Virus record (IMG/VR): IMGVR_UViG_3300029954_000998
Coordinates: 1-41,827 of that record
Direction: 5' to 3' (one strand)
DNA length: 41,827 nt
Source: a virus
Part shown: positions 1-41,827 of the stretch, one piece after another
How the letters are laid out: every line of letters starts with the position of its first letter
How positions within the stretch are numbered: the stretch's first letter is position 1
Position numbers and translations under genes: made by a program
The notes under the pieces: model-generated
What the model was told of the DNA's origin: nothing
Seen by the model: the letters and a program-made list of their open reading frames with translations, nothing else
The model's database searches: none

Positions 1-942
1 CTAGCCGCTTATGAGTGAACTATCCCCGCTCAATGCCAAGGGCAGCGCCCTGGCCCATCGGTTCGCCGAGAGTGAAAAACTCAGTGAGCGGACCTGGTGG
101 TACCAGCCTGCAGGCACATAGAGGAGTTCACCTGCGTGCAGGATGCATTCAATCATCGTGGCCTGGCGGGCCAGCGGAAACTTCTCGAAATCAGGCGCCT
201 CAGGGTTAAACGGTGAGCCGAACAGGATGGCGTTCGCCTCGCGCGGGTAGAGGAATTGATCGTGATGCGGCGGTGACAGAACGATCCGTTTGGAGCCCCA
301 AATTTGCGCAAAAATATTATCGTCATAGTCGCAATGCAGTGGCGTCACCGTTCCCGTTGGACCAATCCAGAATCGTGGCGGCCCCATTTTTTTGAAATAG
401 GCGGGCCAGTAGCACAAGGCATTCAATTCACGCAATTCGAGATTGCCCAGATACGGTGGCAGGCCCTGCGTGTTATTTGCGACCAGTTCAAGGTAGGCCA
501 GCAAAGACATATCCTGCATCGCCCGGTCAGGCGCGAAAGCGGTATTGATATAGTCTCCCACCCGGGCACGAACAGGCAACCGGCCGAAGCGTTCGCGCAG
601 TGTCTGCGGCGTAAGAGCGGACAATGGCCACTTATCAACGAGTCCGCTGATGACGAATGGCAGGCCTTGCGCAGCACGCAGGAAAAACGTCGCGTTATCG
701 ATCTTACCCATGCGTGGCACTGCGGAAATGGCAGGCAGGTCGCGACTTGTACGCTTGATTGCCTCACGCATCGCCTGGATCGAAACGACGCCGCGCACCA
801 GTGCATCCTTGCGTTCGCGCGCGTGTTTTTTGATTAAAGCCGCTTCGGGCGACATGGCCGTCGCTGACGGCCGAGGCGGCAGTAATCGTGACGACCGGCC
901 TGTTGCTGGCCACGCTTGACTATCGGCTGTCGGTTTTTTCAT
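1..942 (-). CDS. JmjC/cupin-8 domain protein (host flank)
   Basis: A 313-residue protein whose C-terminal two thirds resemble cupin-8/JmjC-like Fe(II)/2-oxoglutarate oxygenases. The metal site is visible as H203-x-D205 (in PLHCDYDD) and a distal H282 (in AGWYHQV). K219 lies in the GSKR strand that often binds 2-oxoglutarate. The stop codon is at the very edge of the window, so the gene is complete. The N-terminal ~75 residues are basic and low-complexity; an internal Met30 is a possible later start. The gene lies outside the attachment site and is therefore chromosomal, not phage. The substrate (protein or tRNA hydroxylation are known in the superfamily) cannot be told from sequence. Confidence 0.8.
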   Translation of the reverse strand: MKKPTADSQAWPATGRSSRLLPPRPSATAMSPEAALIKKHARERKDALVRGVVSIQAMREAIKRTSRDLPAISAVPRMGKIDNATFFLRAAQGLPFVISGLVDKWPLSALTPQTLRERFGRLPVRARVGDYINTAFAPDRAMQDMSLLAYLELVANNTQGLPPYLGNLELRELNALCYWPAYFKKMGPPRFWIGPTGTVTPLHCDYDDNIFAQIWGSKRIVLSPPHHDQFLYPREANAILFGSPFNPEAPDFEKFPLARQATMIECILHAGELLYVPAGWYHQVRSLSFSLSANRWARALPLALSGDSSLISG

Positions 943-1390
943 AGGTCCATTTTTCTAAAGCGGTACAGACGCAATCAAACTGCGGTGTTCTTGGCTTTGC
1001 TTGCTGGAGATGTCTCCATGTGTTTTCGCAACATGCATTGAATCATTGTGGTTTTGCAGGCAGCAGACGCGTCTCTGTTACGGCAGAACTGGGATTGGTG
1101 TTCCTGGCCAATCACGCATGATACCTGGCCCCGAATGTCGCGGCAGCGGCGGCTGAGGAGCGTTATTTTTGTCGCCATTATTTCTAGATTGGATAGCAAT
1201 AAAGATAAGCGCTTCTGCATCTTATTATTGACGAGCAAGATGTCATGATGTGCTTCAATTGATTGATAACTACAGTTGTCGGTGGCGAGGTGATGCGGTG
1301 CAGATTGGCGAGCGAGGCGGGACGCTGAATTATTGAGGGTGTTTTGAGGAGGTGATTTTTTTTGGGGGGGCAGAAAAATGCACGCCCTAG
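943..1390. other. host intergenic stretch, no gene seen
   Basis: About 450 bases between the JmjC gene and the tRNA terminator. The open frames here are short, lack a good ribosome binding site and show no recognisable family. One minus-strand frame runs straight through the terminator and the tRNA remnant, so it is not a gene. A homopolymer run (eight T then seven G, about 1357-1371) is the only notable feature. Confidence 0.5.
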
Positions 1391-1428
1391 AAAATAAAAA
1401 AGGGACTTCAATTGCTTGAAGTCCCTTT
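1391..1428 (-). terminator. rho-independent terminator of the tRNA-Lys gene
   Basis: Perfect 13-bp stem (1399-1411 with 1416-1428) and loop TTGC, followed on the minus strand by TTTTTTATTTT. It begins seven bases beyond the tRNA CCA end, where a tRNA terminator belongs. Confidence 0.85.
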
Positions 1429-1434
1429 GTATCC

Positions 1435-1482
1435 TGGTGGGGCGTGAGTGATTCGAACACTCGACCTACGGATTAAGAGTCC
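1435..1482 (-). other. attL core: 3' part of tRNA-Lys(CUU)
   Basis: On the minus strand the sequence holds an anticodon loop CTCTTAA (anticodon CUU), then variable loop, T arm (GAGTG-TTCGAAT-CACTC), acceptor 3' strand ACGCCCC, discriminator A and CCA. The first ~28 bases of a tRNA are absent: the bases upstream cannot complete the anticodon stem or form a D arm. This is the piece left when a phage integrates into the 3' half of a tRNA gene, so the core identity probably starts in the anticodon stem near 1482. The integrase gene begins ~120 bp away, as usual for such sites. Confidence 0.85.
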
Positions 1483-1518
1483 CGCAATCATTCTAGTATT
1501 TATGCGGGTTACAGCTAT

Positions 1519-1599
1519 ATTTCGCTCCGCAAATTGCTAATTATTATGCCTCTGTAAGCCTTATGGATAGGCTCTCATTTTCTATTTGCGGAGCGAAAT
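1519..1599. repeat. perfect 16-bp inverted repeat between att core and integrase
   Basis: ATTTCGCTCCGCAAAT at 1519-1534 is repeated as its exact reverse complement at 1584-1599, ending one base before the integrase stop codon. Between them lies a smaller hairpin (AGCCT at 1557-1561, AGGCT at 1569-1573). It could be paired arm-type integrase or excisionase binding sites, or a terminator-like structure for the leftward operon. No T-run follows, which favours a protein-binding role. Confidence 0.7.
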
Positions 1600-2709
1600 T
1601 TAACGAGTTGGAGTGACCTTATCACCCTTGCGTTCACGCACATAAGTTTCCGTCATGGCAAGTGTTTTATGTCCAAGTTGACGTTGAGCTGCCCGCATAT
1701 CACCTGCTTGTTCTGCTTTGTCCGTGCCGGCCTTCGCCCGTAAATCGCGGAATTGAAATTGACTCGTATCAATGCCTGTTGATTCGCGGACATCATAAAA
1801 ACGTTGTACTAGCGCACTTTGGCTTAGTGGCCGACCTTTTTCATTCACAATAAGTGCATCGCAAGTTGTCTGGCGGCTCTTCTCAACTTCCCGTTTTCGG
1901 GAAAGAATCCTCGTTAAAACTTCCTCAAGCTCCCCGGTAATTTGGATGCGAAGCTTTTTCGTTGTCTTATTCTGGGCGAGCTCCAAGTACCCCTCCTTTA
2001 TATCCACTTCGCGATATTTGATCGTATCGGCAGGCCGCTGGCCAGTCAGATATGCTAGGTCCATCGCATCACGCGTGGGCTGATCTGCAGCGACATACAC
2101 CTGCTCAAACATTTCATCTTCAACATAAACGTCGCGGCCAGTTTCTGCATTTCCCTTGATGCCAGCGCACGGATTTTGCGCCCTGGTCAGTCCCCAGTTG
2201 CGCGCCATGTTGAAAACGTGGGAAAACAGCGCCTTCTCGCGATTCGCACGAACCAATCCTTCGGGGATTTTCTGGGGCTTGAGACCGCGATCAACGCGGT
2301 TTTTGTTTTTCTCCAAGGCTAACTCCCTGGATTTCTTGATGCGCCAGTCCATGTACTGGCGAATGTGCATCGGCTCGATTTCATCAAGAGGTGCCTCGCC
2401 TAAAAACTCCAGCAGGAAATCAAATTCAATCAGGTTGTCGCGCTGCGTTCTCGCCCCCTTGGTGGGCAACACCTCTTTCATATAGCGCGTTGCTGCATAC
2501 TTGAACGTGATTAGATCGGATAGGCGGTCCGATTTGTCATGCTCAAGTTCGGCCCATTTCGTGACTGCAACAACGTAGTCACTTCCAAGCGGAATTTCTA
2601 CGCGTGGACTTCCACCTGCATCGTAGTAATAATAGGCAATGCCGCTTTTCTGAATCCGACGACGCATGCGTGGTGGCAGATTCAAGTTTTTAGTTGGTCG
2701 ACGTCCCAT
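1600..2709 (-). CDS. int: tyrosine-family phage integrase
   Basis: A 369-residue site-specific recombinase that would integrate the phage at tRNA-Lys. The N-terminal half carries the SAM-like core-binding domain. The catalytic half shows R225 (in LTGQRPAD), a basic strand near K251, RDLR at 321-324 where R324 is the second catalytic arginine, H347 (QLGHK) and the nucleophile Y356 (TETYVR). The first histidine of the usual HxxR motif is arginine here, a variant seen in related phage integrases. It is the last gene of the leftward operon, three bases after the DUF4224 gene, and its stop abuts the 16-bp inverted repeat. Confidence 0.95.
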   Translation of the reverse strand: MGRRPTKNLNLPPRMRRRIQKSGIAYYYYDAGGSPRVEIPLGSDYVVAVTKWAELEHDKSDRLSDLITFKYAATRYMKEVLPTKGARTQRDNLIEFDFLLEFLGEAPLDEIEPMHIRQYMDWRIKKSRELALEKNKNRVDRGLKPQKIPEGLVRANREKALFSHVFNMARNWGLTRAQNPCAGIKGNAETGRDVYVEDEMFEQVYVAADQPTRDAMDLAYLTGQRPADTIKYREVDIKEGYLELAQNKTTKKLRIQITGELEEVLTRILSRKREVEKSRQTTCDALIVNEKGRPLSQSALVQRFYDVRESTGIDTSQFQFRDLRAKAGTDKAEQAGDMRAAQRQLGHKTLAMTETYVRERKGDKVTPTR

Positions 2710-2712
2710 TAC

Positions 2713-2970
2713 CTACGCCCCCGCAGGCATTGGTTGCCATTTTTTTCGGGCGGGATCTTCGCGGCGACGACCCTCAACGGCAGTCTTGGCAACAATCGGT
2801 TTTCCACGGGCATTTTCGGTGAACGGAATTCCTTTCATACGCAGGAATTCCGTTTGCATCTGAAATTTGCTCCGCTTTACACCGCCAATGGTGGTGCCAC
2901 GCGAGATGCCTGTCAGAAAATCCACCTGTTTCTCAGACATGAATATCTCGCTTACATCGTTCGGTATCAT
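2713..2970 (-). CDS. DUF4224-type small protein upstream of integrase
   Basis: An 85-residue protein. The central part (FLTGISR... about residues 18-65, with MKGIPFTENARGKPIV) fits the DUF4224 pattern, a short probable DNA-binding domain often found just before phage integrase genes. The start is set by a strong Shine-Dalgarno (GGAGGG, seven bases upstream) and by an ATGA overlap with the preceding zinc-knuckle ORF. A role as excisionase-like or integrase-regulating factor is possible from position only. Confidence 0.75.
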   Translation of the reverse strand: MIPNDVSEIFMSEKQVDFLTGISRGTTIGGVKRSKFQMQTEFLRMKGIPFTENARGKPIVAKTAVEGRRREDPARKKWQPMPAGA

Positions 2971-3053
2971 GGTTTTACCCTCCGAAAATTTTTAAACCAA
3001 GGGCAGTTAGCGGCAGAGTGGCCAGGTCGACCGCATAGGGTGCAGATGGTCAT
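2967..3053 (-). CDS. 28-residue CCHC zinc-knuckle miniprotein
   Basis: A very short ORF that exactly fills the gap between the DUF1643 and DUF4224 genes. Its ATG overlaps the DUF1643 stop as ATGA, and its own stop overlaps the DUF4224 start as ATGA. Residues C4, C7, H12 and C17 form a perfect C-x2-C-x4-H-x4-C zinc knuckle (CTLCGRPGHSAANC), followed by a basic tail (FRRVKP). Such knuckles bind single-stranded nucleic acid or proteins. The double coupling and intact motif argue that it is translated. Function unknown. Confidence 0.75.
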   Translation of the reverse strand: MTICTLCGRPGHSAANCPWFKNFRRVKP

Positions 3054-3532
3054 GGCAATGACTCCCACGGAATAAGCGTTTGGCCGGCGGAGATATACAG
3101 AGGATGGCGTGGCGCACCCGCAGCAGTCACCCCGAGGCATACCGGGCGACTAAGTCGGTGGAACATCGCCTTGACTTGCGCAACCCGATCCGGCCTTGCA
3201 TTGGCACCCCATGCGCATACGACGGTTTCGTGCTCGCGAATCAGTGCAGCAAGGTGCATGTCGTTGTCCTGCCCGACCGGATCGGCATGTTTCCAGAGAT
3301 CAGATGGATTTGTAGCGCGCAGGGCGTAGAGGTTAGCCACCACCAGTCCGGCGCAGTCCCATGCCTTCGCGAAGCTGCTGCAGCGTCGGATTGTTGGGTC
3401 ATCAATAGCAGCATCTGCGGTGCTTGGGTTCAGCATGATGAACAGTGCCGGCCCGCGCGTCGCATATAGGTCATGCGGGTCGCGTGTCAGGCGATAGCGG
3501 TATTGGCCGCAAGAACTGATTATGGCGCTCAT
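3050..3532 (-). CDS. DUF1643 family protein
   Basis: A 160-residue protein matching DUF1643. It has the typical core ALFIMLNPSTADA followed by DDPTIRRC, a VVANLYALRAT strand and CAWGANA. The biochemical role of the family is not known; it is common in phages and plasmids. The start is chosen at MSAIIS because it overlaps the stop of the upstream ASCH-like gene as ATGA. A longer frame exists upstream but would overlap that gene by about 80 bases. Confidence 0.85.
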   Translation of the reverse strand: MSAIISSCGQYRYRLTRDPHDLYATRGPALFIMLNPSTADAAIDDPTIRRCSSFAKAWDCAGLVVANLYALRATNPSDLWKHADPVGQDNDMHLAALIREHETVVCAWGANARPDRVAQVKAMFHRLSRPVCLGVTAAGAPRHPLYISAGQTLIPWESLP

Positions 3533-4272
3533 GGCATCACCCGCTTGAACTCGACTGCCCACACAAATGGGTTGGCATCCCAGCTGCTGGGGCCGTTGAT
3601 CGATTGCCAAAGATTCATGAATGCATGTCGGGCATCGCTGGTGTCTTTGATCTGAGTTTCTTGTTCCTGCGCCCAGAACATTGCACCTTCAGCAATTGCA
3701 TCCTGCTCGCTGATGTCGTTCAGCCGCTCGACGCGCACGCTGACGATTTCAAGCAGGATGCGGCTAGCCGCACGCGGCATATGGATGGACGGATGCCACG
3801 CTGATCGCGGTTCGCCACCGCCATCATCATCGCCAGACCATTCGAAAGAACAATCGGCGGCATAGATTGCGTGGCCGGAATAGTAGCCTTGGCCGAAGCG
3901 CATTTCATTGATGGCAGTTGCCGGGCGATCTGGAACCCAGTCGCAACTATTACCGTCTTCATCGTATGAATTGCTGACGACGCCCCACGTCTCGCGCACC
4001 CAAAGCCGGTCGCCAGGCTGGCCATAAGGGCATGGAATCTGATGCAAGTCAGATTCGATAGTGCCATCCTTTAATAGCCATGCATCGCCATCTTCCGACA
4101 TGAAACCCCAGCACGATGGGTCGTTCCAATCAGGGCCGGATTGATCACCGCTTCCAATAAATTCAAACGGATATCGACGTGTTGGCTTTGCAACGCGCCG
4201 GGTCTGCGTCTTCTCAGCGGCCAGCAGCGCGCGCACCATGGCGCCGCTGAAAAGGATAGGGCGTTCTTTCAT
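3529..4272 (-). CDS. ASCH/PUA-like phage protein
   Basis: A 247-residue protein starting MKERPILFSGAMVRALL and continuing KTQTRRV. This opening is typical of a widespread phage family with an ASCH (PUA-like, RNA-binding) fold. Further conserved patches are GDRLWVRETWG (about residue 87) and the late block RILLEIVSVRVERLNDI. The family is often called hypothetical or morphogenetic without proof. It is coupled by ATGA overlaps to genes on both sides in the leftward operon. Confidence 0.75.
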   Translation of the reverse strand: MKERPILFSGAMVRALLAAEKTQTRRVAKPTRRYPFEFIGSGDQSGPDWNDPSCWGFMSEDGDAWLLKDGTIESDLHQIPCPYGQPGDRLWVRETWGVVSNSYDEDGNSCDWVPDRPATAINEMRFGQGYYSGHAIYAADCSFEWSGDDDGGGEPRSAWHPSIHMPRAASRILLEIVSVRVERLNDISEQDAIAEGAMFWAQEQETQIKDTSDARHAFMNLWQSINGPSSWDANPFVWAVEFKRVMP

Positions 4273-4442
4273 GATGGCACCTTGATTTTCGATGAGTCAA
4301 TCTGCTTGATGAGTTCAGCGGCTTCAGGCTTATCTGCCAGCACCTCGACTGCTTTTTCAAGCGCAAGGATGATGCCGGCAGACGCGCCGTATCGCACGCC
4401 ATCGCGGTACGCCTGCCGGATTTTTTGTGCTTCGGTGGGCAT
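4269..4442 (-). CDS. small conserved-looking phage protein, 57 residues
   Basis: Begins MPTEAQKIRQAYRDG and ends KIKVPS. The start overlaps the upstream stop as TAATG, and the stop overlaps the ASCH-like gene start as ATGA, so translation is coupled on both sides. The protein looks helical and charged, with no Cys or membrane segment. No family recognised. Confidence 0.7.
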   Translation of the reverse strand: MPTEAQKIRQAYRDGVRYGASAGIILALEKAVEVLADKPEAAELIKQIDSSKIKVPS

Positions 4443-5044
4443 TACGCGCTCGCTGGCTCGCTAGTCTGTTCAAACTGACGTTGCGCCTCGGCCAGCGCCG
4501 CCGCTTGCTTTTCAGCCTTGGTCGGCTTGCGCGGCTTGAGCATGTCGCCTTGGTTGTCGGCTTGCTTTACCTCTTCGAGACTGATCACGATATCGGTCTG
4601 CTGGTGCTCATAGAGCCATCCTGCTTGTGCTGCGTCCGGATGCGCTGGAATCTGCCAGCCAAGCAGCACACTGCCGCCTTGTTGCACCTCGATTGTGAAC
4701 TTACGCACCTTGCACTCGGGAAGCACGATATTGCTGTCGCCACCGAGACCATAATCAATAGTCAGCGTGCGGTTATCAAGTTCCAAATTCAATTTGAGAG
4801 GCATATCAAGCACAGGCATGCGCAGGGCAGTGCGGGCGGTCGGATCAGTCTGCTCAACCAGATCAGGATCTTTCGGCGCCTCGTAGAGCATTTCGAGCAG
4901 GCCGGGGCAGAGCTCATTTAAGACCGTGTTGGGAAAGAGCGAGCTGCAGGAGATATCAGCAGCTGGCTTGCGGGTCTCGCCGTTGAGCTCAGAGCGAGCG
5001 TTAAAGTTGGTCAGGCGAACGGTGATCTTGTCGAGGTCAAACAT
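4442..5044 (-). CDS. hypothetical protein of the recombination module
   Basis: A 200-residue protein of unknown function (MFDLDKITVRLTNFNARSE...). The middle is beta-rich (TLTIDYGLGGDSNIVLPECK). The C-terminal ~35 residues are Lys/Ala/Glu-rich (KPRKPTKAEKQAAALAEA) and probably helical. It overlaps the preceding 76-residue gene by eight bases and follows RecT closely. This suggests a protein used together with the recombinase, perhaps in handling DNA, but no catalytic motif is visible. Confidence 0.65.
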   Translation of the reverse strand: MFDLDKITVRLTNFNARSELNGETRKPAADISCSSLFPNTVLNELCPGLLEMLYEAPKDPDLVEQTDPTARTALRMPVLDMPLKLNLELDNRTLTIDYGLGGDSNIVLPECKVRKFTIEVQQGGSVLLGWQIPAHPDAAQAGWLYEHQQTDIVISLEEVKQADNQGDMLKPRKPTKAEKQAAALAEAQRQFEQTSEPASA

Positions 5045-5267
5045 GGGTGAGACTCCTTTCGTTGAGAAAACGGGCGTACGGCTTGCGAATCAGTTCGTGG
5101 CAGCGCTCGGCGGCCGCAGGGTTGGTATCCACCTGTGCGCGAGAGCCGACGCCGCACAGAGCGCGTACCCGGCTGGTGGCTTCCTGCTCGTCGCGCGTGC
5201 CAAGGAAGGCTTGGAACACATCTTCTTTGCAACGGAGGGCCAGCCAGGTGGATAGGCGGCTAGTCAT
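5037..5267 (-). CDS. small phage protein next to RecT
   Basis: A 76-residue protein (MTSRLSTWLALRCKEDVFQ). The pattern CGVGSRAQVDTNPAAAERCHELIRKPY resembles small ORFs found beside Red/RecT genes in lambdoid phages. Its start is two bases after the RecT stop and its end overlaps the next gene by eight bases. A partner role in homologous recombination is plausible from context only. Confidence 0.7.
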   Translation of the reverse strand: MTSRLSTWLALRCKEDVFQAFLGTRDEQEATSRVRALCGVGSRAQVDTNPAAAERCHELIRKPYARFLNERSLTHV

Positions 5268-5269
5268 GG

Positions 5270-6343
5270 TCAGTCAGCCAACTCGGCGCGGCGTTTGGCG
5301 GCCAGGTCGTACAGCTCTTTTTCCTGTGCCTCGTCACCCAGGTAACGCACTTCGTCAATCACAAGATCGAGCACATCGGCATCGGCGCAAGCGGCGATGC
5401 GCTTAACCATTGCATCGAACTGACTTTCATGTGTAGTGGCCGTAGTTGAATTTTGAGATGTGGCATTTTGATTTTTATCTACAGGGACGGCTTCGCGTGC
5501 AGCGTCCATACCAAAATTAGCTGATTCACTCGGTTCATTTTCCAGTGCTGGCGTTTGTCGAAGCGCCGCACCGATTGCCGATTGCGAAGCCATGTCAATG
5601 AACCCAAGTGCTTCGTTGTCCGACGAAATCACCTTTTCCAGTGCATCAGACTTTGGCATTTGCTTGCTACCACGCTTGATGACCGACTTGATTGCCTGTT
5701 GGTCATACCATTTTGTCCATGGAGAGTTTGCGCCATCCGGGGACTTGCTAGCGGCACGCACTTTTTCGATGTCGCGACGCGGCATTACTTCCCGCTTCAC
5801 TTCGCCATTCTTCATTTTTACTACAAGGTAAGCGGCAACGACTGGGCCGGCATCATCTTGCATCGTTGGTTCATGCTCCAACTTGGGATCATCGCCACGG
5901 CGAAAAATAAATTTATCGTTCTGGTACACGGCGGCGGCATCGACCATCGCGACGTCTGGATTTGAATAGAATGTCTTCACGATGCCGCCGACCATTGGCA
6001 GGTATTGCACCATCTTCACCCATTGCTCTTGACCATTTTTCTTCACCTTGGTGTTGTAGATGTTGAGTACGGCCTCGCGACCATCCGGCAACAACCCATC
6101 CTGTGCAGCCTTCATGCAGGATGCGATCAGTGAGCGCCGATCCGCTTCCAATAGATCAGGTGTCGCCAGCACTGAATTGAGAACGACACGGATAAAGCGG
6201 TCAACATTGGTTTCGCTGCCGAGCAATGGCTTGAATTCGCCCTTGCTGGTTTCAAGTTGACGCTTCAATGATTCGTATGGGCTACGCGCTTCTTGTGCAG
6301 TGGCCTGACCGGTGGCTACTTGTTTTAGGGCTTGAGTGCTCAT
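5270..6343 (-). CDS. recT: RecT-family single-strand annealing protein
   Basis: A 357-residue annealing recombinase. The RecT core spans roughly residues 25-240, with the typical stretch RFIRVVLNSVLATPDLLEAD, then QDGLLPDGREAVLNIY and YLPMVGGIVK. The Gln/Asn/Ser-rich linker after ~265 leads to a short helical tail. It would bind the 3' single strands made by the exonuclease encoded immediately upstream and anneal them to complementary DNA. Only three bases separate the two genes, the standard two-component phage arrangement. It is co-transcribed with the DGR genes. Confidence 0.93.
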   Translation of the reverse strand: MSTQALKQVATGQATAQEARSPYESLKRQLETSKGEFKPLLGSETNVDRFIRVVLNSVLATPDLLEADRRSLIASCMKAAQDGLLPDGREAVLNIYNTKVKKNGQEQWVKMVQYLPMVGGIVKTFYSNPDVAMVDAAAVYQNDKFIFRRGDDPKLEHEPTMQDDAGPVVAAYLVVKMKNGEVKREVMPRRDIEKVRAASKSPDGANSPWTKWYDQQAIKSVIKRGSKQMPKSDALEKVISSDNEALGFIDMASQSAIGAALRQTPALENEPSESANFGMDAAREAVPVDKNQNATSQNSTTATTHESQFDAMVKRIAACADADVLDLVIDEVRYLGDEAQEKELYDLAAKRRAELAD

Positions 6344-6346
6344 GAT

Positions 6347-7336
6347 TTACTTGCCTTTCTTCAGTCGCAGAACGCGGGTTGTAGTGGTCTTTGTGAACTT
6401 GGCGGCAATTTCCGGCTCTTTCTCGCGCAGGCCGTCAACATCGATCCGGCGCGTTGCTTGGCCTTTCCATGTTGCGATTTCTTTTCCGCTAAACATGAGA
6501 ATTGCGTGCGGATTGATGAAGTCACCGATCTGGTGCTTAAGCACTTCCTCGGCTTCTTCGAGATCTTTGATCTTGGCCTTGACCTCGGCTAGTTCGCGCA
6601 CCTTGATAGCCACCTCGGGGGTTGCTTCAACCGGGAGTCCGTTATCGTGCGGGAAGAGCGCTTTGACATCGTCAAAGGTTAGTGTGTCAGGAGGCGTGTC
6701 GCCCAACACATGGTCATACCAGAATGCGATTTCTTTCTCACGCATGGCGGCGATAGTCTCGTCATCACGGCGAACCCAATAGATATCCACGTCATCAAAG
6801 CTGCGCAGCGCTGCAACTAGACAGAATTGACGCTGTCCTGGCGCCACCATCAAGCCATGCATGAACTGCGCGGCATATTCAATAGGTACATCTTCGGTGT
6901 TTTCTTCCCCCCATTTTTTGCGCGCAAAGCTGCTGACACTCTTCGCATCAGCATTGACGTGCTCGCCATCCATTGTGACGATTTCGCCGCCAATCTCGAC
7001 TTCGCCAGTTAGTCGCAATTCAAAGTCGATTTCGCATGACATAAATGCGTGATCTGGATCAACATAGCGCTCATTGCAAACGATGATATCCACCTCGATC
7101 CCTTCGTCGCGCAGCTTCTCGATGACCATATCTCGGATGAACGGTTCGAGTTTATGGCCGCGATCAAACATGCGCTGACGCACCGCAGTAATTTCTTCAT
7201 CTGGCGCGCGACCAGTTTTCTGCATCCACAGTTCGATTGGCGTATGCCATGGACTGACACCGAGAATGGCTGCGGCATCGCTGCCTCCAACGAACTTGCT
7301 ACGATCTGGCTTCATTGCTTGTGCTGGCGCATTCAT
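6347..7336 (-). CDS. YqaJ/lambda-exonuclease family recombination nuclease
   Basis: A 329-residue protein. The N-terminal FVGGSDAAAILGVSPWHTP is the YqaJ viral recombinase signature, and MSCEIDFELR with the following VNADAKSV supplies the acidic/Lys catalytic patches (D, E-x-K-like) of the PD-(D/E)XK fold. The C-terminal ~80 residues form a coiled-coil-like helix (VAIKVRELAEVKAKIKDLEE). It should degrade one strand of double-stranded DNA to feed RecT. Its ATG overlaps the stop of the reverse transcriptase as ATGA, so translation is coupled to the DGR. Confidence 0.9.
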   Translation of the reverse strand: MNAPAQAMKPDRSKFVGGSDAAAILGVSPWHTPIELWMQKTGRAPDEEITAVRQRMFDRGHKLEPFIRDMVIEKLRDEGIEVDIIVCNERYVDPDHAFMSCEIDFELRLTGEVEIGGEIVTMDGEHVNADAKSVSSFARKKWGEENTEDVPIEYAAQFMHGLMVAPGQRQFCLVAALRSFDDVDIYWVRRDDETIAAMREKEIAFWYDHVLGDTPPDTLTFDDVKALFPHDNGLPVEATPEVAIKVRELAEVKAKIKDLEEAEEVLKHQIGDFINPHAILMFSGKEIATWKGQATRRIDVDGLREKEPEIAAKFTKTTTTRVLRLKKGK

Positions 7337-8679
7337 TTACTTCCCTTTCTAAAGGTTTTCGTAAGGTCCGACTTAATGGTGTGGCCGCGCCGCATGAGTT
7401 CTTTTGCGAGTAGTGCGCGGTCGTGGTGTCCGTGTGATGCTTGCCGCATCAGGCCAAAATAGCTGTTTGCTGTCTCGAACAAGTCTTCGCCGGCCATGCT
7501 GCGCACTCGCGACAGCGAATCGTTGAATGTGCGGCGGCGTAATGTCCGGCGCCATGGCTTAATCACCTGGCCAACAAAGTCAATCCCGCGCTCAATGGGC
7601 TGCAGGATCGTTTTGGTCGGATTGAGGCGAGCGCCGAGTGCGCCATGCAGATGAACTTCAATTTTTTGCTTGGCGTCGTTCAGCCATGTCGATGATGTAT
7701 GCAACAACAGAAAATCATCGACATAACGGATGTAATGGCGGCAGCGCAGGCGATGCTTGACGAACTGGTCCAGTTCATCGAGATATACGTTCGCAAAGAA
7801 CTGACTTGATAGATTGCCAATAGGCAGACCCAAGTGAGCCCCCTGCTCAGTCAGCCGTTTGTGCATCGGAACGAGCGTCAACTGATCGACATCGCCGCGA
7901 TATTCGAAATTCTGGCGTGGGTCATGGAAAAGGATTGTCTCAGCTAGGCACATCCACCATGGCTCGGTGATGCGACGCGCCAACAAGTCGCGCACAATAT
8001 TCTTGTTGATGCTGACAAAGAAGTTAGCCAGGTCTAGTTTCAGATAGTAAGCAGGCTTGCTCCAATTTTGAGTGATGCTGCGCACCTTAGATTCCAGGCG
8101 CTGGGCTCCGTAGAGCGTCCCACGTCCGGGAATGCACGCGCAACTATCAGCAATGAATCCAGCATAGAAACGAGGTGCAATGTGGTTGTGCAGCAGATGG
8201 TGCACTATCCGATCACGGAAATCTGCTGCCCACACCTCTCTCGCCTTGGGGCGTGTGATGACGAAACACAGCGAGCGGCCTGGCGCATATTCACCGCTCG
8301 CTAGTTCGTCGTAAAGTGAGCGCAAGTTATGCTCAAGATTAATCTCAAAAGCCAGTGCACTAGCGCTGCTCCGCTTTGTGCGCCTGCAATCGAAATAGGC
8401 TTGAACAAGCTCAGTAAATGTAAAGTCAGGTGCGTTCCATTCTGCGGACGGCACGGCCACGCAACGCGTTGTTCTTGTGGTTGTTGTTCTGGTTGCCGTT
8501 GTTGAAGTTCTGATACCAGGCGTAGCCGTACCTATCGTGCTTTCTACGTCGCCAACCCGAATATTCGAATGGGAAACTGCGCCAGACCAGACCCGGACAG
8601 AACCGGCGGTATCTGCGGTGCGCATGTCGGTGGCCTTTTGAGCCAGCGGCACGACCAGATTAAAATTACGCTCAGTCAT
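7333..8679 (-). CDS. DGR reverse transcriptase
   Basis: Reverse transcriptase of a diversity-generating retroelement. It copies TR RNA with errors at adenines. With the start used here it has 448 residues. Motifs are KLDLANFF (214-221), LGLPIGNLSSQ (283-293, the (I/L/V)GxxxSQ hallmark of DGR enzymes) and RYVDDFLL (318-325, catalytic aspartates). PFAM-like RT similarity begins only near residue 85 (FTFTELVQAY). The start at 8679 is favoured because ATGACTGA overlaps the avd stop. However, residues ~51-80 are then encoded by the TR itself in another frame. A GTG start at 8460 or 8454 would give a shorter enzyme more like BPP-1 Brt. A still longer frame up to 8775 lies inside avd and is unlikely. 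Confidence 0.93.
   Translation of the reverse strand: MTERNFNLVVPLAQKATDMRTADTAGSVRVWSGAVSHSNIRVGDVESTIGTATPGIRTSTTATRTTTTRTTRCVAVPSAEWNAPDFTFTELVQAYFDCRRTKRSSASALAFEINLEHNLRSLYDELASGEYAPGRSLCFVITRPKAREVWAADFRDRIVHHLLHNHIAPRFYAGFIADSCACIPGRGTLYGAQRLESKVRSITQNWSKPAYYLKLDLANFFVSINKNIVRDLLARRITEPWWMCLAETILFHDPRQNFEYRGDVDQLTLVPMHKRLTEQGAHLGLPIGNLSSQFFANVYLDELDQFVKHRLRCRHYIRYVDDFLLLHTSSTWLNDAKQKIEVHLHGALGARLNPTKTILQPIERGIDFVGQVIKPWRRTLRRRTFNDSLSRVRSMAGEDLFETANSYFGLMRQASHGHHDRALLAKELMRRGHTIKSDLTKTFRKGSK
8441..8529 (-). repeat. DGR template repeat (TR)
   Basis: An 89-bp non-mutated template. Read on the minus strand it is rich in AAC codons: GYAWYQNFNNGNQNNNHK, then NNALRGRAVRR in the frame matching the targets. 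The 28 bp at its 3' end (8441-8468) are identical in all three VRs and should be the initiation-of-mutagenic-homology region. The remaining 61 bp align with VR2 and VR3 without gaps and with VR1 with one codon inserted. All differences are at template adenines. It sits inside the 5' end of the reverse transcriptase ORF, in a different frame. Confidence 0.95.
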
Positions 8680-9046
8680 GATGGCCTTGGCCTCCATGAA
8701 GCAGGCGATTCGCGGCATTGCGCCACCCAGTAGCCTGTTTTCCGATGCTGGTTGTGAGCTCCGTTGCTTGAGCATAAGCGGCGACCGAAATAAGCCGTTT
8801 ATCTTTTGCCAAACGAATCAACAACTGAGCTACTTCCAAGCGCTCCTGCAACTCCGTGAGATACAGGGCCTTATCTTTTGCCACGTTGGCACGAAATATC
8901 AGCACCGTTAATTCGATGCATTCGGCACTGATCTTGTCGCCAATAGTCCGCTTGAAATCGCGCGGCATATTGCGGGAAAAATTGGTCACGACATCGAGCA
9001 AGTCGTATGTGACCTTATAGATCGGAAGGTTGGTGTGGATGGCCAT
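8672..9046 (-). CDS. avd: Avd accessory protein of the DGR
   Basis: A 124-residue, highly helical, basic protein. It matches the four-helix-bundle Avd/S23-like family: LPIYKVTYDLLDVVT, then NMPRDFKRTIGDKI, then CIELTVLIFRAN and LQERLEVAQLLIRLAKDKRL. In BPP-1, Avd forms a pentamer that binds the RT and the TR RNA and is needed for cDNA synthesis. It lies between the targets and the RT, 19 bases after the VR1 gene, and overlaps the RT start by eight bases. Confidence 0.93.
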   Translation of the reverse strand: MAIHTNLPIYKVTYDLLDVVTNFSRNMPRDFKRTIGDKISAECIELTVLIFRANVAKDKALYLTELQERLEVAQLLIRLAKDKRLISVAAYAQATELTTSIGKQATGWRNAANRLLHGGQGHHD

Positions 9047-9065
9047 ATCTGACTAAATAGATAAA

Positions 9066-9530
9066 TTACTCAATAACTAATCTGCGGACGGCACGGCCAC
9101 GCAACGCGAGGCCCTTGCGGCCGTAGCTGAGCTGGTAGCCGTGGTAGAAGCCCTGAAACCAGGCGCAGCCGTCATTTGTCTTGGAGGGTGTGTTAGACCA
9201 GTAAGCGGCCTCCTTGAATTGTTCATGCATGTACTTATAGAGCAGCGCCTGCTCGACACGATCAGGAAGATCGCCACCTTGCCCCTTGGCCCAAGCCATC
9301 TGTGAGTCCCAGTCGGCACCGTCTTGATCGCCGGGCAACAGGGTCAGGTGATATTTTGTTTTTCCATCTTTGGCGATGACTGCGCATACCCACTCCTCTC
9401 CAGCCAAGAGGGATGGCATCGCAACATTGATGGGAAAGACTTCTTCAAAAGCCTTCTGCGCTTCGAAAGAGGAAATCATCTGAGACAGCTTGGTTTGCTC
9501 TGCCTTGATTGATTCAAGCGTGATAGTCAT
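9066..9530 (-). CDS. DGR target protein 1 (DUF1566-like, carries VR1)
   Basis: A 154-residue protein, one of three paralogous DGR targets. The N-terminal ~45 residues are a predicted coiled coil (SIKAEQTKLSQMISSFE) unlike the others. The shared domain follows: HLTLLPGDQDGADW, WAKGQGGDLPDRVEQALLY, EAAYWS, then the variable C-terminus GCAWFQGFYHGYQLSYGRKG and LALRGRAVRRL. This fits the DUF1566/C-type-lectin-like fold whose exposed face tolerates variation. The ATG at 9530 is preferred to an in-frame GTG at 9539 because GAGGTG lies seven bases upstream. No signal peptide or membrane segment is seen. Ligand unknown. Confidence 0.9.
   Translation of the reverse strand: MTITLESIKAEQTKLSQMISSFEAQKAFEEVFPINVAMPSLLAGEEWVCAVIAKDGKTKYHLTLLPGDQDGADWDSQMAWAKGQGGDLPDRVEQALLYKYMHEQFKEAAYWSNTPSKTNDGCAWFQGFYHGYQLSYGRKGLALRGRAVRRLVIE
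9081..9172 (-). repeat. DGR variable repeat VR1
   Basis: It aligns with TR over the invariant 28-bp end and 61 further bases plus one inserted codon. There are 16 substitutions, all at TR adenines (coding sense). It ends with the target gene's coding sequence. The 20 bp just outside (9061-9080) are also identical to the flank of VR3 but absent from VR2 and TR. Confidence 0.95.
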
Positions 9531-9556
9531 TGCGGACACCTCGAATTGATAAATGA

Positions 9557-9916
9557 TTAAATTGGCAATCTGCGGACGGCACGGCCACGCAACGCGTAGC
9601 TCTTGTGGGTGCTGCCCTGGCTGCCGTAGAGGAAGTCCTGAAACCAGGCGCAGCCGTCATCGCTGTGATGCGACTCATTGCTCCAGTACAAATCTTTCTT
9701 GAACAGATCGCGGTGATTTGCCCACAACATGGCCTGCTCGACGCGGTCGGGGAGGTCGCCGCCGATAGACTTGGCCCATTCCAATTGCTTGGCATGTGTC
9801 GCATCGTCGTTATCGCCGGGCAGTAAGATGAGGTGATACAACTCGCCTTTGGCGTCACCTCTGACGCCGATATAGATTTGCCCTTCTTCAAGCGGCGGGA
9901 TTTGAATCTGGTTCAT
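9557..9916 (-). CDS. DGR target protein 2 (DUF1566-like, carries VR2)
   Basis: A 119-residue target, essentially only the DUF1566-like domain: GQIYIGVRGDAKGELYHLIL, LPGDNDDATHAKQLEWA, GGDLPDRVEQAML, KDLYWSNESHHSDD, then the variable tail GCAWFQDFLYGSQGSTHKSY ending in the constant RGRAVRRLPI. The ATG at 9916 has AAGGAG nine bases upstream; an in-frame TTG at 9922 would be too close to it. The stop lies 26 bases before the VR1 gene. No secretion signal or membrane segment, so the protein is probably cytoplasmic or packaged. Ligand unknown. Confidence 0.9.
   Translation of the reverse strand: MNQIQIPPLEEGQIYIGVRGDAKGELYHLILLPGDNDDATHAKQLEWAKSIGGDLPDRVEQAMLWANHRDLFKKDLYWSNESHHSDDGCAWFQDFLYGSQGSTHKSYALRGRAVRRLPI
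9569..9657 (-). repeat. DGR variable repeat VR2
   Basis: Aligned without gaps to the 89-bp TR. It has 13 substitutions and every one falls on a template adenine (coding sense). The next base outside the repeat (9658) is the first non-adenine mismatch and marks the boundary. The invariant 28-bp end is intact. Confidence 0.95.
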
Positions 9917-9946
9917 GTTCAATTTCTCCTTGTGGTTATGGCTGAA

Positions 9947-10141
9947 CTACTTTGATGGAAGTGAAACCGGCGCCGTCATCTCTTCCGGCGTGCGGTACTT
10001 CATGAAAAGTTTTTTGTTCTGTGCGATCAGGGCGGCCTGTTGCTTAGCTGCATCTTGCTCATCGCGCACCGGTGCGGTGATCAGCACCAGACCGATGAGC
10101 AACAGCCCGAGGATTGCGCCGAGGGGATAGGCGGTTTTCAT
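9947..10141 (-). CDS. small single-pass membrane protein
   Basis: A 64-residue protein starting MKTAYPLGAILGLLL. One hydrophobic segment (about residues 7-24, LGAILGLLLIGLVLITAPV) is followed by a polar tail (DEQDAAKQQAALIAQNKK). The ATG overlaps the stop of the preceding gene as ATGA. A longer frame upstream would overlap that gene and is not used. Function unknown; a membrane-targeted early phage protein inside the target-gene cluster. Confidence 0.7.
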   Translation of the reverse strand: MKTAYPLGAILGLLLIGLVLITAPVRDEQDAAKQQAALIAQNKKLFMKYRTPEEMTAPVSLPSK

Positions 10142-10404
10142 TTGGCGCAGCGCTCCTCGAGCATGGCATCTGCGTACTCGTAGGCCCATTCAGCCATGCG
10201 CGGTACAGCTTTCAATCCGCAATTGAGGCCGTCTTTTTTTTCCTTGCTGATAAGGGCCGTCAGCGCCTGCGCAGCAAAGTAATCGCGCAGACTCATACCG
10301 TCGCTTGGCTGGATATCAAACCGTGCAACGCCTTCGCTATCGATACCGGTCATCTCTGCATTCAGGCCTGGAAAGGCTGAGCCGCCGTCGGATGTTGTGC
10401 TCAT
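10138..10404 (-). CDS. small phage protein with AYxYADAMLEER tail
   Basis: An 88-residue protein beginning MSTTSDGGSAFPG. The blocks SDGMSLRDYFAAQAL and YEYADAMLEER recur in small uncharacterised phage ORFs. The start has GGAG six bases upstream and overlaps the preceding stop as ATGA; the long N-terminal extension of the open frame is ignored. Function unknown. Confidence 0.8.
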   Translation of the reverse strand: MSTTSDGGSAFPGLNAEMTGIDSEGVARFDIQPSDGMSLRDYFAAQALTALISKEKKDGLNCGLKAVPRMAEWAYEYADAMLEERCAK

Positions 10405-10577
10405 GTCGAGCTCCGCAAGCAGGAATTGCTGACGCTTGGCATTGGGTAGTCGTGGCGCAGCTTCAAAATCATGGCGCCCAGCACCAGCACGGCGATGGCG
10501 ATGTAAGCCAGCGCGCGACGGATGCGACCAGGGCGATAGGTCGGGCGCGGGCGCAAGTATGTGGCGGGGCGGCTCAT
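10401..10577 (-). CDS. small membrane protein, 58 residues
   Basis: Starts MSRPATYLRPRPTYRPGRIR: a basic proline/arginine-rich N-terminus, then one membrane span (ALAYIAIAVLVLGAMIL) and a short tail. By the positive-inside rule the N-terminus should stay in the cytoplasm. Both ends overlap neighbours as ATGA, which fixes the start. Function unknown. Confidence 0.7.
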   Translation of the reverse strand: MSRPATYLRPRPTYRPGRIRRALAYIAIAVLVLGAMILKLRHDYPMPSVSNSCLRSST

Positions 10578-10918
10578 GCTCCCACCCCAAGCCATTCAGG
10601 GCGTTGCATGGTTTGGGCGTCGGCACGATCACTCTCTGCGCGGGCCGCCGCATCAGGCAAACGACGGTCGCAGAATCCGGACAAATCGATTAACAACTTA
10701 TGATTCAGCAATGGGTCAAGGCTGACTTTGGTGCCGGACAAGCATGCATCGACAACGTTATAACCATCCTCAAGAATCTCGCCGTATAAGTCCAACTTCA
10801 AACCATCTGCGTCATATGCGCACAGATAGATCAGTGTCGGATCGACCTGCGGCTGGCCAGCTAACGCTGCAATAACAGCCATGTCGAGAATATTGTCCTG
10901 TTGCAGGGTGCGTTGCAT
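10574..10918 (-). CDS. hypothetical early phage protein
   Basis: A 114-residue protein of unknown family (MQRTLQQDNILDMAVIAAL). The middle is acidic (CAYDADGLKLDLYGEILEDG). The C-terminal part has two cysteines (DACLSGTK, GFCDRR). It follows the VR3 gene by 32 bases and overlaps the next gene as ATGA. No membrane segment or catalytic motif is recognised. Confidence 0.65.
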   Translation of the reverse strand: MQRTLQQDNILDMAVIAALAGQPQVDPTLIYLCAYDADGLKLDLYGEILEDGYNVVDACLSGTKVSLDPLLNHKLLIDLSGFCDRRLPDAAARAESDRADAQTMQRPEWLGVGA

Positions 10919-10950
10919 GCTCGTCTCCGATTGATTATTAAATAGATAAA

Positions 10951-11430
10951 TTACTCAATAACTAATCTGCGGACGGCACGGCCACGCAACGCGTAGCCCT
11001 TGAGGGTGCTGTCCTGGTAGCCGTCGTCGAAGCTCTGATACCAGGCGGAGCCGTCATTCGAGTGGCTTTCGCTCGACCAGTAAGCGGCCTCTTTAAAGTG
11101 CTTCTTGGCGTTCGCGTACAGCAGGGATTGTTCGGCGCGAGTGGGCAGATCACCGCCAGCTTTTGCAGCCCACTTCATCTGCGTTTTCCAGTCAGCATCG
11201 TCGTTGTCGCCTGGAAGCAGGATCACGTGATGCGATGGGCGACCATCTTCATGCAAGATGATGCCGGCGTAGACTTCGCCATCATTGATAGCTGGAACAG
11301 TTATCGAGGAAGATGACGCAGGCTTGACGCCCAAGTGCTTTTCCAGCCAAGCATTGAACAGCTCTTGTGTGGCGACGGAAAGCTGCGCGCTTCCGATTTG
11401 CAGCGTTACTTGTTGGTCGTTGGGTTGCAT
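10951..11430 (-). CDS. DGR target protein 3 (DUF1566-like, carries VR3)
   Basis: A 159-residue target and the first gene of the early-left operon. Residues 1-50 are specific to this copy (MQPNDQQVTLQIGSAQ...). The shared domain follows: GEVYAGIILHEDGRPSHHVI, LLPGDNDDADW, WAAKAGGDLPTRAEQSLLYA, EAAYWSSESHSNDG, then the variable SAWYQSFDDGYQDSTLKGY and constant LRGRAVRRLVIE. GGAG lies six bases before the ATG. It lies ~70 bases downstream of the predicted pL promoter and so should be made early and strongly after induction. No signal peptide. Confidence 0.9.
   Translation of the reverse strand: MQPNDQQVTLQIGSAQLSVATQELFNAWLEKHLGVKPASSSSITVPAINDGEVYAGIILHEDGRPSHHVILLPGDNDDADWKTQMKWAAKAGGDLPTRAEQSLLYANAKKHFKEAAYWSSESHSNDGSAWYQSFDDGYQDSTLKGYALRGRAVRRLVIE
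10966..11054 (-). repeat. DGR variable repeat VR3
   Basis: Gap-free alignment to TR with 12 substitutions, all at template adenines. Together with the downstream flank, a 48-bp block (10946-10993) is identical to 9061-9108 at VR1. This suggests that one target gene arose by duplication of the other or by gene conversion. Confidence 0.95.
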
Positions 11431-11477
11431 TTCTCGCTCCAGTGGTTGATTGGAGCGATTTTTTGCTCCTTTAAAAA

Positions 11478-11536
11478 TGCGTTCGCCGCATCGTTAAAGT
11501 GCATATTACGCATAATAAATTAATGCGTCAACCGCA
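11478..11536 (-). promoter_or_regulatory. early-left promoter pL with three operator sites
   Basis: Promoter on the minus strand: -35 TTGACG (11526-11531), 17-bp spacer, -10 TAATAT (11503-11508). Three sites of the form TGCG-N5-CGCA lie at 11478-11490, 11500-11512 (TGCA in one arm) and 11524-11536, about 22-24 bp apart (two helical turns). They cover the start region, the -10 and the -35. The same motif recurs at the repressor/Cro promoters. The operon from 11430 to 1600, including the DGR, should therefore be silenced by the prophage repressor. Confidence 0.8.
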
Positions 11537-11565
11537 TTTTTTGAATATTTACGATTATCTGGGCG

Positions 11566-11587
11566 AAAAAAAACCACCCGAAGGCTG
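11566..11587 (-). terminator. probable terminator of the repressor operon
   Basis: On the minus strand: an imperfect short stem CAGCC/GGTGG with a TTCG loop (11574-11587), followed by eight T (11566-11573). The stem is weak, but the position, ~33 bases after the last gene of the cI operon and before pL, is right. Confidence 0.45.
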
Positions 11588-11619
11588 CTGCGCAGGAAAT
11601 CTCAATACTCTTGCAAAAG

Positions 11620-12009
11620 CTAAAGTTTGTTTGCGAGTGAAACTAAAGTGCGATGGAGAAAGACTGTAATTGATGGGTGAAGTTTTGTATCGATTTTTCC
11701 TAGGGCCATCAGATACAGGGTGTCTATGACAAACCTTCTAGTGTGAGTCTTGCTGGCGGGAATTGCGCCGCTGAGCATTACGCGAATCAAATCTTTCTTG
11801 CTCAAATCGGAGAGTGCACTTAGGTTTTTATTATATTTCTCTTCCAGAATTATAAACTGATCTATCGCTAGTACCAGTCGGTTGTATTTACTGAGCTTAA
11901 ATGGAATTGATGCGGCGATCCTCCAATGCGACTTCCACCGTTCTGACATCGCCTGCGTCTCAGAAAATAAAGCAGGCGTTTCTGGCCAGTCTTGATTTGA
12001 CTCACTCAC
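11620..12009 (-). CDS. unknown protein of the lysogenic (repressor) operon
   Basis: A 129-residue protein from a GTG start that overlaps the lipoprotein stop as GTGA (AGGG eight bases upstream). A TTG nine codons earlier is possible. The sequence is basic and helical (YNRLVLAIDQFIILEEKYN, LSKKDLIRVMLSG), without membrane spans or known motifs. Being in the repressor transcript, it is expected to be made in the lysogen. That position suits a lysogenic-conversion or superinfection-exclusion gene, which is inference. Confidence 0.6.
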   Translation of the reverse strand: MSESNQDWPETPALFSETQAMSERWKSHWRIAASIPFKLSKYNRLVLAIDQFIILEEKYNKNLSALSDLSKKDLIRVMLSGAIPASKTHTRRFVIDTLYLMALGKIDTKLHPSITVFLHRTLVSLANKL

Positions 12010-12308
12010 TTCAGCGCCCTGATATACCGTTCGCAACCGCCCAGGTTGCCATCGGCAGAATGTTTTCTGATGATGTCATGCTCATCAACCTGCAATGTAA
12101 GAGTGCACTGATATTCGTTGCCGCTGACTACTGACCATCGGATCAGATGCAGTCCGGCTACCGTTTGCTCGGTAGTCGGCAATCCTAATTTATCGATTGC
12201 CACTGATAAGGGTTGACCATGTAGCGCCGTCAAACGATCTTGAAACTGCCCTGGTGTTACGCAACCCTCAAGCGCCAGTACTACGAAAAATCCGATCAAT
12301 CTTTTCAT
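12006..12308 (-). CDS. small lipoprotein made with the repressor
   Basis: A 100-residue protein. The N-terminus MKRLIGFFVVLALEGC is a lipoprotein signal with the acylated cysteine at residue 16; Glu at the -2 position is atypical. The mature part has two more cysteines (EYQCTL, GGCERY) that could form a disulphide, and a SmpA/BamE-like feel (RLTALHGQPLSVAIDKLGLP, then conserved W), often a short periplasmic beta domain. It has its own Shine-Dalgarno (GGAG) and ATGA coupling to the repressor gene. Surface exclusion of related phages is a reasonable guess, not shown. Confidence 0.75.
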   Translation of the reverse strand: MKRLIGFFVVLALEGCVTPGQFQDRLTALHGQPLSVAIDKLGLPTTEQTVAGLHLIRWSVVSGNEYQCTLTLQVDEHDIIRKHSADGNLGGCERYIRALK

Positions 12309-12949
12309 TGTTTTCTCCGGTATTTTTTCCGATGTTCAACCATCACACCAATGATAAACAGCTCTTGCATGTCGCTGCGCATGGTCGGGTAATCTGGATT
12401 CAATGGCACAAGCTCGAAAATCATATTACCGCTGGCATCCATACCGCGCGGGCGGTATTTCTTAAAGGTAGCTTCTTCATCACCATTCTTCGCCACAACA
12501 AAATCACCAGGATTAGGCGAGAGTTCAGGATCAATGATTACCCGATCACCTTGCCTGAACTCAGGCAGCATTGATTCTCCTTCAATCTCCAATGCGAATG
12601 CAAATTTGGAGACTGTGGCGTCAGAGTAGATCACATCAAAGCCGGCGCCAGGCGGGTAAGGGTCTTTGATTTCTGTCAACAGGCCAGCTTGAATAGCAGA
12701 AATAACCGGTATCGCCTGCATATCCGGAAGAGCTGCAGACACGTTTAAATCAAATTTTTCCAAAAAGAAATCAGCGACCTCGACGCCAAGCGCATCGGCC
12801 AACGCATGAAGTTTTTCTTCCGAGAGCCATTGCGTGCCGCGCTCTACCCGCGACAAATTGCCGCCAGTTAAGTCTGCCGCGTGCTCTACCTCGGCGAGAG
12901 TCATTTTCTTCGCCAGCCTAATTGCTCTGATTTTTTCGCCCGTTTTCAT
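12305..12949 (-). CDS. CI-like repressor (HTH + S24 peptidase)
   Basis: A 214-residue lysogeny repressor. The N-terminal XRE helix-turn-helix is MTLAEVEHAADLTGGNLSRV and following. The C-terminal LexA/S24 domain shows the cleavage-type Ala-Gly (IQAG), the catalytic serine in EGESM and lysine in EEATFKKY. It should self-cleave when RecA is activated, inducing the prophage. The start at MKTGEKI is chosen because the -10 of pRM lies seven bases upstream; with no Shine-Dalgarno, the mRNA would be nearly leaderless, as for lambda cI. A longer frame to 13045 would include the operator region and is rejected. Confidence 0.92.
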   Translation of the reverse strand: MKTGEKIRAIRLAKKMTLAEVEHAADLTGGNLSRVERGTQWLSEEKLHALADALGVEVADFFLEKFDLNVSAALPDMQAIPVISAIQAGLLTEIKDPYPPGAGFDVIYSDATVSKFAFALEIEGESMLPEFRQGDRVIIDPELSPNPGDFVVAKNGDEEATFKKYRPRGMDASGNMIFELVPLNPDYPTMRSDMQELFIIGVMVEHRKKYRRKQ

Positions 12950-12956
12950 AGGAACT

Positions 12957-13032
12957 ATTGTGTTATTGAAATGCGTTAGACGCAAAGCGCCTTGCGCATT
13001 CTTGATACTTGCATTAAAGTGCGTATTACGCA
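12957..13032. promoter_or_regulatory. divergent pRM/pR control region with operators
   Basis: pRM (minus): -35 TTGCGT 12980-12985, 17-bp spacer, -10 CACAAT 12957-12962. pR (plus): -35 TTGATA 13002-13007, 16-bp spacer, -10 TATTAC 13024-13029. Operator sites TGCG-N5-CGCA lie at 12972-12984 and 13020-13032, plus a one-mismatch site (AGCG) at 12986-12998. The block TTAAAGTGC-rTATTACGCAT is almost identical at pL (11494-11513) and here (13014-13033). Confidence 0.75.
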
Positions 13033-13054
13033 TTATTAACTCCATGAGCCGATT

Positions 13055-13306
13055 ATGAAATCACCTCTTCGAATTGCCCGAGAAAAGCAGGACATGACGC
13101 TGCAAGACCTGGCCGCAAAGGTTGATAGCGACGTGGGGAACCTGAGTCGCATCGAACGCGGCAAGCAGATACCGAGCGGCGAACTGGCTGCAAAAATCTG
13201 CGCACAATTTCCCGCGGGCGAAATTACCGAGTTGCATCTGATCTACCCAGAGCGCTACACACAGCCAGAAGAAGAGCCAGCCCAACCCGCCGAGGTATCG
13301 CCATGA
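13055..13306 (+). CDS. Cro-like HTH regulator
   Basis: An 83-residue protein with an XRE-type helix-turn-helix: QDMTLQDLAAKVDSDVGNLS followed by RIERGKQIP, similar in register to the repressor's HTH. The C-terminus is Pro/Glu-rich. It is first in the rightward operon and divergent from the repressor, the place of Cro or another antirepressor. No good Shine-Dalgarno is seen. Confidence 0.8.
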   Translation: MKSPLRIAREKQDMTLQDLAAKVDSDVGNLSRIERGKQIPSGELAAKICAQFPAGEITELHLIYPERYTQPEEEPAQPAEVSP

Positions 13307-13623
13307 CCACGGAACAAGTTTCCTCCGAACTGCTGGAAAGCACACGCAAGACTGCTGCACAGCTTGAGGGCGAGATATTGCGGCGACTTGCAGAAGTGAA
13401 ACAGGCGCATGCAGCCGATTGCATGGGCGTGCACGCTAGCACAGTGAGCAGAATGGTTGCTGAGGATCTGCCGAAGTTTGCGCAGTTCCTGGCAGCCATC
13501 GGCATGCAGGTGGCACCGGCTGAAAACATGATGTTTAGTCCTGAGCGCATTGAAATGCTGGAAGACATCGCCGCCGATTATTTCGCCGCTAAGCGCGCAC
13601 AGCGCAGAGGAGTAGCTCGATGA
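13303..13623 (+). CDS. CII-like transcription activator
   Basis: A 106-residue protein of the phage CII type: EILRRLAEVKQAHAADCMGV, then HASTVSRMVAEDLPKFAQFL and AAIGMQVAP. Known CII proteins bind as tetramers at -35 regions and promote integrase and repressor synthesis. It is coupled to the Cro-like gene by ATGA and to the next gene by ATGA. Confidence 0.85.
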   Translation: MTTEQVSSELLESTRKTAAQLEGEILRRLAEVKQAHAADCMGVHASTVSRMVAEDLPKFAQFLAAIGMQVAPAENMMFSPERIEMLEDIAADYFAAKRAQRRGVAR

Positions 13624-13955
13624 TTGCATCCTACGCTAGCCTCAGAATATCCGACGTCATACTAAAAACACTGGTGGACTCCTCGCCGCTCACTAATCTC
13701 GAACTGTGCACGCGTGCGGTTGCCGTTACGGGCTGCACACCAAATGGAGTTCGCAAAGCCATCTGGTTTATGGCAGAGCAGGGCGTCTTGCATGTCGATA
13801 AGACACGCCAGAAAAAGCACCTTTACAGTATTTCTGACGGCGAGCCCAATCGCTACGTCGTTCCGTCCAGTCGTTTCAAGGTGCCGCTCAAGTTGCGTGG
13901 GCCGGTGCTATCACCCATGGCCTGGTCGATGGCGCATTTGTTGGGGGCGGTGTGA
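13620..13955 (+). CDS. possible winged-helix phage protein
   Basis: A 111-residue protein. Residues ~10-75 (ISDVILKTLVDSSPLTNLEL, then GVRKAIWFMAEQGVLHVDKT) read like a winged helix with repeated helix-helix-strand order. It is basic at the end. It lies between CII and the methylase with ATGA/GTGA overlaps. Possibly a DNA-binding replication or regulatory protein; family not recognised. Confidence 0.6.
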   Translation: MIASYASLRISDVILKTLVDSSPLTNLELCTRAVAVTGCTPNGVRKAIWFMAEQGVLHVDKTRQKKHLYSISDGEPNRYVVPSSRFKVPLKLRGPVLSPMAWSMAHLLGAV

Positions 13956-14812
13956 ACACTGCCATTCGTCCAGCGATCCGATATCACGGCGGCAAATACC
14001 GCCTTGCGCCATGGGTCATGTCGTTTTTCCCAGCGCATCTCTGCTATGTCGAACCGTTTGGCGGCGCGGCCGGGGTCTTACTGCAAAAGGAACGCGCCTA
14101 TGCCGAGGTCTATAACGACCTCGACGGCGACGTCGTCAATTTTTTCCGTGTTCTTCGAGATCCCATCGATCGCGCCGCATTGGTCGACGCTTGCACCTTC
14201 ACTCCATATGCCCGGGAAGAATTCGACTTGGCGTGGACGCCAGCCGAAGACCCGATCGAGCGCGCGCGCCGCCTTTGCATCCGAGCTCAGATGGGTTTCG
14301 GTTCTGCTGGTGCCACGAAGGGTACGACCGGATTCCGCATTGATACCCGCCGTTCATACGGTACCGCGCAAGCGTTGTGGGAAAGATACCCCGACGCCAT
14401 CGCTGCTGCTGGCCAGCGCCTGCAAGGCGTGCTGATCGAGAACCGGCCAGCGGTCGACATCCTGATGCAACACGATGCGCCGGACACGCTGTATTTCGTC
14501 GACCCTCCTTACGTATTTTCAACTCGCGACCCTCGAGCTAGAACCCACGGTTACTACAAACACGAAATGCTCGACGAGGAACACGCGCAGCTGCTGGAAG
14601 TTTTGCTGAAGCTAAATGGCATGGTGGTGTTGTCCGGCTATCACACCGACATGTATGACGACATGCTTGTCGGCTGGGCGCGGCACGAAACTGAAGCCCG
14701 CATATCGGCTGGTCGCGGCACGAAAGTGCGTACCGAATGCGTTTGGATCAATCCAGCCTGCAGGCGCGCGCTCGAGCTGGGAACGGGGCAGCAACAAAGG
14801 ATGTTCGAATGA
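13952..14812 (+). CDS. DNA adenine methylase (D12 class)
   Basis: A 286-residue N6-adenine methyltransferase. It has YHGGKYRLAPW (11-21), the SAM-binding VEPFGGAAG (33-41), NDLDGDVVNFFRVLRD (55-70) and the catalytic DPPY (184-187), in the alpha/D12 order of Dam. The start is GTG, overlapping the preceding stop as GTGA. It probably methylates phage DNA to avoid host restriction or to alter regulation; the target site is not predictable. The next gene begins by ATGA overlap. Confidence 0.92.
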   Translation: MNTAIRPAIRYHGGKYRLAPWVMSFFPAHLCYVEPFGGAAGVLLQKERAYAEVYNDLDGDVVNFFRVLRDPIDRAALVDACTFTPYAREEFDLAWTPAEDPIERARRLCIRAQMGFGSAGATKGTTGFRIDTRRSYGTAQALWERYPDAIAAAGQRLQGVLIENRPAVDILMQHDAPDTLYFVDPPYVFSTRDPRARTHGYYKHEMLDEEHAQLLEVLLKLNGMVVLSGYHTDMYDDMLVGWARHETEARISAGRGTKVRTECVWINPACRRALELGTGQQQRMFE

Positions 14813-15894
14813 CTGAATTCCCCAATCCACTTACGCCGGCGGACTGCGATTTGCGCGACTTTATTTTCATGCCGCTGGATGTTTTGCGTCTTCGCGACAG
14901 CGATATCACCGTGATTTCTTCAGGAGACGAGTTTCGGTGCGCTGTTTTGCTTTGGTGCGCTTCTTGGCATCAGGTGCCTGCCGCTTCACTGCCTGATGAC
15001 GATGTCATTCTGTCTGGTTTGTCCGGCTTTGGTCGCGTCATAAAAGAATGGAAAAAGGTCCGCGAGGGCGCATTGCGAGGCTGGATCAAATGTGCTGACG
15101 GTCGCCTGTATCACCCTGTGGTGGCCGAAAAAGCGAACGAGGCTTGGCGCGGCAGACTCGATTATCGCGAGAAAAAAGAGGCTGAACGTCTACGCAAAGC
15201 AGCCTTGCGCGCGGCTCAAAAAGCAGCCGAAGAAGCCGAGGAAAAAGCACGTCGCCTTGCCAATTGTCCACCGGATGAATTGGATTTGTCCGACGGACAA
15301 AATGATTCTGTCCAGCGGACAGATGCCGGTAGTCCAGCGGAAACAGCTCTGAGAGGGACAGTGGACAGTGGACAGTGGACAGTGGACAGTGGAGAGGGAC
15401 AGTTAACTACAACACCACCATCGTCATCTCATACCTCAAGCTCAGTAGCCTCATGGCAAGACGGGAAACGAGACGACTCAGGTCAAAAAGAACCGCCACC
15501 AACACCATCGCGCAATGTCGCCGTCGCTGTGCTGCTGCGCAGTCTCGGCGTCAAGCCCATGACCAGCATGCATCCGCTGGCCATCGAGTGGGGCAGCAAT
15601 CCCGCAATCACCGATGCGGTGCTGACCGACGTCATTGAGCAAGCGCGCCAGTACAAGCCCACCGGCGACATACCGCCGAACTACATCATCAACATCGTTG
15701 CCGAAAAGCTCAACCCGCCACCAGCACGCGAAGACAACGCATGGAAGCGCACTGATGCCGGCATTGACGCCAAGGGCCGCGAGCTCGGCATGAGGGCAAA
15801 AACCAGCGAAAACTATCCCGAATATCGTGGCCGCATTGAGGCCGAACTACGCAAGCGTCAGCAGCAGAAACCTGATCAGGGAGAGGCAGCATGA
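14809..15894 (+). CDS. DUF1376 replication-region protein
   Basis: A 361-residue protein. Residues ~1-150 hold the DUF1376 domain (PADCDLRDFIFMPLDVLRLR, then LWCASWHQVPAASLPDD and GWIKCADGRLYHPVV). A coiled coil rich in Ala/Lys/Glu follows, then a low-complexity linker and a C-terminal helical part (SLGVKPMTSMHPLAIEWG). DUF1376 proteins usually occupy the place of replication initiator or helicase-loader genes in phages. The start is the ATG overlapping the methylase stop. The linker is encoded by a 7-bp tandem repeat. Confidence 0.85.
   Translation: MTEFPNPLTPADCDLRDFIFMPLDVLRLRDSDITVISSGDEFRCAVLLWCASWHQVPAASLPDDDVILSGLSGFGRVIKEWKKVREGALRGWIKCADGRLYHPVVAEKANEAWRGRLDYREKKEAERLRKAALRAAQKAAEEAEEKARRLANCPPDELDLSDGQNDSVQRTDAGSPAETALRGTVDSGQWTVDSGEGQLTTTPPSSSHTSSSVASWQDGKRDDSGQKEPPPTPSRNVAVAVLLRSLGVKPMTSMHPLAIEWGSNPAITDAVLTDVIEQARQYKPTGDIPPNYIINIVAEKLNPPPAREDNAWKRTDAGIDAKGRELGMRAKTSENYPEYRGRIEAELRKRQQQKPDQGEAA
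15358..15392 (+). repeat. five tandem copies of ACAGTGG inside a gene
   Basis: Five perfect 7-bp units with part-copies on both sides, encoding TVDSGQWTVDSGEG in the linker of the DUF1376 protein. Seven is not a multiple of three, so gain or loss of one unit would shift the frame. Confidence 0.9.
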
Positions 15895-16355
15895 GCCACC
15901 ACAACGAAAATCGCGACCCCAGCATGTGCGCAGCGTACGGCTGCCCCTGCAATGGATCGATCACAAGCAGCACGTCTGGCGTTACGGATGGCTGGGTCTG
16001 CTGGCAGCACCACGGCGCTGACCCTGGTGCATGGCAGCGCATCACAGCCGAGATGAACCGGCTCAACTTCATCGTGGAAGCGTGCAAAGCACTCCGGAAA
16101 GCGAAGGGCGCGCAGATCGAGAAGGCACGCGAGTTGACCACAGCAGTCAACGTCAGTCTGCGTATGAATCAGCGCTCTGACTTGCGCTACAACCAGGCCG
16201 AAGACAAACATATTTACGGCTGGCTGGCACGTCTGGAAGGAGTATTGTCGCAGGCGGCACGCGGCGATGCGCCGCTATTCGTGGCGCCAGTGAAACAACC
16301 TACCGATACATGGCAGAAGGCGATATTTGAATTGCCAGAGCAGCAGCCCGCTTAA
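15891..16355 (+). CDS. hypothetical protein with N-terminal Cys/His cluster
   Basis: A 154-residue protein. Near the N-terminus is a possible metal site: C13, C18, C20 and later C37-W-Q-H-H (MCAAYGCPCNG ... WVCWQHHG). The rest is helical and basic. Downstream of the DUF1376 gene with ATGA overlap, it may belong to the replication module. Family not recognised. Confidence 0.65.
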   Translation: MSHHNENRDPSMCAAYGCPCNGSITSSTSGVTDGWVCWQHHGADPGAWQRITAEMNRLNFIVEACKALRKAKGAQIEKARELTTAVNVSLRMNQRSDLRYNQAEDKHIYGWLARLEGVLSQAARGDAPLFVAPVKQPTDTWQKAIFELPEQQPA

Positions 16356-16373
16356 CCACCACAGGAGAATGCA

Positions 16374-16487
16374 ATGCTGATTAAAAAATCATGGGCGTCG
16401 AAGAATCGGCGGCTGCACTACGAGGGGTGGTTTCTGTTCGGCATCCTGCCGATTTTCATTGTTCGTAACGGGATTCCTGGGCTATGA
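16374..16487 (+). CDS. 37-residue hydrophobic miniprotein
   Basis: A short ORF with AGGAG seven bases before its ATG; its stop overlaps the resolvase start as ATGA. It has a basic N-terminus (MLIKKSWASKNRRLHY) then a hydrophobic stretch (GWFLFGILPIFIV) that could enter the membrane. Strong RBS and coupling support translation. Function unknown. Confidence 0.65.
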   Translation: MLIKKSWASKNRRLHYEGWFLFGILPIFIVRNGIPGL

Positions 16488-16960
16488 ACATACTCGCTCT
16501 GGACCTCGGCACTAAAACTGGTTGGGCGCTGCACAAGCGTGGCGGGAAGATCGTCAGCGGGACGCACCTGTGCGCTGCACGGCCAGCAGAAAGTGCAGGC
16601 CACCGCTGGCTTAAGTTCCGCGCGCAGCTCAGCGAAATAGAAAAGATGGTAGGAAAGATCGACATCGTCTATTTCGAAGACGTCAAGAACCACGTAGGCA
16701 TTCTTGCTGCGCATGCCTACGGCGGCTTTCGCGCGCATCTCGAAACATGGTGCGCGCTCAAGAATCTGTCTATGGTGCCCGTCGGTGTTGGGACGGTGAA
16801 AAAGAATTGGACTGGCGCCGGCAATGCTGACAAGCCCGCAATGATCGCACAAGCCAAGCTTCGCGGCTTCAATCCGAAGGACGATAACGAGGCCGACGCA
16901 CTGGCCATCCTGGCGTTGGCTATGGAGCGCGAAGGACTTTTTGATGAGGTGGCAACGTGA
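16484..16960 (+). CDS. RuvC-like Holliday junction resolvase
   Basis: A 158-residue RNase-H-fold nuclease. Catalytic acids are visible: D7 (ILALDLGTKTGWA), E65 (VYFEDV) and the DDNEADALAIL motif (D134, E136, D138). It should resolve branched DNA before packaging, complementing the RecT/exonuclease pair. GTGA overlap with the next gene. Confidence 0.88.
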   Translation: MNILALDLGTKTGWALHKRGGKIVSGTHLCAARPAESAGHRWLKFRAQLSEIEKMVGKIDIVYFEDVKNHVGILAAHAYGGFRAHLETWCALKNLSMVPVGVGTVKKNWTGAGNADKPAMIAQAKLRGFNPKDDNEADALAILALAMEREGLFDEVAT

Positions 16961-17184
16961 AGTACACCAATGTTGCGCAACGCATTTTGAAAATAGCTAA
17001 TCGGACATACAACGGCCCAGCAAGTGAATTTTTTCTGGAAATTAAACGATTGGCTGATCAGTATGCTGAACGCCAAACAGATGATTGGAGTGAGCATGTG
17101 CATTATTTCGCTGACGGCTCCGAATTGATTTGGGATAAAAATTTATATGGCGATGGTTATAGCAATGTTGAAGCGACGGGGTGA
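16957..17184 (+). CDS. small hypothetical protein, 75 residues
   Basis: GTG start overlapping the resolvase stop. Aromatic and acidic (DDWSEHVHYFADGSELIWD). The region is more AT-rich than its neighbours, hinting at a recently acquired or fast-evolving ORF. No family recognised. Confidence 0.6.
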   Translation: MKYTNVAQRILKIANRTYNGPASEFFLEIKRLADQYAERQTDDWSEHVHYFADGSELIWDKNLYGDGYSNVEATG

Positions 17185-17188
17185 AATC

Positions 17189-17377
17189 ATGAACACTGAC
17201 TTTCAAGAAATGCTAGCGGATGGGTTAGAGGTCGCAGACAAGCTGTTGCGCGAAGTACCAGACGCCGATTATCGCTTGCTGCTCGCGCAAGCTTGGATGC
17301 TCGGCAATGCCGCAGGGCTGCTCAATGCATTGGGGAAGTTGGAAACCAGCATCTTGATTGCTTCGGTAAAACATTGA
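17189..17377 (+). CDS. small helical protein, 62 residues
   Basis: Begins MNTDFQEMLADGLEVADKLL, five bases after the previous stop and with GGGGTG upstream. A longer frame would start inside the preceding gene and is not used. All-helical, amphipathic. Function unknown. Confidence 0.6.
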   Translation: MNTDFQEMLADGLEVADKLLREVPDADYRLLLAQAWMLGNAAGLLNALGKLETSILIASVKH

Positions 17378-17380
17378 TGT

Positions 17381-17716
17381 ATGCACCTGCCCGTCAAATA
17401 TGACCCCGTTGACTGGCCCCAAGTTATCGCTGATCTTGTGCGAGGGGGTTTCACAATCCCGTCAATCGCGGCTAGAATTGGCGTTCCACCCAGCACAATC
17501 AAAGGCTGGCGCAACAACGGTGTAGAGCCGCACCACGAAAGCGGCGAACGTCTTGTGCTGCTCTGGTGCAACGCCATGCAGCAAGATCGCAACACCATCC
17601 CCTCTAAACATCGCCGGATAAAACCGACGACTTCTCGTCGCACGTCATGGATACAGTTGAGCCTTACTGAAGGCAACGAAATCCACGACCGTGACAACAC
17701 CTGCAAACTCTGTTGA
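17381..17716 (+). CDS. HTH-containing small protein upstream of terminase
   Basis: A 111-residue protein. Residues ~20-48 (GGFTIPSIAARIGVPPSTIK then GWRNNGV) form a clear helix-turn-helix of the kind used to read DNA ends or operators. The C-terminal half is basic and low-complexity, and its last 26 bases overlap the terminase small subunit. It could be a terminase accessory protein or a late-gene regulator. Confidence 0.65.
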   Translation: MHLPVKYDPVDWPQVIADLVRGGFTIPSIAARIGVPPSTIKGWRNNGVEPHHESGERLVLLWCNAMQQDRNTIPSKHRRIKPTTSRRTSWIQLSLTEGNEIHDRDNTCKLC

Positions 17717-18227
17717 TTGGGAACGCATAGAGGCAGATTACCGGGCCGGGATTCTTTCGGTTCGTGAAATCGCAGCTAGCCAAGGGATTACTCATGGTGC
17801 GATTCAGAAGCGCGCAAAGCGTGACGGCTGGGTGCGTGACCTGTCACAGAAGATTCAAGCCAAGGCCGATGCCCTGGTAGCCAATCGCGAAGTAGCCAGT
17901 CAGGTAGCCACGGCAAAGGCGGCTACCGAAAAGGTGATAGTAGAGGCGAATGCAGAGGTTATTGCAGCGGTGCGCATGAGCCATCGCCAGGACATCAAAC
18001 GTTACCGCGACCTCGCCAGCAAGCTACTTGAAGAGTTGGAGAAAGCCAGCTCAAAGACAAGTCGCATCGATGCGTTTAAGAAACTCACAGAGGCTGCAAA
18101 GGTCTTGTTCGCGCTGGAGCGCGAAGCGTATGGCATCACTGGCGATCAGGCGAAGGAGGGGGTGGCAAGCAATCTGGCCAGCCGCATGGAAATAGCGCGT
18201 AAGAGGTTGGCAAATGGCAACGGCTGA
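17691..18227 (+). CDS. terminase small subunit
   Basis: A 178-residue protein from a GTG start. The N-terminal HTH (GILSVREIAASQGITHGAIQ then KRAKRDGWVRDLS) is typical of small terminases that recognise the packaging site. A long helical region follows for oligomerisation (AEVIAAVRMSHRQDIKRYRD). It overlaps the large subunit by 14 bases. Confidence 0.85.
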   Translation: MTTPANSVDWERIEADYRAGILSVREIAASQGITHGAIQKRAKRDGWVRDLSQKIQAKADALVANREVASQVATAKAATEKVIVEANAEVIAAVRMSHRQDIKRYRDLASKLLEELEKASSKTSRIDAFKKLTEAAKVLFALEREAYGITGDQAKEGVASNLASRMEIARKRLANGNG

Positions 18228-19743
18228 AGACGATCTTGTTACCGCCATTGCAGGCTTCTCGAATGATCCGCTCGGGTTCGTGCTGTATGCATTTGACTGG
18301 GGCGTTGGCGAGTTGTCCGAACACGATGGTCCTGACGTTTGGCAGATCGACATCTTGACGGTGATTCGTGATCGCCTGCAATCCGGCGACATCACAGTGT
18401 CAGAGGCTATCCAGATCGCTGTCGCATCCGGCCACGGTATCGGCAAATCGGCTCTGGTGTCATGGATCGTGTTGTGGGCGCTGTGCACCTTTGAAGACAC
18501 GCGCGGCGTAGTTACCGCAAACACTGAATCACAGTTGCGCACCAAGACATGGGCCGAGGTTGCAAAGTGGCATCGCCGCTGCATCTGCGGCCACTGGTTC
18601 GAACTGACAGCCACGGCGATCTATAGCCGCGACCCACAGCATGAGAAGACCTGGCGCATCGATATGTCGCCATGGTCAGAGCGCAACACTGAAGCTTTCG
18701 CCGGTCTGCACAACCAGGGCAAGCGCGTGCTTGTAGTCTTCGATGAGGCCAGCGCGATACCAAAGATCATCTGGGAAACGTCGGAGGGTGCTCTGACCGA
18801 TAGCGATACGCAGATTGTCTGGGTTGCATTTGGGAACCCGACGCGCAACAGCGGCCGATTTCGCGAATGCTTCGGCGCCCTGAAACACCGCTGGATCACG
18901 CGACAGATTGATAGCCGCACAGCGCGTATGACGAACAAGGCCCAGATCGATCAGTGGGTAGCCGATTACGGAGAAGATTCCGACTTTGTGCGTGTTCGTG
19001 TTCGCGGCGTTTTCCCGCGCGCTGGGTCGACGCAGTTCATCGGCTCGGACATCGTTGAGGAAGCCGCCAAGCGTGAGGCAGGCGCAGGTATCTATGAGGC
19101 GTTGGTGCTAGGCGTGGATCCTGCGCGCTTCGGTGATGACGAATCGGTGATTTACATCCGCAAGGGAAGGGACGGACGTACTCACCCGCCCCTGAGATAT
19201 CGGGGCATAGACAACATGCAACTTGCTGCCCGCGTTGCTGAGCAATACGAGTTCTATCGTGCAGATGCAATTTTTTGCGATGCCGGCGCCGGCTCAGGGG
19301 TGATTGATCGCCTACGGCAATTGCGAGTGCCTGTAACTGAAGTCGGCTTTGGCTGGAAGGCAGATCGCTCAATGCCGGGGCAGGAAGGCGTTCTGTACGC
19401 GAACAAAGGCGCCGAGATGTGGGGCGTCATGCGGGAGTGGATCAAGACAGGCGGTGCAATACCAGATGAACCGGATATGCGCTCGCAACTTACCGACCGC
19501 GAATATGGTTATGTGCTGCGCGATGGCAAGGATGCCATCCAGCTTGAAGGAAAGAAGGACATGAAGAAGCGCGGCCTGTCGTCTCCAGATATCGCCGACG
19601 CGCTGGCCCTGACCTTCGCCTACCCGGTGCAACCAAACCAGAACGCAGGACGTGCAGCAGCCAATAGGACGCCAATGGTGCAGCACGAATATGACCCTTT
19701 TAACCCACCGGGGCAGCGCTCCGAACCAGCATACGAAAGGTAA
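18214..19743 (+). CDS. terminase large subunit
   Basis: A 509-residue packaging motor. ATPase: Walker A SGHGIGKS (72-79), Walker B VLVVFDEAS with D177/E178, coupling motif FGNPTRNSG (206-214). The nuclease half contains VDPARFGDDE (301-310) and FCDAGAG, RNase-H-like acidic sites. It cuts concatemers and pumps DNA into the prohead. Length and order are normal for the family. Confidence 0.95.
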   Translation: MATAEDDLVTAIAGFSNDPLGFVLYAFDWGVGELSEHDGPDVWQIDILTVIRDRLQSGDITVSEAIQIAVASGHGIGKSALVSWIVLWALCTFEDTRGVVTANTESQLRTKTWAEVAKWHRRCICGHWFELTATAIYSRDPQHEKTWRIDMSPWSERNTEAFAGLHNQGKRVLVVFDEASAIPKIIWETSEGALTDSDTQIVWVAFGNPTRNSGRFRECFGALKHRWITRQIDSRTARMTNKAQIDQWVADYGEDSDFVRVRVRGVFPRAGSTQFIGSDIVEEAAKREAGAGIYEALVLGVDPARFGDDESVIYIRKGRDGRTHPPLRYRGIDNMQLAARVAEQYEFYRADAIFCDAGAGSGVIDRLRQLRVPVTEVGFGWKADRSMPGQEGVLYANKGAEMWGVMREWIKTGGAIPDEPDMRSQLTDREYGYVLRDGKDAIQLEGKKDMKKRGLSSPDIADALALTFAYPVQPNQNAGRAAANRTPMVQHEYDPFNPPGQRSEPAYER

Positions 19744-19746
19744 ATC

Positions 19747-19956
19747 ATGGGTGGCTCTTCATCTCCTCCAGCAGTCGCACCGGTTGCAGCAGCGCCAGTT
19801 ATTCCCGCCATTCAATCGCCAGCATCAGTGCAGGCGAGCAAGACAGTGGCATCGCGCGCCAGCGCAGCAACAGGCCCGGCAGCAACGATTCAAACCGGGG
19901 CCAACGGCCTCACAACCCCCGCCACTACTGGCACCAAAACCTTGTTAGGGAGCTAA
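19747..19956 (+). CDS. small Ala/Pro-rich protein before the connector
   Basis: A 69-residue low-complexity protein ending TGANGLTTPATTGTKTLLGS. Short ORFs with this kind of TxxxTLLG ending are common between terminase and connector in BPP-1/T7-like phages; their function is unknown. Confidence 0.65.
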   Translation: MGGSSSPPAVAPVAAAPVIPAIQSPASVQASKTVASRASAATGPAATIQTGANGLTTPATTGTKTLLGS

Positions 19957-19959
19957 ACC

Positions 19960-20415
19960 ATGTCGTTCATCCATGAAAAACTTGCGGCCATCAAAGAGGC
20001 CATCCACAAAGCCCTTGAGCTGGCTGATCCTGAGTTCGCTCTGAAAGAGGCCGAACAAGCGTTCAAGCAGGCCGTTGCTGATGAGGTTGTCAATCTGCGC
20101 GATGACTTCGAAGCGTTCAAGGAGCGATTCGATCAGCCGCCATCAGCGCCATCGCCAGTCACGGACGCTGCAAGCGTGAGTGCCGCGGGGGAGTCGCCAA
20201 GCACTACGCCGATCTACTCGGCGTCAGTAGCAACCAGCGACAGCGCTGCACCGTCTGTGGTGGCAGTGGATACCAGCAGCGCTTCTTCGGCATCGCCTTC
20301 GGTATCTCCGTCCATCCCTGCGCCTTCTGTAACCGCTGACGCATCGCCAGCGCCGGCACCGGTTGCTGAAGCTGCGCCGGCTGTCGATACACCAGCAGCA
20401 GTCACAGGCGCCTAA
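19960..20415 (+). CDS. coiled-coil plus Ser/Ala/Pro-rich protein
   Basis: 151 residues. The first ~65 form a heptad helix (FIHEKLAAIKEAIHKALELA); the rest is a disordered Ser/Ala/Pro/Val tail. It lies immediately before the connector. No family recognised. Confidence 0.6.
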   Translation: MSFIHEKLAAIKEAIHKALELADPEFALKEAEQAFKQAVADEVVNLRDDFEAFKERFDQPPSAPSPVTDAASVSAAGESPSTTPIYSASVATSDSAAPSVVAVDTSSASSASPSVSPSIPAPSVTADASPAPAPVAEAAPAVDTPAAVTGA

Positions 20416-20419
20416 GTAA

Positions 20420-22132
20420 ATGGCCGATCTCGCCCTATCCGAACGCACAGCCGGTGACAAGGCATCACCGGAAGCCATGCGCCTGCGCCAGCACTGCGAC
20501 CAGCTATTGATCGCGCTGCGCAATGACCGCATGAGCTGGTGGACGCATTGGCGCGAGATCGCTGATTACCTGATACCACGTCGATACAAGTGGTTGATCA
20601 CGGCCAATCAGGGCAACCGTGGCAGCCCGATCAATCAGCGCATCGTTGACAACACCGGTACCGTGGCGCTGCGTGTGCTGGCTGCCGGCATGATGTCTGG
20701 CATCACCAGCCCAGGCCGCCCATGGTTCAAGTTGGCCACGGACAATGATGTGCTCAATGAGCTGGGTCCGGTCAAGTTGTGGCTGGCCGAGTGTCAGAAG
20801 CGGCTCGGCACTGTGTTTGCTGAGTCCAATTTCTATACCTCGCTGGCCACTGTCTACGGCGATCTAGGCGCGTTCGGTACCGGACCGATGATCATCTATC
20901 ACGACTATGACGACGTGATTCGGTGCTTCAACACCTGCGCCGGCGAGTATTTTCTTGCGCAGGATGACCGCCAGGACGTCAGTACGCTGTGCCGCGAGTT
21001 CGTGCTAACCGTCAAACAGGTGGCCGAGATGTTCGGCTTGGAGAATTGCAGCCCGACAATTCAGGGGGCGATCAAGACCGGTGGCGCCATGCTCACGCGC
21101 GAGGTCAAGGTAGGTCACCTGATCGAGAAGAATTCGGACCTGATACCCGGAGCACCAGGCGTGAAGGGTATGCCATGGCGTGAGGTGTATTGGGAACTGG
21201 GCAGCGGCAGCAACTACCTGCTGCGCACTCGGGGCTTTCATGAAAAGCCATTCATCGCACCGCGCTGGGACATCGTTGGTAATGATGCTTACGGCCGCAG
21301 CCCTGGCATGGATGCACTGGGCGACGTCAAGATGCTGCAGGTTGAGCAGAAGCGTAAAGCGCAGGCCATCGACAAGCACGTCAACCCGCCGATGCTTGCC
21401 GATGTATCGCTTAGAAACGAGCCTGCATCGATGATTCCGGGTGGCGTGACCTACGTTTCCAACAATAACGGCGTCGGCTTCAAACCGATCTATGAAATCA
21501 AGCCAGACTTTCAAGGGCTGGCTGCTGACATCAAGGAAGTGCAGGAGCGGGTCAAAGTTACCTTCTTCAATGATCTGTTCATGATGATCAGTCAGCTCGA
21601 CACCGTGCGCACTGCAACTGAGATTGATGCACGTAAGGAAGAAAAGCTGATCCAGCTTGGCCCGGTGCTGGAGCGCTTCGAGAATGAGGCGCTTGATCCA
21701 GCCATCAATTGCACCTTCGACATCATGTTGCGTAATGGTCTGCTGCCACCGGTACCGCAAGAGCTGTCTGGCCAGAAGATTAAGGTTGAGTACATCTCCA
21801 TGCTGGCCGAGGCGCAGAAAGCCGCGAGCACTGCCGGCATCGAGCGTCTGGCTGGCTTCGTCGGCAACATGGCAGCCGCCAAGCCTGAGGTGCTGGACAA
21901 CATCGACTTTGACGAGGCTATCGAGGAATACGCAGACATGCTCGGCGTGTCACCCAAGATCATCGTATCGCTGGCCAAGGTGCAGCAAATCCGCGCTGCC
22001 CGCAATCAGCAGATGCAGCAGCAACAGACTTTGCAGAACAGCGTAGCAGCCGCCCAAGGTGCACAAACGCTCAGCCAGACCGATGTCGGCGGTGGCGTGA
22101 ACGCACTCCAAAAAATGATAGGTGCCGCATGA
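20420..22132 (+). CDS. head-to-tail connector (portal), PF12236 type
   Basis: A 570-residue portal of podoviruses. Landmarks: WREIADYLIPRRYKW (46-60), GMMSGITSPGRPWFKL (89-104), DLGAFGTGPMIIY (148-160), AYGRSPGMDALGDVKML and the DTVRTATEIDARKEEKL helix near the end. It forms the ring through which DNA enters and leaves, and binds the tail tube protein. Confidence 0.95.
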   Translation: MADLALSERTAGDKASPEAMRLRQHCDQLLIALRNDRMSWWTHWREIADYLIPRRYKWLITANQGNRGSPINQRIVDNTGTVALRVLAAGMMSGITSPGRPWFKLATDNDVLNELGPVKLWLAECQKRLGTVFAESNFYTSLATVYGDLGAFGTGPMIIYHDYDDVIRCFNTCAGEYFLAQDDRQDVSTLCREFVLTVKQVAEMFGLENCSPTIQGAIKTGGAMLTREVKVGHLIEKNSDLIPGAPGVKGMPWREVYWELGSGSNYLLRTRGFHEKPFIAPRWDIVGNDAYGRSPGMDALGDVKMLQVEQKRKAQAIDKHVNPPMLADVSLRNEPASMIPGGVTYVSNNNGVGFKPIYEIKPDFQGLAADIKEVQERVKVTFFNDLFMMISQLDTVRTATEIDARKEEKLIQLGPVLERFENEALDPAINCTFDIMLRNGLLPPVPQELSGQKIKVEYISMLAEAQKAASTAGIERLAGFVGNMAAAKPEVLDNIDFDEAIEEYADMLGVSPKIIVSLAKVQQIRAARNQQMQQQQTLQNSVAAAQGAQTLSQTDVGGGVNALQKMIGAA

Positions 22133-22497
22133 GCGAGAAATTAATCGACTTCAAAGACCTGCGCAAGCTGATTCGGCCTGACGCTTCGATGAAAGATCGC
22201 CGTCTGATCGAGATGCGCTTTCAGGAGGAGGAAGCCGCCGAGCAGGCCGAGGCTAAACAGAAGGCCATGATTATGGGCGCGCCACCGCTGCCACAAGCGC
22301 AGCTCGTCTATGACCATGGAAGCAACACAGTCGGCGTGGCCATCCGTGGTGCAAAGCTGATCTGCAAGTTGCCCAAAGGGTACGAAGGACCAGTCTTGTC
22401 GCTGGCCGTCTTGCCCGGTGAGCGCATCGTCGCACTACACCCGAATCACCCGCCGCTGTTGCTGGAACCAGTGACCGGCACAACAAGGAGACTGTGA
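22129..22497 (+). CDS. hypothetical virion-module protein
   Basis: 122 residues, ATGA overlap with the connector. Charged helical first half (FQEEEAAEQAEAKQKAM) and beta-rich second half (TVGVAIRGAKLICKLP). No family recognised; conserved position suggests a head-assembly role. Confidence 0.6.
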   Translation: MSEKLIDFKDLRKLIRPDASMKDRRLIEMRFQEEEAAEQAEAKQKAMIMGAPPLPQAQLVYDHGSNTVGVAIRGAKLICKLPKGYEGPVLSLAVLPGERIVALHPNHPPLLLEPVTGTTRRL

Positions 22498-22688
22498 TGC
22501 CAACCATTCCACCAGGCGTGCTGCAAGCACAAGCGCAGGCGCAAGCCCCCGGTCAATCCATGGGGCCGCAGGCTAAGCCCGATGTTGCCAAGGGCCGCAA
22601 GCAGGGCAAAGGTGCCAAGGCTCAGCAGCCGACCGCGCCCAACGCTGCGCAATCGCTTTACCCGAATTTACCCACCCAAGGAGGCTAA
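22497..22688 (+). CDS. small Gln/Ala-rich basic protein
   Basis: 63 residues (MPTIPPGVLQAQAQAQAPGQ), lysine-rich middle (KGRKQGKGAKAQQ) and SLYPNLPTQGG end. The ATG at 22497 with AAGGAG seven bases upstream is preferred over a GTG one codon earlier. Probably disordered; function unknown. Confidence 0.6.
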   Translation: MPTIPPGVLQAQAQAQAPGQSMGPQAKPDVAKGRKQGKGAKAQQPTAPNAAQSLYPNLPTQGG

Positions 22689-22692
22689 TAGC

Positions 22693-22923
22693 ATGGAAAC
22701 CACGCACGCCCACAACGACCAGCCAGGGCATGTCATCGAACGCGTTGACGAAGGTCAGCCGGTGTACTTCAGCGAAAAGATCGGGCGCGACTACGCGCAG
22801 CCGAACGGCGGCTGGACCACCGACAAGAGTGTCGCCACTGTCATGACCGAAGCCGAGGCAAATGATCGCCTTGAAAAGGGATTGGCACCACTGGCACCAT
22901 TTTGCAAGGTGGTGGCCAAATGA
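22693..22923 (+). CDS. small hypothetical virion-module protein
   Basis: 76 residues starting METTHAHNDQPGHVIERV. The AGGAGG-like site before it (22678-22684) supports this start; a longer frame upstream overlaps the previous gene. The next gene starts by ATGA overlap. Function unknown. Confidence 0.65.
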   Translation: METTHAHNDQPGHVIERVDEGQPVYFSEKIGRDYAQPNGGWTTDKSVATVMTEAEANDRLEKGLAPLAPFCKVVAK

Positions 22924-23609
22924 AGCGCGTAGCCGTCTGCATCCCATCCGGCGACATGGTGCACGCCGATTTCGCAATGAGTCTGGCCGGCATGGCCTAC
23001 CGCTGCAGTCCAATCATGCAGGATGGCGTCAAGTACGAAGCCATCTCCCTGGCGATCATCAACACCAAGGGCTCGCTGGTGGTCAACAACCGCAACAAGC
23101 TGGTTGCCGAGGCGCAGAACCTAGGCGTTGATTACCTGTTCTTTGTTGACAGCGATATCGTTATCCACCCATGGACATTGCGCCGCCTGATCGAGCACGA
23201 CAAGGATATCGTCGGTGCGACCTACATCCAGCGCGAAGAGCCGCATCGGCTACTCGGCAAGTCACTCAGCGGCGTGATGCTAGACGAAGCACTGACCGGT
23301 GTTGAGCTTGGTGCCGATCAGGTGATGGAAGTTGGCGCACTCCCCAGCGGTTGCCTGTTGATCAAGATCGGTGTGTTTTCCGGCATGGAAAAGCCATATT
23401 TCCAGACGCCAGCGCATGCCGCCACCGACAGCACACCGGAGTGGATCGAGGGCGAGGATTACTTCTTTTGCCGCCAGGCACGCGAACAAGGATTCTCGAT
23501 CTGGCTTGACCTGGCCACCTCGTTTGCGCTCGGCCACGTTGGCCAGCGTGTGAACACCATCCCTACCATGCAGCAAGAACCGGAGAATAAAATTGCGCTC
23601 ATCCACTGA
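22920..23609 (+). CDS. GT-A-fold glycosyltransferase-like protein
   Basis: A 229-residue protein resembling family-2 glycosyltransferases. It has an N-terminal strand/helix VAVCIPSGDMVHADF, then YLFFVDSDIVIHPW with the metal-binding DSD at 77-79, GATYIQREEP, and a C-terminal aromatic/acidic region (EDYFFCRQAREQGFSIW). It may glycosylate a capsid protein or modify a cell-surface sugar. Its place inside the head module favours a virion target, but that is inference. Confidence 0.75.
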   Translation: MKRVAVCIPSGDMVHADFAMSLAGMAYRCSPIMQDGVKYEAISLAIINTKGSLVVNNRNKLVAEAQNLGVDYLFFVDSDIVIHPWTLRRLIEHDKDIVGATYIQREEPHRLLGKSLSGVMLDEALTGVELGADQVMEVGALPSGCLLIKIGVFSGMEKPYFQTPAHAATDSTPEWIEGEDYFFCRQAREQGFSIWLDLATSFALGHVGQRVNTIPTMQQEPENKIALIH

Positions 23610-23925
23610 AGAAGTAACGACCGGCGCAGCCGAGGGTTATGACGCCGGCGACAAGACATCCGTCAAGGACCGTGAAAAGTCAGCCAAGGTACGCGAAGAG
23701 CGCCGCCTAAATGGTCTTCGTCAGATCATGGCATCGCCTGACGGCCGCGTGTGGATGTGGGATTTTCTGTCGTCCTGCGGCTTGTTCTCTGTCGTGTTCA
23801 ACGGCAACAGCAAGGACTATTTCAACCTGGGCCAACGCAATGCCGCGATGCCGATTTTTTCGGAAATCCAGAGGCATTGCATGCCCGAATACCTTTTGAT
23901 GGTTAAGGAGAATTCGAATGTTTAA
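23593..23925 (+). CDS. Bbp19-like head-module protein
   Basis: 110 residues. GLRQIMASPDGRVWMWDFLS, then CGLFSVVFNGNSKDYFNLGQ and RNAAMPIFSEI follow the pattern of the Bbp19 family named from phage BPP-1. Start TTG at 23593 with GGAG seven bases upstream; it overlaps the glycosyltransferase end by 17 bases. Exact role in the virion unknown. Confidence 0.75.
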   Translation: MRSSTEEVTTGAAEGYDAGDKTSVKDREKSAKVREERRLNGLRQIMASPDGRVWMWDFLSSCGLFSVVFNGNSKDYFNLGQRNAAMPIFSEIQRHCMPEYLLMVKENSNV

Positions 23926-24634
23926 CCGACTATTTCTACGCTTTGTCCTGATGAACGAGGCCGGCGATGCTGCTGCAGGTGGTGGTGCACCGGCAGCGGC
24001 AGCAGCGCCGGCCGCAGAAGGTGCGGCGGCTCCAGCAGCAGCGGCAGCAACCGTAGAAGCGCCCGACAGTTTGCTCGGCGCGAAGCCCGCAGAAGAAGCC
24101 AAGCCGGCCGAGGCCGCCAAACCAGAAGACGCGAAGCCAATCGAGTACAGCGATTTCAAGTTGCCCGAAGGCGTCAACCTAGCGCCGGAAAAACTGACCG
24201 AGTTCAAGGCAATCGCAGCAGAAGCGAAGATGCCGCAGGAGGCCGCGCAGAAACTGGTTGACCTCTACACAGCAGAAATCAAGCAGGCCATTGACGCGCC
24301 AATGAACGCGTGGAAAGACCTGCAAACCCAGTGGCGTGATGAAGTCAAGAACGACCCCGTAATCGGTGGCGCGAATCTTGAAAAGAATCTCGCTGCTACC
24401 AAGGCCGGGCTTGTCAATCTGCTCGGTGAAAGCGCTGGTAAGTTCTTTGATGCATTGAACATTACCGGCGCCGGCAACAATCCGGAAATAGTTCGTGGAC
24501 TGATGAAGGCGGCAGCACCTCACGCACCCGCCACACCAATCAAAGGTAGTCCAGCAGGCAGCAGTGGCACTAAATCTGCGGGCTCGACGCTTTATCCCAC
24601 GATGGCAGGGCTTGGAAACGGGCACGAAAGCTAA
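23918..24634 (+). CDS. probable capsid scaffolding protein
   Basis: 238 residues. Ala/Pro/Glu-rich disordered N-terminus (~15-85), a helical acidic core (LPEGVNLAPEKLTEFKAI then EAAQKLVDLYTAEIKQA), and a Gly/Ser C-terminal tail. This composition and its position directly before the major capsid gene are typical of scaffolds. It overlaps the Bbp19-like gene by eight bases. No protease motif is seen. Confidence 0.75.
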   Translation: MFNRLFLRFVLMNEAGDAAAGGGAPAAAAAPAAEGAAAPAAAAATVEAPDSLLGAKPAEEAKPAEAAKPEDAKPIEYSDFKLPEGVNLAPEKLTEFKAIAAEAKMPQEAAQKLVDLYTAEIKQAIDAPMNAWKDLQTQWRDEVKNDPVIGGANLEKNLAATKAGLVNLLGESAGKFFDALNITGAGNNPEIVRGLMKAAAPHAPATPIKGSPAGSSGTKSAGSTLYPTMAGLGNGHES

Positions 24635-24656
24635 TCACTCTACGTCAAGATTCGAA

Positions 24657-24682
24657 CGGCTACACCTTCACACAGCCACCCG
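24657..24682 (+). repeat. 26-bp direct repeat, copy A (before capsid gene)
   Basis: Exact 26-bp match to 40383-40408. The sequence has GGCT...AGCC arms that could form a short hairpin. It lies in the 98-bp gap between scaffold and major capsid genes; the second copy lies in the gap before the tail fibre gene. Function unknown: possibly a promoter, processing or recombination site. Confidence 0.8.
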
Positions 24683-24732
24683 AATGACTCAACACAAGGA
24701 GAAATCAATCATGAATACTTAGGAGCTATACC

Positions 24733-25776
24733 ATGGCAATTCTCGGCGGCACCGCACTCACATATGCGGACTGGGCAAAGCGCATTGATGATGATGGCAA
24801 GGTAGCGACCATCATCAATCTGCTCTCGCAAACCAATGAAATCCTTGACGACATGCTTGTCGTTGAAGGTAATCTGGCAACTGGACACAAGACCACTGTG
24901 CGCACTGGTCTGCCTACCGCAACCTGGCGCCTGCTGAACTACGGCGTTGTTAAGACCAAGTCGACCACTGCGCAAGTGACCGACAACTGCGGCATGTTGG
25001 AATGCTACAGCGAGATCGATAAAGACCTGGCCGATTTGAACGGCAACACTGCTGAATTCCGCTTGTCGGAAGACATGGCCTTCTTGGAAGGCATGAATCA
25101 GCAAATGGCGTCCACGCTGTTCTACGGCAACGTGACTATCAACCCAGAGCGCTTTATGGGGCTGTCGCCACGCTACAACTCATCTAGCACGGCAGCAGCG
25201 CAAACCGCTGCGAACGTGATCAGTTGCGGTGGCGCTGCGTCGACCAATACGTCGATCTGGATTTGCTGCTGGGGTCCGAACACCATGCACGGCATTTTTC
25301 CGAAAGGAAAAATCTCTGGCCTGCAACACCGGGACCTTGGCGAATGGCCGCTGACCGATGCCAACGGCAACATGTATCAGGGCTACCGTACTCACTTCAA
25401 GTGGGACATGGGCATGACCGTGCGCGACTGGCGTTATGTGGTTCGTCTCGCCAACATCGATGTGACGCTGTTGTCTGGTGGCTCCGCAGCCAATCTGATC
25501 AATGCGCTGATTCGTGGCGTTCACCGTCTGCCAACTGCACCAGTGCGCGTATCGACTGAGCAGAAGTCAGACGCGCCAAACGGCGGGATGATGGAAATGG
25601 GACGCCTGGCGATCTATGCCAATCGCACCATCCGTACCTACCTCGACATTCAAGCCGTCAACAAGACCAACGTCCTGTTGCGTCTGGAAGAGTGGGAAGG
25701 CAAGGCGATTACCACCTTCCGAGGTATTCCAGTGCGCACGGTCGATGCAATTCTGTCCACCGAATCCACTATCTAA
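24733..25776 (+). CDS. major capsid protein
   Basis: 347 residues. ALTYADWAKRIDDDGKVATI, then NEILDDMLVVEGN, FRLSEDMAFLEGMNQQ, TLFYGN and PERFMGLSPRYN match the major capsid proteins of BPP-1-like podoviruses (HK97 fold expected). Shine-Dalgarno AGGAG seven bases upstream. A four-codon mini-ORF (ATG AAT ACT TAG, 24711-24722) with its own AGGAG lies just before it. Confidence 0.92.
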   Translation: MAILGGTALTYADWAKRIDDDGKVATIINLLSQTNEILDDMLVVEGNLATGHKTTVRTGLPTATWRLLNYGVVKTKSTTAQVTDNCGMLECYSEIDKDLADLNGNTAEFRLSEDMAFLEGMNQQMASTLFYGNVTINPERFMGLSPRYNSSSTAAAQTAANVISCGGAASTNTSIWICCWGPNTMHGIFPKGKISGLQHRDLGEWPLTDANGNMYQGYRTHFKWDMGMTVRDWRYVVRLANIDVTLLSGGSAANLINALIRGVHRLPTAPVRVSTEQKSDAPNGGMMEMGRLAIYANRTIRTYLDIQAVNKTNVLLRLEEWEGKAITTFRGIPVRTVDAILSTESTI

Positions 25777-25791
25777 CAGGAGATAGAAATC

Positions 25792-26271
25792 ATGCTTATC
25801 GATGCAAATCTGGTCTTTGACCAAGGCACCTACAGCACCAGCGCCGGCATGACTGGTGCTGCGCAGTTCGCCAGCGGTGCTACTACTACCAGCACCAACG
25901 TGCTGGACATGATCAACAACCGCGACATGGGCGATGCACCTTCCGGCCTGGGTGAGTTGTCTGTAAATTTCCAAATCACGTCAGCTTATGTGGGTGGTAC
26001 CTCCGTCAACTTTCAATTGCAGGGATCGACGGATAACACCACCTGGACCACTTACGGCGAAACCGGCGCGGTACCCATTGCAAGTCTAGGTGTTGGTGCG
26101 TTGCTATCGTTGCCGCTGCCACCCGTCAATCCTGATGCGGGGGCTATTCCACGCTATTACCGGACTGCTTATGTCAATGTCGGCGCCAATACGGCCGGCT
26201 CGGTAATCGCGTGGCTGGGTGCTCGTTCTTACAACCAGTATTACAAGCCCGGTATCACTGTCAACAACTGA
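25792..26271 (+). CDS. Bbp16-like capsid cement protein
   Basis: 159 residues, beta-rich. MLIDANLVFDQGTYSTSAG, then DMGDAPSGLGELSVNFQIT and NFQLQGSTDNTTW match the Bbp16 cement family, trimers that stabilise the shell from outside. It directly follows the major capsid gene, the expected order. Confidence 0.85.
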   Translation: MLIDANLVFDQGTYSTSAGMTGAAQFASGATTTSTNVLDMINNRDMGDAPSGLGELSVNFQITSAYVGGTSVNFQLQGSTDNTTWTTYGETGAVPIASLGVGALLSLPLPPVNPDAGAIPRYYRTAYVNVGANTAGSVIAWLGARSYNQYYKPGITVNN

Positions 26272-26279
26272 TAGCCGAC

Positions 26280-26303
26280 TGGCTCGGGGTTCGCTCCGAG
26301 CCA
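26280..26303 (+). terminator. strong UUCG-capped hairpin after the cement gene
   Basis: Stem TGGCTCGG (26280-26287) with CCGAGCCA (26296-26303), extended by G-T and G-C pairs to a TTCG tetraloop (26290-26293), followed by TCTTTC. With few T residues it may be a partial terminator or an RNA stabiliser for the abundant capsid mRNA. Confidence 0.55.
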
Positions 26304-26327
26304 TCTTTCACATGACTGGAGAATCAA

Positions 26328-26552
26328 ATGTCCGACGATATCAAGAAAGAAGCAAGTGCAGAAGCCCCGAAATATGAACTCACCGAGGCCGCTTACATCG
26401 ATGACGTGCTGCTGAGCCCTGGCGCCACGATTACCTACAAGGGTATTCCTGGTCACCACATGGAGCCACTCAATGATGCTGCCCGTGCGATGAAGAAGAA
26501 GCACAACAAGGCATTCATCGATCCGATTGAAGCAATGACCATCATCGGTTAA
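26328..26552 (+). CDS. small hypothetical virion-module protein
   Basis: 74 residues (MSDDIKKEASAEAPKYELTE...). It has a small beta part (AAYIDDVLLSPGATITYKGI) and a basic helix (AARAMKKKHNKAF). Good Shine-Dalgarno (TGGAG). Function unknown. Confidence 0.65.
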   Translation: MSDDIKKEASAEAPKYELTEAAYIDDVLLSPGATITYKGIPGHHMEPLNDAARAMKKKHNKAFIDPIEAMTIIG

Positions 26553-26562
26553 GGAGCGCACC

Positions 26563-26925
26563 ATGGGACTTTTCGCATCGGGCGGCATTGAGCAAGCCCA
26601 GACCGTTTCTAGCGGTACGCTTACTGCGCTCAATGCGGCAAGCCCTGCAACCCCGTTCCTCGGCAATTTCAATGTGGCCGTGTGGGGTACGTTCGTCGGC
26701 ACCGTGACGGTCGAGTCGTCATTCGACGGCGGTACGACATGGATTCCAGTGGTCAATAAACGTACTGGCTCGATCATTACCTTCACCACGCCCAGCGTGC
26801 TGCAAGAAGATGAGGTCGAGGCCGGTGTCTATTACCGCCTACAAATGACCGCCTACACCAGTGGCATCGCAAGTTACCGTATGTCTGAAGGCGCATCTGC
26901 TGGCCGTGTCGAGCGTCTATCATGA
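26563..26925 (+). CDS. beta-rich virion-module protein
   Basis: 120 residues. FLGNFNVAVWGTFVGTVTVE, then SSFDGGTTWIPVV and EAGVYYRLQMTAY suggest a beta-sandwich, as in capsid decoration or tail-attachment proteins. Stop overlaps the next start as ATGA. Family not certain. Confidence 0.65.
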   Translation: MGLFASGGIEQAQTVSSGTLTALNAASPATPFLGNFNVAVWGTFVGTVTVESSFDGGTTWIPVVNKRTGSIITFTTPSVLQEDEVEAGVYYRLQMTAYTSGIASYRMSEGASAGRVERLS

Positions 26926-27263
26926 GCGATAAACTTGCCCATATGAAGAGCGACAAGTCAGGCGAAAAGCCGATGTCGGACCTGAACGCTACACCAGAGG
27001 AATACCCCTACGGCTTACGCTTGCGTCTGACCGAGGAGGATATGAAGAAGATCGGCCTCGATATGCCGAAGGTCGGTGAGATGGTGCACATCATGGCAAT
27101 GACAAAAGTTGTCTCTGTGCACGCGCACGATAGCGAGGATGGTGGCGCCAGCCAGGGCGTTGAATTGCAGATCACCCACATGTCGGCAGAGGTGGAAGAC
27201 ACCGAAGACGAAACCGACAAGGATGATCGCACGCCTGCACAGAAAATCTACGGGAAGAAATAA
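26922..27263 (+). CDS. capsid staple-like protein
   Basis: 113 residues. The core YPYGLRLRLTEEDMKKIGLD, MPKVGEMVHIMAMTKVVSV and GVELQITHMS matches small capsid-associated (staple) proteins of BPP-1-like phages. Acidic C-terminus (EVEDTEDETDKDD). It probably bridges capsid subunits. Confidence 0.7.
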   Translation: MSDKLAHMKSDKSGEKPMSDLNATPEEYPYGLRLRLTEEDMKKIGLDMPKVGEMVHIMAMTKVVSVHAHDSEDGGASQGVELQITHMSAEVEDTEDETDKDDRTPAQKIYGKK

Positions 27264-27266
27264 ATC

Positions 27267-28004
27267 ATGTCTAGCCAAGTAGAAATTGCAAACATGGCGC
27301 TGGATGTGATCGGCACGCGCTCGACAATTGCCAGCTTGACCGAGGGCAGTATCGAATCGAGCGCGATTAGCCGACACTGGAATAATGCGCTCGATTCCGT
27401 CCTGCGCGCCGCGCATTGGAATTTCGCCCGTAGGCAGATCGCATTGACACTGCTTCAGGACGGCACCGCAGGCGGCACGCCGCCAACTCCGTGGCTGTAC
27501 GAGTATGCCTATCCCAGTGATTGCTTGTTGATGCGCTACATCATGCCGGCAATTCAAGTGACGCCGGTTGCGGGTTATGTCAGCCAACCGTCGCCAGTTG
27601 CTGCCGTCAGTGGACCGGTTCGGTTTTTGATGTCGACCGATCTAGATGCAAATGGCAATCCATTGTCTGTGCTCTTGACCAATCAGCCGCAGGCCATTGG
27701 CATTTACACATTCCGTAATACGAATACAGCGATGTGGGATCCACTATTTGTTCAATGCTTTGCCGCCTTTCTTGGTTCACGCGTTTGTATTGCGTTGACT
27801 GGCGACAAAAACATGAAGAAAGAAGCCGCCGACATGGCGAGTCAGTTATCCGTCGATGCGCAGGCAAAGAATGGAAACGAGGGTATTACCGTTATTGACA
27901 CAACACCAGACTGGATGCGAGTTCGAGGCTATGCATCTGATTGGGCTTATCCAGATGGCGGCATGTATTCGTATGGCCCGCAAGCACTCTCGATGGTGAC
28001 CTGA
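27267..28004 (+). CDS. tail tubular protein A (gp11-like adaptor)
   Basis: 245 residues. EIANMALDVIGTRSTIASL, then ISRHWNNALDSVLRAAHWNF and ARRQIAL are typical of the T7 gp11/P22 gp4-like head-tail adaptor that docks on the connector. The next gene begins with the A of its TGA stop. Confidence 0.85.
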   Translation: MSSQVEIANMALDVIGTRSTIASLTEGSIESSAISRHWNNALDSVLRAAHWNFARRQIALTLLQDGTAGGTPPTPWLYEYAYPSDCLLMRYIMPAIQVTPVAGYVSQPSPVAAVSGPVRFLMSTDLDANGNPLSVLLTNQPQAIGIYTFRNTNTAMWDPLFVQCFAAFLGSRVCIALTGDKNMKKEAADMASQLSVDAQAKNGNEGITVIDTTPDWMRVRGYASDWAYPDGGMYSYGPQALSMVT

Positions 28005-30820
28005 TGGGACAGCCAATCATCCTGCCAAGTTTTGCAGCAGGCGAACTGGCGCCATCGATGTATGGTCGTGTCGATCTGGCGAAATACCATGTTGGTGCCT
28101 CGCTGCTGCGTAATTTCTTTGTTGACTACCGAGGCGGTGCATCGTCGCGTCCTGGGACTTCCTTTGTTGGCCAATGCAAAGACAGCACTACGCCAAACCG
28201 TCTTATCCCGTTTCAGTTCAATACCTTGCAGGCGTATGCCCTGGTGTTTGGTAATCTGACTATGCGCGTGGTCATGAATGGTGGCTATGTGCTGGAGCCT
28301 GCAACGACGATCACTGGCATCACTCAGGCTAGCTCTGGTGTATTCACTGACCCAGCCCATAATTACAGCGTGGGCGATCTGTTGTACTTCAGCGGCATTG
28401 TAGGAATGACGCAGATGAATGGCCGTTATGCGACGGTATTCGCGACAACAACTAATACCTACACCCTGGTGGACATGTATGGTGTGCCGATCAATACCAC
28501 TGGTTACGGTGCTTATATCTCAGGCGGCACTGCTGGCCGTGTCTTTACGTTGGCAACGCCATATTCTGCCAGTGACCTTGCGCTGTTGAAATCCACGCAG
28601 TCAGCTGACGTCATGACGTTGACACATCCTAGCTACGCAGCACGGACATTGACACGTACCCAACACTGGGTATGGACGTTGGCGACTATTACCTTTCAGC
28701 CCGCATCAGGCGCGCCCGCTAGCGTGACTGCTGTAAATAACGGTGTGGGTAGCAACTACAACTACACGCAATATGGTTATCAAGTAACAGCAGTCGTTGG
28801 CGGTATTGAAAGCCTACCTTCGGCAGCTTCATATTGCAGTGGTTCTGCGCTGGGGCAGAACGTTGGTGCACAGAATACGATTTCATGGACATCCGTTACC
28901 AATGCTGAGATTTACAACATCTATCGCACACAGGAAAACCTAGATGCCGCCGTGCCTCAGGGGGCTTTATTCGGGTATGTTGGTGCCGCCAATCCAGCAG
29001 CGTCGAATACATTCATTGACGATAACATTCTTCCGGACTTCACCAATTGCCCACCGCAGGCATACAACCCATTCACGACGGCGGGCAATCCTGGCTGCGT
29101 CACCTACTACCAGCAGAGGCAAGTATTCGGTGGCATGGCAAATGCGCCCGAACAGATCGACATGTCGAAAACAGGTGATTTTTTCAACATGGATTATTCA
29201 ATTCCGTCAAAGGATGATGACAATATAGAGATCACAATATCGAGCCAGCAGGTCAACGCAATCAACTGGCTGGTACCGATGCAAAGTTTGATCGCATTGA
29301 CATCAAGCGGGGCCTGGGCAATCAGCGGTGGAACAGTAGGCGCTGCGATCACGCCGTCAGCCATTCAAGCACTGCCGCAGGCCTATAACGGCTGCAGCCC
29401 ATATTGCCCGCCGATTCCAATTAACTACGACATCCTGTATGTGCAATCCAAGGGCTCCATAGTTCGCGATCTGTCTTACAATTTTTATGTGAATGTCTAT
29501 ACCGGAACCGACATCACTATCCTGGCAAATCACTTGTTCTATGGCTACCAAATCAATGAATGGTGTTATGCCGAGGAGCCTTTCAAGTTGGTTTGGTGCG
29601 TTCGTAGCGATGGCAAATTGCTATCGCTTACCTACCTAAAAGAGCAGGACGTCAATGCTTGGGCGCATCACGATACGGCAGGGCAATTCAAGTCCATCTG
29701 CTCAATCAGCGAAGGCGCAGAGAATGCCGTCTATGTGATCGTTGAGCGCCTTGTTAATGGTCAGTTCTTGCAATACATCGAACGGTTTGCCAGTCGTCAG
29801 ATGGGCGGCGATCCCACCATCGGTGTACCGGCAGATGTCACGCGCGCATGGTGCGTCGACGCGGGTCTGCAATATCCACTGACAGAACCAGCAGCCACGC
29901 TGACGCCGGCCTCTGTACAGGGCGTCCCGACAATATCGGGTGTGCATGTCGTCGCAGGAGGGGTGGGATACAGCGCAGGCACGACGGTCAGCGCCATCGA
30001 CTCGACCGGTTCTGGCTTTGTTGGGGTCCCAGTGATCGTTGGTGGCGTGATTCAGTCGATTACAATCAACCAGGGCGGCATCAACTGGACAAATCCAACT
30101 TGGAATATTTACGATCCAGCCGGCACAGGCTCTGGCGCCGCGATGCAGGCGATCATTACAAACCCAGTGCTTATGTTTGCCAATACTGCCGTTTTCGGAT
30201 CTACAAAAATTGGCGATATTTTGCGCATCAACAACGGCACTGGCAATGTGCTGTCTATTCCAACAACATCACAAATCCTCGTCAATATCACGACGCCATT
30301 GTCAAGTGTATGGCCAGCAACAGCTGGGAACTGGTCTTTGACCACACCAGTTACAACGGTGTACGGACTCGATCATCTGGATGGCCTAACCGTCTCGATT
30401 CTTGCGGATGGCAACGTCGAGCCGCAACAAGTAGTTGTGAATGGTTCTATCACACTGTCGCACCCATGCTCTGCAATTACGGTCGGGTTGCCTTATGTCT
30501 GCCAATTACAGAGTCTATATCTCGACATAGAAGGCGGGGGCGGCACCGTGCAATCAAAACGTAAAAAAATCAATGCAGTAAATGTGCGAATGCAGGATAG
30601 TCGCGGCTTGCAAGTTGGCCCTGATTTCAATTCATTGACAGAAATCAAGGAGCGCACGACGCAAAACTATGGTCAGGCGATTCCATTATTTACAGGTGAT
30701 CAGCGAGTTGTGACGTCTCCAGCTTGGACGGTGCAGGGGCAAATTGCGGTGCAACAGAATTACCCGCTGCCCGCGACCATTCTAGCGCTGATACCTGAAG
30801 TAACCGTGGGAGACTCGTAA
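28004..30820 (+). CDS. tail tubular protein B (gp12-like nozzle)
   Basis: 938 residues from the ATG that shares one base with the preceding stop; a longer frame upstream lies in that gene. MGQPIILPSFAAGELAPSMY, then GRVDLAKYHVG, LLRNFFVDYRGGASSRPGT and LIPFQFNTLQAYALVFG match the T7 gp12-like tail nozzle. The late half is Gly/Thr-rich with beta repeats. It closes the tail tip and anchors fibres. Confidence 0.88.
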   Translation: MGQPIILPSFAAGELAPSMYGRVDLAKYHVGASLLRNFFVDYRGGASSRPGTSFVGQCKDSTTPNRLIPFQFNTLQAYALVFGNLTMRVVMNGGYVLEPATTITGITQASSGVFTDPAHNYSVGDLLYFSGIVGMTQMNGRYATVFATTTNTYTLVDMYGVPINTTGYGAYISGGTAGRVFTLATPYSASDLALLKSTQSADVMTLTHPSYAARTLTRTQHWVWTLATITFQPASGAPASVTAVNNGVGSNYNYTQYGYQVTAVVGGIESLPSAASYCSGSALGQNVGAQNTISWTSVTNAEIYNIYRTQENLDAAVPQGALFGYVGAANPAASNTFIDDNILPDFTNCPPQAYNPFTTAGNPGCVTYYQQRQVFGGMANAPEQIDMSKTGDFFNMDYSIPSKDDDNIEITISSQQVNAINWLVPMQSLIALTSSGAWAISGGTVGAAITPSAIQALPQAYNGCSPYCPPIPINYDILYVQSKGSIVRDLSYNFYVNVYTGTDITILANHLFYGYQINEWCYAEEPFKLVWCVRSDGKLLSLTYLKEQDVNAWAHHDTAGQFKSICSISEGAENAVYVIVERLVNGQFLQYIERFASRQMGGDPTIGVPADVTRAWCVDAGLQYPLTEPAATLTPASVQGVPTISGVHVVAGGVGYSAGTTVSAIDSTGSGFVGVPVIVGGVIQSITINQGGINWTNPTWNIYDPAGTGSGAAMQAIITNPVLMFANTAVFGSTKIGDILRINNGTGNVLSIPTTSQILVNITTPLSSVWPATAGNWSLTTPVTTVYGLDHLDGLTVSILADGNVEPQQVVVNGSITLSHPCSAITVGLPYVCQLQSLYLDIEGGGGTVQSKRKKINAVNVRMQDSRGLQVGPDFNSLTEIKERTTQNYGQAIPLFTGDQRVVTSPAWTVQGQIAVQQNYPLPATILALIPEVTVGDS

Positions 30821-31293
30821 TGGTAGACATGATCATTATTGCTACTGATGAGCATGCACGGATGATGGCGCCGAACATGCGCACCGCAGAAGTGCTTGAG
30901 CTCGCAGCAGATAGCGGCTTGGCGCCAGAGGCAGCGCTATTGCGTGAGGTCGGGCGATCAATCCGTGCGTGGTCATGGATCGTAGACGGCAAGGTCGCCT
31001 GCATGTTCGGCATCGTGGCGCCGAGCCTGATTGATGAAAACAGCTATCCGTGGTTCCTCACCACCCCGCTCGTTGAAAAACACGCCATTGCATTCGCGCG
31101 CCGCTGCCGCTTGCTGCTGCCGGACTTGCTGGCACACCACCCGCGCCTGGTCGGCATGGTCGATGCGCGTTACACCATGTCTATCCGCTGGCTCAGGTGG
31201 CTTGGCGCAGTCGTGGAAAATCCTCAGCCATGGGGCGTTGCCGGCCTACCATTTCACAGATTCACCATTGGAGCGAAACATGCAATTGACTGA
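30820..31293 (+). CDS. gp13-like (DUF2833, GNAT-fold) phage protein
   Basis: 157 residues. AEVLELAADSGLAPEAALLR, then WSWIVDGKVACMFGIVAPSL and IRWLRWLGAVVENPQPWGV match the phage Gp13/DUF2833 family, acetyltransferase-like proteins encoded before internal core proteins. TAATG overlap with the nozzle gene. Enzymatic activity is not proven. Confidence 0.8.
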   Translation: MVDMIIIATDEHARMMAPNMRTAEVLELAADSGLAPEAALLREVGRSIRAWSWIVDGKVACMFGIVAPSLIDENSYPWFLTTPLVEKHAIAFARRCRLLLPDLLAHHPRLVGMVDARYTMSIRWLRWLGAVVENPQPWGVAGLPFHRFTIGAKHAID

Positions 31294-31726
31294 GCATGAT
31301 CGCAGCGACATGCTCGCCTACGTCAACCGCTTGGAAGCGGAAATGACGACGATGCCGCAAGTGGATGTACCTGTCTGGAATAACTGGGCTCCAGGCATCT
31401 ATGCGCGCACGATCCTGATCCGTGCTGGCGTGATGCTAACCGGTGCCGTTCATAAAACAGAGCATTTGTGCATCGTATCTGGTGATCACACATTTACCAC
31501 TGATGATGGCGTGCAGCGCATTACTCACCCTCATCAAATCATGTTATCGAAGCCCGGCGCCAAGCGCGCCGGCTATTCGCACGCTGATACATGGTTCACC
31601 ACCGTGCACGCCACCAACGAGACAGATCTAGACAAGTTGGTTTTGGAACTATGTGACGTGAGGGGGCAGGAGCTGATTGGCGGTAGTGAGAACAAACAAA
31701 TGCTGCATAACCTTCTGAAGGGCTGA
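31280..31726 (+). CDS. cupin-like phage protein
   Basis: 148 residues. The start ATG at 31280 has GGAG six bases upstream and overlaps the previous gene by 14 bases; a longer frame is only its shadow. GVMLTGAVHKTEHLCIVSGD, THPHQIMLSKPGAKRAG and YSHADTWFTTVHATN show a cupin barrel with possible metal ligands (H, E, H). Found at this place in several podoviruses; role unknown. Confidence 0.75.
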   Translation: MQLTEHDRSDMLAYVNRLEAEMTTMPQVDVPVWNNWAPGIYARTILIRAGVMLTGAVHKTEHLCIVSGDHTFTTDDGVQRITHPHQIMLSKPGAKRAGYSHADTWFTTVHATNETDLDKLVLELCDVRGQELIGGSENKQMLHNLLKG

Positions 31727-31728
31727 AC

Positions 31729-32262
31729 ATGTCACTTGCAATTACAGCCGTAGCAGTCGCTGCAGTCGGTGCCGGCGTAAGCGCCTACAGCTCCTATCAA
31801 GCAGGCCAGGCGCAGAAAGCAGCTGCGAACTATCAATCTCAGGTGGCGGCCAACAATGCCACTATCGCAAACATGAATGCCAATGCTGCTACCGCAGAGG
31901 GAAATCAGCAGTTACAGGCAGCGCAAGAACAAGCATCGCAGCATCAAGGGATGATTCGCGCTGTCATGGGCGCCGGTGGCATCGATCTGAACTCAGGTAG
32001 TGCATTGCGCAATCAGCAAGGTGTTGCCGAGGTCGATTCATTAAACCAAGCAACCATCACCAGTAATGCCGCACGTTCGGCATGGAACTATCGGACACAG
32101 GGCTCGAACTATGATTCGACCGCTCAACTTGAGACGATGCAGGGAAATCAGGCCAGTACAGCGGGTTACATGTCTTCGTTCTCAACGCTACTAAGTAGTG
32201 CTGGAACGACAGCAAGCCAATATAACAGGGCCACGGCTGCGCCCTCTTCTGCAACCTCTTAA
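31729..32262 (+). CDS. internal virion protein (gp14-like)
   Basis: 177 residues. A hydrophobic N-terminal helix (LAITAVAVAAVGAGVSAYSS) is followed by a long Ala/Gln helix and GMIRAVMGAGGIDLNSGSAL. This resembles T7 gp14-type ejection proteins that insert into the outer membrane during DNA delivery. Confidence 0.75.
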   Translation: MSLAITAVAVAAVGAGVSAYSSYQAGQAQKAAANYQSQVAANNATIANMNANAATAEGNQQLQAAQEQASQHQGMIRAVMGAGGIDLNSGSALRNQQGVAEVDSLNQATITSNAARSAWNYRTQGSNYDSTAQLETMQGNQASTAGYMSSFSTLLSSAGTTASQYNRATAAPSSATS

Positions 32263-32271
32263 ATAAAAATC

Positions 32272-34599
32272 ATGCCTATTCTGCCAACACTCGAAACTTC
32301 GCAAAGCGTCTTCAGTACTGGCGCGCTTGGCCCGCAACAGGTTCAAGCGTCTGCGGCAGATTTTGGTGGCCTGACTGCGCAGGCTGGCCAACAGATTGGG
32401 CAAGCCGCACAAAGTGTTAGCGGTGACGTCAGTCAGATCGGCCTGCGGCAGAAAGCAATTCAAGATGAAACTGATGTAAATAGTACTTACTATAAGCAAA
32501 CTTTCCCGGCGATCACTGATGCTACGCAAAAGTATCTAAATTTGCAGGGCAAGGATGCTGTTGACGCGTTACCAGCATATCAGGCGCAACTTGAGCAAAT
32601 TCGCTCAGACCAGCGCGATACTCTGGCGAATCCGCAGCAACAGCAAATGTTTGACAACATTGCCCGCAGGACGATTGCGTTTAACGTAGATGGCGCCGCA
32701 CGCCATGCGACGCAGCAGAACATCGTATATCAGGATCAGACCTCGGCCGGCATGGTAGCGGCGGCCGGCGACCTGGCCGTACAGCATTGGAATGACCCGG
32801 TTGGATTTAATGTCGGCTTGCAATCTGGCGTCAGCGAAATCATGACGCATGCTCAGTATCGCGGCATGCCCATTGAATACGCGCAGAAACAGGTACAAGA
32901 CTTCACTAGCAAGACCTACACGCAGCGCCTGACGGAGATGGCAAACACCGATCCGGTGGGTGCCTATGACCTGTTCAAGAATGGCGAAACCTATACCGAT
33001 AAGCTTGGGCAGCATCATGTCGACATTCAGTCTCAGATCGATCCTGCCGTATTGCCAACGCTTGAATCACATTTGATGCAAGGTGCTAAGACGGTGCAGG
33101 CGAGCATCATTTCTCACAATGCCATTTATGGGGGCACAAGCACCGTGTCTGATCCATCGCATCTGTACGATGCCACACAGAACACGCCGCCATTGAGCAA
33201 CGTAGTTAATAAGATAGAAAGTAACGGCGCGCCAGATTCTGCCAATATCCACGGCCCGATGACAAGCAGCGGCGAGCGTGCGCAGGGCAACATGCAGGTA
33301 ATGCCGGCCACGTCGCTTAATCCGGGCTATGGCGTCACACCCGCCAAGAATAACAGCCCGGAGGAAGTCGCCCGCGTTGGTCGTGACTATATCGGCGCAA
33401 TGACCGCGAAATATCAGAATCCGGCCTTGGCGCTGGCCGCATACGACGCTGGCCCCGGTATGGTCGATGACTGGATCAACGGCACGAATAAGACCGGTAA
33501 GAATCCGAATCTAACGCAATTGCCGGATCCGCGTACCGGTGCGATATCCAATGCTGACTTCGCAGCGAAGATTCCTTTTAGCGAGACTCGGGCATACGTC
33601 GGCAAGGGCTTAGCCATGTCGTCGCAGCCAAGTGATAAGCCACAGGCATTGCCGACCACCGCAGAACTGAAAACGCAATTGCCGGACATTGCTGCAAATG
33701 CGCGTGCGGCGGCACTGAAGATGTACCCGAATGACCCGACGTTTGCAGACTCTGTTTTTCAGCGCACGCTGAACCAGGGTAATACCGTCCTGCAAGGCGT
33801 CACAGCTCAGGAAAACGGCGCGCGCGACACACTTACCAGAATGATGATCGGCAGCAAGCCAGATGGTAGCGACCGAATCACATCAATGGATCAACTCCTG
33901 TCGACGCCGGCAGGAAAACAGGCATGGGCAAACGCCACTCCCGAAGTGCAGGCAGGAATACAGAGCAGTCTCGCTAAACCTCAGAACGTCCCTATGACGC
34001 AGGAAGGATTCAACCTGTATTACCAGATGCGGGGCCAGGCAGCGAATGACCCCAATAAATTTGTGCAGCAGGATCTGAGCGGCCTGTACGGGAAGATGCC
34101 GCTGGCGCAGATTTTGGAACTGACGAACGTGCAGGCCGGTCTGGCTAAGGGCGCACAGGGCCAGGTAGGAAAGTCCTTGGACTGGTCAAAAACAAAGGGT
34201 GACGTCGATGACATGCTCAAGCCGCTTGGGCTTGGAAATGCAGCGAAGTCAGGCACGGACCAGTCTACCCAGACAGAGACTTTTTACGGTAAGTTGCAGG
34301 ATGCCATCGAAAGCTACCATGACCAAAACCAGAAATATCCAGACACCACGGCGACGCGCAAGATTGCGGCCGGCTTGCTAACACAAGGCACGCAAGGCCC
34401 GGATCACTGGTATTCGACGGGCAACAAAACAGCCGCCTTCCAATCGCCGGACTTGAGTAAATTTAAGGCTACGGTACCGGATGATCAAAGGCCGTTATTG
34501 CAGCAGCAATTCCAGAACGTCTATAAGCGACAGCCAACGGATGATGAGTTGAATGGACTGTACACGCAGTTTCAGCTTTCCAAGAGGAGCGGTAAATAA
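32272..34599 (+). CDS. internal virion protein with lytic transglycosylase domain
   Basis: 775 residues. An SLT-like domain lies around 308-410: VNKIESNGAP with the likely catalytic E316, GNMQVMPAT, and LALAAYDAGPGMVDDW. It would open the peptidoglycan during genome ejection. Both flanks are long helical regions rich in Gln and Ala. The stop overlaps the next start as TAATG. Confidence 0.85.
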   Translation: MPILPTLETSQSVFSTGALGPQQVQASAADFGGLTAQAGQQIGQAAQSVSGDVSQIGLRQKAIQDETDVNSTYYKQTFPAITDATQKYLNLQGKDAVDALPAYQAQLEQIRSDQRDTLANPQQQQMFDNIARRTIAFNVDGAARHATQQNIVYQDQTSAGMVAAAGDLAVQHWNDPVGFNVGLQSGVSEIMTHAQYRGMPIEYAQKQVQDFTSKTYTQRLTEMANTDPVGAYDLFKNGETYTDKLGQHHVDIQSQIDPAVLPTLESHLMQGAKTVQASIISHNAIYGGTSTVSDPSHLYDATQNTPPLSNVVNKIESNGAPDSANIHGPMTSSGERAQGNMQVMPATSLNPGYGVTPAKNNSPEEVARVGRDYIGAMTAKYQNPALALAAYDAGPGMVDDWINGTNKTGKNPNLTQLPDPRTGAISNADFAAKIPFSETRAYVGKGLAMSSQPSDKPQALPTTAELKTQLPDIAANARAAALKMYPNDPTFADSVFQRTLNQGNTVLQGVTAQENGARDTLTRMMIGSKPDGSDRITSMDQLLSTPAGKQAWANATPEVQAGIQSSLAKPQNVPMTQEGFNLYYQMRGQAANDPNKFVQQDLSGLYGKMPLAQILELTNVQAGLAKGAQGQVGKSLDWSKTKGDVDDMLKPLGLGNAAKSGTDQSTQTETFYGKLQDAIESYHDQNQKYPDTTATRKIAAGLLTQGTQGPDHWYSTGNKTAAFQSPDLSKFKATVPDDQRPLLQQQFQNVYKRQPTDDELNGLYTQFQLSKRSGK

Positions 34600-37500
34600 T
34601 GCCCGGTGATTTCGAATCATTCTTGCGTAGCCAGCCATCACCAGACGCTGCGGTACCAGGGCAGACCGCACCGGTATCGCCAGCACCTGGCGTTGATCCA
34701 ACACCTGCACAGCCAGTGGCGCCTTTCGAAGCATTTTTGCGCGCCAACAAGAGTCAGCAGGATGCGCAGCAGCTCCAGCAGGCGCAGGGCATCGCCGTTG
34801 CTAACAGCGGTAGCAGTGCGGCTGCTGCCGGACAGGCTGCCGAGGTAGGGCGTCAGATCGGTGCGCCGCAAGCCGCCGTCGAGGCTGACTTGCCGCGTTA
34901 CCAGGCGCAGGCATTGGCACAGAAGAATTCGCAGACGTTGGCCGCTAGCCCGAAGCTGGCAAGTTGGGTTGCTGCCAATCCTGACAGCGCGCGCGTGGCA
35001 CAGAACGATTTCGACGATATGTCGCAGATCGAGCCACTGTTTTCCAATGACGCGAAAAAGAGCATCGAGCCAGTGCTGATGGGATTGGCCAAGGGTGCGG
35101 TCGGTGGCTTCAATGATGCATCGCTGGCAGTCAATCGACTGATCGGCTATGGCGCACAGGGCCTGGATGCTGTTTCTGGTACAAATGCATCCGATTGGTG
35201 GTATCAGCACATGATCGCCCCGGCGCTGCAAAATAAGGACGCGACCGCGATACCAGCAAATGCGCCTTTTGGCGTTAAGGCCGCTGGCGTGGGAGGCAAC
35301 TTGCTGAGCATGATCGCCACCATTGCGGCAACTGGTGGTGCTGGCGCTGCGGCTGAAGCTGGCGAGGCTGCGACAGTCGGACAGGCCGCACTACAGACCG
35401 CAAAGACCGGCAGTCGGGCAATGGCATTCCCAGCGCTGACATCGGCAGTCAACACCGGCCAGGATGTTTACAACCAGACCGGTGACAGCAAGCAAGCGAT
35501 TCGCGCCGCACAAATGGCCTACGCCACTACTACCCTAGGCGGCATCGTTCCACTGGGCGTGCCAGGCAGCATTGGCGCACGCCTGGCTAGCGGCGCTGCC
35601 TCTGGTGCCATAACCGGTGAGGTATCGCGCCAGGCAATGAATCTGGTTATGCCGCAGCAACAAGGTTTTGATCCAGAGCAGACCATTCTTTCTGGACTGA
35701 GCGGCATGATGTTGGGTGGCCTCATGGGGCATGGCCCGCTGCATGAAGGCGTACAGCAGGCATTTAGTGATGGGCTGGCAGCAGAGACTGCAGAGCATGG
35801 CGGTCAAGCCATCGAGCAGTTGAGCAAGATTGCGCAAGAATCAAATCTGCGCACGCATGACCCGCAAGCCTTCAAGGAGTTTGTCAGATCGCAGACAGAA
35901 GACGGCAACATGCCCAACGTCTACGTAGACGGCAAGATATTCGAAGATGCCTTACATCAGTCTTCAGTTGACCCGCAGCAGATACCTGGGCTGCAAGACA
36001 GGCTTGCCGAGGCCACGCTGACCGGTGGTGACGTGCAGATTCCTGTTGAAGATTACGCAACCCACATTGCCGGTACCAATCTTGAGAATGCCATTCTGCC
36101 GAATCTGAAGGCAGAAGAAGGTGGCATGACCTATGCCGAGGGACAGAAATTCTATCAAGACGCTGCCGGCGAAATGCAGGCGCGCGCGCAAGATATCGTC
36201 AGCAAGCAGCAGGGTGTTGAGGCGCAGCAGGACGACGTCAAGGCCATTGGCGACAAGCTGATGGCCCAAATGCAGGCAACCGGACGCTTCCCTGATGACG
36301 TGGCGCGTGCCAGCATCGCGCCGGTGACAGAGTTCTATCGGACCATGGCCGAGCGCTATGGTATGAAGCCGGGCGAGTTGTACGAAAAATATCCGTTATC
36401 GATTGCAAAAGAGCGGACAGGCAATGCTGATAAGCTCGATCAGGCAACAGGATGGGATTCGGTTGAAACTGATGAACCGGGCTCTGTAGCCGCAGACAAT
36501 CCAAAGGGAGTTTATAGCCCTTCACAACGTACTATTGGCCTTTTGCAAAATGCAGACTTGAGCACGTTTCTGCATGAATCTGGGCATTTTTTCCTGCATA
36601 CCATGGGCGATCTTGCTGGGCGTGAAGATGCTCCGCAGCAAGCCAAGGATGATATGCATACTGCCATTCAATGGATGGGCGGGAAAGATTTGGCGGATTG
36701 GAATTCCCGCAGTATTAGCCAGCAGCGTGATATGCATGAGAAATGGGCGCGTGGTTATGAAACGTATTTGATGGAAGGCAAGGCACCGACGCAAGGCATG
36801 CAAGCACTGTTTTCTCGTTTTCGTTCTTGGTTGATGAACATCTATAAATCATTTAATGAATTGCATGTTCAACTAACCCCAGAGGTGCGCGGTGTGATGG
36901 ACCGTATGCTAGCCAGTGATGAGGCAATCCGGCAGGCCGAACAATCACGCGGCTATTTTCCTCTGGACCTGTCCAAGACTGGCGCCACCGATAAGCAGCA
37001 GGCAGACTATGCAGCGCTTGGCCAGCAGGCCACGCAGGATGCCGTCGGCACATTGCAAGCGCGTAGCGTGCGCGACATGCAGTACACATCGAATGCCAAG
37101 AGCAGGGCGTTGAAAGCATTGCAACGGGAGGCTGCTGGTCTGCGCCGAGGTATTCAAGATGAGGTGACCAAGGAAGTCATGGCGCAGCCTGTCGAGCGCG
37201 CCCGCGAATTCATGAAGTCCGGCAAGGTGCTGGATGCCGAGGGCAGGGAAGCGCCCGACATGCGCCCGTTGGGTGCTGGCGATGGCAAGATCAATATTGC
37301 TGACCTGAAAGAGATGTACCCGGAGGGTAATTTAAACCGCCCCGATCTGGATGCATTGCGCGGCATGACCTCCAAAACAGGCATGCATCCCGACATGATT
37401 GCCGAGATGTTCGGCCTCGGCAGCGGTGACGAGCTGGTACGAAGTCTGGCCGACGGCGAGAAGCCGAAAGAACAGATTGCCAGGCTGACCGATCAGCGCA

Positions 37501-40355
37501 TGCTTGAGCGCCACGGCGAGCTGACCGACCCTGCCGCCATGGATGCCGCTGCCAATGAAGCGGTGCACAATGAGACCCGCGCCAAGTTCATGGCCACCGG
37601 CCTGAAGCTACTGACAAAATCCCCAGTACCGGCGCGTGAGCTGGCGCGCGCGGCAACCGAAGCTGCCGAAACCACGATTGCCGCCAAGCGCGTGGGTGAT
37701 CTGAACCCGCGTCAGTATGAGGTTGCGGAAACTAAGGCGAACAAGGAGGCGTTGACTCTGGCGCCAAAGGATACGGCCGGCGCAGTTGAGGCGCAGCGTC
37801 AGGCGCTGCTCAGCAATCGCTTGGCCGCTGCCGCGCGCGATGCCGTTGCCGAGGTCAAGAAAATTGTCTCGTCGCAGGGCAAGTACGATAAGGACAGCAT
37901 CCGCAACAAGATGGATCCTGACATACTCGACCAGATCGATGCTTTGCGCGAGCGCTTCGACTTTCGTCAAAAACCACCTGAAGGCCCTACCAAGCAGCAA
38001 GTGCAGTTGCAAGCGTGGGTTGATTCGCAGAAGGATCTTGGCTACGCTCCGCTGCAAAACGCCGACATGCTAGACCCGTCGGTGCGCATGCACTATAAGG
38101 ACATGACTGTCGAGCAGTTGCGCGGCTTCAACGACACGATACGCAGCATGGAGGCCATTGCGCGAGAACGCAAAACCGTGACGATAGCCGGTAAAAAAGT
38201 CGATCTGGCCGTAGTGGTCAATGATCTGACTGCAAAAATGCAGGCGCAGGCTAACAAGTTCACCACGCAGCAACTTGTTGATAGGCCGCGCGCTGGCGTC
38301 GACAGCAATTTCTCCGTAGCGCTTGACCGTTCTGCCGCATTCCTGCGCTCAGCATCTGCCGAGCTCAAACCGCAGCAGTTCAAAGCCAATCAGTTCGATC
38401 AGCACGAAATCATGGGGCCATTCGCCAAGGCGATTTTTGGCCGTGTCTTCGATGCCAACTATCACAAGCTAGATATGCTCAAGGCGCTATCGAACGATTT
38501 CAAAGCAGCCGGCGAGCGCCTGGGGCCAGATTGGCAAAAGGGCTTGACCGACACGGTAAGCAATACCAGGCTCCTCGACGCAGACTTGACCAAAGAAGCC
38601 GGAACGCCAGTCTATCGCCGTTTGACGCGCGGCGACATGCTGGGCATCGCGCGCCATGTCGGCAATGAGTCCAACTTCGACAAGTTGACTAAGGGCATGG
38701 AATGGCAGCCGAATGATGTTTGGTCATTCTTGCACGACAACATGACAGCCAAGGATTGGGAAGCCACACAGCAGACATGGGATGCATTTGAAAAACATTG
38801 GCCGGAAATGGTCGAGATGAATAAGCGGCTAGGCAACACCTCGCCGGATCACATCGAGCGGCGCCCATTCCGTACTGCCACCGGCCAAGATATGCAAGGC
38901 GGCTATGCGCCACTGGACTATGACCCTATACGTTCCAAGCTGGCTGTGCGCAAGTCAGATTCATCGGCAATCGATCCTGCCGAGGGGCTTTTCGGAAAAG
39001 GATATTTCCGCGCTGACACCACCACCAACGGCTCACTGAATGGCCGGGTGGCGAACTATTACGACCGTCTTGATTTAGATTTTCATTCCATCGAACGGCG
39101 TTTGCACGATACCGTGCATGACCTTGCTTATCGCGAGGCTTTACTTGACGTGCATAAAATTCTCACCAATGGTGATTTCCGGCGACAGTTCCAATTGAGC
39201 TACGGCCCAGAGCAGTACAAGTCAATGCAACAGTGGGTAGGCGACCTGGCCAATGGGCAGAACCGCGATCAACAGTTGAGTCGCATCGGGGCAATCCTGA
39301 GCAGCAGTCGGCGCGCCATAGTCGCCAATGGCATTGCCTTGCGCATATCCACCGCCCTCAAGCATGGCGGCAGCGCGGCATTCAAGTCACTAGGTTATTT
39401 CAGCGGCGGCGGTGAAAAATACTTTGGCGCACGAATGGCTGCCATCGGTACAAGTCCATCGAGGGAAATAGCTGGCGCCGTAGCCAAGTTCCCGGAAATC
39501 CGAGCTCGCCTCATGCAACAGGATCGGGATTATCGGCAAATGACGGCTTCGATGTTTCAGCCAGAGGGACTGCACGCCAGGGCTGAGCGCTTTGGGCATT
39601 CAATGGTTGCTGGCTTGGACATGATGACAGCAGTGCCGACGGCCTGGGCGGCCTATGATCGCGCAATCTCTGAGGGCATCCCTATCAATCGAGGCGGCAC
39701 CGGCCAACCGATGAGCGAGGCTGACGCCGTCGCCTATGCCAATCAGATCGTGCGCGAAGCCCATGGCAGCAATATTGAATCGTCGCGCTCGATGGTCCTG
39801 CAGAATAAGGATAACGCGGTCAAAATGATGACCACGCTGTACGGCTTCATGAATAACACGCTGGGCCAAAACATGGACATGGCATCGAAGTTGCGCACGG
39901 CCGGGTTTAGCAAGCCCGAAGTCTTATCTCGTTACATGATGGCAATGATCGTGCCAGCACTATGGGCAGGCGCGCTAGAATCGCATCATGGTGATGAGAG
40001 ATGGATCAAATGGGCGGCCGGTGCGATCACTGGCGAATACGCTGGCATGGTGCCGTTTGCGCGGGAAGCGTGGTCGGCAATCAAAGGATACCCATCGGCT
40101 GGCGTGCCTGCATATATGTCGGCAATGGGTGCAATTGCCAAGCCAGCACAGGATGCTTACAAGCTGGCTACCGGTGGTCAAGTAAAAGCGCCCATTAAAG
40201 ACCTCGGAAATGCGGCAGGATTGCTTATTCCTGGCCTTGGTCAGATCGGCACGACATTGCAATACGCGGCAGACGTACATAGTGGAAAAGAACAGCCGCA
40301 CGGAGCTGTAGATGTCGCGCGCGGGCTGACCCTCGGACAAAGCAACAAACATTAA
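34599..40355 (+). CDS. giant internal virion/ejection protein with HESGH motif
   Basis: 1918 residues, comparable to the largest podovirus core proteins (T7 gp16-like role). Two copies of an FExFLR motif lie at the N-terminus (FESFLRS, FEAFLRA). A Gly/Ala-rich hydrophobic region (about 210-375) could insert in membranes. A zincin-like HESGH motif at residues 659-663 (LHESGHFFLHTMGDL) resembles metallopeptidase sites in polyvalent phage proteins. Helical C-terminal half with VKMMTTLYGFMNNTLGQNMD. It is probably injected with the DNA. The N-terminus has AAGAGGAG upstream of its ATG. Confidence 0.8.
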   Translation: MPGDFESFLRSQPSPDAAVPGQTAPVSPAPGVDPTPAQPVAPFEAFLRANKSQQDAQQLQQAQGIAVANSGSSAAAAGQAAEVGRQIGAPQAAVEADLPRYQAQALAQKNSQTLAASPKLASWVAANPDSARVAQNDFDDMSQIEPLFSNDAKKSIEPVLMGLAKGAVGGFNDASLAVNRLIGYGAQGLDAVSGTNASDWWYQHMIAPALQNKDATAIPANAPFGVKAAGVGGNLLSMIATIAATGGAGAAAEAGEAATVGQAALQTAKTGSRAMAFPALTSAVNTGQDVYNQTGDSKQAIRAAQMAYATTTLGGIVPLGVPGSIGARLASGAASGAITGEVSRQAMNLVMPQQQGFDPEQTILSGLSGMMLGGLMGHGPLHEGVQQAFSDGLAAETAEHGGQAIEQLSKIAQESNLRTHDPQAFKEFVRSQTEDGNMPNVYVDGKIFEDALHQSSVDPQQIPGLQDRLAEATLTGGDVQIPVEDYATHIAGTNLENAILPNLKAEEGGMTYAEGQKFYQDAAGEMQARAQDIVSKQQGVEAQQDDVKAIGDKLMAQMQATGRFPDDVARASIAPVTEFYRTMAERYGMKPGELYEKYPLSIAKERTGNADKLDQATGWDSVETDEPGSVAADNPKGVYSPSQRTIGLLQNADLSTFLHESGHFFLHTMGDLAGREDAPQQAKDDMHTAIQWMGGKDLADWNSRSISQQRDMHEKWARGYETYLMEGKAPTQGMQALFSRFRSWLMNIYKSFNELHVQLTPEVRGVMDRMLASDEAIRQAEQSRGYFPLDLSKTGATDKQQADYAALGQQATQDAVGTLQARSVRDMQYTSNAKSRALKALQREAAGLRRGIQDEVTKEVMAQPVERAREFMKSGKVLDAEGREAPDMRPLGAGDGKINIADLKEMYPEGNLNRPDLDALRGMTSKTGMHPDMIAEMFGLGSGDELVRSLADGEKPKEQIARLTDQRMLERHGELTDPAAMDAAANEAVHNETRAKFMATGLKLLTKSPVPARELARAATEAAETTIAAKRVGDLNPRQYEVAETKANKEALTLAPKDTAGAVEAQRQALLSNRLAAAARDAVAEVKKIVSSQGKYDKDSIRNKMDPDILDQIDALRERFDFRQKPPEGPTKQQVQLQAWVDSQKDLGYAPLQNADMLDPSVRMHYKDMTVEQLRGFNDTIRSMEAIARERKTVTIAGKKVDLAVVVNDLTAKMQAQANKFTTQQLVDRPRAGVDSNFSVALDRSAAFLRSASAELKPQQFKANQFDQHEIMGPFAKAIFGRVFDANYHKLDMLKALSNDFKAAGERLGPDWQKGLTDTVSNTRLLDADLTKEAGTPVYRRLTRGDMLGIARHVGNESNFDKLTKGMEWQPNDVWSFLHDNMTAKDWEATQQTWDAFEKHWPEMVEMNKRLGNTSPDHIERRPFRTATGQDMQGGYAPLDYDPIRSKLAVRKSDSSAIDPAEGLFGKGYFRADTTTNGSLNGRVANYYDRLDLDFHSIERRLHDTVHDLAYREALLDVHKILTNGDFRRQFQLSYGPEQYKSMQQWVGDLANGQNRDQQLSRIGAILSSSRRAIVANGIALRISTALKHGGSAAFKSLGYFSGGGEKYFGARMAAIGTSPSREIAGAVAKFPEIRARLMQQDRDYRQMTASMFQPEGLHARAERFGHSMVAGLDMMTAVPTAWAAYDRAISEGIPINRGGTGQPMSEADAVAYANQIVREAHGSNIESSRSMVLQNKDNAVKMMTTLYGFMNNTLGQNMDMASKLRTAGFSKPEVLSRYMMAMIVPALWAGALESHHGDERWIKWAAGAITGEYAGMVPFAREAWSAIKGYPSAGVPAYMSAMGAIAKPAQDAYKLATGGQVKAPIKDLGNAAGLLIPGLGQIGTTLQYAADVHSGKEQPHGAVDVARGLTLGQSNKH

Positions 40356-40382
40356 ATTTTTTTAACAGTACTTGCGCAAGCC

Positions 40383-40408
40383 CGGCTACACCTTCACACA
40401 GCCACCCG
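40383..40408 (+). repeat. 26-bp direct repeat, copy B (before tail fibre gene)
   Basis: Identical to 24657-24682. Lies in the ~90-bp gap after the giant internal protein and 37 bases before the proposed tail fibre start. Confidence 0.8.
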
Positions 40409-40444
40409 CGCAACCGCAAGGCAAAAACCTTTATAGGTGATGCC

Positions 40445-41827
40445 TTGACGATTTCGACCACCAGCAACAAGACCGTGACGGCAGGCAATGGGCTAACCAC
40501 GTCATTTACTTTTGGTTTTGAAGTTCCACAAGCCAGCCAACTTGTTGTTATTTACACCGATACCAGTGGGAATATTAATGTTCTGACGCCATCGCAATAT
40601 TCAGTAACCGGAATTGGCTCCAGCAATGGCGGGGCCGTAACCTATCCATTGTCAGGAAGTCCTATAGCGATAGGCACTAGCCTGACAATTGCGCGGATCG
40701 TTTCATACCAGCAACTGACTGATTTGATTAATCAGTCGGGATACTATCCGAACGTGGTTGAGGGAGCGCTCGACTATCTGACCATGGAAGTACAGCAGAT
40801 TGCAGAGGTGCAGAATCGCACTCTGTCTTTGCCAATCAGTGCCACTGGCATATCGACTGTTTTACCGAGCCCTATGGCGCTGAATTTACTCGGCTGGGAT
40901 GCATCAGGCACATTTCTGATTAACACCAACGCGGCAGGTCTGGCGGCAATCCTTGCGTCTGAGCCTGCCTATGATGCCATATTCAACGGCGATGGCGTAA
41001 CGACTACTTTTAGTCTTGGCGCCAACCCTGGATCAAACGCCAATACTGAAGTAAGTATTTCCGGGGTCGGGCAGCGTCCGGGCATTGATTTCAACGTTGT
41101 CGGCCTGACCATCGTATTCACTACCGCGCCGCCCGCTGGAACCAATAACATTTTGATAGGCTGGAACACGGCCTTAGGAGCCACAGGATTAGCTGCGCTG
41201 GCTGCCACTGCTACGGCGGCCGCAGCCGCAGCTTTAGTTTCGCAAACAGCCGCTGCTGGTAGCGCCACTGCTGCTAATGCATCCGCAACAGCCGCCGCCG
41301 GAAGTGCAACCGCAGCAGCAGGGAGCGCCACTGCTGCGTCAGGATCGGCAAGCGCCGCCTCAAGCAGCGCTACCACTGCGGCCGGCAGTGCCACTACTGC
41401 GGGTACGTCTGCCACAGCAGCGGCAGGTAGTGCTACGGCAGCAGCCGGGTCCGCGTCAACTGCAACAACACAAGCCGGTAACGCATCGACCAGCGCCACC
41501 GCCGCCGCATCGTCAGCTACGGCAGCAGCGGCTAGTGCTGCATCGGCACTCAGCGTGCTTCAACTTTATTACGGCCCATATGCCTCCGACCCGACTACAC
41601 GACCCAACAGCACAGCGATGCAAGCGGGTGACATGTACTGGAACACCACCACGGTAAAGATGCGCGTCTATAACGGCGCGGCCTGGCAGAGTTTCGCGCC
41701 ATCGGCGCCATCGGCTCAACTGTTCAGCGGCACCGGTTCGCAAACCGTGTTCACGCTATCGACGTCGCCCACTTCAGCAGCATCTTTAGTGATTTCTATC
41801 GGCGGTATTGCGCAGCGTTCAACGACA
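40445..41827 (+). CDS. tail fibre/tailspike, N-terminal part (runs off the window)
   Basis: 461 codons are visible, still open at the edge. The N-terminal attachment domain is typical: LTISTTSNKTVTAGNGLTTS, then SLTIARIVSYQQLTDLINQS and VVEGALDYLTMEVQQIAEVQ as in T7-type fibre bases. Residues ~255-370 are Ala/Ser/Thr repeats (GSATAAA units) forming a coiled shaft. No in-frame ATG precedes the homology. A TTG at 40445 with AGGTG five bases upstream is used. An ATG five bases earlier is out of frame by one base. The receptor-binding end is not in the window. Confidence 0.8.
   Translation, partial: MTISTTSNKTVTAGNGLTTSFTFGFEVPQASQLVVIYTDTSGNINVLTPSQYSVTGIGSSNGGAVTYPLSGSPIAIGTSLTIARIVSYQQLTDLINQSGYYPNVVEGALDYLTMEVQQIAEVQNRTLSLPISATGISTVLPSPMALNLLGWDASGTFLINTNAAGLAAILASEPAYDAIFNGDGVTTTFSLGANPGSNANTEVSISGVGQRPGIDFNVVGLTIVFTTAPPAGTNNILIGWNTALGATGLAALAATATAAAAAALVSQTAAAGSATAANASATAAAGSATAAAGSATAASGSASAASSSATTAAGSATTAGTSATAAAGSATAAAGSASTATTQAGNASTSATAAASSATAAAASAASALSVLQLYYGPYASDPTTRPNSTAMQAGDMYWNTTTVKMRVYNGAAWQSFAPSAPSAQLFSGTGSQTVFTLSTSPTSAASLVISIGGIAQRSTT

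Follow-up and report, generated by a model that had tools for sequence, protein, structure and literature searches.

Diversity-generating retroelements (DGRs) of phages are commonly interpreted as devices that switch tail tropism, and a hairpin 3' of the variable repeat (VR) is generally regarded as a conserved requirement. Among viral DGR targets with an annotation, tail proteins are the majority (PMC8144416), and DGRs of the BPP-1 type have a GC-rich hairpin or cruciform with a GRNA loop 3' of the VR (PMC3240598). In one study, 28.6% of the DGRs carry multiple VRs (PMC6642488). For the DGR of Burkholderia phage Magia the authors suggested a change of host range, and the part of their paper available to us carries no discussion of the early setting, the RNA and the repeats that we describe below (PMC7883833).

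Here we analyze a DGR in a stretch of 41,827 nucleotides (the window; positions 1 to 41,827 of IMG/VR virus record IMGVR_UViG_3300029954_000998), in which all genes and repeats whose coordinates are given below are on the minus strand. Multi-target DGRs and template repeats (TRs) that overlap the reverse transcriptase (RT) ORF are already known kinds. What is unusual here is the early-operon location, the non-tail single-domain lectin targets, the placement of both an RT-15 RNA and the TR in the RT frame, and the octamer arrays. With good confidence, we explain the whole as a very probably functional early-operon DGR with three targets and sites that octamers would mark; that its products bind host components is a more tentative step.

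A complete three-target cassette

The cassette makes up a complete DGR with three targets, carried by a temperate podophage of the BPP-1/epsilon15-like type; at the window ends we found no attachment-site repeats of at least 13 bp. The TR (8441..8529) is 89 nt long with 28 A on the coding (minus) strand, and the three VRs are VR-a (10966..11054), VR-b (9569..9657) and VR-c (9081..9172), with IMH ends at 10966-10993, 9569-9596 and 9081-9108. A sequence-only reading of this DNA had already given the coordinates of these four repeats, which proved exact on recheck, and comparing the bases on the coding strand reproduced its counts of 12 (VR-a), 13 (VR-b) and 16 (VR-c) substitutions, all at template A. 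The chance of 12 changes falling only on the 28 A of 89 positions is 1.3e-7 for VR-a, and for the 13 changes of VR-b it is 2.7e-8. The 28-bp end described as invariant is identical in the TR and all three VRs, and the VR patterns differ independently, as expected if the copies were mutagenized separately. The statement that all other bases match holds for substitutions, since no VR has one at a non-A position, but it passes over a 3-bp insertion: VR-c is 92 bp rather than 89, and can be aligned to the TR only with 3 bp inserted in the (AAC)3 run of the template, after which every one of its 16 changes is at a template A. Besides this codon insertion, that reading did not mention the position in an early operon, the RT-15 RNA, the octamer arrays or the non-structural nature of the targets.

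The RT gene (7333..8625) has its RT domain from about 8430 and an ORF open to 8775; its start is probably the ATG at 8625-8623, upstream of the TR. The protein carries the GNLSSQ and YVDD motifs that had marked it as a DGR-type RT, matches Pfam RVT_1 (8e-13) and is homologous to BPP-1 Brt. The accessory variability determinant, avd (8672..9046; Pfam bAvd, 4.6e-15), is upstream in 148/150 relatives as well. An RT with its catalytic motif, an A-only TR/VR pair, Avd, and a C-terminal VR in a target of C-type-lectin fold are all present, and RT, Avd, TR and IMH are intact, which bears out the earlier description of the DGR as complete. Judged from its sequence, it is very probably a functional DGR of the avd type.

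Abutting the TR on its upstream side we detected the Rfam RT-15 RNA (RF03018; 8528..8710, 165 bits against a cutoff of 82, E 5.7e-40), covering the full model (positions 1-192) and ending at the TR. It is full-length and ends at the TR in 16/16 relatives tested. Both the RNA and the TR are inside the RT reading frame, and the RNA is probably a coding leader of the DGR template. We found no open-access paper on RT-15 RNA. A TR inside the RT frame was considered as a new feature and rejected, as it is already described in DiGReF group 3. In five relatives that were first scored as having no VRs, an insert parts the TR from the RT and the VRs are present.

Comparison of related genomes, which had been proposed as a check of activity, shows VRs that diverge nearly only at template A while the TR stays constant. 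Across 221 TR/VR pairs of the lineage, 44% of template A are changed compared with 23/14,234 other bases, a figure that is biased low because the scan allows at most one non-A change per 40 nt. Four pairs of relatives (L145/L147, L125/L130, L106/L110 and L050/L057) have identical TRs and RTs that are 6-9% diverged, with 9-18 differing positions in the VRs, nearly all of them template A. Between L011 and L010, a single base differs in 4.7 kb, and it is in a VR, at a position where the template has A. As far as such comparisons reach, natural DGR activity is well supported for the lineage; for the window record itself the claim of activity gains less, since L005, a 4.4-kb fragment and the one near-identical record, has the same VRs. 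Those identical VRs would fit an inactive, decayed DGR whose VRs are fossils of past mutagenesis, but we regard this as very improbable given the intact RT, Avd, TR and IMH, the lack of any non-A change in the three VRs, the open targets, and the relatives with recent A-only change and invariant TR.

Predicted early genes and their lectin-fold products

The three targets are indeed open, as had been stated: T1 (10951..11430, 159 aa), T2 (9557..9916, 119 aa counted from ATG) and T3 (9066..9530, 154 aa counted from ATG), the last adjoining avd. Having three targets was considered as a surprise and rejected, as two to four are usual among about 150 relatives; in the 75 relatives with enough upstream sequence, we counted two targets in 43, three in 24 and four in 2.

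T1 is the promoter-proximal gene behind a predicted pL-like promoter (TTGACG-N17-TAATAT, 11503..11531, a consensus match only), which is flanked by three operator-like sites, also consensus matches to ATGCGN5CGCAT (11477..11537; exact at 11477-11491 and 11523-11537, two mismatches at 11499-11513). Three more such sites, with one mismatch each, begin at 12971, 12985 and 13019 (12971..13033), between the rightward genes and the gene for a CI-type repressor with HTH and S24 peptidase of the cleavable type (12305..12949; ORF listed to 13045, likely start 12949). At the other side of the cassette, the RT stop overlaps by 4 bp the gene for a YqaJ-like exonuclease (6347..7336), followed in the same putative operon by that for a RecT annealing protein (5270..6343), and a tyrosine integrase gene (1600..2709) is at the downstream end of the leftward operon. 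The cassette appears to belong to an early operon of the pL type under CI control, with the repressor gene on one side and the integrase gene on the other. This operon seems to be CI-repressed in the lysogen, so a growing lysogen, one of the conditions suggested earlier for an activity test, is probably the wrong one. Adjacency of RT, exonuclease and RecT as a general DGR-recombinase partnership was rejected, since the window and one Herbaspirillum relative are the only cases with these genes immediately downstream; a recognized exonuclease or SSAP is anywhere near the DGR in 15/64 relatives, with few query families searched.

The early setting is shared across the lineage, although the relatives have common ancestry and the counts are not independent. 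Of the 64 relatives with both flanks available, 57 have a same-strand CI upstream, a same-strand integrase downstream, or both. The PHROG neighbors of their DGRs include integrases, methyltransferases, RecE/Erf and repressors; none of the top 25 families is a tail or head family. The same setting is found in the myophage Magia and the siphophages Haboob and Cruim01, so that it spans podo-, myo- and siphophages. Among control phages of other RT lineages, the DGR is beside tail, baseplate or virion genes in 9/10; the DGR neighbors in control phage Bise have no annotation. This test reads gene position, and a virion protein encoded among early genes stays compatible with it.

The targets are, by sequence, single-domain C-type-lectin proteins without clear export signals. 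T1 scores 22.1 bits against Pfam Lcl_C (DUF1566), below the gathering score of 34.9, 54/63 relatives match it at E<0.01, and across the lineage the DGR targets are of one family in 202/213. Among solved structures, the closest fold is that of the Legionella Lcl C-terminal domain (8q4e, E 3.5e-5); Lcl is a surface adhesin. In the PHROG search, 62/63 targets match a PHROG of unknown function and 0/63 a tail PHROG, and the target proteins have no fiber, shaft or attachment domain. A crude hydropathy rule applied to 232 targets found 16 TM-like and 6 signal-like segments, and a lipobox in none. A tail receptor-binding target among tail genes, as in BPP-1, is not what we see.

The targets are predicted to be among the first genes switched on and are apparently not tail components, so what the phage diversifies probably acts in or on the host cell. 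We tentatively suggest that the target proteins serve host takeover or counter-defense by binding a variety of host components within the cell. A broader suggestion, and a more doubtful one, is that a DGR lineage is devoted to early non-virion proteins, CI-controlled hypervariable intracellular binders of lectin fold, likely directed against host defenses, whose sites are recognized via 8-bp repeats instead of a hairpin. If only gene position were unusual, the lectins could be adsorbed to or built into the virion as decorations or receptor-binding adaptors and change host range as in BPP-1; the C-type-lectin fold shared with Mtd, the proposal made for Magia and the predominance of tail proteins among annotated targets would agree with this. 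We consider it unlikely given early-operon targets in phages of three tail types, the lack of tail PHROG matches and of attachment domains, and the 2-4 target copies per phage. Because the Lcl domain is from a surface adhesin, an extracellular role can still be entertained: diversified surface or periplasmic lectins made by the prophage might keep out superinfecting phages or change how the lysogen adheres, and superinfection exclusion is known among the early or moron functions of phages. The apparent CI repression in the lysogen, the missing lipobox and the few signal- or membrane-like segments make such lysogenic conversion improbable.

Octamer arrays and a proposed mechanism

Just 3' of each VR in the window are tandem 8-bp T-rich repeats: GTTATTGA GTAATTTA TCTATTTA after VR-a (10939..10962) and again after VR-c (9054..9077), and CCAATTTA ATCATTTA TCAATTCG after VR-b (9542..9565). 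Such arrays follow 277/311 VRs of the lineage, compared with 3-10% in four controls. The array was rejected as a universal DGR feature, the lag-8 signal being absent in the BPP-1 lineage (0.206 against 0.242 shuffled); it is weak in VP58.5 and distant relatives (0.363 against 0.269) and strong in one phage, Lagaffe (0.65). No BPP-1-type hairpin or stem-loop follows any of the window's three VRs, and a hairpin with any loop of 3-5 nt follows 84/311 VRs of relatives. An array could instead be a multi-frame stop-codon block that terminates frameshifted targets and has no part in homing: the 8-bp period moves stops between frames, all three frames are stopped in 37% of arrays against 7% of shuffles, and VRs of some relatives have +/-1 shifts. 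However, only 367/862 octamers contain a stop and a TTCA variant keeps the period without one, so we rejected this as the main cause and think it has little chance of being the explanation.

Under our preferred reading, infection or induction would open the leftward promoter, and one transcript of the putative operon would carry T1...T2-T3-avd-(RT-15 RNA-TR-RT)-exo-RecT...int. By analogy with BPP-1, RT and Avd would reverse-transcribe the TR RNA, making errors at A, and the resulting cDNA would take the place of the 3' portion of one or another of the three paralogous targets via the identical IMH end; the A-only change that results is visible in the sequence. The array of about three octamers would mark the target sites, perhaps as a recognition or unwinding element. 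The products would be small single-domain lectin-fold proteins that are made early, present a variable face and are apparently not incorporated into the tail.

If this is true, 2-4 soluble lectin-fold proteins made early are diversified in a large lineage that spans three tail types, and targeted hypermutation reaches into the conflict between phage and host inside the cell. The way in which cDNA locates its target without the BPP-1 hairpin becomes a testable question, with the octamer array as a concrete element to mutate and with Magia, Haboob and Cruim01 as cultured phages of the same DGR lineage.

Comparison with described systems

The DGR of Bordetella phage BPP-1 (mtd-avd-TR-brt) shares with ours the order target-avd-TR-RT, adenine-only change, an IMH end and a C-type-lectin target, and the podophage virions are related (portal 46% identical). 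In contrast, the window RT is only 29.5% identical to that of BPP-1, which has one tail-protein target next to tail genes where the window has three early-operon targets, and a GAAA-loop hairpin after its VR where the window has octamer arrays and no such hairpin. Magia (MT701587) has an RT of the same lineage (67%), avd and lectin targets between CI and integrase, but it is a myophage; its authors listed two targets (PMC7883833), and we found three VRs. In Stenotrophomonas SKA14, a multi-VR DGR likewise serves several DUF1566 targets (PMC6642488). The TR and the 5' end of the RT ORF overlap in DiGReF group 3 DGRs (PMC3521204), as we also see in VP58.5, ACA1 and ARM81mr, whereas in the window the RT-15 RNA that precedes the TR is in frame too. 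Rfam RT-15 (RF03018) is entered as an sRNA gene, but in the window and in 16 relatives its full-length match runs up to the TR, and there it is a leader of the DGR template and probably coding.

A complete DGR with its template probably in the RT leader

The 41,827-bp window, an IMG/VR virus record, carries its diversity-generating retroelement (DGR) on the minus strand, with the template repeat (TR, 8441-8529) and three variable repeats (VRs) lying where the sequence-only reading had placed them. That reading assigned every substitution to a template adenine, and on the coding strand this holds for the VRs at 10966-11054 (12 substitutions, hypergeometric 1.3e-7) and 9569-9657 (13 substitutions, 2.7e-8), given 28 A in 89 template bases. 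The VR at 9081-9172 exceeds the TR by 3 bp, and its 16 changes are all at A, with zero elsewhere, once the extra codon is placed in the (AAC)3 run; slippage by multiples of three at AAC repeats has already been discussed for DGRs (PMC12875486). The invariant 28-bp end (IMH) is identical across all copies. Given the TR/VR pattern, an RT with GNLSSQ and YVDD, an avd that matches bAvd, and three open target frames, the complete DGR claimed for the window is real.

Using the window RT, we collected relatives from 80 viral loci, 80 bacterial-genome loci, and several annotated phages (n=150 after duplicates were removed), and 148 of the 150 have avd. The RTs of phages Magia, QDWS, SC_8, Cruim01, Haboob, phPA-G, and LPPA56 share 60-67% identity with the lineage RT, against only 29.5% for that of BPP-1, the textbook Bordetella phage. 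In the 75 relatives for which 9 kb or more of upstream sequence is available, the number of targets is two in 43, three in 24, and four in 2, so three targets is normal for the lineage; several apparent zero-target relatives are loci with an insert separating TR from RT.

A match to the Rfam RT-15 RNA (RF03018; 165 bits, E 5.7e-40) spans 8710-8528 and stops at the TR, and this RNA was found in 16 of 16 relatives tested. The RT frame is open across the whole TR and 120 nt upstream in 107 of 139 loci (0 and 9 for the other frames). In 105 of 135, a conserved ATG motif keeps the RT phase, at distances varying from 186 to 258 nt, and in 114 of 140 the interval from TR to RT contains no start codon. 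Because of these three features, translation of the TR within the RT leader is very probable. DGRs whose TR overlaps the RT ORF have already been described as a class (PMC3521204). Five loci (L048, L058, L061, L123, and L141) have a ~1 kb insert between TR and RT, containing a methyltransferase in L058, and retain the TR/VR pattern; adjacency of TR and RT is therefore not required.

A probable early operon and its targets

The leftward gene order is CI repressor (HTH and S24 peptidase), T1 (10951-11430), small ORFs, T2 (9557-9916), T3 (9066-9530), avd, RT-15/TR, RT, YqaJ exonuclease, RecT, and, further on, integrase, where T1 to T3 are the target genes. Six ATGCGN5CGCAT sites (at most one mismatch) occur in the window, a total not above chance; the evidence is that five fall into two clusters. 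The cluster at 11477-11537, which gains a third site if two mismatches are allowed, flanks a predicted promoter-like TTGACG-N17-TAATAT (11531-11503) pointing into T1; the cluster at 12971-13033 separates CI from the rightward genes. Because these operator-like clusters resemble lambda oL and oR, the DGR would be silent in a lysogen and turned on at infection or induction.

CI upstream and/or integrase downstream, on the same strand, was found in 57 of 64 relatives with both flanks. Neighbouring proteins include integrases, methyltransferases, RecE/Erf, ParB-like proteins, and repressors, and there are no head or tail families among the 25 commonest neighbour families. The early setting is common to myophage Magia, QDWS (which has baseplate genes), and siphophages Cruim01 and Haboob. 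Ten control phages of other RT lineages have one target each, and nine of them carry the DGR within or next to genes for tail, baseplate, or virion proteins; in Bise the flanking genes lack annotation. We consider the DGR machine and its early placement in the window well supported. VRs 7-10 kb from the TR, one of them on the opposite strand, are among L073:1034-1143 (minus strand), L102:529-625, L103:327-423, and L168:10751-10860, so a single TR serves scattered early genes.

Beyond the integrase, the left edge (1-942) has a cupin/JmjC-domain gene and may be flanking bacterial DNA; the window ends were searched for att-like terminal repeats, and none of 13 bp or more was found. A giant late ORF of 1918 aa with an LPD22 domain (34599-40355) adjoins T7 gp14-like internal virion genes.

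The targets are one family, since 202 of 213 from relatives match T1; Lcl_C is matched by 54 and PHROG 4245 (function unannotated) by 62 of 63 relatives' targets. Their median length is 160 aa. The T1 structure model (pLDDT 94.6) has a C-type-lectin fold, with the Legionella Lcl C-terminal domain as best solved match (8q4e, E 3.5e-5). The absence of a lipobox, the scarcity of segments that a simple rule scores as signal- or membrane-like, the fold, and the early location argue for soluble, non-virion binding proteins. Our preferred guess, from location and design only, is that they would be host-takeover or counter-defence binders, a function we infer.

Activity and mutation pattern

The DGR had been called apparently active, with related strains proposed as a check. 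In four pairs of relatives whose RTs are 6-9% different, the TRs are identical where aligned, yet 9-18 VR positions differ, almost every one of them a template A (31/32 in the pair L145/L147). L011 and L010 differ at one base in 4.7 kb, a template-A position within a VR. The sole near-identical record to the window, L005, is an identical fragment. By these sequence comparisons activity is well supported for the lineage, and we infer it for the window phage itself. In L056 the TR (7880-7985) differs from that of L055 at 13 positions, all of them template A, and its VRs nearly equal the new TR; mutagenised cDNA seems to have replaced this template, at the cost of many A.

Judged against the TRs of 121 relatives, template A before G was changed in 7 of 713 cases, versus 46-63% before C, T, or A, and was also spared outside Gln/Lys/Glu codons (2/41 vs 47/131, p=5e-5). 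Either intrinsic RT fidelity or selection may account for this; the BPP-1 lineage, unlike that of the window, does not spare such positions (11/22 changed). VRs L106:9233-9338, L121:9199-9301, and L050:6741-6836 differ in length from the TR by 1 or 2 nt, and the L106 target has a visible frameshift after its VR.

Octamer arrays after the VRs

A hairpin of the BPP-1 type follows none of the three window VRs, and only 84 of 311 lineage VRs have one. In its place are about three tandem 8-bp units, roughly NNATTYAN, beginning no more than a few bases from the IMH end, with an identical starting offset for all three window arrays. At least two phased units follow 277 of 311 lineage VRs. Background rates are 3% downstream of 1,400 other ORFs, 5% both downstream of avd and in shuffles, and 10% downstream of TRs. 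Three or more phased units are present in most arrays, and lag-8 identity after VRs is 0.50 vs 0.29. Stop codons were considered as an explanation and rejected as the main cause. Read most simply, the array would be a target-site element specific to this lineage, either unwinding DNA for the cDNA or serving as a binding site for Avd-RT or a host factor. In a limited search of the open literature we found no description of such an array.

In other DGR lineages, different 7-8-bp direct repeats, e.g. GGNAATCT, occupy the interval from IMH to hairpin, after the VR of phage Lagaffe (L178) and in several VP58.5-like loci. Short direct repeats after VRs may be more widespread among DGRs than has been recognised. 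The octamer signal itself is weaker in other DGR lineages than in that of the window and absent from that of BPP-1. Efficient homing in BPP-1 depends on a GC-rich hairpin behind the VR, and such a hairpin has been put forward as a conserved DGR requirement (PMC3240598).
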